Source of the DNA: Henricia sp. BOLD:AAB3569
Lineage: Eukaryota > Echinodermata > Asteroidea > Spinulosida > Echinasteridae
Length of the DNA stretch: 64,000 bases
Reading direction: 5' to 3'
NCBI GenBank assembly: GCA_037783545.1
Contig: JBBELK010000387.1
Coordinates: forward strand, 434,001-498,000
Shown here piece by piece: positions 1 through 64,000 of the stretch. Positions within the stretch are counted from its first letter, which is position 1. Each line of letters starts with the position of its first letter. Position numbers and translations under genes: made by a program. The notes under the pieces are model-generated. The model was not told the origin of the DNA. It was given only the letters and a program-made list of their open reading frames with translations, and did not search any database.

Positions 1-24
1 ATGATTATTTCTCTATTTTATCCA

Positions 25-309
25 ATGGGGCGACACTTTTTGTGTAGAGAGTCATGTTAGGGCGACGTGGTTGGTTAGGGCGACAATTTGGCGTAGCCCC
101 AATATTTTGGAAGTCAAAAACCATTTTTTTAAGGTCAAAAACCATCTTTTAAAAATCGAGAACCATTTTTATTAGGTCTAGGACCCCTTTCTGTTAGGTA
201 CGGAACCATTTTTGGAAGCTCCGGGTACAGAAATTTGGTGTCCAATCGATGTCTTTTAGCCAAAATTTCGGTGGTCGTCTGGCAAAGTTTTACCAGTGGG
301 TCGCCCCTT
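25..309. mobile_element. MITE family A, copy 1 (GGGCGAC ends)
   Basis: About 285 bp bounded by GGGGCGACACT and its reverse complement near 305. Internal words (AAATCGAGAACCATTTTT, GCCAAAATTTCGGTGG) recur in the same order in the copy at 42466. No coding capacity. Confidence 0.7.
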
Positions 310-456
310 TGCGGCATTAAGTGATATTATTATATTTGTCATTATTAAACGTTTAAACAAATTTTTTAAATTAAAAGGTACCTACTTCAAGTTGCTGATT
401 AAACTTGTTCTTCATCTCAAAATACGGTCTGTAAAGAAAAACATGAACAGTAATAG

Positions 457-1094
457 TACAGGGTGTCCCAGAAAAAACGAAACCGAGATTTATCGATGTT
501 TAATCATACTTTAATCTCAATCTTGAATAATAAATGACACATATTTGAAAAGCTTAGTTCCTCATCTTTCATTTGATACCACTCATATGATACATACTTC
601 ACGCATGAATGAATAAAGACAATATGAAGCAGGGCTACCAAAAAGTCGTTTGCACAACGATTACTGAATTTCAAAGAAATAATCACATTTCTAAAAAGTT
701 CATTTCTTACCCTTTCGTATGATACCTCAGTCAGGAAAAATGAGCCAGGGATGACAGAGATATCCTGCATTTAAATATGGATTGAATTTCCATGTTTTTT
801 TTAAATCATTTGTTTTTTTCACACCCGACTGATTTGGAGATGGTAACGTGTGCATTAAAAACGTGTGTGTTGAAACCCCTGAAATTCAGGTATCGTTGTG
901 CAAACGACTTTTTTGTAGCGCTGCTTCATATTGTCTTTATTCATTCATGCATCAAGTATGTATCATATGAGTGGTATCAAATGAAAGATGAGGAACTAAG
1001 CTTTCCAAATGTGTCATTTATTATTCAAGATTGAGATTAAAGTATGATTAAACATTGATAAATCTTGGTTTCGTTTTTTCTAGGACACCCTGTA
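457..1094. mobile_element. Long-arm foldback element, mariner-like ends
   Basis: Arms of about 210 bp (457-676 and 882-1094) are near-perfect inverted copies bounded by TACAGGGTGTCCCAG and TA dinucleotides, the pattern of Tc1/mariner-type non-autonomous elements. Both arms carry the same small open frame on opposite strands because they are inverted copies; I do not treat it as a gene. Confidence 0.8.
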
Positions 1095-1432
1095 TAACCA
1101 AACGATTAATACCAGGCTCCGTCGATATCTGAATTTTACTAACATCGATATATTGGCATCAAAATATTGATAAGAACAGATATTTAATATTAAAGCAATT
1201 TCTTAACCTACATTCATAAATACCTCAGACAGTTTACGCATCCCTATTGGCTGAAAGCACATCACTTGGGCAGTTTTAAACAAGCGAATAAAGGCATAGT
1301 CAGTCTTAAACACTTTTGAGCCTGGCTAAGTTGTACAAACGCGGTGTTGACACTGTGGGTGTAGAAAGTGAATGCAAAACGACGAGCTAATTTTGGTGAG
1401 TTTTACCGATTTACACAAAAAGGTATTTATGA

Positions 1433-1573
1433 ATGGGATTAAAAGTAGGTTTGGTCAGTTTTAAACAATCCGTTTCAAACCGGCTAGGGTTCCTGGGCAC
1501 TAATAATGGCCCGCGCCGTCGGCTTGGATTTTAAACGTATGTTTAAAACTGGCTAAACCTACTTTTAATCCCT
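1433..1573. mobile_element. Short inverted-repeat element
   Basis: GGGATTAAAAGTAGGTTTGG ... mirrored as CTAAACCTACTTTTAATCCC, about 140 bp overall with a G+C-richer centre. Probable MITE. Confidence 0.65.
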
Positions 1574-1866
1574 AATTTTGATGGCCAAAAGACACTTGAT
1601 GGCTGAATCCGGGCAGCCACAACGGCTAATGCTGCCGTTGGCTTTCTAATGTCCACATGTTTGCACGTTTCAACTTTTCTATTGTTACACACATAGGAAC
1701 GGTATTAAACCAGACAAGTTTTTTTGTCAATCGAGAACAAACATGAAGAATGACATCATGCACAAACATTAGCGCTTCGTTTAGTGACAGGTCTGATATT
1801 CGTCGCATCCTGATCGTAAATATTTACTCAAGCATGTTAATGGCTTGTGTTTGTGGCTTACAGAAT

Positions 1867-2312
1867 ATGGGTAATTCCCAAAATTAGGGGTCCAAAAGTG
1901 TGACATGCTTTTTAAGATTGTGTTTTTAATGATTGAAAGTGGTTTCCCAGTAGAAAATAATTATTTTTATTTGAATAAATACCACTTAAATTTAATGTTT
2001 GTGTGTAGATATGGCACTAAGGTTAATGCAAACTCATTCTACAGCAAATTTTCATTGGCGTAGGTAACCCAGGACACCAAACTCCTATCCAATACCATGG
2101 AACAAATTATAAGCCTTTATGGTCTTTTGTTTTGAATATTTTTCAGGAATCAGAAAAAAACAATTGAAGAAAATTATGCTCCCCCTATAATCACAGGCCA
2201 CAGTCCATTACTGAGAATTTGTGGTCATAAGTGGTGATTTTTGAAGTAGAGAGTGTCGTACGTAACTGGGACACCAAACATTTTGGACCCCTAATTTTGG
2301 GAATTACCCATA
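1867..2312. mobile_element. MITE family B, copy 1 (GGGTAATTCCC ends)
   Basis: About 445 bp with terminal inverted repeats ATGGGTAATTCCCAAAATTA continuing into GGGGTCCAAAA. Sits within 95 bp of the SH3BP5 exon 5 donor. The copy at 34646 is in the opposite orientation. Confidence 0.8.
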
Positions 2313-2405
2313 TTGATTTTTTTTTTTTTTTTTAATATCGGAATATTTTGATATGATTAAAAAAAGTGATATCGACGTGGAAAAGCTCTATATGCAGTCT
2401 GGTAC

Positions 2406-2536
2406 CTTGACTTGTTGATGGTCCGTTTGAGTGTTTTCTGTAGATGTTTGAGATGCTGCTCCACTTTGTGGAATTCGCTGGCAGTAGTCAGGTGCTCTTT
2501 TTCACTCAATCGTTTCTCGTGTTCTTCTTCGCAAAC
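2406..2536 (-). CDS. SH3BP5: SH3BP5 coding exon 5 (last visible)
   Basis: 131 nt, starts in phase 0 after TTAG and ends in phase 2 before GTACCAG. Begins VCEEEHEKRLSEKEHLTTAS and ends HLQKTLKRTINKS, equal in length to the vertebrate segment ending 'LEKKLKRAINKS'. The next exon, expected to start near 'KPYFELK', was not found between 1 and 2400, so it lies to the left of the window. Confidence 0.93.
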
Positions 2537-5500
2537 CTAATCAGGAAAACAATTTAAATAAATATATAAATATTTGTAAATAAAAAAACAGTTTGATTAA
2601 ATCAAGTTACTTAAAGGCACAGGCTCGTCAGCAATGCGCGCGCGCCAAATTCGTGCTACGATATACGCAGCTCCATAGCAAAGGCATGGAGCTGTGTAAT
2701 TCGTCGCACGAATTTTGGCGCGCGCGCATTGCTGACGAGCCTGTGCCTTTAAAGACACATTACATGATTGGAAAACTTTTTAAAACAGGAACAACAGCAT
2801 TACATAACTAAAGAATAATGTTGATAAACTGCCTTGTAGAAATTTCAGCCACATAGATGCAGTAATACTTCAGAAAACCTGAAAAATCCATGCATGGTTT
2901 TTGTGTTGAATGAATGGTAAAATTGCAAACTTTTAAAAAAAGAAACACCTTCAGTTGGCAAAGGTACCATTTTACATGGGAAAACAATCATGTGGTGTTT
3001 GTTACTATTGCTATCAACACTTTTTGTCAGGTTTTTTCTTGTCAACTCGTGAAGTAAAATTTTGGGTCACTGCAAATGATGTATTGGGGCTTTGCAGGGG
3101 CTGTGTCACGGTTTGCGCATGTGCCAGATCCTTTCAATTTTTGACATACGTGCGCGCTCAGATGAATGTAGTGCAATGTCATTGCATGCCGTTAGTTCGT
3201 GTGCGTAAATGTACATCGTGTACTTAGCATGTGCTGCAGTGGCAGTTCATGAGTGTTTACAATACGCAGAATTCAACTACATAGTACATTGTGTTGCTCA
3301 CCTCGTTCGATTTGGCATCACGCAAGCGCGTGCGATCAATGTCTTGAAACAAATCGGGTCATGACTGTACCGATTAAAAGTTAGTCCGACTTTTTCAAGT
3401 TTTGCTGCACATGCGCAAACCGTGACACAGCCCCTTTTAAGAGGCATACCTTCATAGTAGCATGGTTCAGCATTTCTTGCCAGTTAGCATCAAACTTGCG
3501 GCCCTCTTGTATTAGCCCTTGTTCCGCTAGGTCGACCATCTCCTTAGCAGCGGCCAGCATGCTGTTAGCTCGCTCGAATCGGACTGCGGCCTTCTGTGTT
3601 TCGAGTTGGCACTGTACGGCAAAATTTTAATAGAATTATTTTTGGTGCCCTAACTTAGTTAGTACTGTATACCCAGTGCCTCCCCGAGACACAATGAGAA
3701 AAATGTCATAGCGTGCTCGGGTGGGACTCGAACCCACGACCTCCTGCATACTAGGAAGACGTCTTAACAGAATGTGTCCAGATCACATTTTTGAGCTACC
3801 CATTTTTCCCATGGGTATTGAGATTTTGATACCATATCATGTGTCATTTTTTTCTCATTACCATTCTAAAATCTTGCACTCTCAATCCGTATATAATAAA
3901 GGATTTCGTAAAAAAACCACCAATGTTTTATAAACTAATTTATCCATTCCATAAAGCAGTGCATTGATCACTCCAACCTTTTTGCTTCCACATCCAAACT
4001 GGAGATTGCAAATTTCCTGTTTTCCTTCCATGGATAGTATTTTGGAGAGGTATTTTATATGAGTGTTAGGTTAGAACGAAATTCTTTTTTGGGAGGGGGA
4101 AAAATCTGGTCGCACTCATCTAAGGAAACTTTTATGGAATGCAAGTCAAAAACTGCATATTTTTGCTTTTGCTTAATTATATTTTCAAAAGTTCTTCTTA
4201 TTCCTTTAAAAGTTTGACGTAGCGAGATTTCACCGAAGTTTGTTTATTTATTTCTTTGTTTGTTTGTTTATTTGTTTGTTTGTTTGTAACCCTCACCTCC
4301 TTTGCTTTCTGCCTGGCATCATAGTATGGCCGAGCCTTATCAATACAGCTGCCAAGCTTCTTAGCGACACCGTTCAGGCTCTGTGTGGACTCGGTCAGCG
4401 ATTGTCTAAATGATGCTCGAGCCTCCTAAATGGTAAAAAAATAAAAATAAATGAAAATTGCAACGCTAACGCAATGACACCGCACTGTGCTTACAAATAT
4501 ACACATTGTTACATTTTTTTGTTGCCATGGAAACCAGGTGGTATTTACTTACATCAAGCTGTAATTCCATAGAATTGATTTCATCTGTGGCCGTGTTTAA
4601 TCTCTCCAGCTCCAACTGCAAAATAAAATATACAAAATTAATTAAGTTTGTTAAAAGTAGGGTTGTAACGAGTCTTCCTGTGCTCGAGTCCCAAGTCAAA
4701 CTTCCTTCGGGTCTCAGGTCAAACTGCCTTCGAGTCCCAAGTCAAGTCAAATTGCCTTCGAGTCCCAAGTCAATTCAAACTGCCTTCGAGTCCCAAGTCA
4801 ATTCAAACTGCCTTCGAGTCCCAAGTCAATTCAAACTGCCTTCGAGTCCCAAGTCAAGTCAAAGTGCCTTCGAGTCCCAAGTCAAGTCAAGCTGCCTTCG
4901 AGTCCCAAGTCAAGTCAAGCTGCCTTCGAGTCAGAAGTCAAGTCAAACTGCCTTCGAGTCCCAAGTCAAGTCAAACTGCCTTCGAGTCCCAAGTCAAGTC
5001 AAACTGCCTTCGAGTCAGAAGTCAAGTCAAACTGCCTTCGAGTCAGAAGTCAAGTCAAACTGCCTTCGAGTCAGAAGTCAAGTCAAACTGCCTTCGAGTC
5101 TCAAGTCAAGTCAAACTGCCTTCGAGTCTCAAGTCAAGTCAAACTGCCTTCGAGTCTCAAGTCAAGTCAAGCTGCCTTCGAGTCCCAAGTCAAGTCATTT
5201 GACTCCAATCGAGTCAAGTCAAGTCAGGCATGTTGGTCAAGCCAGGTCAAGTCAAGCCGGGTCAAGTCAAGTCGGGTCAAGTCAAGAAGGGCCTACGTAG
5301 TCACAACAGTAAATTTATTCAAGCCAATTTCAAAATGAATCTAAACGCTCAAACTTGCATTCGTGTAGGGTATTTTTGTTGTTCTGGCCAAGAATGCTCC
5401 ATGTTAAAACAAAGCTTAGTCTTAGCTTTCTGTAGTGCTGATTACAATTCAGTCCTCAAAATGACCAAAAAAATGCATAAAAGTATAATTTCAGTTTTGG

Positions 5501-8500
5501 CAGATTCGAGTAAAAACAGTTTAAGTCAAGTCATTTGTGTCAGTGACTTGAGGTTCAAGTCTCTAGTCAAGTCAAGTGAAAATTGGGACTAGCCCTGGAC
5601 GATATCGAAAATTTTGAACTGCGATATTATCGTCGGATGATATCGCCGATATGACTATATATCGTCAAGATTTTCAAAAAATTAAACAACCTTGTTAACA
5701 ATGAACCAAACGAGAAAACGACTACGCAAAAACGATGAAATGACTTGTCATTTAAAATAATATTGCTGAAGTTGAAATACTTTGAAGCTCCATCATAGGA
5801 AACAAAGCGGCCGAAGTCTGAAGAAACAGCGCATTATCGATCAGCGGCAGGAGGGCGACAGCGTGAGCCTTCCTCTGTGATCCATTACTCTGATTGGCCA
5901 ACTGCACTGAGAGCCTGAAAATGGGCGTTATTTTGAGAGTCAAGATGACTGGCTGGGCTGCTGGCCGGGTGTCCGGATTGGCTGTTGGTTTAAATAAAAC
6001 TTCCCACAACCATGATGTTCGTGACAAACAGATGGAAGCTTATCTTAGGACGTACTTGTACATTGTATTAACTTGTTGTTGTTAGCATCCTTTGTGGAAT
6101 ACCGTCTTGGCGGCGTACAAAGCAATAACCTCTACCTTGTTTTTGGTTTTGAGTGGGGGGAGGGCGCGAGTGTCTGCTAATCCGACTGTCAATCATTCTG
6201 CGGTCAGTTTTCAGTTCTTATTAATCTCTCCGGGCCTGGGTGACTGGAAAATAATCATTCTCGAGACATAAGGGAGGGAGAGCATGTTTGAAAACAGTAA
6301 TCAGGCTGTGATTGCGAATCCCTGGTACCCAGTACCCACTCATTTTTGGATAATAACTACCCTTATGATTTCTAACAACTATTTTCACGTTTACTACTGA
6401 ATACAATTATGCGGTACAGGTAGTAAATAATATAAAGGTTATCAGAACATCGCGAAAAGTCACACAATACAACTTTTTGGGAGAACAAAAAGAATGTTTT
6501 TATTTACACATGACTCGATCACAACTTGTTTAAGGCTCAACAAATTAAACGCTGATGGGTTTTGTCTAGAGCGTGGTGAAGATGGACCAGCAGTGTCACT
6601 GTCAGAGCCTTCCTCCTGTTCAGGATCTATTTGATTCAGCATTTCAGCAGATGGGAGGAGTACCGGTGGAAATTCTTCAGAACCAACGAAGTCGGTGTTG
6701 AAAATGGTGATGCTGATGTGAAATGTTGGGTTATTTATGAGCCAGAGGCTTCATGTATAGCTAAGGCTGACGCGAAGTTTGTTGTTTACGGACGCAGATT
6801 AAGAAATAAACAAAACAGATGATGGGCGCCACTGACTGGCGTTGTCTGTGATTTATTGTCAAGACCGTGTTGGCTTTATTCTCTCAACTAATTCAGACGA
6901 CTAAAGTCAAAGACCCCTTAAAATGTATTTGTAAAGGTTTATTGAATCGTCTTTGTGGCGGCTCCTCTGTGTGTAGTGGCTGCCTAGTTTACCAACCACA
7001 TGAAAATAATTTGGCGGCGCGCGCAGTCGATAATCCTAGATGTTACTTCTACATCATTTTAACATGGGCATTAATCTACAGTCGGCAGCGGTCGTTCGCG
7101 GCAAATCTGACAGATGTTTTTGACGGGCGCCTGGACTGTCATTGTTCGAGTTTTAAACCTCAAAGTTATGTAGCACTTCGCAAATTGACGATAGTTTTAG
7201 AATTATCGTCCATGTTTTTCAAGGTTTGAGAATATCGTCTTTGTCACGATATTTCGATATTTACAAAAACAAAGTCGATATAGTCGATATTGTTTTCATT
7301 ATCGTCAGTCGGCGATAATATCGTGATATCGTCCAGGCCTAATTGGGACTCCAGTCCAGTCGACTCGAGTCCCGAGTCTCGAGTCATTGCAACGCTGTAA
7401 AAAGCATGCTTTAAACATGTAACCCTCCCAGGCTCCCAACTCCATCAAAGTCCATAGGGGAACTGTGCCTTTGAATTATACAAATAAATTACAAATATTT
7501 TACAACATTAATGTTTCAGTTGTGGGAATAAAAACCTTGTTTTATTAAAATTAAATTGCAAAGACAAAACGTTGTGCCGTACTAACTTGTGAATTTTCTT
7601 TAAATTGTAAGTAAATATCTGCAAATATTACAAATACATTTCTGAAAATTCAGACAAAAATATTCGTCAACTACCGTAAAATTATTGCCAAATTTTGGTG
7701 ACAGGACAACGTGGTACAGAGGTACAATAAAGATTACTTTTTGTCCAAAAAATTATATTTTTGCACACAATCGCGTGAATCAAATCGTACCATAAATGCT
7801 TGCTCATGGTGCAAAACCACAACAAAAATATTGAAAGTCCCAGATTTTTACCGAGAAAGGTCATCCATTGTGTTCGCTAAGTTTAGTTTGTGCACACTAT
7901 TGTGCGTTCTTTGAATATTTTTTAACGAAAATGAAAGCCCCTGGGGCTCACCAAGCATGACTCACTTTATTGTAATGTGAGAAATATTGAAAGGAAACTT
8001 TGGTTTTTTTTCCACATGTGACCGGGGTTCCCTTTTATTATTATTATTATTTTCTTTTTTTTAAATCAACGAAGGAATGACGATCTCTGGATCTCTGTGT
8101 TTAAAGGCCCGTCTGCATTGGACTTTTTTAGGAACTTACCGAGACGATGGGTACTTTTCCCATTTTAAGTCCAATGCGGACAGCCAAGGACGTTTTCCTC
8201 TCAGTAACTTTTCCTGAGTCCAGCGGTTACTTTTCCTGACCAACAGGAAAATTGATCAGGGAACTTTTCCCCCCCGAGACGAAAAGTCCAATGCGGACAC
8301 AGCGAGTCGGTAAAAGCGCTCTGGAAGCTTACATCGGGGCCGTGAAGGTCAAACTGCGAAGGGACACTGCACGAGCTCTCCCATGGTCTCGGTAAAATTT
8401 TATTGTGTCAAAAAGTCCAAATGCGGACAGCTCAGTAAAATTTAGCCATTTTTAATTTTACTATCGTCTCGGTAAAACCTCCCGAAAAACAAGTCCAATG

Positions 8501-9836
8501 CGGACCATTTTGTACAATAAAACAACGGTACATGTAAACTAGTTTTCAAGGACTGGAGTGAAATTAAATACACGTGTGATAGGGACTTGGAAATCCGTGA
8601 CATCATCAGTCGTGCAGTCGTGACACTATTATTGGTCAAATATGTAACCGAAGTTTGCAAGCTTGATTAACCGCTGCGTGAAGTTGCACTGTAAATAATG
8701 TCGTCTTTAGTTTGTCATTGAATCTGCCAGGCTGATTTTTTTTTGGTGCAGGTCTATTGGGGCTGGTTTTCTTAGCATTTGTGCCAAATATCACGCAAAT
8801 CCACCTGTGCAGTGGTAAGATTTTCTGCCCCAAAATATCACCAAAATCGGCAGTTGGCAGGTGCCGTCAACTACCTAGTCTACCAATACGGGCATGACTA
8901 TACCGATAAGCATAACAAAGCCTGCGCCTACATGTATAGCGCGCCTTGAATTTAAGACTAACCAAGAAAAAATAGCGTGCTTTGTGCCAAGAAGGGCGCT
9001 TTGCATCACATCACAATTTTTAAAGTTGCTGTCTATTCATTTTCATTGATGATTCCGCACGTACATTTTACACATTTTAACAAGCATAAAACAGGAACTG
9101 CTTGATGAATTTTTGCAACAAAAGTATTTTTGATATCTGTTGCAACTTGTTTGTTGTGTAAAAATGGTTTTAACTCAAAATAGAAACTTTAATTTTTTTT
9201 CCAAGTCGCTACGTGTGACCACGCGATAACAAGCGAAGGAAGTAGGAACAAAGCTGTTGTCCGTGCAACACGTACGTACACGTATCTAACTAAGCACGAA
9301 GGATTTTGTTTTCACTCCAGTCACGGTGCTATGCCTGTATACAAAGGCATATGACATCGGGTCAAAAAAGTACCAGGATGCAAGACCGTGAGAATTCTTA
9401 CCAAACTGAAGACAAATATTGAAATCAAGTTGAAATAAACATTCCTTCATAAATAAACTTTAGAAGCAAATTTGAAGAACAAACATTTGGTGAGATTACC
9501 GCCCAAAAAAGGCGCACCTTTTCGCGCTAGATCCTTATCAATTTTCAGCTTTAAGTTTTACTAAAAAAAGCAAAGCATTTTTTTTCCCACAAGTGGTTAG
9601 AATCCGTTCCATAAATTTAAACAACCAAAATAAATGTTAAATTGGGATATTTTGGCTACACAAAAACTCAAATTTTCCCTTTGAAATCGGGGATGACAAG
9701 ACTTCGTAAATAACAACCAAATTCTCGATGTACAAATGATTCGTACTACAGCTTGATCGTTTACAAATTTAAGTCTTTCAAAGAGAATTTTTACCTTAAT
9801 TCTTGGATCGATTTCTTCCTCGTCCATCGCTGCCAT
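2406..9836 (-). CDS. SH3BP5: SH3BP5 (Sab) orthologue, 5 coding exons, 3' end outside window
   Basis: Five minus-strand exons (9836-9795, 4615-4553, 4425-4297, 3611-3450, 2536-2406) join in frame to give about 175 residues, continuing off the left edge. They match the N-terminal coiled-coil region of vertebrate SH3BP5 without gaps: DPRIK + LELERLN, then EARASFRQ, QLETQKAA, WQEMLNHAT and LKRTINKS. All junctions are GT-AG. Known for the family: SH3BP5 and worm REI-1 are coiled-coil guanine-exchange factors for Rab11, and SH3BP5 was also described as a BTK SH3 ligand and as the mitochondrial JNK-docking protein Sab. The JNK-docking C-terminus is not in the window. The gene runs head to head with RIM. 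Introns 2-4 are short (127, 685 and 913 bp). Intron 1 is 5.2 kb and carries a large nested repeat. SH3BP5 versus SH3BP5L cannot be separated here; an invertebrate is likely to have a single gene. Confidence 0.92.
2611..2752. mobile_element. Palindromic MITE family C, copy 1 (TTAA-type)
   Basis: Nearly perfect 142-bp palindrome: TTAAAGGCACAGGCTCGTCA then AATGCGCGCGCGCCAAATTC, mirrored on the right. Ends in TTAA, consistent with a TTAA target. Lies 75 bp upstream (gene sense) of SH3BP5 exon 5. Confidence 0.85.
2752..3095 (+). mobile_element. MITE family E copy 1
   Basis: Family E: TTAAAG start, ACATGATTGGTAAAC, then AAATTTCAGCCACATAGATG and AGAAAACCTGAAAAATCCAT, ending GGGTCACTGCAAATGATGTA. 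This copy follows the palindrome at 2611 and is followed by another MITE at 3096. Confidence 0.65.
3096..3436. mobile_element. MITE with GGGGCTGTGTCACGG ends
   Basis: About 340 bp, terminal inverted repeats AGGGGCTGTGTCACGGTTTG continuing CGCATGTGC, mirrored as GCACATGCGCAAACCGTGAC + ACAGCCCC. Ends 14 bp from SH3BP5 exon 4. Confidence 0.75.
3450..3611 (-). CDS. SH3BP5: SH3BP5 coding exon 4
   Basis: 162 nt (54 codons), phase 0-0, acceptor TACAG|TGC and donor AAG|GTATGC. Contains CQLETQKAAVRFERAN, AAAKEMVDLAEQGL and FDANWQEMLNHAT. The last segment is the most conserved block of the family ('FDSAWQEMLNHAT' in vertebrates). Confidence 0.95.
3656..3769 (-). mobile_element. tRNA-derived SINE family 1, copy 1 (truncated head)
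   Basis: On the minus strand a perfect box B (GGTTCGAGTCC) within GTGGGTTCGAGTCCCACCCG is preceded by AAGACGTCTTCC. The D-arm half is missing where a family D element begins. The tail words CATTGTGTCTCGGGGAGGCA resemble those of the 13.7-kb copy. Confidence 0.7.
3770..4085 (-). mobile_element. MITE family D copy 1 (AAAGGAGC ends), truncated
   Basis: Family D is about 330 bp with AAAGGAGCATGTTCAGA termini; hallmark internal words are TGATACCATATCATTTGTCA, CTAATTTATCCATTCCATAA and AGCAGTGCAGTGATTAC. This copy lies in SH3BP5 intron 3 and is truncated where it meets a tRNA-derived SINE. Confidence 0.75.
4243..4287 (+). repeat. TTTG/TTTA microsatellite
   Basis: About ten TTTG or TTTA units ending 10 bp from SH3BP5 exon 3 donor. 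Confidence 0.85.
4297..4425 (-). CDS. SH3BP5: SH3BP5 coding exon 3
   Basis: 129 nt (43 codons), phase 0-0, acceptor TTTAG|GAG and donor GAG|GTGAGG. The product begins EARASFRQSL and ends RPYYDARQKAKE, matching vertebrate 'EDARQKFRS...SKPYWEARRVARQ' residue for residue in length. The donor lies only about 10 nt from a (CAAA)n tract on the coding strand (plus-strand TTTG repeat). Confidence 0.93.
4553..4615 (-). CDS. SH3BP5: SH3BP5 coding exon 2
   Basis: 63 nt, phase 0-0, preceded by TTTTGCAG and followed by GTAAGT. Encodes LELERLNTATDEINSMELQLD (written here as two blocks: LELERLNTATDEIN and SMELQLD), which aligns with the vertebrate 'GELEKLNQSTDDIN' start of the first coiled coil. The exon sits 45 bp from the edge of the repeat that begins at 4660. 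Confidence 0.92.
4698..5205 (+). repeat. 28-bp tandem array, about 17 units
   Basis: Unit CTGCCTTCGAGTCCCAAGTC + AAGTCAAA, repeated every 28 bp from about 4726 to 5178. Unit variants differ at CCC/AGA/CTC after GAGT. Followed by short GTCAAGTCAAG repeats to 5290. The apparent 264-residue frame here is a product of this array. Confidence 0.85.
5591..7340. mobile_element. 1.75-kb inverted-repeat transposon with 10-bp target duplication
   Basis: Ends AGCCCTGGACGATATCGA and GTGATATCGTCCAGGCCT. Inner flanks are AT-rich with many ATCG/CGAT words. AATTGGGACT occurs immediately outside both ends (5581-5590 and 7341-7350), a clear target-site duplication. A 9-10 bp duplication is typical of Mutator-like elements, 8 bp of hAT; I see no transposase frame, so class is unassigned. 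Confidence 0.8.
7398..8099. other. SH3BP5 intron 1, no recognised feature
   Basis: AT-rich unique-looking sequence with a short (TTA)n tract at about 8036. No exon-like frame with splice sites found. Confidence 0.5.
8100..8505 (+). mobile_element. Element family F copy 1 (GTCCGCATTGGACTT words)
   Basis: About 400 bp, ends CCCGTCTGCATTGGACTT and AAGTCCAATGCGGACCAT. The word TCCAATGCGGACA recurs inside in both orientations together with CCGAGACGA and CTCGGTAAAA. In SH3BP5 intron 1. Collinear copies at 53199 and 54390. Confidence 0.8.
8506..9794. other. SH3BP5 intron 1, proximal part
   Basis: No repeat family recognised. G+C slightly higher between 8860 and 9000. Could hold regulatory sequence next to the promoter; nothing specific seen. 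Confidence 0.4.
9795..9836 (-). CDS. SH3BP5: SH3BP5 coding exon 1
   Basis: Encodes MAAMDEEEIDPRIK. The start was chosen at 9836 because the codon lies in GCCGCCATGG, a perfect Kozak context; a second in-frame ATG follows at 9827. The reading frame stays open upstream to a GTG at 9899 but I see no earlier in-frame ATG. The donor is AAG|GTAAAA and the exon ends in phase 0. The acidic EEEIDPRI string matches the conserved 'EEVDPRI' lead-in of vertebrate SH3BP5. Confidence 0.88.
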
Positions 9837-9961
9837 GGCGGCTTGCGCAGTTTCTGTGCTGCCGTCTGCCAATATTGATTGATTTTGACAAAACAGCACA
9901 AAACCAACACGTACGTTTTGTTACGTTGGATCGTCACCTGTTTGTGGCAATCATTAACATA

Positions 9962-9976
9962 CCACGAGAGGGCGCT
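9962..9976 (+). promoter_or_regulatory. CTCF-like motif upstream of SH3BP5
   Basis: CCACGAGAGGGCGCT matches the CTCF core CCASYAGRKGGCRSY at 14 of 15 positions. It lies 126 bp upstream of the SH3BP5 ATG within the divergent promoter interval. Confidence 0.35.
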
Positions 9977-10446
9977 ATATAAGTCGACCGTAAACTCGAC
10001 CACAAGATCGCATTCCTTCATGATGACTCGCATGTGTAATACGCCTAAAATCGATCTTGAAGACGCGGCCTAACTCTTTCGATCTTGAAGATGTGGTGTC
10101 GCATCCCTAACTTTGTACTTTTTGTATTAGTATATCTCATATAAATATCAGACAGCCGCGGTATTTCATTGGTCAATTCCAGTAACTGGATGATTCGGTG
10201 ACTGGCTGGTTGGGACTCCTTCGGCTGCGCCTCGGGAGATCATCCAACACCTTTATTTAGGCCTATAACCATGATAACGATCAACCGCATCAGTTCAAAC
10301 TTAAAGCTCGTGACTGAAATCAAATCGCACTCGAGTTTCAATCTTTTGAGACTTGCGACAAATTAACTTGAACTTGAGTGGACTGAGAACAATAAATGTT
10401 TTTTGAGGTTAGATGAAATAAACCAAGAAAACTCGACTTTTTTAAT

Positions 10447-10557
10447 GGCGCCAGTTTGTACCATTATATAAGGGCTGTCACGATTGGTTGAGCCAGGGTT
10501 GAGATACCACGTTAGAGCCAATCAGGTGCGTTCTTTTGTAAAGTACAAACTGGTGCT
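10447..10557. repeat. Palindrome in divergent promoter interval
   Basis: GGCGCCAGTTTGTAC mirrored as GTACAAACTGGTGC, 111 bp, containing TTATATAAGGG and GATTGGTTG / AGCCAATCAG words. Could be a small MITE or a promoter element. Confidence 0.55.
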
Positions 10558-11692
10558 GTGCATTATTTTAAATTTTCTCATTTTATTTCATTTTACTACA
10601 GTTAGAATAAAAAATGATATTTGTCAAAAATTGCATTTTTCCTTGATGAAGAACGTGTGGGAAGATCACATGTCAATCGCTTCACAGAAACGAGAATATA
10701 ATCGATGAACATTGTCATGTCCCCAGAGCCCCATAGGTTTGTGTGAAAATTGCCAGCTTCACTTGTCATCCAATCCCATGATGCTTTGAGAACGTCGATA
10801 AGGTTTATTGGGACAAGTTGAAGCGGAAAACGGAAAAATTCACCAATAATTTTTTTTTTTAATAAGCCATTTTAATGCACTGAACAGCACTTGAACAATT
10901 ATTGACATTGTATTCTTTACTATAGTATTACCATTACTCATAATTTGAGATTACAACAAACAAATGTGTGGGTTTCTACCACAATTTCCACCGTTGAACA
11001 TGAAGAGCGCCCCCATTAAATAAGAAACCGTTGAGCCGTGTCCGATTTATTTGGCTACGGCAGGCTTAAAATTTCACACGATTCTATGGAAAACGAGCAA
11101 GCTGTCTACGTAGCGTATTGGCTCGTGCGCATTTTCATCAAGACGTAGCCGGCCATTTGGGTAAAAGAAAAGTGAACATTTTAATTCTCAGCTCTCCAAA
11201 CACAGAAGCATATTCCTTTTCCAAATTGTGAATAATTACAATTTCAAGTTCCGTTTTGTAAGAATATAATTTCGTCAATTTATTATGCCCACGATTTGTA
11301 TAAAATTTGTACTGCGTGGAGCTACATAAATAATTAACAAGATGCAAATTAGCATCTGTCCGGTGTCTTAATTTTTTGCACATACGTGATGCGCTCATGA
11401 TGCAGCTGCGCACATCTCCGTGTAGAGCTAGAGGAGAACTAGTCTATGGGCCGGCCGCTGCAAGTGTGCAGGGGACGAAAACCTTCGCAAATTCACCATC
11501 CATGGGCCGCCCAAAAATGACGTTTTCCTCCCGAATTCCACGCACCAAAAGCCCAACTAACGCCAGAATGGTTTGAAAAGGATTCTCCTGTTTCACCAGA
11601 AGGGACTCGTTCCGCTAAGAACCCGCAATTCGGCGAGTTTTGACCGGGAATTTACGCGAGTCGCCACCGAATTTGGAGTTGCTGGGGGAAAG

Positions 11693-11916
11693 ATGGCGAC
11701 CTCCGCACAACAAGGAAAAGCCACCGTGACCAAGAGCGGCCCAGCTCCTCCCGGAAAGCCGGGCGTCATGGCCCAAACCCCGGCACCGCCTGCCAAGAAA
11801 GGCCCGGTATTACCAGAACTCGATTTATCGCATCTATCGGAAGAAGAAAGACGGCAAATTCAAGCTGTGTTGGAACGCCAAAAACAGGAGGAGGATAAAG
11901 AGGCAAATTTAATAAG
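11693..11916 (+). CDS. RIMS: RIM exon 1 (N-terminus, Rab-binding helix)
   Basis: 224 nt, ends in phase 2 (ATA AG|GTTTGT). The ATG at 11693 has A at -3 and G at +4 (AAAGATGG), and no in-frame ATG precedes it in this open frame. Residues 1-40 are Ala/Pro/Lys-rich and probably disordered. Then come LPELDLSHLSEEERRQI and AVLERQKQEEDKE, matching the vertebrate RIM 'PDLSHLTEEER...MDRQKEEEEKE' helix that leads into the Rab-binding domain. Confidence 0.92.
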
Positions 11917-14900
11917 GTTTGTAAAGTTTTTGTACATTTTTAGGCCATGTGGAATCTTCTCTGATTTCCTCTTTTCGTCTTAGATTTCATCTTTTTCCCT
12001 ATTTCCTTTTTCTGTGCAAAAATATAGGAAGTTTCTTCTTTTCCTCTTAATTTATAAAACAGAATTCTATTCTCAAATTTGTTTTTTGTTATTAATTTTT
12101 TTGAAGCAATAATGTTTATGAACTTAAACATCTCATAAAAATTCACAAATTGCACTTTTTGATTTCTACCTGTTGATGAATTTTCTTAATTGGCAAACCA
12201 AGTAAAGTATCCCATTTTATTAAATTTTATTTTAAAGATTCTATGTTCCGCATTTCTAAAAAAAATTGAGTCGCATCCATTTCCTTTTTGTTTTAAATTT
12301 TATTTATCAAAAATTTAATTAAAAATATATGTTTGAGTATGAAAACGCCCCGTATAAAACGCCCAAAATTATTTTCATTCAAAAAAAAGATAGTCGCAAG
12401 GGTATACTACATGTTATGTTTAAAACGGCCGATGTTCATTTAAAGGTACATTCTGACAGGTTGGGGAATAAAACGTTTAAAAATTACAGGTTTAAAAATT
12501 ACAGAACTTGAGAGAACAATAGAGCCAACGTGGGGAAACGCATACATGGCTCCTAGCAGAAAAACATACAGGCTCTATTGTTCTCTCCCGTTCTGGAAGA
12601 CGAGCAATATAGACTGCCGAAGTGAATACGTCACCTTTTGTTGGTTGCCTAGGCAATTGGCTCTAAACTAAAAATCAGCGAACCGTGTCCCTGTGCTTTT
12701 GCAATGGTACTTTTCCCGACGGCCATGATGTTTAGAGCCAATTGCCACGGCAACACACGTCACACTTCGGCTGTCTATAGTGACCTGTGACCTATTGACC
12801 CACTGTGAAAGTGCCCTATTCAGTAACCAGTTTGCAATTCTTTAAAGTGTCAGCTAACTGGTTAATCATTCGGTTGAGACTAAAGGTTGCCAAAAAAACC
12901 AACATGTCCCACTTTTAATCTTAAATAACTTTGTCATTTTTCAACGGATTTAAACCAAAATTTCACATGTTAATGAGGCCTCACAAATTGTATTGAGTGA
13001 CTTTCATCAGTTTTGTCCAAAAGGTTGAGATTTAAACGCCATACGAAAAAAAAGTCAATTTATTATTTCAGAATTCGCTACTTTCGCCTCCTTCAATGCA
13101 ATGTCGCTGGAGGTGGTAGTGGAATGTGTGTGCTGAGCCGAAAGCTTCTGAGGAAATGCAGAATCACTCCAAATGTTACGCAGACCATCTCGATCATTTC
13201 GCGCAATTCATCAAGAGGTGCAAAGGGACCTCAGACATACGTAGACAATTTCCTTGACAATGGCGGATGCCAAGTCGAAAGTGGCAAAATGTTAAATTTA
13301 GGTTTTTGTTTTCGTATGGCATTTAAATCTCAACATCTTGGACAAAACTGATGAAACTCACTCAAGGAAATTTGTCAGGCCTTGTTTACATGATGTGAAA
13401 TTTTGGCTTATTAATTCCGTTTAAAAATGATAAAGTTATTCAAGATCAAACGTAGGACATGTTTTTTTGACACGTAGTACAAAGTACATGTGTATATTAC
13501 ACCAACCCCAGACTCTAAAAATAATAAATAATTCAAAGTTAATTGAACTTTAAATTGATCATTATTTTACAACAATCCCAAATAATGTTTTGTTTTCTAA
13601 TTTCATAGTTAGGGTTTGTTTTGCCCTTTCCCGACGTAATTATTATCAGTGCTTTCCCAAGATACTATGAAAAAGTTCATAGCGTGCTCGGGTGGGACTC
13701 GAACCCACGACCTCCTGCAAACAAGGCAGACGTCTTAACCAACCGACCACCGAGTTAGTCGGTGTTGAATGGCCAGTTCGATTAATTTAGCAACAGGGAT
13801 CGCAATTAATCAGAAATTGATTCAACTTGCGTCATATAGTGGTTACAATGCATAGTTCCGAGATTGCCCAATTAACCCCGCCCCCCTTGGATATTGTTGC
13901 TACATGTATGCCTCACACGCTATCATCAAAATGGCGACACACTACGCACAAAGCAGTGGGACTTTCAACGGAAAGCACAGATTCATTGGAGAAAACTCAA
14001 ATGTATTCATGTTTCAGGGTCGACAGTTACTGTAGCACGCGCTTCGTAAAACGCCAGTGATACAGAGGTGTCATATATTCATAACAATTTGCTTTCTTAC
14101 CTTTGAACAGCGAATCGCCCGGCCTTGAAACCAAAAATTCACCCGGAACACCGCGTACAACGTATCAGCAGAATGTCGCGTGATGTTGGTTTGTGAGGCA
14201 ATGCACTTTGACCTATGTGGGCGCTGTCTGCTAGCTCTATTGTGATTGGTCGGCGGGTTCGGTTGATTGACAGGTCGGAACTATGGATAGGGGATGTTTC
14301 AAAATAATTTCGCCCAAGTGCCATTTCGTCCCAAACCACTTCGCCCGAGTGCCATTTCGCCCTAGATTACTTCGTCTAAACACTACATCGCCCAAATGCC
14401 ACTTCGCCCCAAAACCACTTTGTGCACAGGCCGTGGTTCAGGGCGAAATGGTTCAGGGCGAAGTGGTTTTGGGGCGAAATGACTGCAAACCCTTTTTTGG
14501 CTGTTTTCTCAAAAGTTAGACGAAGTATGGAGCTGGTTTTTGCTCAGGTTGGTTTTAATCATGTATATCTTCAATCACACAGGGGGATAAAATTATTTGT
14601 AACAGTTACCAATCAATACAATTATCATATAAAATACATCCCAAAAATAATATTCATGACAACAAAACAAAAATACAAAATATTAAGGTGAAAATTTGAG
14701 AGTAAGTTAACGTCTTGATCGTAAGTAGTGATACGAATCGATATCGCGCTGTTTCGCTTCCATAGCAGAATTTGAAATCGACTTACATGACTAAAGTTGG
14801 CTTTTCTGAATATATTTCACAGAATACATACTAGCTGTAGCATAATTTCTACTCACAATGGAACCTCCATGTAAAATATCCATGCACAGAATCAGTATTT

Positions 14901-17900
14901 CGACTCGGAAAAGACTTTTAATGACCCATTTTTTAACTGACATTGAAATGAACTCGTGCATGTTGTGCGATCTGTGGAAGACTGGTGCCCATTCATTTGC
15001 CTTGTTACACGCGAGTAGACTGGTCTCCGCTCCACAAACTCCACATTCAATGAAAATAATTTTATATTCATTCGTTGCATGTGGAATATGTGGAGCGGAA
15101 ACCACGTTCACAGCTTTATAACTGCTCAGATATTAATTTTAAAAAATGGAAAATACGTAATTAATTAAAGTTTAGACATTAAGCAAGAAGGTTATTAAAC
15201 CCAAAAGTGGAATTTTATTTTCAAAAACAGTGGATTAAAAGAACCAAAATAAGTCCAACTAAAAACTTGAATTACTCGAAACTGCAGTTTGGCATGTTTG
15301 GCCATGTTCGTCAGTATGAGAAAAACGCGACGAATTATGGGAAAACAAATGTAATCTGGTCATGCTCCTTTAAGCAACCATCTATTAATTTATATGAACA
15401 CAGTTTTTGTTGTAGCTATTTATCTACAAAAGTACAAGTAAGGTAGGCCCTATCTGTCATGTCTGTATACTTCACTGTCACTATTATACAAAATTGCATC
15501 TCATCATAATTGCACAAAGGCACGTCCCAATTTCAAGGGAAACATGGATGTCAGTTGCCATGGCAACCTACTGCGGCACCCTGCTCTGGGACCTCTGGCA
15601 TTTAACAGGGACAGAATTGTGGGCAACTCTTGCATACGGAGGAGAGACGGGCTGGGTTGAAACCGCGCTGTGAGTGGGTGTCACGCAACGTAAATGACCA
15701 ACGGGGGAAATATTACACAAGTACAATGACGATTATACTGTCACAAATTGATAACTGTACAAATTATGCAAAGATAATCGCCGTTTCCGTGGTAACGTGA
15801 CCCGAACTGAACTGAATTAAATGTCCTTGAAAGTGATGTTTTATAAATTGAGAGATTAAAATAAATGTGCACATACAAAAACAAGGTGATATTTTGTGCA
15901 ATATTTATTTTTAATTTTTTTTACGTTTTGGATTTGGTTGCAGGACCAAGAATTTGAGATTTAAAGAAAAATTTGAATTATGTGAGAATCACTACTTTTG
16001 AATTTTAAATAGAGTAAGATTTTGTGGAAATAGAAGTGGATGGATATTCCTTTTTATTAGATTTCATTACAAAACTATTAAAACAAGATGAGATTTTGTG
16101 AGATACATGTATTGGTAAATACTCAAAATGCTCTAATTAAGGATCACCAACTAATTTTGATAATTGTATTGTGCTTTGTGAATGCCAGAAATTATTTACA
16201 AAATGTCAAATTTTGTAATATTTAGTAAACTGATTTCTTTCATAAGAAATCATTAAAGATTAGGCCTGTGCATTCTCAAATAATTTATTATTAAAAAAAT
16301 CGGTTTAAAAATTCACGCATCGAATATTCGAATTTTTTTCTAAGATTTTGAAAAAAAATTTGCCATGAAAATAATTTATTTCGGCACATTCGAACTCGCA
16401 GCTCACAGGAAGTTACATTAGCCTTTTTATTGACGAATTTCCCGCCTCAAAAATAATATGTGCTGAAACTATAGACTTTATGTTGTAACTTGCATGTTGC
16501 AGTCTTTCGCCCGAAGAGTTATTGCAGAAATTATCATTGCCCTTTGTACGGTACACTGGACTCGTGTGGCTGGATGCGAATACAGTATGGTTGTTTCGGC
16601 AAAGGAAAAAGGACTTTTACTTCTGAAATACTTGTTTGGTTTGGATCGAAAGAAGCACATACGAATACTGATTTGGTAAAATGCTATTCGAATATTCGAT
16701 GAACGATAGAATATTCGATTTGTTAGGCACAGCTTTATTAAAGATTGCTTTAAAGATAATTGTTACCGCTAATCAAATTATGTGTACAAATTTCAGCAAT
16801 CCTTTTAAGTTACAAACTCTATTTTTCTTGAGATTTATATTTTATATTACAAAAGTAGAAATTTTATGAGATTATGTGGGATTAAATTTTGTTTCATGAT
16901 AGAACATAAAAGTTACAAGTGCACAGAAAATTGTAGAGCCAACGATTTTCCATTTTGTCAAAAACAATTTGATGTTTAAAATTCTATCTGCACAGTACAC
17001 GCTTAAAAATCTATTGTTAAATCAACAATTAAAACGTGTGGTGAGTGACTACTCTTTAAAGTGTTAAAATTCAACACCTGTCCGTTAAATCCAACATTTA
17101 TTTCGTTGGATTCAACGCGATAACTGTTAGATTTCAACACTTTAAAGAGTCACTCACCGCACGTTTTAATTGTTGATTTAACAATAGATTTTTAAGCGTG
17201 TACAGATACTTAACGCCAATGGTATTACAAGTACATGTACATGTACATCAAAAAAAATGACGAGCCCAGAATGCAGAATTAAAAAAAACATTTAAAGTCA
17301 CTTGTCAATTTCATTGAAACGTAAAATCATTTATCCCAAAATTGGATTTCTCACTTTTTCTACGTCCCTTTATCTTGCTTGATATTTGATAATAAACTCT
17401 CAACACTGTACATGTACAGTACATGTACAATGTACGAGACATGCAGCCGGCCGTCGGTGGAATTCTCAAAATTCTCATCTCATTAAGAATGACAGCATTT
17501 TTCCCCGGTTCAACTTTAATTGAATGTCCGTCCAAAACGAGATGGCTTGCGTCGCATATATTCAGGGCCATTCCATTCCAAACCGCAGGGGCCTTCACAC
17601 AATTACACTTACATTCTCCATATTTAGCCCATTGGACTTGATTTGCATAATTGCCAGCGATCGCCTGAAACACGTATCGCCATGGTCACACGTCGTCTTG
17701 TGTAAAGTACACTGGGGGCCATATTCATGTACATGTCGGTGGAAGGCGCAGAATTTTTCGCACGGTGTAAATTTATATTAATTCCAATTTTCGGGATGCA
17801 CATTCAACAAATGTCGACTTCAGAATAAATTGTATTTTAATGAATGATTATGTATGTACAAAAAGAAACGGATCAATATTAAATGGTTGGGAAAACAGAA

Positions 17901-20900
17901 ATGAGTTGGAAAGATGCTATATACTGTTATAGTGGACATTTTCGTGAGGTTTTTATTGTGCAAATTTTGCAAATTATACAGTTTCCGTGAAAATAAAAAC
18001 ATGCGAATAATAAAAATGAATAATGTGTCTAACAGTAATGAACAGAAGAATGTTTGCATCTGAACGATTAAACCAAACAAAATATTGGTTTTTATCAATT
18101 TCGTGAAAATACATCTATGCAAAAATATCGGCGTATGCAGTATTTTTTGTCAAAATACATGTAATTTTAAAAGCAGTCATGAAGAAATTAAGTCGGATTT
18201 GTAAAATATGTATTTAATAGACCTTATGCGTAGCGGCCATGATAGAGGCAGTCACATTGTCACAGTGCGTCATGCACGAGTAGGCACATTGTGGATCTAC
18301 ATGTATTGACACATCATTTAAATATGAAAACCTGCCCTCTATCATGGCCGCTACGCATAAGGTCTATTAATGCTTTTAGCTTGGAATGAATCATTAGTAT
18401 GTTTTACGTGTAAGTGATCTTCACCACTTTTGTTGGCTAAAAAGTTATTGAAATTCTCGATCAGAAAATGGCCCCATAATTAAATACACTTTGTTGGAAA
18501 TTTATGGAATTGGCAGTCCAAAAGTGACATTTAAAAATGTGTTTTAACAGAGCTACCAACCCTCCCGGATTTTGCAACAGATTCTTCGGAAATTGACTAA
18601 TTTTGTGAGTCCTGACATGGATAAAAACCCTCCTGAATTGTCAATAAACAACCTTGGGGATTTTTAGATGTGTTTAGAGTCACGGAATGAACCTGTTTTC
18701 CCAGATGTGTTCCTCAAAATCCGGGAGGGTTGGCAGCTGTGGTTTTAATTGTTTTTGTTTATATAGATACCAAAATTGCATTTGATATGCAAACATTTAT
18801 TTGCTTTTTCCCGATAAATAAAATGTTAATTATAACATAACAAATTATTTGAGATATAAGTCTGTTTTCAATACTGGAGAGACTTTTTCACTAGGATCAT
18901 AACTCTGTTCAATGCCAGTTATCTTTTCTCAAAACAAAAGAAATATCATAAGACAGATCTTAGGAGATAACTTAAGCAACAAATAGTGCAACAACATACT
19001 TTTCTAAAAACTCTGTGTACAAATTTCCTATTTAACGTATGTAACATAGGACACATACTTTGTGACATTTTTTGGTGTCCTTGTTACATACGGTATATTG
19101 GAAATTTGCACAAAGGGCTTTCATGAAGGTATGTTGTGACATTATTCGTGGAGTTCAGCTGAAGTTATCTTCTTAGATCCATCTTAAGATATTTCTTTTG
19201 TTTTGAGAGAAGATGAATGACATTGTACAGAGATAAAATCCTGGAGGAAAAGGTCTCTCCAGTATTGAAAACAGACAATATGCGAAGGCTACATACATGT
19301 AATTTGAAACAAGCATTTTTACACTTTCGAGTGTTAGATGTACGTACATACTGAGACACCAAAGATTTTTTGACAATTAATTTTAGAAACGACCCATACA
19401 CCTGAATGTGGATGAAAATATGTATACTACTTAGGGTGGACTCACACTGAGGCTTTTTCGCGCATAAATTTGACACGCACCGCTTTAAGAAAAAGCGGTT
19501 TGGAGGGAATTTGGAGTTAAACGGCGCCTGGAAAACGACAAATCAACTTGAGCAGAAAGTATTTTTGTAATTCTGTAATTTTCTGGGTTTAGTTTTAATC
19601 CAAATTCCCTCCAAATCGTTTTTTTCGTAAAGTGACGCGCGTCAAATTTACGCTCGTGAAGGCTTAGCGTGAATCCACCCTCGGGTAACAGTGTATATAG
19701 TGGACAACCCTTGTTACTTTAGGGGCCATCCAAAGTTGTCAACATTTTCACGGTTCTACAAAGCGTAGGAAGGGGCAGGGGGGTCGAGAGCCGCATACAA
19801 CTCTACATGCAATGTAAAATGTTGACATTTCATGGTACATGTAGTGATAGAAAAATGTTGAAAAGTAGTAATCCGGTGGAAGGGAGGGGTGTCTTAAAAA
19901 ATGCTACGCTCTGTAGAACTGAAAATTTTGACAACCTAGGACGACACCTAACGGTTATAATGTGCAAGGGGTGAATAAATACTGACCATAGTCCCACCCT
20001 TATATTTTCAGCTAAAAAAGTGTTGAGCGAAATAAAAAGATATTTCCCACCTACAGTACCAACCCTAAATATTTTTTTTAGTAATAGGAAATGTATTTTT
20101 CTTGGCTTTGCTACTAACTGTTTTCAGTGACATCAGTAAAAAAATGTGAATTGTAGAAAGATCTTGCGAACAACTCAAAAAGGTCTCAACTATGGTCAAA
20201 GTGCCTGCTGAAGTTGACATAATCTCCATAGATCCAATTGCATCCGTGTTGCCATCTATATATTCACTGTCTTTACCCCTAGCATGTGATGAATGCATCG
20301 CCATGCTAACATCTAATATGCAGCCAGCGGACCGCGCATTATGACGACTCATCAATTATTGATTACGTTGCTCTTCTATTCTGCACTAGACTCGGGGTAC
20401 ATACATGTACACATACCAGGTGGTTGGTATCTAGATACGTTCAAAGATACCGTACAACTTGTACAGTATGCATGTACACACTTTGGATGGGGTGTTTAAC
20501 AAATATATAAATTAATTTTGCTGTTTAATTAAACAAAACCCACAAGAGTTGGGACACAAAGTGTGACATTTGTCCGTCTTAAAGTTTCCTTGTTATAGGT
20601 AAATTGTTGTATTAACAGTGCTCTTATTATCGATGTTTGACTGTATTGGCCTTTAAAGATGTGTTTTGGATGTATCGATAAAATTTGTTATCGATATTTT
20701 TCTAGAAACATAAAAGTTATTCGCTTTCAAATGAGACATCAACGAGAAAAATTGACCAATGTTTAGTTATCGAACAATTATGCACCTATCAGTGCGGGAG
20801 GGGGTGGGGGGTGGGGGGAACAATTGATAGGTGCATTACTGTCGATATTCAACTCACGGCAAGGCGGGAAAAAAACGCCGTATACAAGCAGCGTTTTTCA

Positions 20901-23900
20901 CAGGGCCGTTTTTTCGTCAAAATAATGTAAATGCTTTAAAAATTTGTTCGGAGAAAAAAATTGAGAACCACGGACAATGGTAAATTGAAAATGTGAAGCT
21001 ACTGGTAGGACTACCCCACATGTACATACGGTATGTAGGTCGCATCAACAGAGGTTTCATATGGATACATTTCTTACTAACTGGCCAACTACATGTACAT
21101 GCATACAACATACAGCCTACAGTACATGTGTCTGGTACCAGCGTTTTCAACAATTGGTGTAAAAAGTATTGATTTTTGTCTACGCAAACCGCAAAGATTG
21201 GACACATGTATACACAATATGCATGTACATGTAACAAGGTGAAGGACTACATGTACGTACAGAGATGTACCAGCAAATGACTCCAGCATGCTAATGTGCT
21301 GTTAAATTAGATTGACGTACATGTAGCGGTATACTTTGTCACGTTTTGCATGTGTTGACCGGGTTCGAATCCCGTCTGGGCCAGTATGTAGATTTGGTTT
21401 TCAGTCCCGGGCCCATGTATCGCAGACTGTCTTTTGATATGTCTTGTCTTAAAACATAAATGTGACTAAAAAAATTACATTTTTCAGCTTTTGATTGAAA
21501 TATTGGTCCAAAAGTGCACTAATCTTTTAATAATAATATTTAAGGCATGGAACTTTGTAGTGTAATTTATGGAACTAACATTTTGTTAAAGGAACGTGTT
21601 CAGATTTTTCCAGAAAATGAATTATATTCTAACCATACAATCATATAAAATACCTCCCCAAAATACTATCCATTGGAAGAATACAGGAAATTTGCAGTCT
21701 CCAATTTGGATGTGGAAGCAAAAAGGTTGGTGTAATCACTGCACTGCTTTATGGAACCGGATAAATTAGTTTACAAAACATTTGTGGTTTTTGACGGCAC
21801 AAAATTTCATAATGGTAAGGAGAAAAATATGACAAATGATATGGTATCAGAATCTCGACACCCATGGGAAACGGGAAGTTAAAAATGTGATCTGGTCTAT
21901 GCCTGTGCATTTTCAACTAATTTACTATTCGATTATTCGATATTCAAGATTTTGACAAAAAATTAATTGATTTTGGCACATCCGAACTCACAGCTCACAG
22001 GAATACAGCAGCCTTTTTATTGCCGAATTTTCCACCTCAAAAAATAATCTGTGCTCAAATTATAGACTTCATGTTGTAACTTGCATCTATAGCAGCTATC
22101 TCTTGCCCGAAGAGGCTCTTGCAGAAATTATCGTCGGCCCTCGTACACTAGACTTGTGGTTGGATGCAAATATAACATCAAAGCAGCCGTTTCGGCAAAG
22201 GAAAAATGTTTTTTACTTCTTCTTTGCTGAAAGACATGTTTGGTTTGGAGTGGTAAAAGCACATACAGAATATTCGATTTGGTAAAATGCTATTTGAATA
22301 TTCGATGGCTTACCAAATATTCTAATACCTATAAGGCACAGCCTTAAACTGGTCACACTCATTTAAGTTTCAGAAATAGCAGTGTTGATGGATTTGAAAC
22401 GTACTATATAATTTAGGCACTAATTTTTACGTACTAATTTTTTTTTAAAATCTGGGTATGGTTGTATACTGTACCAATACCTCGCATCTCCAACAGTAGA
22501 TGGCGCTATTCAAACCAAAATTTTAAAACAACTGACCAACTCTACCTCACACCGTGTTTACACTGGCCCCGAGCTCGGGATCAAGATTGGTCCCCTGATA
22601 AGAATGCGTCAGTGTTAACCGCAATGATCCTAAGTGCCGTGTTTACATTCTGTAGTTGATCCCGAGCGCGGTGCCAGAAGTTGCAGTCAAAGGCTCTGTG
22701 TGCGCTTGTTCTCCCAAACAATCGTGGACGTTTTAGGGAGGTCTAACAAAGAGAACAATATCGTCCGCGATTGGCAAGCGAACGTCCGCGATTCGCTCCT
22801 GTACAAAACCAACGAGAGTAAGGAAAAATAGACTATGTCCAAACAAAAGAGGAACAAAGGGACGTCCGTGATTGTATGTGGATTCGCACCTATATGTGCA
22901 TGTACTGATCAATGTGTGCATGGGTTGTGCATGTACAGTGTACAAGGCCACTTGAATTTCGCGGGCTTTTCCCCCGCTACGGCTGTGGAGTGGATGTGGC
23001 AGGTTGCGGTAAAGATTAATTGCTTATCTAACCGCAAACTGATCCCGAGCTCGGGATCGAACCCTCTGCCAACGCGAGACCAAAATCTCGGGGTCTGATC
23101 CGGGGCCAATTTGGTTCCGAGAGCGTTTACACTCAGTTTGTGATCAGGGGCTGATCCCGAGCTCGGTGTTCGACCCCGAGCTCGGGATCAAGTGTAAACA
23201 GGGTGTCGGAAGCATGTCAACAAGATTTGTCTTAGGTAATCTGATAACCTTTGTGTTTTTGTTTACGCAGAGCGTTAAAAGAAGACCTGGACCGCGTTCA
23301 ACAGTCGGCTCAAGTCGTGGCTTCCGAGATCAAAGTCAAGAGCACAACTCCACAGAACGGAGCCGTCTGCCAGATATGCCACAAGACCAAGTTTGCCGAC
23401 GGCGTGGGTCACTCGTGTAGCTACTGTAACCTGAAGTCTTGCGCACGGTGCGGCGGTCGAGTCACGCTAAGATCTAACAAGGTAAGATGAATTTCATTGT
23501 TAATGGATCGAATGAGAGATGACGTTGTAAACAAAACCATGTTGCGCATGTTTTTATGCGATTGTTGGGAGTACTCTAATACAATGGATAGCATATGCTG
23601 TATGGCATTGGTCCGTGAATTCGACGTGGTAGGCACTTCGCTTCTGTAAAAATGTGACCTGCCACTGCATAATGAGGAATGTCCCCCAAATATGATTTTT
23701 GTGGGATTTATACACGAGAAGAAAGACCATTTTCTCAGCTTTCCAATGATACCAAATTTATTTCGGTAACTTACTGCATTTTGGAAATATGACACAACAA
23801 AGATGACTCGGCGTGCTGTCGTTACCAAAAAGAATTTGAGAAAAACGGCTTTGAAAAAAGCTTGTGTTACACAGTCGATGCAGACAAAAATCAGAAAATC

Positions 23901-26900
23901 TCCTTTTTAACAGGTTTATTGAACATTTTGACAAAACCATACTTATTACTGGAATGCAATGCAAATATGCAAAAACCCAAAATCGATTATGGTTTTAATA
24001 TTTGCGGGACATTCCTCATTTTGCCATGGCAGGTCACAAATTTGTTACCAAAATACTTTTGAGACTCTTCGGAGGTGGCTCTATTACCAGGGGCTAACTG
24101 CATTCCAATTAGTTGAAGGTGCAATGTATAAACTGTTCAGTGAACTTGACGTACGCAAACACAATGAGCGGCGCTTCAGCGAGTACTCAATTTAATCCCG
24201 TCATGCTTCGCGGGGAGAGGATTGTTACGTCATCTTGCTTGCGGAATCAAAATTTTGCAGGAATCAAAATTTCATTACCAGAAAGTCAGCCAATTACTGT
24301 AATACACCCAAGTTTAAAATATGTACGGTTAAAAAAATAGAAATTACATGTACATTCTGACCAAAAAATCGAGGAGGCTGAGAGATGCAACATATTATAT
24401 CGGTCATTGACTTGTATAAACAACTCTTGTGGCAAGGCTGACTGCACCAGCCTCTGTAAGAGCCACTGAGGCAGGGTGCGCCACTCTGCCTGAAGTGCCT
24501 CCCGGAACGTCTGCACTTCTAGGGCTGTTTTTGAGACACACAGCTCCAGAAATCAGCTCATTGAATCCCAATAAAACAGGTTTTCTCAGAGCCCTTAACT
24601 ACAGGATTCTTCCAGAAACAAGAAATTTTAAATTTCATTGCTGTTGGAATCACTTTGTTCAAACAGGTCCACTACGACCTGGACAAAATCACTGAAGCAG
24701 AACAGTCTTGACTGCGATTCCAAAGTGATTGGTCGATCAGTGCCTTGTTATTTACAAGTTCACTGTATTCAACAAACTTCTGTTCTGATCAAGAACTAAT
24801 ATTATTTTAAGAAAATTGCAAAAACATTTTTTTGGGAGAGTATATGAATTTTAATTATAATCGTGCTCATTCATAGAGATATTTATTTTAGGAAAGATTT
24901 TTATTTCAGGTTAGCACAAATTTGTGTCGTTCTGTAACAAAATGACACCGCTGCATGGAATTGAAAATAAAAGTAAAACAATAAAACTTAATTTATTGAT
25001 TACCTGTAATTTCCCCTCAATACAAGTTGTTCCATATTCATGAATGCTTCTTTTCCTTTAATGTTGAAGCCGCCAGAAAAAACCCCTTCAACAGTGCGAC
25101 CAAAGGTCAGGAAAACACCATCTTTTCACAATCTCATTATTTACAAAATTCCTTATCTCACAGCCTTTGTTTTCCTGTACATTTCTACACATAACCTAGA
25201 CTTACCCGGTAGTAGATCTCTGTAGAACCTTTGCCTGTGTTGTGTGTTTCATTTCTACCAGTAGTGCATATTTTAATACAGATAATATTTTTGTTGTAAG
25301 GCCCTACCAGTGAAAAGCCCAATCTGGCCCTGGCCATCAGGCCTGATATCTTGCTACTGTCTGCCCTAAGGCCAATCCAAAGGGTCTGGTAAGGCCCTGC
25401 CAGTGAAAAGCCCAGCCCGGCCCAGGCTATCAGGCCTGATGATATCTTGATATTGTCTGCCCTAAGGCCAGTCCAAAAGATCTGGTAAGGCCCTGCCAGT
25501 GAAAAGCCCAGGCCATCAGTTCCCGATATCTTGCTACTGTCTGCCCTAAGGCCAGTCCAGAAGGTCTAGTAAGGCCCTGCCAGTGAAAAGCCCAGCCTAG
25601 CACAGGCCATCAGGCTTGATATCTTGCTGCTATCCGCCCCAAGGCCAGTCCAAAAGGTCTGGTAAGGCCCTGTCAGTAAAAAGCCCAGCCTGGCCCAGGC
25701 CATCAGCTGCCCCAAGGCCAGTCCAAAAGGTCTGGCAAGGACCTGCTAGTGAAAAGCTTAGCCTGGCCCAGGCCATCAAGCCTAATATTTTGCTAGTACT
25801 GTCTGCTCTAAAGCCAGTCTAAAAGGTCTGGTGAGGCCCTGCCAGTGGAAAGCCCAGCCCAGCCTGGCCCAGGCCATCAGGCCTGATATCTTGCTACTAT
25901 CTGCCCAAAGGCCAGTCCAAAAGGTCTAGTAAGGACCTGCCAGTGAAAAGCCCAGGCCATTAGGCCTGATATCTTGCTTGTTTGAAATTCCTTTCACCAA
26001 GGTAGCCTTGTATATACATGTACATTCTTTTGGACTAGCCATTTTAGTTTGACCTAAATGACCTTTGACCACCAAGCACCTAACCCATGTTAAAAAGTTG
26101 TGTACACTCCAAACCCTTCTAGCAGTATTCAAAGGTTTATTTTTAGCCCCATTCTCCCTTTGCCTCCGAACTGGCCTCTTTATGTGCGTTTAGAAAAAGT
26201 ATCTCACATTGTCCCCCGCCCCTTTCCCTACCCCAGACACCGGGAAATCCCTCCCCTTGCTCTTCACGAAAGAATGCTCTGGGATCTTTAAAGTGCGTTA
26301 CCTACCGGTAACACACTGGACCAACGGCTTTACATCCCTTCCGAAGAACGGAACAAGTGTGATTAAGTGCCTTGCTCAAGAGCACAAGTGCCACAACCCG
26401 TCACGGCCCGGAATCAAACCCACATTCTAGTACTGGCACAGGAACTTGAGTTTGACGCACTAGACCGCTCGGCCATAACACCCCCATAAGACCCATAAGA
26501 CTTCCACTCCAAATTAACATTTTAGCGATCATCACTGCATATCACCAATCACTTGGGTTTTATATACTGGTACATCAGTAGAAACGACCAGGTGGAGGTG
26601 CTACCTATTGTGCTTTTAAATGGTCACTGCACTACATGTATAGACCGTATCGAATAGCTGCCATCTTGTAGGGCAGTTTCTTTGTTCCTTGAGGACATGC
26701 ATGGTTGCACATTTTGTGCTTACATTATTGACCAATTTAAATGTCAGTTGCCCTACAAGATGGCAGCTATTCGATACGGTCTATTCCAGGATTGTTTGTT
26801 TCTGCTATGGTTGTGGGTAGTTTCTTTTCCCCTGCTAGTGCTACCCTGAGTTTTTAAAATTTAGTGAATGCACCCAGGCCCCTAAACTAGGAGAAAATTC

Positions 26901-29900
26901 TTTGGAGTTAAAAAATGATAGACAGCCTGGGTATTTGCATTATTTTGGCAGTATTCCGGCACCCTTAATTGTACCGAAATATTGCCTTCAAAAAAGGTTT
27001 CTTACATTTTACATAAGTTTTAAAGGCCCACTGTATCATTTGCAATGACCCAAGATGTTAATGAACGAGTTGACTTAGAAAACCTAAAGTAAAGATTTAA
27101 TTGGTAGCAACTATCCAATGAAATGTTTCCGTCCGAGATGATATAATTTTACCAGAAAAAAATCCATGAAGATGAAATTTATTTAGATCGTTTGCAAACG
27201 ATTTACTTAGTTGGTGATCGCATAGGCGGTCCGAAATGGACGCTGTGTACAGGCTGCATGATTCAGGCTTCGCACACTTTCCGTAGGTAGGTAGGTAACG
27301 CTGTGCATGTGGACTGGGCTGGTCGTGCACACAACCAGTATGACGCGAGCCACAGAGTGCATTTATATGTACGCGACCAACTGATAAAGAAGAGATGAAT
27401 TTTGAATTTTTAAACACCCCGTCAAGAGCGGCAAAATGCACATGGATTTTTCATGTTTTTTGAAATCGTAGTGCATTTGACGGAGCTAAAAAGTCTTCAG
27501 ATAGGTTTTTTATGTCTTTTTTTTGATTTATGATGGTTTTGTTCCCTAGGGACTTTAAAAATAGAAATAATGCAAATCGATCTTGCTCAAATTACGGGCC
27601 TTATCCATTAAAGTCACCTTACAGAGATAAAATGTTGTGGAGGATTCAAATTGATAATTTTGACTTTATACCATCAGAAAAAAAAGCTAATTGTTACATT
27701 AACTTGCTGGCGCCCTTCACTATGTTTATTTATATGGACACTTGTTTACATGTAGTTCCACCTGTGGTACTTGTATCATTTGCAATGACCCAATTTTGTT
27801 TTTCATGAGTTGACAAGAAAACCTTACTCAAAGTGTTGATAGCAATGGTAACAAACACCACATGAATTTATTTCCGTCCAAAATGGTATTTCATGCTGGA
27901 AATTGACAACCAAAGGTGGTTTTCTAAAAAAGACCATTCACTTGTACACAAAATCCATACAGATTTTTAAGGTTTTCTGAAGCATTGATGCATCTATGTA
28001 GCTAAAATTTCTTCAGGCTAGTTTACCAACATTCTTCCTTAGATATGTTACACTCTTATTCCACGAATTTGTAAAAAGTTTTATCTTGCAAATGATACAT
28101 TGGGCCTTTAAAGGAGCATGTCCAGTTCACATTTTTGAACACCCTCCACCCCCCCATCCCCCTCCCTACCCCGCCCCCAATTTTCCCATGGGTGTTGAGA
28201 TTTTAATACCATATCATTTGTCATACATGTAGGATGTTTCTCATTACAGGGGTCGAAATTAACCTGAATTTCATGCTGGTCAACAGGACCAGCAGTTGAG
28301 AGAATTGTTCTGGTGGTCTACCAGTATTTATCAAAAATATCAATGAGAAACTGTAGCATTCCTCCCCGACCCACTTTTCTTACCCCATATTGGGCTATTT
28401 CATTTCATTCATTGTGTAAGATGTTTGGGGCAGGTCTAGAGAGATCGGAGAAAGAATCAATGATCTCAAAATCTGCAGCGATCTATAATTATTGTGGTGA
28501 TCAGAAATTCCTTACATTGAGTATAAAATGTTTGCCGTGGATTGGATACATATTTGCAGTGATCGGGGAATGTCTTCAGTAACCAGCAAAATGAGGAAAT
28601 GTTATCACTGGTCCATCAGACTAGTGTTTTTGGCAGATTTTTTACCGGTCTCTGACCTCGGGACTAGTGCTAATTTTGACCCCTGCATTACCATTCTGAA
28701 ATTCTGCTCTCTCTCTCTCCATATTTTGAAGGTTGTCGTCAAAAAAACTAACGATACAAATTTGGCAATAAAAAGGCTGCTGTATTCCTGTGAGCTGAGA
28801 GTTCGGATGTGTCAAAATCAGTTATTTTCACGGCAAACGTTTTGTCAAAATCTTAGGGGAAAAATTCATGCATTGAATAATCGAATAGTAAATTATTCGA
28901 AATTGCACAGGCCTAGACCAGGTCACATTTTTGAACTATGGGTGTTGAGATTTTGATACCATATCATTTGTCATATTTTTCTCCTTACCATTCTGAAATG
29001 TTGTGCCGTCAAAAACCACCGATGTTTTATAAACTAATTTATCCATTCCATAAAGCAGTGCAGTGATTACACCAACCTTTTTGCTTCCATATCCAAATTG
29101 GAAATTGCAAATCTTTGGAGAGGTATTTTATATCCCCTTTGATCACATGTGTACATTTGTTAAAAGGAGCTTCCTTTTCTGTCCAAAATCTGGACAAGCA
29201 CATTTAATAGGCTAAGTAATGTGTCTGCTTACAGTACATGTTTATGTACCAGCAAATTTTGTCATGATTCATCTGTCGAGTGAATCCACGTTTGTTCCAG
29301 GAAAATGGACACTAAAAGATTGAATGTTACTGAGTCTCCTGGGTGCATCTGTCATTCGGAGACATTCGGTGCCGCGGTAATTGGCCGTTGTTGATGAACA
29401 TGTGATCGGTCTGGCCAATCAGTCAATTAGAACTCGCCGGGCGTTGAATCACCTTGTCTGATACGGGTTTTGACACTGCACGCATCGTTATTCACGAATA
29501 TTTCAGCAGGTGAACAAATGCATTATTTGGTGTAGTGCAGCAAAATGTGGGATGAGGGAAAAATCATATGGTCCCTTTTGGGATTCGACGCGAGACCTCT
29601 GAAATTCTGGGCAGATGCTCTACTAGCTAAGCCACATGTCAAAAAACATGTCCTACTTTTCCAATGGATTTAAACCAAAATTTCACATCATATAAATGAG
29701 TCCTGACGGATTATATCGAGTGAGTTTCATCAGTTTTGTCCAAAAGGGTAAGATTTAAAAGCCATACGAAAAAAATGAGTCAATTTCAGAATTCGCCACT
29801 TTTGACTTGACCTCCATCAATGTCAATACATCGCTGGAGACGGTGGTGGAATGTGTGCCGAGCCGAAAGCTTTTGAAGAAAGGCAGAATCACTCCAAATG

Positions 29901-32900
29901 TTATTGCAAACCATCTCGATCGTTTTGCGCAATTCATCAAGAGGTGCAAAGGGACCTCAGACATAGACAGTTTCCTTGACAATGGCGGATGCCAAGTTGA
30001 AAGTGGCAAATTCTGAAATTTAGATTTGTTTTTCGTATGACTTTTAAATCTCACCCTCTTGGACAAAACTGATGAAACTCACTCTGTAAAATTTGTCAGG
30101 TCTCGTTTACATGATGTGAAATTTTGGTTTAAATCCGTTAACAAATTGAATTGATTGTGAACGGCATCACAATTCCGAATAGAATCACGATTCTTTTTTG
30201 GGGGGATCTGAGTAGACTACGAAAATGCTGAAATCGCCCAAGCTTTATACTGTATAAAACTTCTTTCTATAAATTAAGAACCAGTTATTTCTGCATTTTT
30301 GAAAGATTATCTCGATTCCAAAAGGCACCGTAAAAAGACCAATTTGCAACAACAAAAATAAATAAATAAATTAAAATTAAATTTAAAAAAATCTTTTGGT
30401 GAAATGAGAGTCCAAGAAAAGTCCTTTTTTTCTCCCATTTTGTTTTGAAAATTTTAGAAACCCTTCCCATGCACAGATTTGTGACATTTTAGATGATTTT
30501 CACAACGCCCATATTTTAACTTGATCCACATTACTTTTTCGGTTTTTATCTTCGCAAATATATTTAGGCCTGTTGTTAAATGGATCAGGTAAAAAGTTAC
30601 TATAAATAGCTGCTCATTAGAGAATTCTGTTAATTGAAGGTAACTTTTTTACGTCAAAATCCTTCTGTAAATGTACAATAGCTTCATAACAATGATTAAT
30701 AATTAAATCAGTCTCGGAATAAAATGATCAAAGTTCAATTTCGGCACGATGCTGACATTTTCAAGGCTGGCCGCACCTCTTCCCCCCCCCCCTCCCCCTT
30801 ATATACAAAAATTTAAATGTTACTGTGTCAGTCGTATGATAGTCTAAAGATAGAGAAAAAATGTGGGGGGAAATTGTCACACAGTGATATCCTGGGCTAT
30901 ATTAAAATGTCATGACCTCGTGGCATTTCGTCAGGAGCGCCGTGGCACGCAGACGTGGCGACTGTGGAATCTCGTTTCCGGATGCAAGGTTGTTCCAATA
31001 CCAGACTTGATGTCCGTGTTCAGTCACGGAGCGTAGCGACACGCGGATTGTTAATATATGCATATGTAGCGTGCGGCCAGCTCAGATACGGAGGTGTGAC
31101 TTTATTATTAAGGGGCATGTGCTCATAATGGTTTAGGGGAGAGGGGGAAGGGGGGAGGGGGGGGTTGGGGGGAGTGGAGATAGGGAAATCATTGAGTTAA
31201 ACTCATGTGACATTATAGGTGTCTTCCTAAACTGTCTTTTTAAACAGACTTTGAGATACACGCAATGGTACATGTACAATTATTTTCAATTGGTGTTTAT
31301 ACAGTACTGATGTGTATAGTACTGATATGCTATTAAGACCACCTCGATAAAGAGGCTACCTGTTTATATAGTGTAAGTACAAAAAAACTATGCACTTTTA
31401 AAATTACCTGTTGTGTTTTTGTGTACCAATATGTATAAGATGTTTTGTTTATAAGATGTATTTTGGATAAGTTCTCCTGTGTCTTGTGGTGGCAGTTTCA
31501 AATTAGTTCAATGCATAGTTTCGACCTGTCAATCAAGCCAAACCCACCGACCAATCACAACAGAGCTAGCAGACAGCGCCCACATAGGTCAAAGTGCATT
31601 GCCTCACGATTTCCTGCCCAGTACAGTTTGTACATGTTGTATGCAGTGATCCAGGTGAATTAAGGTTTCAATGTCGGGCGATTTGCTGTTCAGAGGTAGG
31701 AAAGCGAATTTCAGTATGAATATAATGCATTCCTGCATTATTAGCCCTTTGCTCAGTGTGTGCTATGGTACCTGTCGACCCTAAAACATAAATTCTTTTG
31801 AGATTTCTCCAACGGATCTGTGCTTTCCATGCAGAGTCCCGTTGCTTTCTATGTTGTGTGTTGCCATTTTCTGCGATGGCTTGTGAGCACATAGCAACAG
31901 TATCTAAGGGGGGGAGGGGGAGTTAACTGGGCAATCTCGGAACTATGCATTGTGTTTCATGCATGACTGCTCATGAGGCAAATAAGGTTGTCACATGACT
32001 TGCGCCAACTGATCAGAATTGAAAAAAGAGACCAAAACAAAACCCCCAAACTTGCCTTTGTTTAGATTGTGGCTTGTCGCTGTGCATGGCTTGGTATTTA
32101 CGAACATTTGAGTAAACGGTGGCACGAGTTTGACATCTTGCATTAGGAAATTGCTGGCGAAAGCTTTGGAACACAGCCGTGGCACTTTGTGCGCGGTGGA
32201 ATTTGCTTACCAAGTAGGCCCTTTGCTAGGGTGTGAGCTGAGAATGAGCCATGTTTTAAGATGAAGAATAGTCCACAAGATGTTTCATTGTACGTATGTT
32301 CAACGAGGCTCTGTTGATTCTTGACAACAACCAAGTCACTGGTTCAAATCCTTTTCTTTTTCCAAGCTGAATTGGCGCAAGTCGTGTTCCACCTGACACC
32401 CTTATCTGCCTCATGTGCGGTCATGCATGAAACATAATTTAATTAAACTGCTACCAAAAGACACAGGAGAACTTATCCAAAATACGTGTCAAAACATCTC
32501 ATATAAATATTGGTACACTAAAACACAACAAGTAATTTTAAAAGTGTATAGTGTTTTTTTGACTGGCACTGTAGTGGCCACCCATCTTTGGTCCCAAATG
32601 GCATGTGTATAATGCATAATGCTTAAGCAACCTCTATAAAGAGGCCACCTGTTTATAGTGGCCAGTTTTTGTATGATCCCCTCGGCGGCCATTATAAACA
32701 AGTTTCACTTAAAGCATTATTATTTCATCATAATGCTTCATGGTTCATTGATTTTTTTTTTTTGGCCAAAGGGAGATAATTCGTCAGTAGTTGACTCGAT
32801 GTTGACTCGAAATGTGGACTCGAATAGTACTTGAGTCACAATATTTTGAGGCTTGAGACTCAACTCAAACTTGGTTGAAACAACTTGAGACCCAAAAATC

Positions 32901-35900
32901 AAGCTAGGAATGACTTGGGACTTTAAAGATTTGAAGATGTCTTCATTGGGGAATTGAGCAAAAAACAAAACCCAAAAAACCAGTGGTACAAATTAAAGTA
33001 TTTTAATGTACATGTAGTCATTGGCATTTTATATTTGTGCCCTTCCAAGAAATTCAGACAGTGTCTCACTTACGTCCGTCATGACACTTATAGAATTTAT
33101 TTATTTAATTATTTATTTTAATTATGTCGTTTTTACCAGTACGTACATCGTCAAACTATTCTCTTGAATTTTATGAAAACTATAATACCAAGAACTGTTT
33201 GTAAATTATTTCAAATATCCTACATTGTTCAGAAATTTCACAGGAATTTCTTTTTTTAAATGGTAACCTGGAAAGCCCCTTTCATAAATTGCATTAAATG
33301 TCACATTTTAGCTCAGTTCTGTATGACCCTAATAGTCCTTTTTTATTTAATAAATAAAATGTAATTCCCATTACACACCAGAATCAAACTGAATACGCAG
33401 ACAGTGAATTCACCAGATTTTCTGTTTTAAAATCGGTAGCCAATTATATTATCTAGGGGATGAAATAAAAACGCCCTAAACGTTTTCATACGCGATAATC
33501 CCTAATCCCGCATAAATAGCGGAGCTATCTTGTTGCAATTTTGCGCTGCTGAGTAACAAACGATTGGTGCATGACTTGGTGCACCGCGGTGCTTTATTAA
33601 CGCAGCGATGTCATATGCAGTTGTGTTATGTCAGCATGCGTCATAACCACGCCGTACGTTAGACTGCGGTGGATGTTAATTAGGCATAATAGACCATAGC
33701 GCAGACTTCCCAGATAAACCCCCAGTGCATGTTGACATAAAGCTAATTCTCATCCGTATTAAAATGACATTGTCGGTGTATAATGCGTACATATGAAGGT
33801 TGAATGTGGACTGACTTTTCCCCCCTCCCTCCCTTCCTCCCCCGCATGTAGACTGCTGCAGGCAAAATTTAATTTTTTGGTTTGGATGATGTGCATTTTT
33901 ATATTGCAAGCAGAACTGCATTTATAATGTATTGAAATTATGGCCAGCATTTTTAATTGATTTTTGACTTAACTAATTTTAATCTGCGTTAAAAATACAA
34001 TTTGAACAGCGTTTATATAGATAAATGTAGTGCATTAATATGAAATTAAAATTAATTTAATTTATTAATTAAAAAATTATAGTTCATAGTTTTTATTGCA
34101 ATAAAATTCTTTCAAATTATATTAGAAACTTGTTCCTCTCTCGTAATCCCAATCACATTAATTTTCCAGGAAATTTGACCAAATCTTTCCTTTTTTTCTG
34201 TTCAAAATGGTTTTTTTTGGAGGAAATTAAGGTGGTTTTTAAAATGTGGGCCTGCACTCTCATTTTTAGCATACACAAACACCAAACACCGAACACCATG
34301 CATGGATTTTAAAGATTTTCTGAAACATCGCTGCATCCAGAGGGCAGCGTAAGAAAATATCCTTGAAATCAGGGGGTCAGATTGTACCATTTTAGACTTA
34401 TTTCAAGTCTGAGATCGTGCATACTTTACAAATTTATGAGAAGTATACCTTATACGTAATTGGTGATACGCAATATCTGACTTGAAATAAGTCTAAAATG
34501 GCACAACCTGCGTATATCAAGAACTTTTTCTTACGCTGCCCCTGCTGATCTATGTACATATAGTGAAAGTCTCTGTATGCTAGTTCACCAGCATTCTTCA
34601 GATATGAAATATCGTTATTTCAAGGAATTCGTAAAAAAAACATTTTATGGGTAATTCCCCAAATTAGGTGTCCAAAATGTTGGTGTCCTAGTTACGTACG
34701 ACACTCTCTGCTTCAAAAATCACCACTCATGATCACAAATTCTCAGTAATGGACTGTGGCCTGTGATTATAGGGCGCAGCATAATTTTTCTTGAATATTT
34801 TGTTCTCTGATTCTCAAAAATATTCAAAACAAAAGACCATAAAGGCTCAAAATTTGTTCCATTATATTGAATAGGAATTTAGTGTCCAGAGTTACCTACG
34901 CCAATGAAAATTGGCTGTAGAATGAGGTTGCATTAACATTGGTGCCATATCTACACACAAACATTAAATTTTAGTGGCATTTGTTAAAATAAAAATAATT
35001 ATTTTTTACTGGGAAACCACTTTTAATCACTAAAAACACTTGGAAATCTTAAAAAGCATGTCACACGTTTGGACCCATAATTTCGGGAATTACCCTAATC
35101 TGCAAATGGCCCTTTAACACAATATAAAATTCCACGGAATTTAATAAATAGACACCATATCCCATTGCAAGCAAAAATGGCAAGTCCATCAAAATCAATG
35201 GATGAACGGATGTCGCAATTTAAAAGATCACGGTTCAAATTGCAAAGTATGTATGACCATGCTACATTACTCAGGATTTTAACACATGCACTTGCGTGAC
35301 TAATTGTGCCCACGGATTTAAATGACTTTTCGGACATATTTGTAAAGTCTAAGCCATGATTTGCATTATTTGTTCAATCGGAGGCAATTATTATGTCATA
35401 AATATTTTACTATTAATAAAATAAGTGTTGGTCTGAGAGTTGTTCAAATTTATTTTTAGAGGCCAGTGTGGTGATAAACTTGACTGAAGGAGGTGTAAAA
35501 GAAAAGTGCAATTTTCTTTAAATTCTTTCTTGTTTAGAACACATTGCAAGGTTGTTGAACACAGTTAAAGGCAGTATACATCATTAGGAATCTCAAAATA
35601 TTCACAGATTTACGCCTAACTTACACAATACAAACATGATGACCGTAGAAAACTTCCCCTGAAATGGTTTTGTCTGAAAAATGAGTAAAACCATTTCGCC
35701 CCAAACCACTTCGCCCGAGTGCCATTTCGCCCCAAATTACTTCGTCCAAACACTACATCGCCCAAATGCCACTTCGCCCCAAAACCACTTCGTGCACAAG
35801 CCGTGGTTCAGGGCGAAATGATTCAGGCAAAGTGGTTTTGGGGCAAAATGACTGCAAACCCTTTTTGACTGTTTTCTCAAAAGAAGCCAACTGGGGTATC

Positions 35901-38900
35901 GAATCACGGTATAGTGCAGTTGTTCCTCACTGATTGGGATTGGCCATCGCATGAGCTTAGCAAGCCCTACAGAGGGATAAACCCTTCAACTTAATTTTTA
36001 AATACAATTTGCAGGATTGGCTTTTGTTCCAATTTTCAGAATTTAATTAAAATTAAAATTAGAACTAAAATATTACACACTAAACTTACAAATGCAGGTG
36101 TTAATGTTGGGGGAAAAATGAGGGGAAAAATTGGTTGCTTGTTATTTCAATTTCTTTTATCTTAAAAAATTCTACATGTACCATAGAATTTCTCTGCATT
36201 TTTTTTCTTTAACTCACAAAAATGCAGCGTAGTTTTTAGTACAAAGATCTCTTCGCAAAAACACTGCTCACTCATGTTTTTCTCATTACTAGATACTCTG
36301 TAAGAACATCATACATTTTACAGGCAAACAACTCATTAAACGAACACCGCACACACACACAAAACACTCAGCAACGACCTACACGTACATGTATAAAAAA
36401 TACGCTTCATGGACATGGCCATGTGCACTGAGCTACACATACATGTACTGACGTCAAATCTTTGCAAATCATCATCCCTCGATAAGGCGGTCTGGCTCTG
36501 GGAGACGTGTAGGGAGGGAGATATGGGGACCGCGCCACAGCCACGGACTCTGACGTCACCATGTCACAAGGGCATTTCTATGGATTTTTTTTCCTCCTCT
36601 ATCTTGTCCAGTGATGCAAAAGGCCAGAGGGAAAGAAAATGACGTATCTCTCGATTGTCTTGTCGTGGAAACTTAAAGGGCTACGGGGAAGAAAAATGAT
36701 ACTGTATGTAACTCCCAGTTCGGTGTGTTGGAAATATGTGGGGATGGGGAAAAGAAAATGACGTATGTCTGTGTTCTTGGTAGTTGAAATGTGGGAGGTT
36801 TTTGGTGGGAAAATTACTAAATATTTTTTAAAAAGATTACCATGCATGGAAACCCACTTGGACCCCACGCACTAAACCTATGGGACAACCCTGAAAAGGT
36901 TGTTTTTCCTTAGTAAAATCATGACATTTATCCCTCTTAATTTTGTGATTTTATCATCAAACTAACATTTGTACACGGTTCATAGATCATAAAAAGGCAA
37001 ATCCTGGGTGTTCGTGCATGGCAATGAACCCGAAATAATAATGAATATTTTAATAATAATGAATATTTGTAATGCGCCGGTATCCATCAAAAAGATATAA
37101 TGCACAAGTATCTTGGCACTGACATTAATACTAGGGATGGGATGTTTAACCGGTTAACCGTTTAACCGGAAAAAAAATAAGAAAAACCAGTTTTGCCGTA
37201 CAATTAAACGAAACCCAATTTTAAAGAATTTACAATATGTTTTCAGAGGGTTATTTGTAATGACTTCATGAAATTGAAATAAATTTACAGGATGTCATAG
37301 TAATTTTTGCATTGCGGCGAGTCATCTCATCCTCTAAATTTTATACTCTCGTCGCAGATTTTAAAAGTTTATCACGACACTGCACAGCCGACTTTTAGAA
37401 CCGGCAGCCATGAAAGCCACGCTTATTTTACAAACACCTTGCTATTTCTTGTTGTTCCATCGAGCTGGTTTTGGATAGAAGTGTCAGCCCAAATGGCCAA
37501 CATAAACAGCTACCTCCTCTTTACTCCATGTCAACCTTTTGTCTGATTTCGGGCCCGATTTATCGGACATATTGGAGAACAAAGTTGTAATACGTTTAGC
37601 ATGGTAAAAAATGTACACGAACTGCACTGAATAACGCGCGAAAAAGCGAAACCCACTATATTTACTACAGTGCGATGCTGCCGTGCTCCCAAATCTACAC
37701 GGGTCCAAACTTAACCCAGAGGCGTTCAGACTGTGGTTTTCAACACGTGTCCAACTTCTCTACACGGGTCGAGAGCTCTCAACCCACCTCCAGAGGTGGG
37801 TTAGTTTTAACACGGGTCGAGCGCTCTACACGGGTCGAGCGCTCGGACCCGTGTACAATCTGGAGATTTTTCATAGTGTTGAAAAGGTCTGTACATGTGT
37901 AGCAGGGGGCAGCGTAAGAAAAAATTATTGATATCATGTACAGGTAGCGGGTTGTGCCATTTTAGACTTATTTCAAGTCTGATATTGCGTATCACCAATT
38001 ATGTCCAAGGTATACTTCTCATAAATTTGTGAAGTGCGCGATCTCAGACTGGAAATAAGTCTAAAATGGTACAATCTTCCCCCTCCCCACGCTCCCCTTA
38101 CCTGATATCAAGATTTTTTCTTACGCTGCCCCCTGTGTATAGTACATATATTGTACTGTAGTTTCTAGGCAAATGCTATGTGCGTGTATGTAAGCTACAT
38201 GTACTAATTATGCACGCTATAAGATAAATTGATTTTTGTCGTCTAATTTTAAACCAGCGCGCTTGCCTTTATTGAAAGGTTTTAACGCGGGAGAAAATGC
38301 ATAAAGTCGCCATGTTATGGCAATGGTAACCACAACAGTTTCCAGACACCGTTTCTGTCTGTCTAATTCTTGCATGATCGCATCTAAATTGATTTTTTTT
38401 CCCGTGGAATATTTAATTTCCACCAAGAGTCAATGGCTTTTATGTGGCATTTTGTTAATGTTTATCAGACCTGTTCTGGCACATCTGTTATTGGCAGATA
38501 AAGAAATATTTTAGCCGGGAATAGAGGGGAAAATCCCAAATAAATGTTGATTGTTTTTAATAAAATGATCTGGGTAATTTCAGAGAAATCATTATTGAAG
38601 TAGAAATGAAATAATTTGGAAATAAAACTTGTTAAATTTTTTTTTTATGGGCCATTTCTAAAATTAGGGGTCTTAAACGTTTAATATCCCATAACCATTT
38701 GGGTCTTTCTATAAATTAGGGGTCCAAAAGTGTGTCCCCTGTTACACCTGATATGTGTTATTTTTCGTACAAAAATAATTAAAATGGCTTTTAAACCATT
38801 TCGTATGAATTGTACTTTATGTACTCACTCTTTGAGATGTAAAGTATTTAAAGAATGTGTCCTGAATTTACAAAAACGAGATGTAAAATGTAACGGGGGA

Positions 38901-41900
38901 CACCAAAGCTGGACCCCTAATTTATAGAAAGACCCATTTGTTCTTCAAAAGTATTGAACAAAATTAGATAAGTCCAGGAATTTGGTGGGTACGTGGTTAA
39001 AAAAAAATTTCTAATGGTTTCTGTTATTAAATCATGATTGGCTATTTTACTTCAAATTTTGACCCTGCGTTTGACAGATATTTCACGGTAATTTAAATAC
39101 CTCCGTTAGCCTTTTGCGCATTTCCCATGAATAGCCTGTAGTGTACTGACATACTTCATTTCACATGCACACTGAGTATACACTTCACCAGACTAAATTG
39201 TTGTTGCTATGTGGTGCACGCATTAGGTGTGAAGCACATAATCAATACCGTGTTCATCGTAGGAGAGAATGGCATAAAGCAACCATGCTAGGCAATGGCG
39301 TGCACCACGTAGCAACAACAGCATAGTATGTGACTCTAAACTGCACCTCCATTTGAAAGTAAAGAATTCAGGGTGCCAGACATTATGCAAATGGTACACG
39401 CAAAAGGCTATTTGTACGCCACTACCATAGATAAACTCATGTACATGTACAGGCCTAAACATCCACTTCTGTTTACGCAATGAAAGGACCGAACACTTTT
39501 TCTCACAGAACCTATTTGCAATTATTTATGAGCATATGGGCATAGAAAACAAAAGGTCAAAAAAACGAAGGACACTTCTTGCTAATTAAGGCTGTGGTGA
39601 CTTATTAATGCCCAAAGTGTATTCTGTGTATTTTTGGCATTCATATTGTATGCACATATAGCATGACACACACGCCATCAGGGGCAAATGCTTTTAATAG
39701 CTTCAAGAGAAAGATACACGTAGCTAGAAAGGCCATACATTTGCAAATTTAAAATAAAGCATTCAAATATTAAAATAGACGGTGACGCTTTGTCTCGCGT
39801 TGAAGGCCATCTATTGTGCTAAGAGAATTTTAAAAAACGTAAAGGTGCTCGGTTTCATTAACATTCCAAAACAGTAGAGAAAGTAAAATTTAAATTGTTT
39901 CTTGTCCAGAACTTGTCCAGAAATTTACCTTTTTTTCTAAATAGTACCTGGTCACTGTAGACATAAAACGGGTGAATAAATTGGTGCTGTATATTTCAGT
40001 GTATAATAAAATAAAACAATTGGACAATAGTCCAAAAAAAACAACAAATTCACAAATTGAAATATATAGTGAGCTCGTTTAAGTTTTCTTTGGTCAGAAT
40101 TTGTCACTTGAGAATTAGTGGTCGTCCAAAATATTAAGTGAAGCCCTGCCAGTGAAAAGCCCAGCCAGGCCCAGGCCATCAGGCCTGATATCTTGCTACT
40201 GTCTGCCCTAAGGCAAGTTTAAAAGGTCTGGTAAGGCCCTGCCAGTGAAAATCCCAGCCTGGCCCAGGCCCAGGCCATTAGGGCTGATATCTTGCTACTG
40301 TATACCCTAAGGCCAGTTTAAAAGGTCTGGTAAGGCCCTGCCAGTGAAAAGCCCATCCTAGCCCATCAGGCCTGATTTCTCACTGAAGTTTGAACATTTG
40401 AAATTGAAAATCTGTTTTGACATTTTTTTTCCTTCACATTTTTCCTGACAGGTATTATGGGTGTGCAAGTTGTGTCGTAAGAAACAAGAATTCCTAACTA
40501 AAACCGGACAGTGGTACCACGGTCGGCAAGGCAAACCGCAAAGCCTTGACATCGGTGGTGGCGGCCAGCCGAGTGATGGCAGTAGTAGCGGAAGTAAACC
40601 GCAAACACCACAAACGGGGAAAGACGGACTCCTACAACAAACAATAAGGCCCCAAACAGAACAAATTCTTCACAGTGCTAAGCCGAGTAATAACAACAAT
40701 AAGGAGAACTTAGGGGGTCCGCAACCGGCCCGGTCGCGATCGACAACGCCGCACAGTCAGCTCACGCGGCAGATGTCGAAAAATGAAGACGAGTCGTTGC
40801 CTCCGAGTAATTCTAAACCTGTACACCGGACTCACAGTAGCGGAAAACGATCGGGCCACGAAGAGAGGACTCATAGAGATAGAAACGATCCAAATTATGA
40901 TCCTGCGAGTGATGTGCATTTTCAGGAGCGAAGGCGGGAGTCGAGGCGGGATCGCTCGACGAGCAGCGAACGCATGACGATGACGGAGCGTCATGGGCGC
41001 GATCAAGGGAAGTATAGCGGGCGCGAGCACTTCACGGAGCAGGATTCGAGACGCTTTCCAAATCAGGACCACATACGTGATCACGGGAGATATCCTGATC
41101 ATGAACGAGAGCGGGATCGCGAACGGGAACGTTTCACTCACGGATATGAAAGCCCGGATCGGCGAGGTTATCCCGAGGAACGATATTACGCAGGAGATCA
41201 CGAGCGAGATCGCCATTACTCCAAGGAGCCCTTGGTGCGTCAGGTCAGTGGCAGAACTTTAGATCGGCAGCGGCGCATGTACGCAGACGACCCGCCATCT
41301 CCTCTCTATCCCCACGAACGTTATGTCGATCCACCAGGCTCAGACCGCGAAAGAAGAGACATTGATCAAAGGGAAATAGATCGCAGGGAAACGGAACTCC
41401 GCGATTTGGCGGAACGGAGGGACATGGACCGCAGAGACGTGCCTGAACGCAGGGAAGGAGTTGGTGCTCAAATTGAACCCCGGGAGTTTGAACGTCATCC
41501 TAGTGAGCGTCGATTGTCGCGCGCACGACGGGATCGCGACCGCAGCCCCGGCGAGTCCAAACGGACGTCGCCTCGGACTGACGAGCGCTATGCCGAGGAA
41601 TACCGCCGGGGGACGTCGCAATACCCTCAGGAGGGGATTCCCCAAAAACGACCAAGCAGCTCGCCGCGGCATAGCATCACCGTCGAAGACGTGGACGCGC
41701 AACGGGAACGACTTCTTCTCGCGGAATCTTATGGTGCTCCGGGTCACGTTCCCGAACAAGGACAAAAGCAACATTTGGATCCTAGCTCAGCTGCTATGAA
41801 AACAACAAAACAAGATTCCTTAACTAGAAACAGTAAAGCCGCCGATTCCATGATTAGGGCCGATTCGCTCAGCTCGGACCAGAGCGAATGCGTCCGGCCT

Positions 41901-44900
41901 CCGCCACCTAAACCACACAAGACCAAGGGATCACGTAAGAGAAGACAGTTCTCATTGAGTAGCTCGGAGGAGGAAATTCGATCAACTCCGGAATACACCA
42001 GCTGTGAGGAGGGAGAAATCGAAAGTGAAAGTGTCAGCGAAAGAGGTTAGTGATATTTCTTTTCTTTTTCAAATCATTGAAAAAAATTACCGAGCAACAA
42101 AAGAAACACTTTTTTTTCTCCATTTTTTTGATTGAAAAATTCAAAGCAGTCAATCTGGGAGTGGGAATTTTCAGCACACAGAAGCTTAGTGCAGTCGTGC
42201 ATAATGAAGCTGTTATGTGAATATTTCTGTGTAAACTTATTTACAAACGACATTTTCAAATGTTGAAAATGTGCATTTCTCTTGTTGCTCGGTCTACTTT
42301 ACTTAAAGCTTTGAAAAGAAAATATCTTCTTAAATCTGCTTAAATCTGTCACTGGGCTGATGACTTAACCTGACCCACATACTCTGAAACTACAAACACT
42401 TCTTCAAAAAAATCATTTAGTATTTTTTAGCATTTGTTCATATACCAAAAACTCTGTTTGCTATAATAGGGCGACAATTTGTGTGTAAAAAAGCTATATT
42501 AGGCGACAATTTGGTGTCGCCCTAATTTTTTTTTTTAAACCATTTTTTTAGGTCAAAAATCTTTTTTTTAAAATCGAGAACCATTTTTATTAGGACTAGA
42601 ACCAATTCTCTTAGGTCTGGAACCATTTTTGGAAGCTTTGAGTAAAAAAATTAGGTGTCAATTTGAGTGATTCTTGCCAAAATTTCGGTGGTTCCCGGGG
42701 AAAGGCTTCCCGAATTGTCGCCCTATTGCGGCATCCAGAGTTCTTACAATTCCTGTATCAGCACATAACACATAACTTTTTGTTAAGGAATTAATATCAA
42801 AATTGGAACTGAATATTAACCCTGCAACTCTTTCTTTCTCCAAAAAGATTGGCTCTTTTTGTTGGCTCAGTTTTTATTCTCTAAGTCGAAAGTGGCCTGA
42901 AAATGGATCAACTGCTAAAGTGCAGGAGAGAGACGAAAGGAGTAAACAATTGCAACTTTTCTTCGGATGAGAATTAAAATTTGTCCCACTGGAATTTTCC
43001 AGTTTAACACTGGGCACATTTGAAACACAAAAAGGTCCTCTTTTTCAAACATTATACTTGCTTTTAAGATCAAGTTTTTAAGGAAAAAGTTTAAAGGCCC
43101 ATCTACACGATCCAACATTTGTTGGCCAACACGGTTCAACATTTGTCTGACGATGTCGTCCGACCAAAAGTTGGATGGTGTGGACGCCACTCCAGACAAC
43201 GCCCAACATGTTGGAGAATGTTGGAACATGTTTCTATCGCCCGACTTTGTTGGAGCTTGTTGGAGAAACGGGCCAATAGCAGATTAGAATGCCTGTCACG
43301 CTATAGGCAGCAACCAACTGCAGTCGAGATATGTTGGATCATGTTCGTTCACGCGGTCAAGCTCATCCATGTACTGCCCAACAAGTTCCAACTTCATGTT
43401 GGTCCTTGTTGGCCAACAAATGTTGGCTCGTGTAGACGGGCCTTAATGGTCCCATTTTCTGTATGCAAAATCGTAGTCCCCAAAGTACATTTGGCGCACT
43501 GACCCTACCTAATTTTAGGAATTTAAAATATTCAAGTATTGAAATATTTGATCGACAAAGAAATATTCAAATGATAATTTATGAATATTCCCAAGTGCAG
43601 TTAATGAACAAATACAGAGAAAAAAATTAGTCATCTTTGCAACATTCTGTATGTTGCAAATGAACCAAATTCAGCCAAAATAAATGTATGTACCGAAGAA
43701 ATATATATATTTTTTTTGTTGTTGGCTGCATTGCATTTTGTAGTATGATTTTAAACAACAAAAATTGTTACCAAGTCAATCTAAACGAGTATTCGATATT
43801 CGATCAAATATTTGACAGCATTCATATTTGCTGAAATTAACATTTTTTTTTTTAAATTGAGAAATAATCTGTGATATCATTCATGCTTCAAGAGACTGGA
43901 AATAATTTTCCTTTGACTGTTTTTTTACAACATTGACTAAAAATGCCCATCTAATTCCATTTGTAAAAACACTGATGTTAATATGTACTGCCACATTAAA
44001 TGAAAATTGCATAGTCATGCACTTAGCACTAAACGTGCACAATATGCCAATGTGGTTCCCATTCAACAAGATTTGTTACATACAGGAGAGCCGGAGACCT
44101 GGGACGATCGGTGGTCACATGACCAGGATGGACCCTCGCTGACGCTGGTGAGATTTTGTGGCGATGTCGTGATGTCACTAACAACCATCGCCACCTAAAT
44201 GAATTTTTTGTGTCCGTATGATAATCGGGACATCCGTGTGAAAGATTTTTGTTCAGTGTAGTATGTATGAGTGATTTGCATAGCAGAATATTTTTAGCGG
44301 CTGAGAATATTTTTATCAGCAGTTTTGTCCCTTTTTTTAAAATTTTGGATGATTGACCTGTTTTTGCTTTTTTTTAATTTCAAGTTTGTTATCTTGTTGA
44401 AGAAATGTGAATATCATATTTTGACGTTGGTGCCAATTTCATTGAAATGCTTAAAAGTGAATTTACACTAGCTTTTTTTTTGCATAATTGTGACGCGCGT
44501 CGTTTTGACAAAAAGCGATGTGGATTGAATTTGGAGTGAAAATATGCACTAAAACCATAAAATCAACTGAAGCGGACATTTTTTCTGTGATTCCGTAATT
44601 TTTAGGATGTTGTTTCACTTTAAATTCTCTTCACGTCGCTTTTTTCTCAGAGCGACGCACCTCGCATTTATGCGCAAAAAGGCTCATATAACAACTGAAA
44701 TTCAAATAAAATTGGTTTCAAAAATGGAATATTTGGGGAAAACTTGTTCATGCTTTTGTACAGCACAAAACCACAAAGATACTTCACACGATGTCCGATT
44801 ATTCTACTTTCAATGTTCTTCACGCTTTTTATTTCTTCACCTTTGTTTTTAAATTTTTCGTTTATTCCATCTTCCTTACGCTCTTCCAATTACTGCCACC

Positions 44901-47900
44901 GGACTTACGCCCTCAGGTTCGGGTGAACTTGAGACTGGTTCCGGTGGGGGTAACAGCAGCAGGGATAAGAGCATGCATGGCAGCCACGGCGTGGGCCGCG
45001 GCCGCGAAGCCGTCGCGGAACATCACCTCTCCGAGTCTGAACTGGCCGCCATCTCGGCCGCCAAAAAGAAAATTGTCCGGTTCGGCCAGGGGGAGGGTCG
45101 TTCAATGGAAGACGACCCTGATTGGTCAGAGCCGCAGATTAAAGACTCGGGGGTTGATACCGGGAGCAGTACGACTCTAAATGAGGAGCATAATCTAGCT
45201 CCTAAGGTTAGATATTTTTTAAATTGATTTTTTCTTATATTTTCATTTTGGGAAATCGATCGGGTACATATTTTAGTGAACACAGAAAATTTGACTTCAC
45301 TTCGGAATGTGATTTTATTCCAGGTTTTCCTGGAACTTGTGACAAAGACTATTCCGGAAAAATATAATTTAAAAAAAATACATCTCTGTTCACTGGGATT
45401 CGAACCCGAGACTGCTGGATTACCATTCCAGCACTACCAACTTAACTGCTGTACGTACGTGTTGAGTTGAGACTCCAGTGTAGACAAATTTTCTCTGTTC
45501 ATTTCAGATTTAAATAGTAAAATCACATTTACTTAAACATGCTTTATACACAAAATTTAACTCTTCATAACGCTACGTACACACATGTATCCTCCACACT
45601 TTATGTAGATTTTCTTCACACTTAGTATGTGTTTCTCCAACCATGCCCCTTCCCACCAAAATTTCTTTTCCATACTTCCATAAAATTTGAAAATATAGTG
45701 AAATCTTGTTACGTATAATAAGATGCAAATTATATGCAAATTTGATGCAAATTATATGTAAATATGATGCAAATTTGATGCAAATTATATGCAAATAACA
45801 TTTGATGCAAATTTCAAGAAAATAAGATTTCACTGTGTTAAACCGCCATAAACCTCCATGGATCCACAGCGGAATTTGGTGTTGCATTTTTAGTTTATTT
45901 CAAGCATTTCATAGAATGATGGTCACATTGTCATTTCCATTTTTAGCTTGTCTGGCAGTCACCATTTTCCCTTTAGACTGCACTTTTATTTTCCGTTTGC
46001 TTGAAATATCATAATACTTTTTTTTTCGTTCTGAAGTTTGCACCAGAATTCGTTTTACATTTTAATCATCAAAATCACTTTTCCTGCTTGTTTCAAATTA
46101 CTAGAATCTCGCTAAAAGTACAGTGTACGGTATTCATAGCATCGTCGTTGCTCCTAAAACTCTTTTAAAATTGGCTTTCTGATTTCATCTTAAATGTAGT
46201 TGACACACCCAATTTTCTTCAGCACCTAGGTTTTGTTTTTCTTTAATTATTACCATTATTTTATTTGTTTTCATTATTTAAAATGTATACTTGTTTGGTA
46301 ATTACCCTACAACAAAAATTCTAAATTATTATTTTTTAGCTTACTTGTTATCAAGATCATAATAGGAATAATCATCCTGTCAAATTATTTCGTCTGAATT
46401 GCCCCCATTCATGAGAAAAATTACAAATTATTTAAATCTCCAAAGATCCCCTGTAGGCGGTCTTTGGAGCCATTCATTCAAGCACAAAAACCATGCTTGG
46501 ATTTTTCAGGTTTTCTGAAGTATTACTGCATCTAGGTGGCTGACATTTCGACAAGGTAGTTTTCACGACCTATGCTTTCAATTACCAGTGGGAAATCATG
46601 CCGGTTTTAACAGTTTACCAAACAAGTATACTACCTTTAAAAACTAGTCTTTTTATAAATCTGATCACAGACGCATAGCACTCTGCCACTAGCCGACTTA
46701 ACACCACCTCTCCACTGCGCCCTTGCCCTCTTCTTACCAAACGAGCGCTGTTGCAATCCCATCTACTGTTCTTTAATTACATGTAGTGCATTTGAATTTT
46801 GGAAAAACAGTAGAGTGAATTTGAAATGTTTGAGAGTTAAAGATTGAGATTTTTTTTATTATCGAGCAACAAACGAAACGCAAATTTTAAGTTTAATCAG
46901 CATTTGAAAATTTCTTTTGCAATTAAGTTGACATCGGAATATTCACATAACAGGCAATTCCAGACTTTCCGATTTACACTTCAGAGACTTTGAGGGCTTG
47001 TAATGCTTCACGTATTCAAGTTGTTTGATTTTAAACACATGTTCTTCAAGCATCCTTGATGGAAGTGCATGTAATTCCTGAAAAACTGATTGTAATGCCA
47101 TTCTCAGTAAGTGTGTAGGGTCCCCAAAACCATCGGTTTCGGACGTACTCAATGAGTACGTCCGAAATCGAGATATTTTTGGATGTACCACGCTTATTGA
47201 GAATGGCATTACATTCAGTTTTTCAGGAATTACACTTCCATCAAGGATGCCCAAAGAACATGTGTTTAAAATCAAACAACTTAAATGTGAAGCATTACAA
47301 GCCCTCAAAGTCTCTGAAATGTTTGCCCAACAGCTTCATTATGCATGACTGCATAAAGCTTCTGTGTGCTGAAAATTCCCACTCGCAGATTGACGGCTTT
47401 TTTTTTTCAATCAAAAACTGGAGAAAATGTTTGCGTTTTTTTTGTTCCTCGGTATAATTACTAGACATATGGTGTGACGTGTAGTCATGGTAACTGGCTC
47501 CAAATGTCATGGCTGCCAGATAAAGCACCAATGCACTGGTACATGGTTCAGTGATTTTTAGTGTTGAGCCATTGCCAAGGCAACTAACAAAAGGCCATGG
47601 TGACATATTCATTTCGGCAATTTATAATTGCTGGACATTTCATGATTTTTTTTTTAAATTTAAAAAATGGAAAAATTAACAAAACAACAAACAAACCTTT
47701 CATAACCATATCAAAAAGTTATGGGTTCTCTTTCGGGTTTTTATTGTTTTATTGTTTTATTTTTTTCCTCTTATAGTTTTAGAAAAAAATTGAAGATTTT
47801 TTTAACCATGCCATCAATTTACATCTCTCTCTTTCACCTTTAAAAAAATAAATTTTACTTGCACTTTCTTGGTGTGTGCATGTTGTTCATTCCCATTTTA

Positions 47901-50900
47901 TCAGAATTTAATTTCCTCCTATTTTGGAATGCACTTTGCTACTTGAAATTCATTTGCCGATGTGTCTTGGAATGTTTGATAAGCGTGTATGGTCCTCGAA
48001 ATAATTTGCATGCTTCACATTTTTGTATTATCTGAGAACAGCGCAAAATGAAGAAATGGTTTGTTAAAACAGACTTTAAAGATTGCCTCAAAAATTAACT
48101 TCGACCCGTTTTAGATTTTTAAAATAGGCTAAAAAAAAAAAATAAAAAAAAAGAAAAGTAAAAGAAAAACTACATATGGGTCCCACAGTAAAGGGGGCAT
48201 TTTGGCAACACATATTTTCGAAGAAATACCTTTGTCTGGTCTCAAAATAAAAGAAATAAGTTTAAGTTGTTCTGAAGAGATAACTTAGGCCCAAAAAGTG
48301 TTACAAATAGTGTAACAACATGCCTTTCTAAAAACCCTGTTTACAAATTTCCAATATACGCTCGTAACCGGGAGGGACACTTGTGTTACATTTTAGAAAG
48401 GCATGTTGTCACACTATTTGTAACACTTTTTGCGCCTAAGTTATCTCTTCAGAACAACTGAAACTTATTTCTTTTATTTTGAGACCAGGCAAAGGTATTT
48501 CCTTGAAAATATGGTCTGTGTTGCCAAAATGCCCCCTTTACTGTGGAAAGACTCATTTATACATGTATGTATAAATTATAAAATAATCTATGGTTCGTTT
48601 TATGCTCCTAGCTTTTAGTCTTTCTAAATTAAAATTTAAAGATATACAGTCCTTGGTTCTCAGCAAATTTGATTGTTTTTCCCGAACAAATTTTTTAAGC
48701 GTTTACTTTTTTTAACCATAAAACATCAGCAATCCTGTGAAAAACGCAGTTGTTTTTGCGCCTTGCCCATGGTCTGATTTTCCGTGTTTGGTCTGTGGTG
48801 CGGTGCGTGCAGCACGCCCTCTTGACTGGTGGCCTGTCAAATCTCTTTTTTGTGTCGGAAGACTTTCTGAGACGAAGGAAACAGAAAAAAAGAGATTGGA
48901 CAGGCCACCGGTCCGGAGGGCGCACTATGCGGTACACGTTGCAGACCCAGCATGGGACGTCAGACTTGGGCAAGTCTTCGCCTTGAATTACTGACAGTAA
49001 TTGTTCGATAACTAAACGTTGGTCGATTGTTTTTGTTGATGTCTCATTTGAAAGCGAATAACGTTTATGTTTCTAAAAAAATATCAATTAAAAAACCTTT
49101 TTATTTTTCGAGGTGCCACACCCAAAATGCACAGACTGTATATCCTTTAAAAAAGCTTAGTATAATAAATTTAAATGTTATGAAATAAAAAACTAAAAAA
49201 AATGTAAGCTGTCAAGCTGCTTGCCAAAAAAAAGATTTGAAAATATGAATATTCTAGTAGGTACATGCCCACATGCATTAGCTCAGTCTATGAAATGCAC
49301 ATAAAACTCTCTCTCCACTCTCCACCAAGAACAAACATTAACACATTCAGAAAACTAAAATATGCATTTTGTAATTTCTATGAATCAATTGAATTTGAAA
49401 TCAAATTTAGATCCATTTACGCCCCGGCCGCACTCAGGCCATTAATTGCAACAATGCAGGTTCCCTCACAAAAAAAACCTGCGATCTATTTAAATTCTCC
49501 CAACACTTCTGCATCTGGCCGCGTACAAAGAGGCTAGGACCTTTCTAGTGTTTTGTTTGTTTGGAGAATTTAATTGATGGCTTGAATAATTCAAGCCGAC
49601 TTGAATAATGCACGAGGCATGTGAATTTTCTTTCTCTCAATGGTATGCTTCGTGCTTTCACTTAAAAGCAAGCTTTTCACTCCTTTTATTATTTTTTCTG
49701 GCTCTACTTTATAAATGTAAAACTACATTAGTGACACATAAAGGAGATGTTCAAATTTTTCCCCCAGAAAATAGATTTCGTTCCGACCTAACAATCATAT
49801 AAAATACCTCCCCAAAATACTATCCATGGAAAGAAAACAGAAATTTGCAATCTCCAATTTGATGGGGAAGAAAAAAGGGTGGCGTAATCACTGCACTGCT
49901 TTATGGAATGGATAAATTAGTTTACCAAATGAATTAGTTTTTTGACGATATCCTTGGAAATATGCGGGTTGAGAGCGCAAAATTTCAGAATGGTAATGAG
50001 AAAAATATGACAAATGATATGGTATCAAAGTCTAAATGCCCATAGGTAAAAATGAGGGGGAGGGGGGTGGGGGGGGGGGGAGCTAAAAATTTGATTTGAT
50101 CAGATAAATGTGTAAAGATCCAAATTTGTTAATAAGATCAGTCCAAAAATGAGCTACGAATTCGATAATCCCAAGTGATTACTTGCATTATATCAGAACA
50201 CAGTATGACACAAAATTGTTACCTAAACAAATCGTTGCAAAGGTGTACATTTACATGCATATATTGGCATGCACACTTTTAGAGAGACCCATTTGCATAC
50301 GGTTGTAAGGACAGTGCAATATTGCATATTGCAGTGCGTACATTTTCAAGTCGACTGACTTTTAAATTAGAGTTAGGCCGTGAACCAGAGCGTAGAGAAA
50401 CAAAGTGCATTTTCTTCTGTGCTATAAAACAGTTTGGCTAAGGGTTAAAGGCTATGTACGTATCATTTACAGATAATGTTTCTTGATCAATTCCTGGAGA
50501 GACTGTCTTATGTATGTAAAGAGGGGTCACAGTAAACTACATGTACTCCCAAGAAATTTCTGCTCCATAAATGCAGCAGTCAAACTTGGGATGAGAGGAA
50601 AATTGTAAGGGCCTTATTGGGATTCAAACTCGAGACCTCTGACTAACCGGGCATATGCTTTACCAGCTGAGCTATAAGGCACAGTGTGGTATACTCCCTC
50701 AGGTTTTCCCCCAAGACCTTTGACACACCGGGCAGATGCTCTACCAGCAGGGCTTTGAGGCACAGTGGTAGATGCCCTCCGGTTTCCTCCAAGATCTCTG
50801 ACACATCAGGCAGATGCTCTACCAGCTGAGCTATAAGGCACAGTGGTATACTCCCTCAGGTTGTCCCCAAGACCTCTGACACACCAGACAGATGCTCTAC

Positions 50901-53900
50901 CAGCTGAGCTATAAGGCACAGTGGTATACTCCCTCAGGTTTCCCCCAAGACCTCTGACACACCAGGCAGATACTCTACCAGCTGAGCTATAAGACACAGT
51001 GGTATACTCCCTCAGGTTGTCCCCCAAGACCTCTGACACACCAGGCAGATGCTCTACCAGCTGAGCTATAAGGCACAGTGGTATACTTCCTCAGGTCGTC
51101 CCCAAGACCTCTGACACACCAGGCAGATGCTTTACCAGCTGAGCTATAAGGCACAGTGGTATACTTCCTCAGGTTGTCCCCAAGACCTCTGACGCACCAG
51201 ACAGATACTCTACCAGCTGAGCTATAAGACACAGTGGTATACTCCCTCAGGTTGTCCCCAAGACCTCTGACACACCAGGCAGATGCTCTACCAGCTGAGC
51301 TATAAGGCACAGTGGTATACTTCCTCAGGTTGTCCCCAAGACCTCTGACACACCAGGCAGATGCTCTACCAGCTGAGCTATAAGGCACAGTGGTATACTC
51401 CCTCAGGTTGTCCCCAAGACCTCTGACACACCGGACATATGCTCTACCAGCTCCCTATGAACCCATTGCATGGGAGCGCAACTGGGTGAAGTAATGAACA
51501 AAAATAAAGAACTTTACAAAAAAATGAGTGCACTCATTTTAAATCTTCCGAATTACTTTTCTTAAAAAGATAACACTGGTGGAAACACCTCAAAGGGTAG
51601 CAAATCCCCCACCCCCAATTTTTTTTTTTAAATACATGTACATGTAAAATTTGGGTCATTGCAAATGATACAGTGGACCTGTTAAACCTACAGAATAAAA
51701 TATGCATGTACATGTACCAAGCTAAACAAGTACAGATATATAGATAAATTTACCTTGTATATGAGATCACGACAATTATGAGTATATACCAGCATAATTT
51801 CAGAATGTTTAATTATCAGGTTATCCAATCAGGTTATCGGTGCCCAAATTTACTGTTATCTGCTTTCCCTATCATTCAAATGAAAACTACTCAAAATCGC
51901 AATTTTGCGTGAGAGAGGGCGACAGACATTAAATCGTAAGCGCAAAAATTCCACAAACCAGAGATCATAGTCATACCTAAATTGTACATGGATCTAAACT
52001 TTTTAAATGCAATAGTTCCTATGGCAGTATCGGTACATAGAAATGCCGTACGCAAAAATGTCATTCTTTGCCCAGATTTTGGACAAAATGGCAGCGTCCA
52101 TACAACAAGGTGTAGGCCTAGTTACAATTGCCATTCTTTGTGAACTTCGTGTCTGCTTTTCAAGGGGTCATATTTCTTATTATTATAAATATATAAAGTG
52201 AAGCTTTTGCGAATACCGTGCATTTCTGATACTGTGCAGCACAGAGCCCCAATCTGATGTGGCTATTTCCATAAAAACAGGAGCCAAAATGTGACATTTT
52301 GATGATTTGTAAAAATGGCCTTTTCAAGTTAACAAAACTGTTTAAAGAAATTTCTGTGCAATTTCTAAATAATATAGAATATTTAAAATAATTTACAAAC
52401 GGTTACAAACATGTCTTGGTATCATAGTCTTAAAAATATTCCAGAAAATTGTTTCACCTTGTAAGGGGCGTTATTCAACTCTTGCGATTACATTTGAAGT
52501 CTTTTTGACCAGTTTTGTTCTAGAAAAGGTAGTTGCTGATTTTACCCAGCTGTAGAACCTGGACTTTATAGATTCAAATTACATTATGAGCAAAATTTGT
52601 TACATTTTGAGCGAACGTTTCAAAATGTCACACTTGCATTTACATGTACAAGATCACACTAGTTTATTGAATCGTTCTCGTTATGTTTTGGGTAGTATCA
52701 ACAGATAAAGGTGGTGTTCGATTCATGAGGTCATATATTCTTTATATGCCGAGGGTAATCGTTGTCTGGAGTCTGGTGATTATAAAAAAATCAACCCCAG
52801 AAGTGTCACGACGTAAGGGGGACACTGTGTCCTGTTTTTGTGGAATTACCCATGTGCATACCGGTACACGCTGGGTGCACAAAGCACACGCGTACGCGCG
52901 CATCATGCATCGAGTGAATGGATTGCGTGAGTACAGTAAAAAAAAAAATACTGTACAACAGTAACAAAAGCTCATGCAGTTGCAAACGTTGCAAATGAAC
53001 TGAAGTTTTCAACACCAAACAGACAAAAATCTTGCGGAAATCTTACAAAACAAAGAAGGTATAAGCTTCATTTTATATAACTAATAATATTGGATGTCTT
53101 TTCGGGTGATATGAGAATATACTGCTATCGTCATGACTCGTACAGTATATTCTCATATCACCCTCAAAGCCTTTCAATATTATATAATTCTTCGTCTAAA
53201 GTCGTGTCCGCATTGGACATGTTTTTGGGGAGGTTTTACCGAGACGATGGTAAAATGAAAAATGGCTAAATTTTACTGCTGTCCGCATTTGGATTTTCGG
53301 ACACAATAAAATTTTACAGAGACCGTGGGAGAGCATGCGCAGTGTCCCTTCGCAGTTTGACCTTCACGGCCCAGGCGTATGCTTCCCGAGCGCTTTTACC
53401 GACTTGCCGTGTCCGCATTGGACTTTTCGTCTCGGGAAAAGTTCCCTGCTTAATTTTCCTGGGCAGAAGTTGACCAGGAAAAGTAACTGCTGGACTCAGG
53501 AAAAGTTACTGAGAGGAAAACGTCCTAGGCTGTCCGCATTGGACTTAAAATGGGAAAAGTACCCAATAAAAGTCCAATGCAGACAAGCCTTAAATTATAA
53601 TGTACGGGTTGTACTTGTTCAATATACGCCTTTTTTCTTGGGTATAATTCTCCTTTAAATGCAATTAAAATTCCAACACTATCAGGCCATATTCTCAAAG
53701 ACCATTAAAGTTAAAGGTACACAATCTAGAGTACATGATTGGTAAACTATTACAAAGTGTGTTATTTCCACTCTTGATTAGAAGCCCATGTTGATAAAAC
53801 TGCCGTGTAGAAATTTCAGCCACATAGAGGCAGTTATACTTCAGAAAACTTGAAAAATCCATTCATGGCTTTTGTGTTGAGTTGAATAATAAAAAAGTCT

Positions 53901-56900
53901 TTTGCAAAATCCTTTTTTTAGAAAACCACCTTCAGTTGTTAATTTCTCACACAAAATTCCATTTTGGACAGAAATAAATTCATGTGGTGTTTGGTACCAT
54001 TGTTATTACTCTTTTAGTAAGGTTTTTCTTGTCAACTCATAAAAAAAACCAATGGGGTCACTGCAAATGATGTACACTACCTAGTCCTTTAACACTGCTT
54101 TGCGCCCAGCATGTTTTGGACACGCAATTTGTCAATATGCCTATTCTATTAACCTATATCATGCACACCACCCCCCCCCCCCCTACCCCCCACTGCCCGC
54201 CCCACCCCCTCACCCCAACCCCCCAACCCCCATCCAAATCTTAATTAAACTCGTTTTCTGAAGCATGACGTACCACCTTATAAATTTTTTTCTCGACATT
54301 CCTGATCACAAAATCATCGCCGTAAAGAAAGGGAAAAAAAAATTACCATCGTGTCTCAATAGTTATTTTCTTAAAGGAAATGTTCAGACTTAAGGCCTGT
54401 CCGCATTGGACTATTTTTGGGGAAACTTACCGAGACGATAGGTACTTTTCCAATTTTAAGTCCAATGCGGACAGCCAAGGACGTTTTCCTCTCAGTAACT
54501 TTCCCGAGTCCAGCGGTTACTTTTTCTGGCCAACTTCTGGCCAGGAAAATTGACCAGCGAACCTTTCCAGAGACGATAAGTCCAATGCGGACACGGCGAG
54601 TCAGTAAAAGCACTCTGAAAGCGTGTGGCTGAGCCGTGAAGGTCAAATTGCGAAGGGACGCTGCGCATGCTCTCCCACGGTCTCTGTAAAATTTTACTGT
54701 GTAAAAACGTCCAAATGTGGACAGCAGTAAAATTTAGCCATTTTCCATTTTACCATTGTCTCGGTAAAACCTCCCAAAAAACAAGTCCAATGCGGACACG
54801 ACTTTACTGGTACTTCTAGAGGTCATTGCACTTTTAAAGGAGCAAGACTTTTCCAGAAAATATATTTAATTTTAACCTAACAATCATATAAAATACCTCC
54901 CCAAAATACTATCCAAGGGAAGAAAACGGGAAATTTGCAATCTCCAATTTGGATGTGGAAGCAAACAGATTGGTGTAATCACTGCACTGCTTTATGGAAC
55001 GGATAAATTAGCTCACAAAACATCAATGGTTTTTCGACGATATCCTTAAAAATATACGGATTGAGAGCGCGAAATTTCATAATGGTAATGAGAAAAATAT
55101 GACAAATGATATGGTATCAAAATCTCAAAAATATGATCTGGACACGCTCCTTTAATGGCACAGGCTCGTCAGTAATTCGTACCAAATTCGTGCCACGAAA
55201 TACCGTGGAGCTGCGTAATTCGTGGCACGAATTTGGCGCGCGCGCATTGCTGACGAGCCTCTGCCTTTAAACCAAGTAAAGTAATACATGTTACACACAT
55301 CAAAAACCCTTCAACACGTAACACCAATTTTTGAACAAATCTATGTAGCGTAACAATAGACTGCTGAAGTGAATACGTCATCTTTTGTTAGTTGCCTAGG
55401 CAATGGCTCTCTACACTAAAAATCACTGAGCCGCGTCCCTGTGCTTTAGCAATGGTACTTTTTTTGACGGCCATGATGTTTAGAGCCAATTACCATGGCA
55501 ACCCACGTCACACTTCAGCGGTCTCTAACAGCCTTGCTTATGAATATGGAAATTTCATTAGCATAAAAATTAGAACATTTGCAACTGTAGACATTAAATT
55601 TGCTGAAATTGACAAAATGTAAAACTAGTAATGTTTAAACTTGTTAAAATGAAATAAAAATCATTCATTTAAAAAACAATATTGTTAAAAAAAATTTGAC
55701 GGTAGTATGTATTGTATAGACCGTATCGAATAGCTGCCATCTTGTAGGGCAACTTTTGACATTTAAATGTAAGAACAAAATATGCAACCATGCATGTCCT
55801 CACGGAACAAGGAAACTGCCCTACAAGATGGCAGCTATTTGACCAGTCTATTAGGTTTACGGACGAATTTGACCTTTGACCTCGCTGCACTGCATGCTGG
55901 GTAAAAAGTAGAAACCAGTTCTTAGTTGTCATTGGCTGAGCTGTTGCTATGGAGACGGTTGCCATGCATGAGTCTGCTCTGCTGCTGTAGTTTTTTCTAT
56001 TTTGATTTTTTTTCCCCTTCATATCTGCTTTCTACCATTTTTCATATATTTCATTATAAATGTCTTTTCTTTCAGTGTTTTAATTGTGAAGTGATGTGGA
56101 ATTTTTGTTTTATAGAGCTTTGTGCTATTGCACTGTTAATTTGATTAATTTCAAATTTGCATCAGTTTCAAGAACTAAACTCCTCAAAAGAAGTTCGGAA
56201 AGTCAAGTTTGACTGACGATTTCTCTCTTGTTACTAAATCATTTCCCTTGAATTTGGCATCATTGGAAAGCCCTGTTATTCCTCTTTACAGTGATGTGTC
56301 ATTTGTTATGATTAATCAATTGGGGGATGTGCAGTATAGCGGAATACAGGGGTGGGTTGAAAGTGAAATGTCACAAAATTCACTGCTACATTGTATTGTC
56401 ATGCAGTGCATTCCCCTTTTGCTGAGGATGGGAATGTGTCAATGCACTTTTTGACAATAGCAATGCATTTTGTGACATTTCACTTTCAACCCACCCCTGT
56501 ATTCCGCTATACTGCACATCCCCCAATTGATTAATCATAACAAATGACACATCACTGTAAAGAGGAATAACAGGGCTTTCCAATGATGCCAAATTCAAGG
56601 GAAATGATTTTGCAACAAGAGAGAAATCGTCGGTCAAACTTGACTTTCCAAACTTTTTTTGGAGGAGTTTATTTGGGCAGATTTTGGGACGAATTTTGAA
56701 ACGGGAAAGTTGCTTGATACACTCTGGGGCATAAATGTACTGACCAACAAAAGAAACGCAAAAAGATTTTCCATCTTTTGATTGTAAAAGCATTCAATAG
56801 ACGAATCTCAAATTAGCCTGTTCTGCGCCGTTCGCACCAAAGAGTTCCCATATACGGTCAATTCAACCATCTATATGACACCTTCTTGAAGCAAATGTGA

Positions 56901-59900
56901 CCATATCTGTAATATAATGTGAATATAGCTGAAACTAAATGTCATGAATTTACAAAGGGTGTGTTTTCTGTGATAAATATTTGATTTCGAAAAGATGCAC
57001 ACCCTATTTGCAGAATGGACGAGGCTATTAGCCTGCACCATGGCCCTACACCCTCTGGGACCGTAAGAGTGGCTGCCAGGGCAAGGTATGGAGCGCAGTG
57101 AAATTCGTGGCACCAATTTGTCTGTCGCGCATTGACGAGCCTCCGTCTTTAATTACAAAAGAGATTTTCAAATTTTGATGAAACTGAAAATTTGCGTTTC
57201 TTTTGTTGCTTGGTACAGATGGTGAAGTTTAATGCAGAATTCACAATAAAGCCTTTTCATGCGTTAACACGCTTACATTTTACGCGCATTAATTTTTACG
57301 TGCGTTGTTTTGAGACAAATTGGCGTGGGGGGAATTTAAAGTGAAACGTCGCACTGAAAACGTTTTGTGATTCTGTGATATTCTGTGCGTCGGTTCACGC
57401 CAAATTCTCGCCACAAAGCAACACACGTCAGATTTTGAAGCATTAACGCATGAAAAAGCCCGTTGTGAATCCACCCTAAGGCTGAAATGCAATGACTTGT
57501 GTACAAGAAACATTCTGACGAAAAATACAATTTTTCATAAATACAATAAATAAGGGAATAAAACCAGTTCTTAGGGGCCGTCCAAAGTTGTCAACATTTT
57601 CACGGTTCTACAAAGCATTGGAAGGGGGCGGGGACGTCGAGGGCCACGTAGAACTTTACATGCACTGTAAAATGTTGACATTTCACGGTAGTGACAAACA
57701 AATGTTGATAAGTAGTATTTCGGAGGGAAGGAGGGGGTCTTGAAAAATACTACGTTCTGTAGAACTGTGAAAATGTTGACAACTTTTGACGACCCTAATA
57801 AAAATAATGGAATAAAACTAGGTCAATGCACCACGTGATCATACTTGTAGACTGGTTCCCGTCCACATATTCCACACAGGAGAATATAAGGACAGGTAAA
57901 GGGCGCTTCAACTTGATCTGTAATTGGTCGTCTTTGTGCGTGCGCATTGTGTTTTTTATATTTAAAAATTGGCCAAGCCCTTTGCTTTAGGCAATGTACT
58001 TTATTTACATAATTGGATATGTTCGACATGCACAGCCAAGTTACAAATGTCAATGCAAAATCTGCGCACTTACTTAAAAATAAAAAATAATAATAACCAC
58101 GTGACGGGCAGAATTCTGCCCGTCATGGCTGCCCTTTACCGATCCCTATATTTTCGCAATAAGCGAACCAATCTATCATACTTGGGGCTGTTTTTATTTT
58201 CCTTGCCAATAGCTGAAAGTGTTTTGAAAATTTTACATAATTTTTATTTCTGCCCACCACAAAGAATCCAACTAAAGTGTTAGTAATCCTTTTCCTCATA
58301 AATATTCAGCACCCGGTCACATGGACCCCAGATTTAGACAACAACCGACTGATTGGTCACATGATCCTGAAGAAGAGCCAATTAGGAGACAACACCGTGC
58401 CGCAAGATTCCAGCGCCATCTTGGGGTTAAAGGTCAAAGGCGGAAAGGTCAAGGAAGCGGGGAAACTGGGAGCGTTCATTTCTCGCGTCAAGCAGGGCAG
58501 TATTGCGGACACTGTCGGACATCTTAGGGCAGGTATGTACTGTATTCGCTACTTGCACGGAACCGTTGTATTGGCAAAACAGCGAGGCTTTCCTTGCTTG
58601 AACAGTTACTCCCTCGCATCGTTACCGTGTAGGCTGCTGTGACGTTGACTTTTGTCCATTGTAAAATATCTCACGAGAGAAATCGCTTCGTTCGACGAAG
58701 ATTAGTTAATTTTTTTTAGTTAATGAAGCGTGCATTCACATCTCACTGAACGAAGAGCGGTATACCGTTCACATTAGACAACCGCTAACGAAGATAGAAT
58801 GAAGCTGTGCTACGCCCCCATCTAGTTACACATGTCAAATCACTTCGTCAAACGAAGGGAGCGTTCACATTTCAAATCTCTTCGTCGAATGAAGCGATCT
58901 CTTCTTCGAATGAAGCGATCTCTTCATCGAATGAAGCGATTCTAATCTTCGTCGAATAAAGAGGCGTGCATTCACATCAGGAAATCTCATCGTTGAATCA
59001 TCGTCGAACAAAATGATTTTTGTAGTGAGAACGAGGTTTTTGATTTATGCCCGGATAGCCTCGTTTTTAATGTGACCGTGCAAGTGGTGAATTTTGTGGT
59101 AGGAGGCGGGGCTTGTAGGAAGCGGTGCTTGTAGGTTGGACTTAAGCGGGCCTCCCACTGCGCGATTTTTACCCCGAATTTCCAACGATTAGGTACGACT
59201 TGGTGAGATTACCAGAGACTGTCTATAGACTCTATACACAATCATACACAATCGTACACAATCGTACACAATCGTACACAATCGTACACAATCGTTTGAA
59301 ATTCGTGGCAAATATCGCACAGTGAGAAGAAGTAAAAGCAAAAGCTAACACAAACATGAATTTGACATCACAGTGATGTTTTTGCGCCGGAAATTCAAAG
59401 AAAGTTGGCTTAGTTTCAACTTGCACAAACATTTACGGCAAAATGTGTCAGATTTACGTCAGAATCGCATTTGTGTTCATGCTTATTTTGCACACAGCAG
59501 GCCCTGGGTGTTTGGGGGTTCATTCTTGGGGTGGTTCGAATCCCCCATCTGGAGCCCAAGGTTCACTCATCAGTGTTTTCGGGTGTACTTCATGACGTCA
59601 TTGCTTCTCTCCATGACATCCTAGCTTCTTGTCATGACGTCATTGCATCTTTGAAAAGGGAAAATTTGTCCACCCTTTTGGCAAAAGAACCCACATGAGA
59701 CAACCAGCCTATGGCCCTTCCCACAATTTGATGCGACAGCAATTTCATGACGTAATTTTAGAGCATGTGATTGGCTATAAGAACTGGATGCGCCCTCGAC
59801 ATGCAACTTCAAACAGGTTGACTACAATCGATTCCTGTTTGTCAGGGAGTGTTGTGGTGTTACTGTGCAGTGTCAGACTTAACAGCTTTGGCCCCGTGAT

Positions 59901-62900
59901 AAGTAAGACTGTCTAGAGAATTTGAGTTAAAAATTTACTGTTGTCCACTAAGAAAAAAAAGGTACATGTATTACATGTACTATAGATTAGGTTTTCTCGC
60001 TCGAATTCAACAGAAATGCATTCTATTTCGTTTAGTGGAAGTACGTATTCAAGTGATTTTGATCAGGACGCAATTTCTCTGGTTCTTATTTATTTGCATG
60101 TTTTTCAATTTCGTTTAAAGACATTCACATTTGTTCGCTAAGACATCCAGATTAGAATTTGCGTTATTGAATCTTCATTCAATTTAGCACAAGCTCGAGG
60201 TTTGGGCGAATTTGAATGATTTTTCGTTGGTATTTTAAATTTGAGTGCGGAATTTTCCCGATTGCGTGCTCGAAAAACCAAATTGAATGCTCTCTTTAAA
60301 TATTTGAAGGATGATCCCAAACTGCATTCAAATTTGCGCTAAAACGAATGCATCTGAAACAGAGGTACTTTGTTAAAACTGAACGAGAAAATCTAAAGTA
60401 CTATGCCTGCATTCCAAGACTCTTAGACAATCCATTGTTGATAATAATTGTCTCCCTATGGTTAATAAAAACCTACTAATTAATTGGACAAGAGAATTAC
60501 ATACGAGCAGTTTCGTACGTGAACTTGCATCCAAGTACATAAATGTCGACTTGTAAATTTTTTCTCCGCCGAGATCTCTGTCAGTATGTGCTAAACTTGA
60601 CAGCGTCATAATGAATTTCTTCATTAAAATGTGTGGGCCATACAGTACATCAACGGTTTGCGCTTGCTTGTAAATGTCAGAACCGATTTACAGGAACGGT
60701 GTTCCGGCTCGCACTCGCGGTTCACTGCCGACAGATGTAATAAAATTGGTGTGCTGGGAGATTGGGTACATTAATGTCACGGATGACAGGGGGAGGGGAG
60801 GGGAGGAGAGGGGGCTGGGCAAGGGGTGGGAGGGGCAAGGGGTAGGTGGAGCAAGGGGTAGGTGGATGATGGTGTATTTAAAGGAGTGTGACCAGATCAC
60901 AGTTTTGATATCTCCCATTTTTCCCATGGGTGTTGAGATTTTGATACCATATCATTTGTCATATTTTTCTCGTTACCATTCTGAAATTTCATGCTCTTTA
61001 ATCCGTATATTTTCAAGGGTATTTTTTAAAAAAACACCGATGTTTTGTAAACTAATTTATCTGGTTCCATAAAGCAGTGCAGTGATTAAACCAACCTTTT
61101 TGCTTCCACATCCAAATAGGAGATTGCAAATTTCATGTTTTCTTTCCATGGATAGTATTTCAGGGAGGCATATTTTTATATAATTCTTAGGTTAAAACTA
61201 GACATTTTCTGGATAAATCTGAACATGCTCCTTTAAAGGAGCTCGTCAAGATTTTCCTAAAAAAAATTGACTTCGTTCATAACAATCATATAAAATACTT
61301 CCCCAAAATACTATCCATGGGAATAAAACAGGAAATTTGCAATCTCCAATTTGGATGTGAAGCAAAAAGGTTGGTGTGATCACTGCACTGCTTTATGGAA
61401 CCGGATAAATTAGTTTACAAAACATCGGTGTTTTTTGACGATAACCTTGAATATATACAGATTGAGAGCACAAAAAATGCTCGAAAAAAAAAAAAAAAAT
61501 GTTTTATTTTTTTAACCCAGGTGATGAAGTTTTATCATGGAACGGTCACAACTTACAAGGCAAAGACGTTAACGAGGTCTACACCGTCATCTTTGACTCC
61601 AAGAGCGAACCACAAGTGGAGCTATATGTAGCGCGGCCAATTGGGTAAGAGCATTTAAAAAAGTGCACAAACATTGATGATGTCATCATTTACAGTACCG
61701 GCCAAAAGTTTAAGTACACTTGTTGAAAACTATGTATAAAAAATTAATAAATTCGTCTGTAAGATTGACCCTCATTTCGTAGAGTAATCACAGCTTGCTC
61801 TTTTCTTTACTCAACTGGGGTCCTTTTGCCATTGTACAACAGTTGTGTATGCAAGAAAGGCAAATATAGACTAGATAGCTATCTGATAGTGGTCAAGAAC
61901 TGACTGGTGCTAATACTGTGCATTCAGCTAGTACAAAGTGATTTTGGACACGCTCCAGGGACCTCAGAAAATCAGAGAACAGTCAGAACACATGCAAAAG
62001 AACCTATTACACATAATCTGTTACATAATACAATATTGTATTCATTGTATACTTATTAAAACTTGTGTGACCTTCAGGGGCTACTTTTTTTTATAAACTT
62101 CTCAAAAAAAGGTTCGTCAGGTTTGACTGACGATTTCTCTCTTGGTACTAAATCATTTCCCTTGAATTTGGTATCATTGGAAAGCCCTGTTATTCCTCTT
62201 TACGACGATGTGTCATTTGTTATGATTAAGCAATTGGGGGATGTGCAGCACAGCTGAATACGGGGGCGGGTGTAAAGTGAAATGTCACAAAATGCATTGC
62301 TATTGTCAAAAAGTGCATTGACACATTCCCATCCTCCAAGCAAAAGGGGAATGCACTGCATGACAATAGCAATGAATTGTGTGACATTTCACTTTCCAAC
62401 CACCCCTGTATTCCACTATACTGCACATCTCCCAATTGATTAATCATAACAAATGACACATCACTGTAAAGAGGAATAACGGGGCTTTCCAATGATACCA
62501 AATTCAAGGGAAATGATTTAGTAACAAGAGAGAAATCGTCAGTCAAACTTGACTTTCCGAATTATTTTTGAGGAGTTTATAAATACATGTACATTATTGA
62601 TATGTGCACTACCGGTATTTATACATTCGTTGCATTCATTGAGCACTGTCTATCAGCACATGTGTGTGCTTACAAACCGGGGAGTGCACGCTTACGAAAT
62701 GGGGCGTGGACGCTTAGAAATCAGATTGGCTTGAATTAATACATATTCAACCCAATGCACACAATCTGTCGTATGATATTAAGCATTTTGCTACCCGAAC
62801 GGTAGCAGAACAAGCTGGCAAGGGTGTCGCAGCTGCACTGCTCCCTCCTCTCAAACAGGCACGCAATGCTTGAGATACCTGCTCCTAGGACACCTTGAAC

Positions 62901-63692
62901 AGATGCTAACATTTAAGTGCAACTCAAGATCACTGCATTCTTAAAGATAGTATACATGATTGGTAAACTGTCACAAATAGTTTTATTCCCCTGTGTGATT
63001 GAAGATATTCATGATTGAAACTAACCTGAGCAAAAACCAGCTCCGTACTTCGTCTAACTTTTGAGAAAACAGTCAAAAAATGGTTTAGTCATTTCGCCCC
63101 AAAACCACTTTGCCCTGAACCATATGGCCTGTGCACGAAGTTGTTTTGGGGTGAAGTGGCTTTTGGGCGAAGTAGTGTTTGGACGAAGTGGTTTGGTGCC
63201 GAAATTCTACTTTGTCTTGGGCGAAGTGGTTCAGGACGAAGTGGCTCAGGGCGAAATGGTTTTGGGGCGAATTGAATTTACGTCTCGGGAGACGAAAAAT
63301 AATTGTTTTGCTCATTTCTCAAAGACTATAGCACTTCAGACAAAACCATTTCAGGGGTGGTTTTCTACCATCGTCATGTTTATATCGTGTAAGTTATGTG
63401 TAAATCTGTGAACATTTCTGATTCTTCGTGATACCAATCATGTATACTGCCTTTAACACAGAACCAATTTTGATCCGAGTCGGCGCAACAAATACAAAGC
63501 TAAAGTAACCACTCGTTCTTGCATTAAAAGCAAACAAGCAATTACACGAACATCCAGAAGAAACGTAAGATTCTTTTTAATGACGATTGGTGTTTTGTTG
63601 CAGCAGTGAAATCGATCAGTCCACGAGGGAGAAGATTGCTCAACAGTTCCGGTCACATCGGCCTGACTCCATCACCAAACGCTCCAGTCAAA
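11693..63692 (+). CDS. RIMS: RIM active-zone scaffold (RIMS1/2 orthologue), partial: Rab-binding, zinc finger, linker, PDZ
   Basis: Exons 11693-11916, 23271-23481, 40452-42045, one of 44086-44147 or 44917-45206, then 58310-58532, 61521-61644 and 63604-63692 join in frame to about 842 residues (exon 4 form) or 918 (exon 5 form). The gene continues past the right edge; the C2A, SH3-binding and C2B regions are not seen. RIM is a presynaptic scaffold: in vertebrates its N-terminus binds Rab3 and Munc13 to prime vesicles, and its PDZ domain binds calcium-channel and ELKS C-termini. Evidence: DLSHLSEEER helix, ICHKTKFADG zinc finger with four CxxC pairs, DSLSSDQSE and STPEYTSCEEGE linker blocks, HPVTW before the PDZ, and PDZ ILGLKV, GHLRAGDEVL and SEPQVEL. 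Introns are 0.8-17 kb and full of repeats. Confidence 0.95.
12510..12588. repeat. Inverted repeat (GAGAGAACAATAGAGCC)
   Basis: 17-bp perfect arms GAGAGAACAATAGAGCC separated by 45 bp. Directly left of the family G element at 12608. RIM intron 1. Confidence 0.7.
12608..12780. mobile_element. MITE family G copy 1 (ATAGACTGCCGAAGTG ends)
   Basis: Ends TATAGACTGCCGAAGTGAAT and CACACTTCGGCTGTCTATAG; the interior has GAACCGTGTCCCTGTGCTTT and GACGGCCATGATGTTTAGAG, shared with the 55.4-kb copy. Confidence 0.75.
12900..13468. mobile_element. Long-TIR MITE, copy 1 (ACATGTCC ends)
   Basis: About 570 bp with arms near 150 bp: AACATGTCCCACTTTTAATC, AAACCAAAATTTCACATGTT, ATCAGTTTTGTCCAAAAGGT, CGCCATACGAAAA, each mirrored on the right. 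The centre (TGCTGAGCCGAAAGCTTCTG) is shared with the copy at 29644. Confidence 0.8.
13640..13775 (-). mobile_element. tRNA-derived SINE family 1, copy 2
   Basis: Minus-strand tRNA-like head: box A-like GGTGGTCGGTTGGTTAAG, anticodon arm CTGC-CTTGTTT-GCAG (loop TGT), and box B GGTTCGAGTCC. The acceptor arms pair only over about five bases (CTCGG/CCGAG), so it is a tRNA-like SINE head, not a functional tRNA. A tail like that at 3656 follows. Confidence 0.75.
14305..14613 (-). mobile_element. Element family J copy 1 (TTCGCCCC words), partial
   Basis: Palindromic core of repeated CCATTTCGCCC and AACCACTTCGCCC words, then AAGTATGGAGCTGGTTTTTG and AACAGTTACCAATC, which match the left part of the complete copy at 62941 in reverse. 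Confidence 0.7.
14614..16260. other. RIM intron 1, mostly unrecognised
   Basis: Contains an inverted CTCCACA...TGTGGAG pair around 15028-15095 and a partial family D end at about 15350. The 15520-15700 stretch is less AT-rich. No coding signal. Confidence 0.4.
16261..16736 (+). mobile_element. Element family H copy 1 (TAGGCCTGTGCA ends, ATTCGAAT-rich)
   Basis: Starts TAGGCCTGTGCATTCTCAAA and ends GATTTGTTAGGCACAGCTTT. Subterminal ATTCG/CGAAT words and GAACTCGCAGCTCACAGGAA are shared with the copy at 21899. The ends resemble hAT-type non-autonomous elements. Confidence 0.7.
16995..17203. mobile_element. MITE with GTACACGCTTAAAAATC ends
   Basis: Roughly 70-bp inverted arms: GTACACGCTTAAAAATCTAT, TGTTAAATCAACAATTAAAA, CGTG, GAGTGACT, mirrored on the right; centre TTTCGTTGGATTCAACGCG. 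Confidence 0.8.
17204..18217. other. RIM intron 1, acatgtac-rich stretch
   Basis: GTACATGTACATGTAC simple repeats at 17232 and 17405; otherwise no recognised element or exon. Confidence 0.4.
18218..18366. mobile_element. Short palindromic MITE (TAGACCTTATGCG ends)
   Basis: 33-bp perfect arms TAGACCTTATGCGTAGCGGC + CATGATAGAGG. The TAGACC start is shared with the 26.6- and 55.7-kb elements. Confidence 0.8.
18550..18740. mobile_element. MITE with CCAACCCTCCCGGATTTTG ends
   Basis: Arms GCTACCAACCCTCCCGGATT and AAATCCGGGAGGGTTGGCAG; about 190 bp. One copy seen. Confidence 0.75.
18861..19276. mobile_element. Long-arm foldback element, copy 1
   Basis: Arms about 150 bp: TCTGTTTTCAATACTGGAGA, TTTCTCAAAACAAAAGAAAT, AGTGCAACAACATACTTTTC, mirrored to the right with moderate divergence. 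Related in design to 48185-48546. Confidence 0.7.
19432..19682. mobile_element. MITE family R copy 1 (TAGGGTGGACTCACACTGAG ends)
   Basis: Ends TAGGGTGGACTCACACTGAG and GCGTGAATCCACCCTCG; GGCTTTTTCGCGCATAAATT and AAAGCGGTTTGGAGGGAATT inverted on the right. Confidence 0.75.
19719..19951. mobile_element. MITE family S copy 1 (GGGGCCATCCAAAGTTGTC ends)
   Basis: TTAGGGGCCATCCAAAGTTG, CAACATTTTCACGGTTCTAC mirrored to GTAGAACTGAAAATTTTGAC; 233 bp, centre AAAATGTTGACATTTCATGG. Confidence 0.8.
20640..20905. mobile_element. ATCGAT-rich element, copy 1
   Basis: TTGTTATCGATATTTTTCTA, GTTATTCGCTTTCAAATGAG, ATCAACGAGAAAAATTGACC, then a G-rich run flanked by GCACCTATC and GATAGGTGC. Partial inverse match at 48985-49150. 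Confidence 0.5.
21352..21470 (+). mobile_element. SINE-like 3' tRNA half
   Basis: GACCGGGTTCGAATCCCGTC is a perfect T arm followed by TGGGCC, then GGTTTTCAGTCCCGGGCCC. No matching D arm upstream. Likely a truncated tRNA-derived SINE. Confidence 0.45.
21593..21898 (+). mobile_element. MITE family D copy 2
   Basis: Starts TTAAAGGAACGTGTTCAGA, includes ACTGCACTGCTTTATGGAAC and ATGACAAATGATATGGTATC, ends at TGATCTGGTC, where the 16-kb-type element (family H copy 2) begins. Confidence 0.75.
21899..22347 (+). mobile_element. Element family H copy 2
   Basis: TATGCCTGTGCATTTTCAAC to AAGGCACAGCCTTA, with GAACTCACAGCTCACAGGAA and AGACTTCATGTTGTAACTTG as in copy 1. Confidence 0.7.
22493..22507 (+). 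promoter_or_regulatory. CTCF-like motif in RIM intron 1
   Basis: ACAGTAGATGGCGCT matches the same CTCF core at 14 of 15 positions and includes the AGATGGCGC form. Located 42 bp left of the element that begins at 22549. Confidence 0.3.
22549..23206. mobile_element. Element with CCCGAGCTCGGGATCA words, next to RIM exon 2
   Basis: Ends ACACCGTGTTTACACTGGCC and AAGTGTAAACAGGGTGT are inverted. GATCCCGAGCTCGGG recurs at about 22570, 23040, 23155 and 23175. 658 bp, ending 64 bp before the exon 2 start. Confidence 0.7.
23271..23481 (+). CDS. RIMS: RIM exon 2 (helix a1 end and zinc finger)
   Basis: 211 nt, phase 2-0, acceptor TTTACGCAG and donor AAG|GTAAGA. Encodes RALKEDLDRVQQSAQ, then CQICHKTKFADGVGH, CSYCNLKSCARC and GGRVTLRSNK. 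It supplies six of the eight zinc-ligating cysteines of the FYVE-like finger. In vertebrate RIM1 the two lysines of HKTK are reported as important for Munc13 binding; both are present. The spacer between helix and finger is shorter than in mammals. The upstream repeat ends only 64 bp before the acceptor. Confidence 0.96.
23653..24038. mobile_element. MITE with GTGACCTGCCACTGCATAATG ends
   Basis: TGTGACCTGCCACTGCATAA + TGAGGAATGTCCC mirrored as GGGACATTCCTCATTTTGCC + ATGGCAGGTCACA; about 385 bp, just inside RIM intron 2. Confidence 0.75.
24039..25295. other. RIM intron 2, unrecognised
   Basis: Unique-looking sequence before the 92-bp array; a small inverted repeat near 24650-24730 (AATCACTTTG ... 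CAAAGTGATT). No exon evidence. Confidence 0.4.
25296..25977 (+). repeat. 92-bp tandem array 1, about 7.5 units
   Basis: Unit starts at 25296, 25388, 25484, 25568, 25661, 25735, 25829 and 25928 with the consensus GGTAAGGCCCTGCCAGTGAA, AAGCCCAGCCTGGCCCAGGC, CATCAGGCCTGATATCTTGC, TACTGTCTGCCCTAAGGCCA, GTCCAAAAGGTCT. Unit length varies from 74 to 99 bp. In RIM intron 2. Confidence 0.85.
26170..26485 (-). mobile_element. tRNA-Leu-derived SINE
   Basis: Minus-strand head GGGTGTTATGGCCGAGCGGT, then an anticodon arm with loop CTCAAGT (CAA, Leu), a long variable arm and box B GGGTTTGATTCC. It is a type II tRNA layout. The body contains CTCTTGAGCAAGGCACTTAA, TTCTTCGGAAGGGATGTAAA and TTTAAAGATCCCAGAGCATT, a conserved SINE-body type that I recall from marine deuterostomes. 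Located in RIM intron 2. Confidence 0.7.
26641..26783. mobile_element. Short palindromic MITE (TAGACCGTATCG ends) copy 1
   Basis: Arms TAGACCGTATCGAATAGCTG + CCATCTTGTAGGGCA are perfect inverted repeats; 143 bp in all. Confidence 0.85.
27019..28111. mobile_element. Family E composite (two partial copies)
   Basis: Outer ends TTAAAGGCCCACTGTATCAT and its inverse CAAATGATACATTGGGCCTTTAA (split here). An internal repeat of GTATCATTTGCAATGACCCA at about 27772 suggests two abutting copies. Internal words AAAATCCATACAGATTTTTA and GTTTTCTGAAGCATTGATGC match family E. Confidence 0.6.
28108..28745 (-). mobile_element. MITE family D copy 3, split by a nested MITE
   Basis: Left part 28108-28247 and right part from 28685 are the two halves of one family D copy, interrupted by the element at 28248-28684. 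It carries an expanded C-rich tract (28140-28180). The end of the copy is lost near 28745. Confidence 0.7.
28248..28684. mobile_element. Nested MITE with CAGGGGTC ends and CATTA duplication
   Basis: 437 bp bounded by CAGGGGTCGAAATTAA and CTAATTTTGACCCCTG. The flanks both carry CATTA (28243-28247 and 28685-28689). Removing the insert restores the family D consensus TCTCATTACCATTCTGAA, which confirms the insertion and its direction in time. Confidence 0.8.
28755..28918 (-). mobile_element. Element family H fragment
   Basis: AAAAAGGCTGCTGTATTCCT, GTGAGCTGAGAGTTCGGATG, AATTGCACAGGCCTA: the left third of family H in reverse, placed between two family D copies. Confidence 0.65.
28918..29135 (-). 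mobile_element. MITE family D copy 4, partial
   Basis: Begins CAGGTCACATTTTTGAAC directly after a family H fragment and ends near GAGAGGTATTTTATATC without the terminal repeat. Confidence 0.65.
29540..29645 (-). mobile_element. tRNA-derived SINE family 2, copy 1
   Basis: Minus strand: GTGGCTTAGCTAGTAGAGCA (D arm/box A), TCTGCCCAGAATTTCAGAGG, GTCGAATCCC, then tail TTTTTCCCTCATCCCAC. The head and tail match the copies at 50577 and 63845. Confidence 0.7.
29644..30138. mobile_element. Long-TIR MITE, copy 2
   Basis: Same orientation and block order as the copy at 12900 (GTGCCGAGCCGAAAGCTTTT, AATTCATCAAGAGGTGCAAA, GGACCTCAGACATA); right end incomplete near 30138. Confidence 0.75.
30139..34338. 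other. RIM intron 2, long mostly unrecognised stretch
   Basis: Holds a G+C-richer unique block at 30900-31095, the G-rich tract at 31134, repeated GACTCGA words at 32785-32870 that recall the element at 4660, and another unique block at 33490-33690. No exons recognised. Confidence 0.4.
31134..31180 (+). repeat. G-rich low-complexity tract
   Basis: Runs of 4-8 G separated by A, T or GA; meets the loose G-quadruplex pattern on the plus strand. RIM intron 2. Confidence 0.75.
34339..34543. mobile_element. MITE family V copy 1 (GGGCAGCGTAAGAAAA ends)
   Basis: AGAGGGCAGCGTAAGAAAAT to TTCTTACGCTGCCCCT with inner inverted CATTTTAGACTTATTTCAAG. Confidence 0.8.
34646..35097. mobile_element. MITE family B, copy 2
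   Basis: Inverted relative to the copy at 1867 and collinear over its whole length (for example CTCAGTAATGGACTGTGGCC shared in reverse). Ends ATGGGTAATTCCCC and GGGAATTACCCT. Confidence 0.8.
35565..35888 (-). mobile_element. Element family J copy 2, partial
   Basis: Begins TTAAAGGCAGTATACATCAT, TCACAGATTTACGCCTAACT, AACCATTTCGCCCCAAACCA; ends in the core at GACTGTTTTCTCAAAAG. Complementary half to copy 1. Confidence 0.7.
36449..36765. promoter_or_regulatory. CRE-like cluster in RIM intron 2
   Basis: TGACGTCA at 36449-36456 and 36551-36558, plus TGACGTA at 36640 and 36759, the latter two both preceded by AAAGAAAA. The stretch is not part of any repeat I recognise here. Motif evidence only. 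Confidence 0.3.
37690..37858. repeat. TACACGGGTCGAGCGCTC repeat block
   Basis: CTACACGGGTC words recur at about 37697, 37762, 37810, 37828, with an inverted GACCCGTGTAC at the right end. Probable small element. Confidence 0.55.
37902..38135. mobile_element. MITE family V copy 2
   Basis: CAGGGGGCAGCGTAAGAAAA to TTTTCTTACGCTGCCCCCTG, near-perfect termini; inner arms CCATTTTAGACTTATTTCAA. Inverse of copy 1. Confidence 0.85.
38698..38937. mobile_element. MITE with GGGTCTTTCTATAAATTA ends
   Basis: About 240 bp, near-perfect 28-bp terminal inverted repeats ending ATTAGGGGTCC. The inner ATTAGGGGTCC word is shared with family B, suggesting a related superfamily. Confidence 0.75.
38938..40137. other. 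RIM intron 2, unrecognised
   Basis: Contains an inverted GTTGTTGCTATGTGGTGCAC / TGCACCACGTAGCAACAAC pair (39200-39320), perhaps a further MITE. Otherwise no signal. Confidence 0.4.
40138..40380 (+). repeat. 92-bp tandem array 2, about 2.6 units, beside RIM exon 3
   Basis: Same unit and orientation as the array at 25296 (GCCCTGCCAGTGAAAAGCCC, GATATCTTGCTACTGTCTGC), ending 71 bp before the exon 3 start. Confidence 0.85.
40452..42045 (+). CDS. RIMS: RIM exon 3 (zinc-finger end, SGAWFF-like motif, long linker)
   Basis: 1594 nt, phase 0-1, acceptor CCTGACAG and donor AGAG|GTTAGT. Starts VLWVCKLCRKKQEF, adding the last CxxC of the finger, then TKTGQWYHG where vertebrates have the Rab3-contact motif TKSGAWFFG. 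The next 400 or so residues are low complexity, dominated by R/D/E/H/S/P (for example RDIDQREIDRRETEL). The last 80 are conserved: LDPSSAA, RADSLSSDQSE, RPPPPKPHKTKGS, RRQFSLSSSEEE, STPEYTSCEEGE, IESESVSERG. Proline-rich and basophilic-kinase-like sites (RRQFS) are visible. The exon's G+C content is clearly above that of its introns. Confidence 0.95.
42088..42294. mobile_element. MITE family X copy 1 (TACCGAGCAACAAAAGAAAC ends)
   Basis: TACCGAGCAACAAAAGAAAC to TTGTTGCTCGGTCTAC; begins 43 bp after RIM exon 3. Confidence 0.75.
42466..42727. mobile_element. MITE family A, copy 2
   Basis: Second copy in RIM intron 3, same orientation as the copy at 25, ends TAGGGCGACAATT and AATTGTCGCCCTA. The internal order is the same: AAATCGAGAACC, then GAACCATTTTTGGAAGCT, then CCAAAATTTCGGTGG. 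Confidence 0.75.
43091..43446. mobile_element. MITE with CCAACATTTGTTGGCCAACA ends (TTAA type)
   Basis: TTAAAGGCCCATCTACACGA + TCCAACATTTGTTGGCCAAC, mirrored as GTTGGCCAACAAATGTTGGC + TCGTGTAGACGGGCCTTAA. CAACATGTTGG words recur inside. RIM intron 3. Confidence 0.85.
43508..43832. mobile_element. ATTCGA-rich diverged element, possibly family H
   Basis: Flanks carry TTTAAAATATTCAAGTATTG and GAGTATTCGATATTCGATCA; the interior is unlike the other copies, so membership is tentative. Confidence 0.35.
44086..44147 (+). CDS. RIMS: RIM exon 4 (alternative, short, Trp-containing)
   Basis: 62 nt between ACATACAG and GTGAGA, phase 1-0. With the G carried from exon 3 it reads GEPETWDDRWSHDQDGPSLTL. Position, length (21 versus 23 residues) and two tryptophans match the vertebrate segment beginning 'GDLDYYWLDPATW' that sits directly before HPVTW. 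Splicing 3-4-6 keeps the frame; 3-4-5 with the main exon 5 acceptor does not. No cDNA is available, so usage is inferred. Confidence 0.75.
44452..44695. mobile_element. MITE family R copy 2
   Basis: GTGAATTTACACTAGC, TTGTGACGCGCGTCGTTTTG, GATTGAATTTGGAGTGAAAA, mirrored to TTATGCGCAAAAAGGCTCAT. It occupies most of intron 4 between the two alternative RIM exons. Confidence 0.7.
44917..45206 (+). CDS. RIMS: RIM exon 5 (alternative, 290 nt)
   Basis: 290 nt, phase 1-0, with a strong pyrimidine tract before CCCTCAG and donor AAG|GTTAGA. With the G from exon 3 it reads GSGELETGSGGGNSSRDKS, then HHLSESELAAISAAKKK, IVRFGQGEGRSMEDD and IKDSGVDTGSSTTLNEEH. The HLSESELAAISAAKKKIVRFG stretch looks like a short amphipathic helix followed by an acidic tail. 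I do not recognise a counterpart in vertebrate RIM. Splicing 3-5-6 is in frame. An in-frame alternative acceptor for following exon 4 exists 17 nt inside, at AG 44932-44933, but it has little pyrimidine tract. Confidence 0.8.
45398..45470 (-). mobile_element. tRNA-like sequence (Thr GGT-type), probable SINE head
   Basis: Minus strand: AGTTAAGTTGGTAGTGCTGG, anticodon arm CTGGA-ATGGTAA-TCCAG (anticodon GGT) and box B GGGTTCGAATCCC. No good 7-bp acceptor stem is visible. In RIM intron 5, 190 bp after exon 5. Confidence 0.55.
45697..45835. repeat. 11-bp array of ATGCAAAT octamers between short inverted repeats
   Basis: ATGCAAAT at 45723, 45734, 45745, 45767, 45778, 45789 and 45805, with ATGTAAAT at 45756: exact 11-bp spacing except the last (16). 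Flanked by AGTGAAATCTTGTT and its inverse AATAAGATTTCACT, as in a tiny MITE. ATGCAAAT is the POU/Oct consensus. Confidence 0.8.
45836..46469. other. RIM intron 5, unrecognised
   Basis: AT-rich, no repeat or exon recognised between the octamer array and the family E fragment. Confidence 0.4.
46470..46562 (-). mobile_element. Family E fragment
   Basis: ACAAAAACCATGCTTGGATT followed by TTCAGGTTTTCTGAAGTATT, the reverse of family E internal sequence; no termini. Confidence 0.5.
46860..47455. mobile_element. MITE family X copy 2, 600-bp palindrome
   Basis: Ends ATCGAGCAACAAACGAAACG and TTTTTTGTTCCTCGGTAT. Arms of about 250 bp fold around a perfect 29-bp palindrome at 47139-47167 (TTCGGACGTACTCAATGAGT + ACGTCCGAA). 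Confidence 0.75.
47470..47625. mobile_element. MITE family G, diverged inverse copy
   Basis: GTGTGACGTGTAGTCATGGT, GTGATTTTTAGTGTTGAGCC and ATTCATTTCGGCA follow the family G order in reverse with many substitutions. Confidence 0.5.
48185..48546. mobile_element. Long-arm foldback element, copy 2
   Basis: Arms about 170 bp with few mismatches: CACAGTAAAGGGGGCATTTT, TCTGAAGAGATAACTTAGGC, GTGTTACAAATAGTGTAACA, mirrored. Shares AACTTA..CAACATGC..TTTCTAAAA words with the 18.9-kb element. Confidence 0.75.
48690..49150. mobile_element. ATCGAT-rich element, copy 2, with palindromic core
   Basis: TAACTAAACGTTGGTCGATT and CTCATTTGAAAGCGAATAAC are the reverse of copy 1. The stretch 48800-48930 is palindromic around GACTGGTGGCCTGTCAAATC / GATTGGACAGGCCACCGGTC. 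Confidence 0.5.
49745..50112 (+). mobile_element. MITE family D copy 5 with G-rich expansion
   Basis: Collinear with other copies from the CCTAACAATCATATAAAATA block to TTTGATCAG. Contains a run of 27 bases that is almost all G at 50055-50081, at the same internal site where the 28.1-kb copy has a C-rich tract on the plus strand. Confidence 0.75.
50577..50700 (-). mobile_element. tRNA-derived SINE family 2, copy 2 (full length)
   Basis: Minus strand: GCCTTATAGCTCAGCTGGTA start, GGTTAGTCAGAGGTCTCGAG, TTTGAATCCC, AATAAGGC; GCCTTAT and ATAAGGC form a full 7-bp acceptor stem. Tail GGGATGAGAGGAAAATTG (plus strand) as in copies 1 and 3. Its 5' half seeds the tandem array to its right. Confidence 0.75.
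50660..51460 (-). repeat. Tandem array of tRNA 5'-half units, 11 x 78 bp
   Basis: The D-arm word TACCAGCTGAGCTATAAGG recurs at 50661, 50742, 50820, 50898, 50976, 51055, 51133, 51211, 51289, 51367 and 51445, i.e. a 78-bp period with one 81 and one 79. On the minus strand each unit reads TAGCTCAGCTGGTAGAGCAT, CTGCCTGGTGTGTCAGAGGT, then CTTGGGGACAACCTGAGGGA. The T arm is absent, so only box A plus the anticodon arm is amplified. Since 78 is divisible by 3, long repetitive open frames result; they are not genes. Confidence 0.85.
51461..53103. other. RIM intron 5, unrecognised
   Basis: A family E end (TTTGGGTCATTGCAAATGAT) at about 51640 and a CGTACGCGCGCAT block at 52890; no exon found. Confidence 0.4.
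53104..53163. repeat. 60-nt hairpin with 21-bp perfect stem
   Basis: GGGTGATATGAGAATATACT + G pairs exactly with 53143-53163; loop 18 nt. Perfect pairing suggests a miniature MITE more than a microRNA precursor. Confidence 0.6.
53199..53590 (-). mobile_element. Element family F copy 2
   Basis: Inverse orientation; begins GTCGTGTCCGCATTGGACAT and ends AAAGTCCAATGCAGACAAGC. Shares TTCGCAGTTTGACCTTCACG with the other copies. Confidence 0.8.
53711..54092 (+). mobile_element. MITE family E copy
   Basis: TTAAAGGTACACAATCTAGA to CCTAGTCCTTTAACA, with AAATTTCAGCCACATAGAGG and GGGTCACTGCAAATGATGTA in the family order. Confidence 0.7.
54166..54236 (-). repeat. C-rich low-complexity tract (G-rich on minus strand)
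   Basis: A 15-C run followed by CCCC blocks separated by short spacers over 70 bp; could form G-quadruplexes on the template strand of RIM. Confidence 0.75.
54390..54805 (+). mobile_element. Element family F copy 3
   Basis: Starts GGCCTGTCCGCATTGGACTA, ends AAGTCCAATGCGGACACGAC; the same order of internal blocks as the copy at 8100. Confidence 0.8.
54832..55157 (+). mobile_element. MITE family D copy 6, complete
   Basis: Both ends intact: TTTAAAGGAGCAAGACTTTT on the left and GATCTGGACACGCTCCTTTAA on the right (the latter given here as GATCTGGACACG + CTCCTTTAA). Confidence 0.8.
55152..55270. mobile_element. Palindromic MITE family C, copy 2
   Basis: Same arms as the copy at 2611 (GGCACAGGCTCGTCAG, TTTGGCGCGCGCGC). 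Its left TTAA is also the last bases of the family D element ending at 55157, so it inserted at that element's edge. Confidence 0.85.
55355..55529. mobile_element. MITE family G copy 2
   Basis: ATAGACTGCTGAAGTGAATA to CACACTTCAGCGGTCTCTAA; GACGGCCATGATGTTTAGAG is identical to the first copy. Confidence 0.75.
55717..55850. mobile_element. Short palindromic MITE (TAGACCGTATCG ends) copy 2
   Basis: Left arm identical to the copy at 26641; the right arm has TTTGACCAG in place of TTCGATACGG. The loop is an inverted version of copy 1's loop (GCAACCATGCATGTCCTC). Confidence 0.85.
56177..56671. mobile_element. Foldback element family Z copy 1
   Basis: Two arms of about 190 bp (56196-56390 and 56462-56650) with few differences, AAACTCCTC/GAGGAGTTT ends. 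Each arm, read outward to inward, is open and gives DDFSLVTKSFPLNLASLESP, VIPLYSDVSFVMINQLGDVQ. Copy 2 at 62093. Confidence 0.85.
56739..57216. mobile_element. MITE family X copy 3, with family C fragment inside
   Basis: CTGACCAACAAAAGAAACGC to GCGTTTCTTTTGTTGCTTGG; its interior differs from copies 1-2 and contains the family C arm at 57086-57153. Confidence 0.6.
57086..57153. mobile_element. Family C, one-arm fragment
   Basis: Only a right arm remains (AAATTCGTGGCACCAATTTG ... GACGAGCCTCCGTCTTTAA), embedded in another element (56739-57216). Confidence 0.6.
57246..57479. mobile_element. MITE family R copy 3
   Basis: GCGTTAACACGCTTACATTT to TTGTGAATCCACCCTAAG, same palindrome plan with GGGAATTTAAAGTGAAACGT in the centre. 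Confidence 0.7.
57572..57799. mobile_element. MITE family S copy 2
   Basis: TTAGGGGCCGTCCAAAGTTG to AACTTTTGACGACCCTAA; same centre as copy 1. Confidence 0.8.
58103..58124. repeat. Perfect 22-bp palindrome upstream of RIM exon 6
   Basis: GACGGGCAGAA and TTCTGCCCGTC abut as a perfect palindrome, preceded by a CACGTG E-box at 58098. No loop, so more likely a dimer binding site or chance than a hairpin gene. Confidence 0.6.
58310..58532 (+). CDS. RIMS: RIM exon 6 (PDZ, first part)
   Basis: 223 nt, phase 0-1, acceptor ATATTCAG and donor GCAG|GTATGT. Encodes HPVTWTPDLDNNRLIGHMIL, then VPQDSSAILGLKVKGGK, GKLGAFISRVKQGSIADTVG and HLRAG. ILGLKV is the carboxylate-binding loop of the RIM PDZ domain and KQGSIADTVGHLRAGDEV its conserved helix/turn. 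Vertebrate RIM2 reads 'KKGSLADTVGHLRPGDEVLEWNG'. A perfect 22-bp palindrome lies 186 bp upstream at 58103. Confidence 0.97.
58665..59035. mobile_element. TTCGTCGAATGAAGCGA repeat element
   Basis: Words TCTTCGTCGAATGAAGCGAT and TTCACAT recur in both orientations (58675, 58740, 58870-58960, 58995). Inverted repeat plan resembles families F and T. Starts 130 bp after RIM exon 6. Confidence 0.6.
59150..59330. mobile_element. MITE with internal 10-bp tandem array
   Basis: Arms CACTGCGCGATTTTTACCCC + GAATTTCCAACGATT mirrored as AATCGTTTGAAATTCGTGGC + AAATATCGCACAGTG. Between them TACACAATCG is repeated about six times (59233-59294). Confidence 0.75.
59591..59653 (+). promoter_or_regulatory. Three 21-bp units with two perfect CRE (TGACGTCA) sites
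   Basis: CATGACGTCATTGCTTCTCT at 59591, CATGACATCCTAGCTTCTTG at 59612, CATGACGTCATTGCATCTTT at 59633. TGACGTCA lies at 59593-59600 and 59635-59642, two units (42 bp) apart. A further TGACGTAA is near 59748. RIM intron 6. Function inferred from motif only. Confidence 0.4.
59654..60787. other. RIM intron 6, unrecognised
   Basis: Unique-looking; AGTACATG-type simple sequence at 59960 and TTTGAATG/CATTCAAAT words at 60180-60350 on both strands. No exon found. Confidence 0.4.
60788..60868 (+). repeat. G-rich tract next to family D copy 7
   Basis: Repeated GCAAGGGGTAGGTGGA-type units and GGGGAGGGGAGG, ending at the family D left terminus. Confidence 0.7.
60877..61236 (-). mobile_element. MITE family D copy 7, complete
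   Basis: Ends TTTAAAGGAGTGTGACCAGA and TCTGAACATGCTCCTTTAAA. Sits head to head with copy 8 in RIM intron 6, sharing the TTTAAAGGAGC junction. Confidence 0.8.
61232..61478 (+). mobile_element. MITE family D copy 8, truncated at RIM exon 7
   Basis: Starts TTAAAGGAGCTCGTCAAGA and is collinear with copy 6 until AGATTGAGAGCACAAAA, then stops in an A-rich run 42 bp before the exon 7 start. Confidence 0.75.
61521..61644 (+). CDS. RIMS: RIM exon 7 (PDZ, second part)
   Basis: 124 nt, phase 1-2, acceptor TTTAACCCAG and donor TTGG|GTAAGA. Encodes GDEVLSWNGHNLQGKDVNEV, YTVIFDSKSEPQVELYVARP and IG, completing the PDZ domain ('GDEVLEWNG...SEPQVE...SRPIG' in vertebrates). A truncated mobile element ends about 40 bp upstream, so part of the branch-point region is probably element-derived. 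Confidence 0.97.
62093..62580. mobile_element. Foldback element family Z copy 2
   Basis: Same arms as copy 1; the left arm has extra differences (LYDDVSF, stop after DVQHS), the right arm is closest to copy 1. Confidence 0.85.
62941..63455 (+). mobile_element. Element family J copy 3, complete (TTAA ends)
   Basis: 515 bp from TTAAAGATAGTATACATGAT to ATCATGTATACTGCCTTTAA, containing the TTTCGCCCCAAAACCACTTT / AAGTGGTTTTGGGGCGAA core. This copy explains the two partial ones. It ends 148 bp before RIM exon 8. Confidence 0.8.
63604..63692 (+). CDS. RIMS: RIM exon 8 (post-PDZ linker), tandem NAGNAG acceptor
   Basis: Acceptor GTTTTGTTGCAGCAG gives two possible starts, 63604 or 63607; donor CAAA|GTAAGA, end phase 1. 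From 63604 it reads GSEIDQSTREKIAQQFRSH; from 63607 it reads GEIDQST with the serine lost. Then RPDSITKRSSQ. Vertebrates have 'RPIGDIPRIPESS' here, so the glycine-acidic-Ile pattern is closer to the 63607 form. The remainder of the gene (C2 domains) lies right of the window. Confidence 0.88.
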
Positions 63693-63844
63693 GTAAGAAT
63701 TTAAACCGTCATTATCACAAAAATGTTTCAGAGTTTATCTTAGAATGTGTTTTTACAACAGGCATTGGCACGAAACGGTTTTGCTGATGCATTGTGCAAC
63801 TGCTTGGCTGTTTTTACTGTAGACAAAATAACAATATTTGGAGC

Positions 63845-63945
63845 ACTATGCACGCATGCCTGGTGAGTCAGAAGTCTTGGGTTCGAATTCCGATAAGGAT
63901 TTTTCTCTCATCCCAAAATTGGTTGTTTCATTTCAATGGTGATCA
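63845..63945 (+). mobile_element. tRNA-derived SINE family 2, copy 3
   Basis: Plus strand: GCATGCCTGGTGAGTCAGAA, box B GGGTTCGAATTCC, GATAAGGA, then tail TTTTTCTCTCATCCCA as in the other family 2 copies. Confidence 0.65.
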
Positions 63946-64000
63946 GGCACCATACCAGATGTCGCCTTCATGATGTAAAATTGACAGACTGACAGAGGCC

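Follow-up and report, generated by a model that had tools for sequence, protein, structure and literature searches.

Directly before the HPVTW of its PDZ domain, vertebrate RIM2 (RIMS2) has a segment that occurs in variant forms. Mammalian RIM2 presumably carries a long insert at this place, ending WSEPQIKDSGVDTCSSTTLNEEHSHSDK, and vertebrates, as we take it, use the short and the long pre-PDZ segments one at a time. RIM1 (RIMS1) is taken to have kept the short exon, and RIM2 both; the pre-PDZ segment of RIM1 would be of the type of exon 4 described below. For the RIM2 "splice site #2", PMC7136232 cites Wang, Sugita and Sudhof (2000). In mouse RIM2 the insert of this site is a 21 amino acid segment (MEYSWLEQASWHSSEASPMSL), which has two Trp residues and is directly N-terminal to the PDZ domain (PMC7136232).

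Rat RIM1 differs in that the alternative exons named in the pertinent part of PMC10634917 (N83-W105, H1084-R1169 and A1207-T1378) do not include a pre-PDZ site. The splicing of Rims2 is mentioned in PMC3464207 (Srrm4 mutant) and PMC7397853, where the passages concerned do not name the pre-PDZ site, and is treated for other parts of the gene in PMC6473190 (first-intron exons) and PMC10078954 (exons 20-22). Among the matches listed from the open-licence literature, none dealt with how RIM is spliced in animals other than vertebrates. Presumed RIM strings matched PMC7136232 alone among open-licence papers, and there the short RIM2 segment only; strings of the presumed RIM2 insert beyond its last six residues did not occur in these papers.

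The locus described here lies in a window of 64,000 nt (the whole stretch of DNA analysed). Its pre-PDZ alternative position is the same as that in mouse RIM2. The locus is quite likely a counterpart of RIM2 splice site #2, with two adjacent exons of which one is used at a time.

Gene identity and exon layout

By its domain sequences the locus is a bona fide RIM gene. A RIM-type zinc finger, a PDZ domain, C2A pieces and a C2B-like piece follow each other, apparently in one gene, which is the order of an alpha-type RIM. The first coding exon includes what we take to be the Rab-binding helix (PELDLSHLSEEERRQIQAVLERQKQEEDKEAN), and a FYVE_2 match spans residues 9-128 when exons 1, 2 and 3 are joined approximately. 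The zinc finger has a sole match among solved structures, 2a20 (RIM2, E = 3.4e-25), and the best PDB match of the PDZ domain is the human RIM2 PDZ, 1wfg (E = 5.6e-43); the RIM1 chains 1zub and 2css match as well. C2A pieces are found downstream on the same contig (E = 1.9e-16 to 5e-4), as is one further piece (E = 1.9e-4) that is read as C2B-like.

The PDZ domain displays 71/112 identities (63%) to human RIM2 and 67/109 to rat RIM1, whereas human RIM2 and rat RIM1 share 88/109. It is less like either of these than they are like each other, which places the gene outside the RIM1/RIM2 pair.

Table 1. Features of the RIM locus, in window positions
Feature	Position	Strand	Remarks
First RIM coding exon, inside open stretch (PELDLSHLSEEERRQIQAVLERQKQEEDKEAN)	11561..11980, exon ends approximate	+	Open frame; FYVE_2 match
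RIM zinc finger exon, inside open stretch	23248..23487, exon ends approximate	+	RIM2a_ZnF, E = 2.8e-27
Exon 3, linker exon, 1594 nt	40452..42045	+	Starts in phase 0, leaves in phase 1 with ...SESVSER-G
Alternative exon 4, 62 nt	44086..44147	+	(G)EPETWDDRWSHDQDGPSLTL; phase 1 to 0
Hairpin, perfect 9-bp stem (GTGGCGATG / CATCGCCAC)	44157..44196	+	Begins about 10 nt past exon 4 donor
Palindromic MITE-like repeat in intron 4	44457..44686, approximate ends	+	Separate from exon switch
AG-free, pyrimidine-rich zone before exon 5, 136 nt	44779..44914	+	136 nt in second copy too
Alternative exon 5, 290 nt	44917..45206	+	97 residues, split Gly included; converts phase 1 to 0; ends ...DWSEPQIKDSGVDTGSSTTLNEEHNLAPK
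Exon 6, first PDZ part (HPVTWTPDLDNNRLIGH...)	58310..58532	+	Starts phase 0
Exon 7, second PDZ part (GDEVLSWNGHNLQG...)	61521..61644	+	

Translation of the exon joins bears out the reading frames given in a preliminary description of this DNA. Each of exons 4 and 5 turns phase 1 into phase 0, and the joins 3-4-6-7 and 3-5-6-7 are open. Exon 3 joined to exon 6 runs out of frame into a TAG stop at 58525-58527, and 3-4-5 into a TAA stop at 45178-45180, exactly where it had been placed. Neither exon is damaged. The frame is restored when one of them is included, and it is lost when both are skipped or when both are spliced in through the main sites. The exception to single inclusion is an inner AG at 44932-44933, pointed out earlier and present here, which is in frame and gives an open 3-4-5'-6-7 join (5' being exon 5 from this acceptor).

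The donors of exons 3, 4 and 5 agree with the consensus at 7/9 positions, and that of exon 6 at 8/9. That two exon lengths are both 2 mod 3 has, by arithmetic, a chance of about 1 in 9 when taken alone; the pattern is nevertheless above chance because the frames are open, the donors are consensus-like, exon 5 is unchanged between two copies of the locus, and exon 5 has a homolog. Mutually exclusive exons that are enforced by the reading frame form a general class. The locus resembles this class in that only one-exon products keep the frame (main sites). It is unlike it in that exons 4 and 5 show no sign of a duplicate origin: the score of one aligned with the other is reached by 1144 of 2000 shuffles, and duplication of a single exon therefore has no support.

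Relationship of exons 5 and 4 to vertebrate RIM2

Exon 5 had been described as a module unknown from vertebrates. This probably does not hold, as its tail appears in the presumed RIM2 pre-PDZ insert. The exon 5 end WSEPQIKDSGVDTGSSTTLNEEHNLAPK and the presumed RIM2 WSEPQIKDSGVDTCSSTTLNEEHSHSDK are identical at 23/28 positions, with 22/23 over the first 23, and the whole exon aligned with the presumed insert scores 149, a value reached by 0/2000 shuffles (best 56); these RIM2 letters were set down with the sequence of this locus already in view, and the 1wfg chain bears out the last six only. In human RIM2 (1wfg), HSHSDK is found just before HPVTW, and 1zub (RIM1) has S. Against these presumed letters, exon 5 thus appears homologous to the long insert of RIM2. 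The motif WSEPQIKDSGVDT.SSTTLNEEH, near-identical in the longer RIM2 variant (presumed, with the end confirmed by 1wfg), is better kept (22/23, presumed letters) than the adjoining PDZ domain (71/112).

There are also differences from RIM2. The Gly/Ser-rich head is longer in exon 5, which also shows KKKIVRFG at the place of a presumed KKRMYYGG in RIM2. Exon 5 consists of a basic stretch followed by an acidic, Ser/Thr-rich tail, the tail being the conserved part. KIVRF, with basic residues before it and acidic ones after, is presumably a PP1-docking-like motif, and DSGVDT presumably a degron-like motif of the DSGxxT form. These motifs were picked post hoc and occur in 2.8% (PP1-docking-like) and 2.1% (degron-like) of exon 5 shuffles. 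A search of exon 5 against 177635 distinct PDB sequences gave no match up to E = 10, and a Pfam search gave one chance-level match (E = 0.26) and no named domain.

The case of exon 4 is mixed. The agreement with the vertebrate segment proposed earlier stands for position and two Trp residues, and extends to length, but likeness in sequence is weak: 1329 of 2000 shuffles equal the local score against the mouse 21-mer, which is shuffle level, and the global score is reached by 103 of 5000. Exon 4 appears diverged in sequence from the RIM2 segment.

Conservation between two copies and splice signals

A second copy of the locus is present on contig C205, colinear with this one (contig C387) over about 30 kb. 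It is probably the other haplotype, and could instead be a recent duplicate. A DNA search found the region only on these two contigs, the intron repeat aside.

In the second copy, exons 3 to 6 all retain their splice sites. Intron 4 has 34/759 substitutions. Exon 3 has 23/1594 and no gaps; exon 6 has one synonymous change (1/223). Exon 4 also has a single synonymous change (1/62; P = 0.23 at the intron rate, not significant alone). Exon 5 is unchanged (0/290; P about 1.7e-6), including at about 66 synonymous sites. This invariance, even at synonymous sites, could in part mean that the two copies diverged only recently in this part of the locus.

The 3′ splice site of exon 4 is weak, with 10/20 pyrimidines and just 13 AG-free nt upstream. 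Exon 5 is preceded by the 136-nt AG-free zone; among 3261 AG-bounded runs on the + strand of the whole window, 2 are at least 134 nt long. Positions 44779-44916 have 2/138 substitutions between copies. The zone makes this 3′ splice site a candidate for regulation, with its branch point presumably far upstream.

The hairpin past the exon 4 donor has 0/40 substitutions (44157-44196). A 76-nt stretch that includes it (44140-44215) folds at -21.1 kcal/mol (z = -2.03; 8/200 shuffles as good). The MITE-like repeat (inverted arms 44510-44554 and 44600-44644) has 17/230 substitutions between copies, and of 62 DNA matches, 60 are elsewhere, in both orientations, and fall on it. The interval 43400-46400 holds 25 inverted pairs, many of them A/T-rich or within repeats, and none was singled out as a candidate for competing RNA pairing between introns.

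Choice between the exons and its meaning

The preliminary description had proposed an exclusive switch of 21 for 97 residues before the PDZ domain. This is the best-supported reading, on the strength of frame, conservation and homology; since the spot is already known as a splice site in vertebrate RIM2, the switch looks real but old, and not new. As judged from sequence, the two exons probably form an ancient, mutually exclusive pair that has its homolog in RIM2 splice site 2. In transcripts, one common PDZ domain would be preceded either by the Trp/acidic exon 4 of 21 residues or by exon 5 with its 97. It is probably at the 3′ splice sites that one exon is chosen over the other, given the weak site of exon 4 and the long AG-free tract of exon 5. 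Steric exclusion is unlikely, as the 769-nt intron between the exons is far too long for it; wrong combinations would be removed by their premature stops and, presumably, NMD.

It is rather unlikely that the two are cassette exons which may also be spliced to each other, either by way of the inner acceptor or through a microexon of length 1 mod 3, with three productive states (4, 5 and 4+5'). The inner AG is in frame and its product is open, but it is a poor site (11/20 pyrimidines), with a purine-rich run-up that is crossed by the main AG, and it sits 17 nt past that better AG with its long AG-free tract. As to a microexon, the middle of intron 4 (44226-44778) diverges as a whole at an intron-like rate (31/543). 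A further reading, in which one exon is normal, the other rare, and the site serves mainly to lower the RIM level through unproductive splicing, is improbable: missplicing would indeed lower RIM output, as double and zero inclusion both reach early stops, but both exons are fully open and free of amino acid changes between copies, and exon 5 is strongly like the presumed mammalian coding segment. Internal promoters produce the alpha, beta and gamma isoforms of vertebrate RIM. That the exons here serve separate promoters or isoform classes (alpha-like, beta-like RIM) and not one splicing choice is very improbable: vertebrate RIM does have alpha, beta and gamma isoforms (PMC10169678), but the acceptors of both exons fit the same exon 3 donor phase, and the mouse 21-mer is given for both RIM2-alpha and RIM2-beta (PMC7136232).

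With an either-or switch, the swap would most likely alter the partners, kinases or phosphatases that act beside the PDZ domain, and not the PDZ fold. The pocket of the vertebrate RIM PDZ binds CaV2 and ELKS (PMC10634917). A more far-reaching proposal, unlikely when taken as a whole, is that the pair predates the split of vertebrate RIM1 and RIM2 and was later divided between them, and that the long exon here is a phospho-regulation cassette. The greater age of the exon pair would fit the position of the PDZ domain outside the RIM1/RIM2 pair. If the cassette reading is true, PP1-docking-like and degron-like motifs are brought beside the PDZ domain, and splicing would decide whether an active-zone scaffold recruits a phosphatase or is marked for turnover. 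If transcripts confirm the switch, the splice choice of mammalian RIM2 would predate the split of the vertebrate RIM genes, and WSEPQIKDSGVDT.SSTTLNEEH would be a constrained motif beside the PDZ domain in one of the core scaffolds of the active zone.

The RIM gene and its exons before the PDZ domain

The genome assembly searched comprises 740.7 Mb in 2104 contigs, and the window lies on contig C387 (JBBELK010000387.1). The zinc finger of the RIM gene has RIM2 2a20 as its sole match among solved structures, and human RIM2 (1wfg) is the top PDB match of the PDZ domain encoded by exons 6 and 7 (E = 5.6e-43). Pieces of the C2A domain are found farther along the same contig, and one further downstream piece is read as C2B. 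The PDZ domain displays an identity of 71/112 with human RIM2 and 67/109 with rat RIM1, which between themselves are identical at 88/109 positions. It is less like either paralogue than these are to each other, which places the gene outside the RIM1/RIM2 pair.

Exons of the RIM gene in the window
Feature	Position	Strand	Remarks
First coding exon (within open stretch)	11561-11980	+	open frame
Zinc finger exon (within open stretch)	23248-23487	+	Pfam RIM2a_ZnF, E 2.8e-27
Exon 3, linker	40452-42045	+	1594 nt
Exon 4	44086-44147	+	62 nt
Exon 5	44917-45206	+	290 nt
Exon 6, PDZ domain first part	58310-58532	+
Exon 7, PDZ domain second part	61521-61644	+

ARAGORN gives a tRNA-Thr (tgt) at 13684-13756 (- strand), between the first coding exon and the one for the zinc finger, and a 99-bp tandem unit (40143-40365, 2.3 copies) lies immediately upstream of exon 3.

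Reading frame and second copy

Exon 3 ends in phase 1, exons 4 and 5 each end in phase 0, and exon 6 starts in phase 0. When the exons are joined by script, 3-4-6-7 and 3-5-6-7 have no stop, but 3-6 runs into a stop at 58525 and 3-4-5 into one at 45178. This bears out the phase lock proposed in the preliminary description. Further junctions lie downstream of both stops and nonsense-mediated decay of these two products is therefore expected. An inner AG of exon 5 (44932-44933) offers one route by which both exons could be retained in an open frame; its run-up is poor (11/20 pyrimidines), with the main AG lying across it. Exons 3, 4 and 5 each have a donor that agrees with the consensus at 7/9 positions.

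A DNA search of the genome shows a second copy of the region on contig C205, with 94% identity and colinear across ~30 kb; the simplest reading is that it represents the other haplotype. Both copies have intact splice sites for exons 3 to 6. Substitutions between them number 23/1594 in exon 3 (17 synonymous, 6 not), 1/62 in exon 4 and 1/223 in exon 6 (both synonymous), 0/290 in exon 5, 34/759 in intron 4 and 36/685 in the initial part of intron 5. Given the rate seen in intron 4, the absence of substitutions in exon 5 has P = 1.7e-6; one or fewer in exon 4 has P = 0.23, and exon 4 is thus not proven by substitution count alone. Frames, splice sites and second copy together confirm the exon arrangement before the PDZ domain that had been noticed earlier.

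A palindromic, MITE-like repeat in intron 4 (44457-44686) accounts for 60 of the 62 matches of the region search, elsewhere in the genome and in either orientation; of the 946 candidates, 40 were scored. Intron 5 carries a 78-bp tandem unit (50633-51452, ~10.5 copies) containing CTCTACCAGCTGAGCTAT, by eye a tRNA-derived-looking piece on the - strand. The segment at 45390-45480 of the same intron (GGGATTCGAACCCGAG..., - strand) also looks tRNA-like by eye; ARAGORN makes no tRNA call there, and it is possibly a tRNA-derived SINE.

How one exon may be chosen

Intron 4 (769 nt) is too long for steric exclusion, and there is no sign that exons 4 and 5 are copies of one another. The reading frame itself would enforce one exon per protein. 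Candidates for regulation are the weak 3′ splice site of exon 4 (10/20 pyrimidines, AG-free for only 13 nt upstream) and the 136-nt AG-free, pyrimidine-rich tract preceding exon 5. Long AG-free tracts accompany distant branch points and regulated exons. Runs of at least 134 nt make up 2 of the 3261 AG-bounded runs in the window; the tract is also 136 nt in the second copy, with 2/138 substitutions at 44779-44916. Directly 3′ of the exon 4 donor is a hairpin with a 9-bp stem (z = -2.03; 0/40 substitutions between copies).

Relationship to RIM2

The exon 5 tail is WSEPQIKDSGVDTGSSTTLNEEHNLAPK, followed by HPVTW of the PDZ domain. We take the mammalian RIM2 long pre-PDZ insert to end almost identically and to contain KKRMYYGG and DSGVDT; its presumed letters were set down after the window had been read, and outside checks were therefore sought. 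The tail is identical to the presumed end at 23/28 positions (22/23 in the first 23), and the whole exon scores 149 against the presumed insert (top of 2000 shuffles, 56). The human RIM2 PDZ chain 1wfg has HSHSDK immediately before HPVTW, in agreement with the presumed letters; ten strings of the presumed insert were not found in the literature searched. These likenesses speak against the earlier view that exon 5 is unknown from vertebrates, and on this evidence it would be the long alternative of a known RIM2 splice site.

For the short RIM2 variant, the presumed string WHSSEASPMS occurs in one paper (PMC7136232). That paper gives a 21-residue insert in mouse RIM2 (MEYSWLEQASWHSSEASPMSL, "splice site #2") immediately before the PDZ domain and credits it to Wang, Sugita and Sudhof 2000. 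Exon 4 sits at the corresponding place, has the same length and likewise carries two Trp residues; the match to the vertebrate segment claimed in the preliminary description thus holds for position and Trp content, but sequence likeness is weak. In PMC10634917, three alternatively spliced exons are given for rat RIM1, none at the pre-PDZ site.

The favoured effect of the exon swap is altered binding or phosphorylation beside the PDZ domain. KIVRF of exon 5 is similar to a PP1-docking motif, and DSGVDT to a beta-TrCP degron. Each motif type occurs in 2 to 3% of exon 5 shuffles and was noticed post hoc, so that this reading may serve as a lead only. DSGVDT is present in the presumed RIM2 insert, whereas KIVRF is absent (KKRMYYGG instead).

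The exon 4/5 switch is probably genuine, with a conserved counterpart in vertebrate RIM2, and would then represent an already known splice site.
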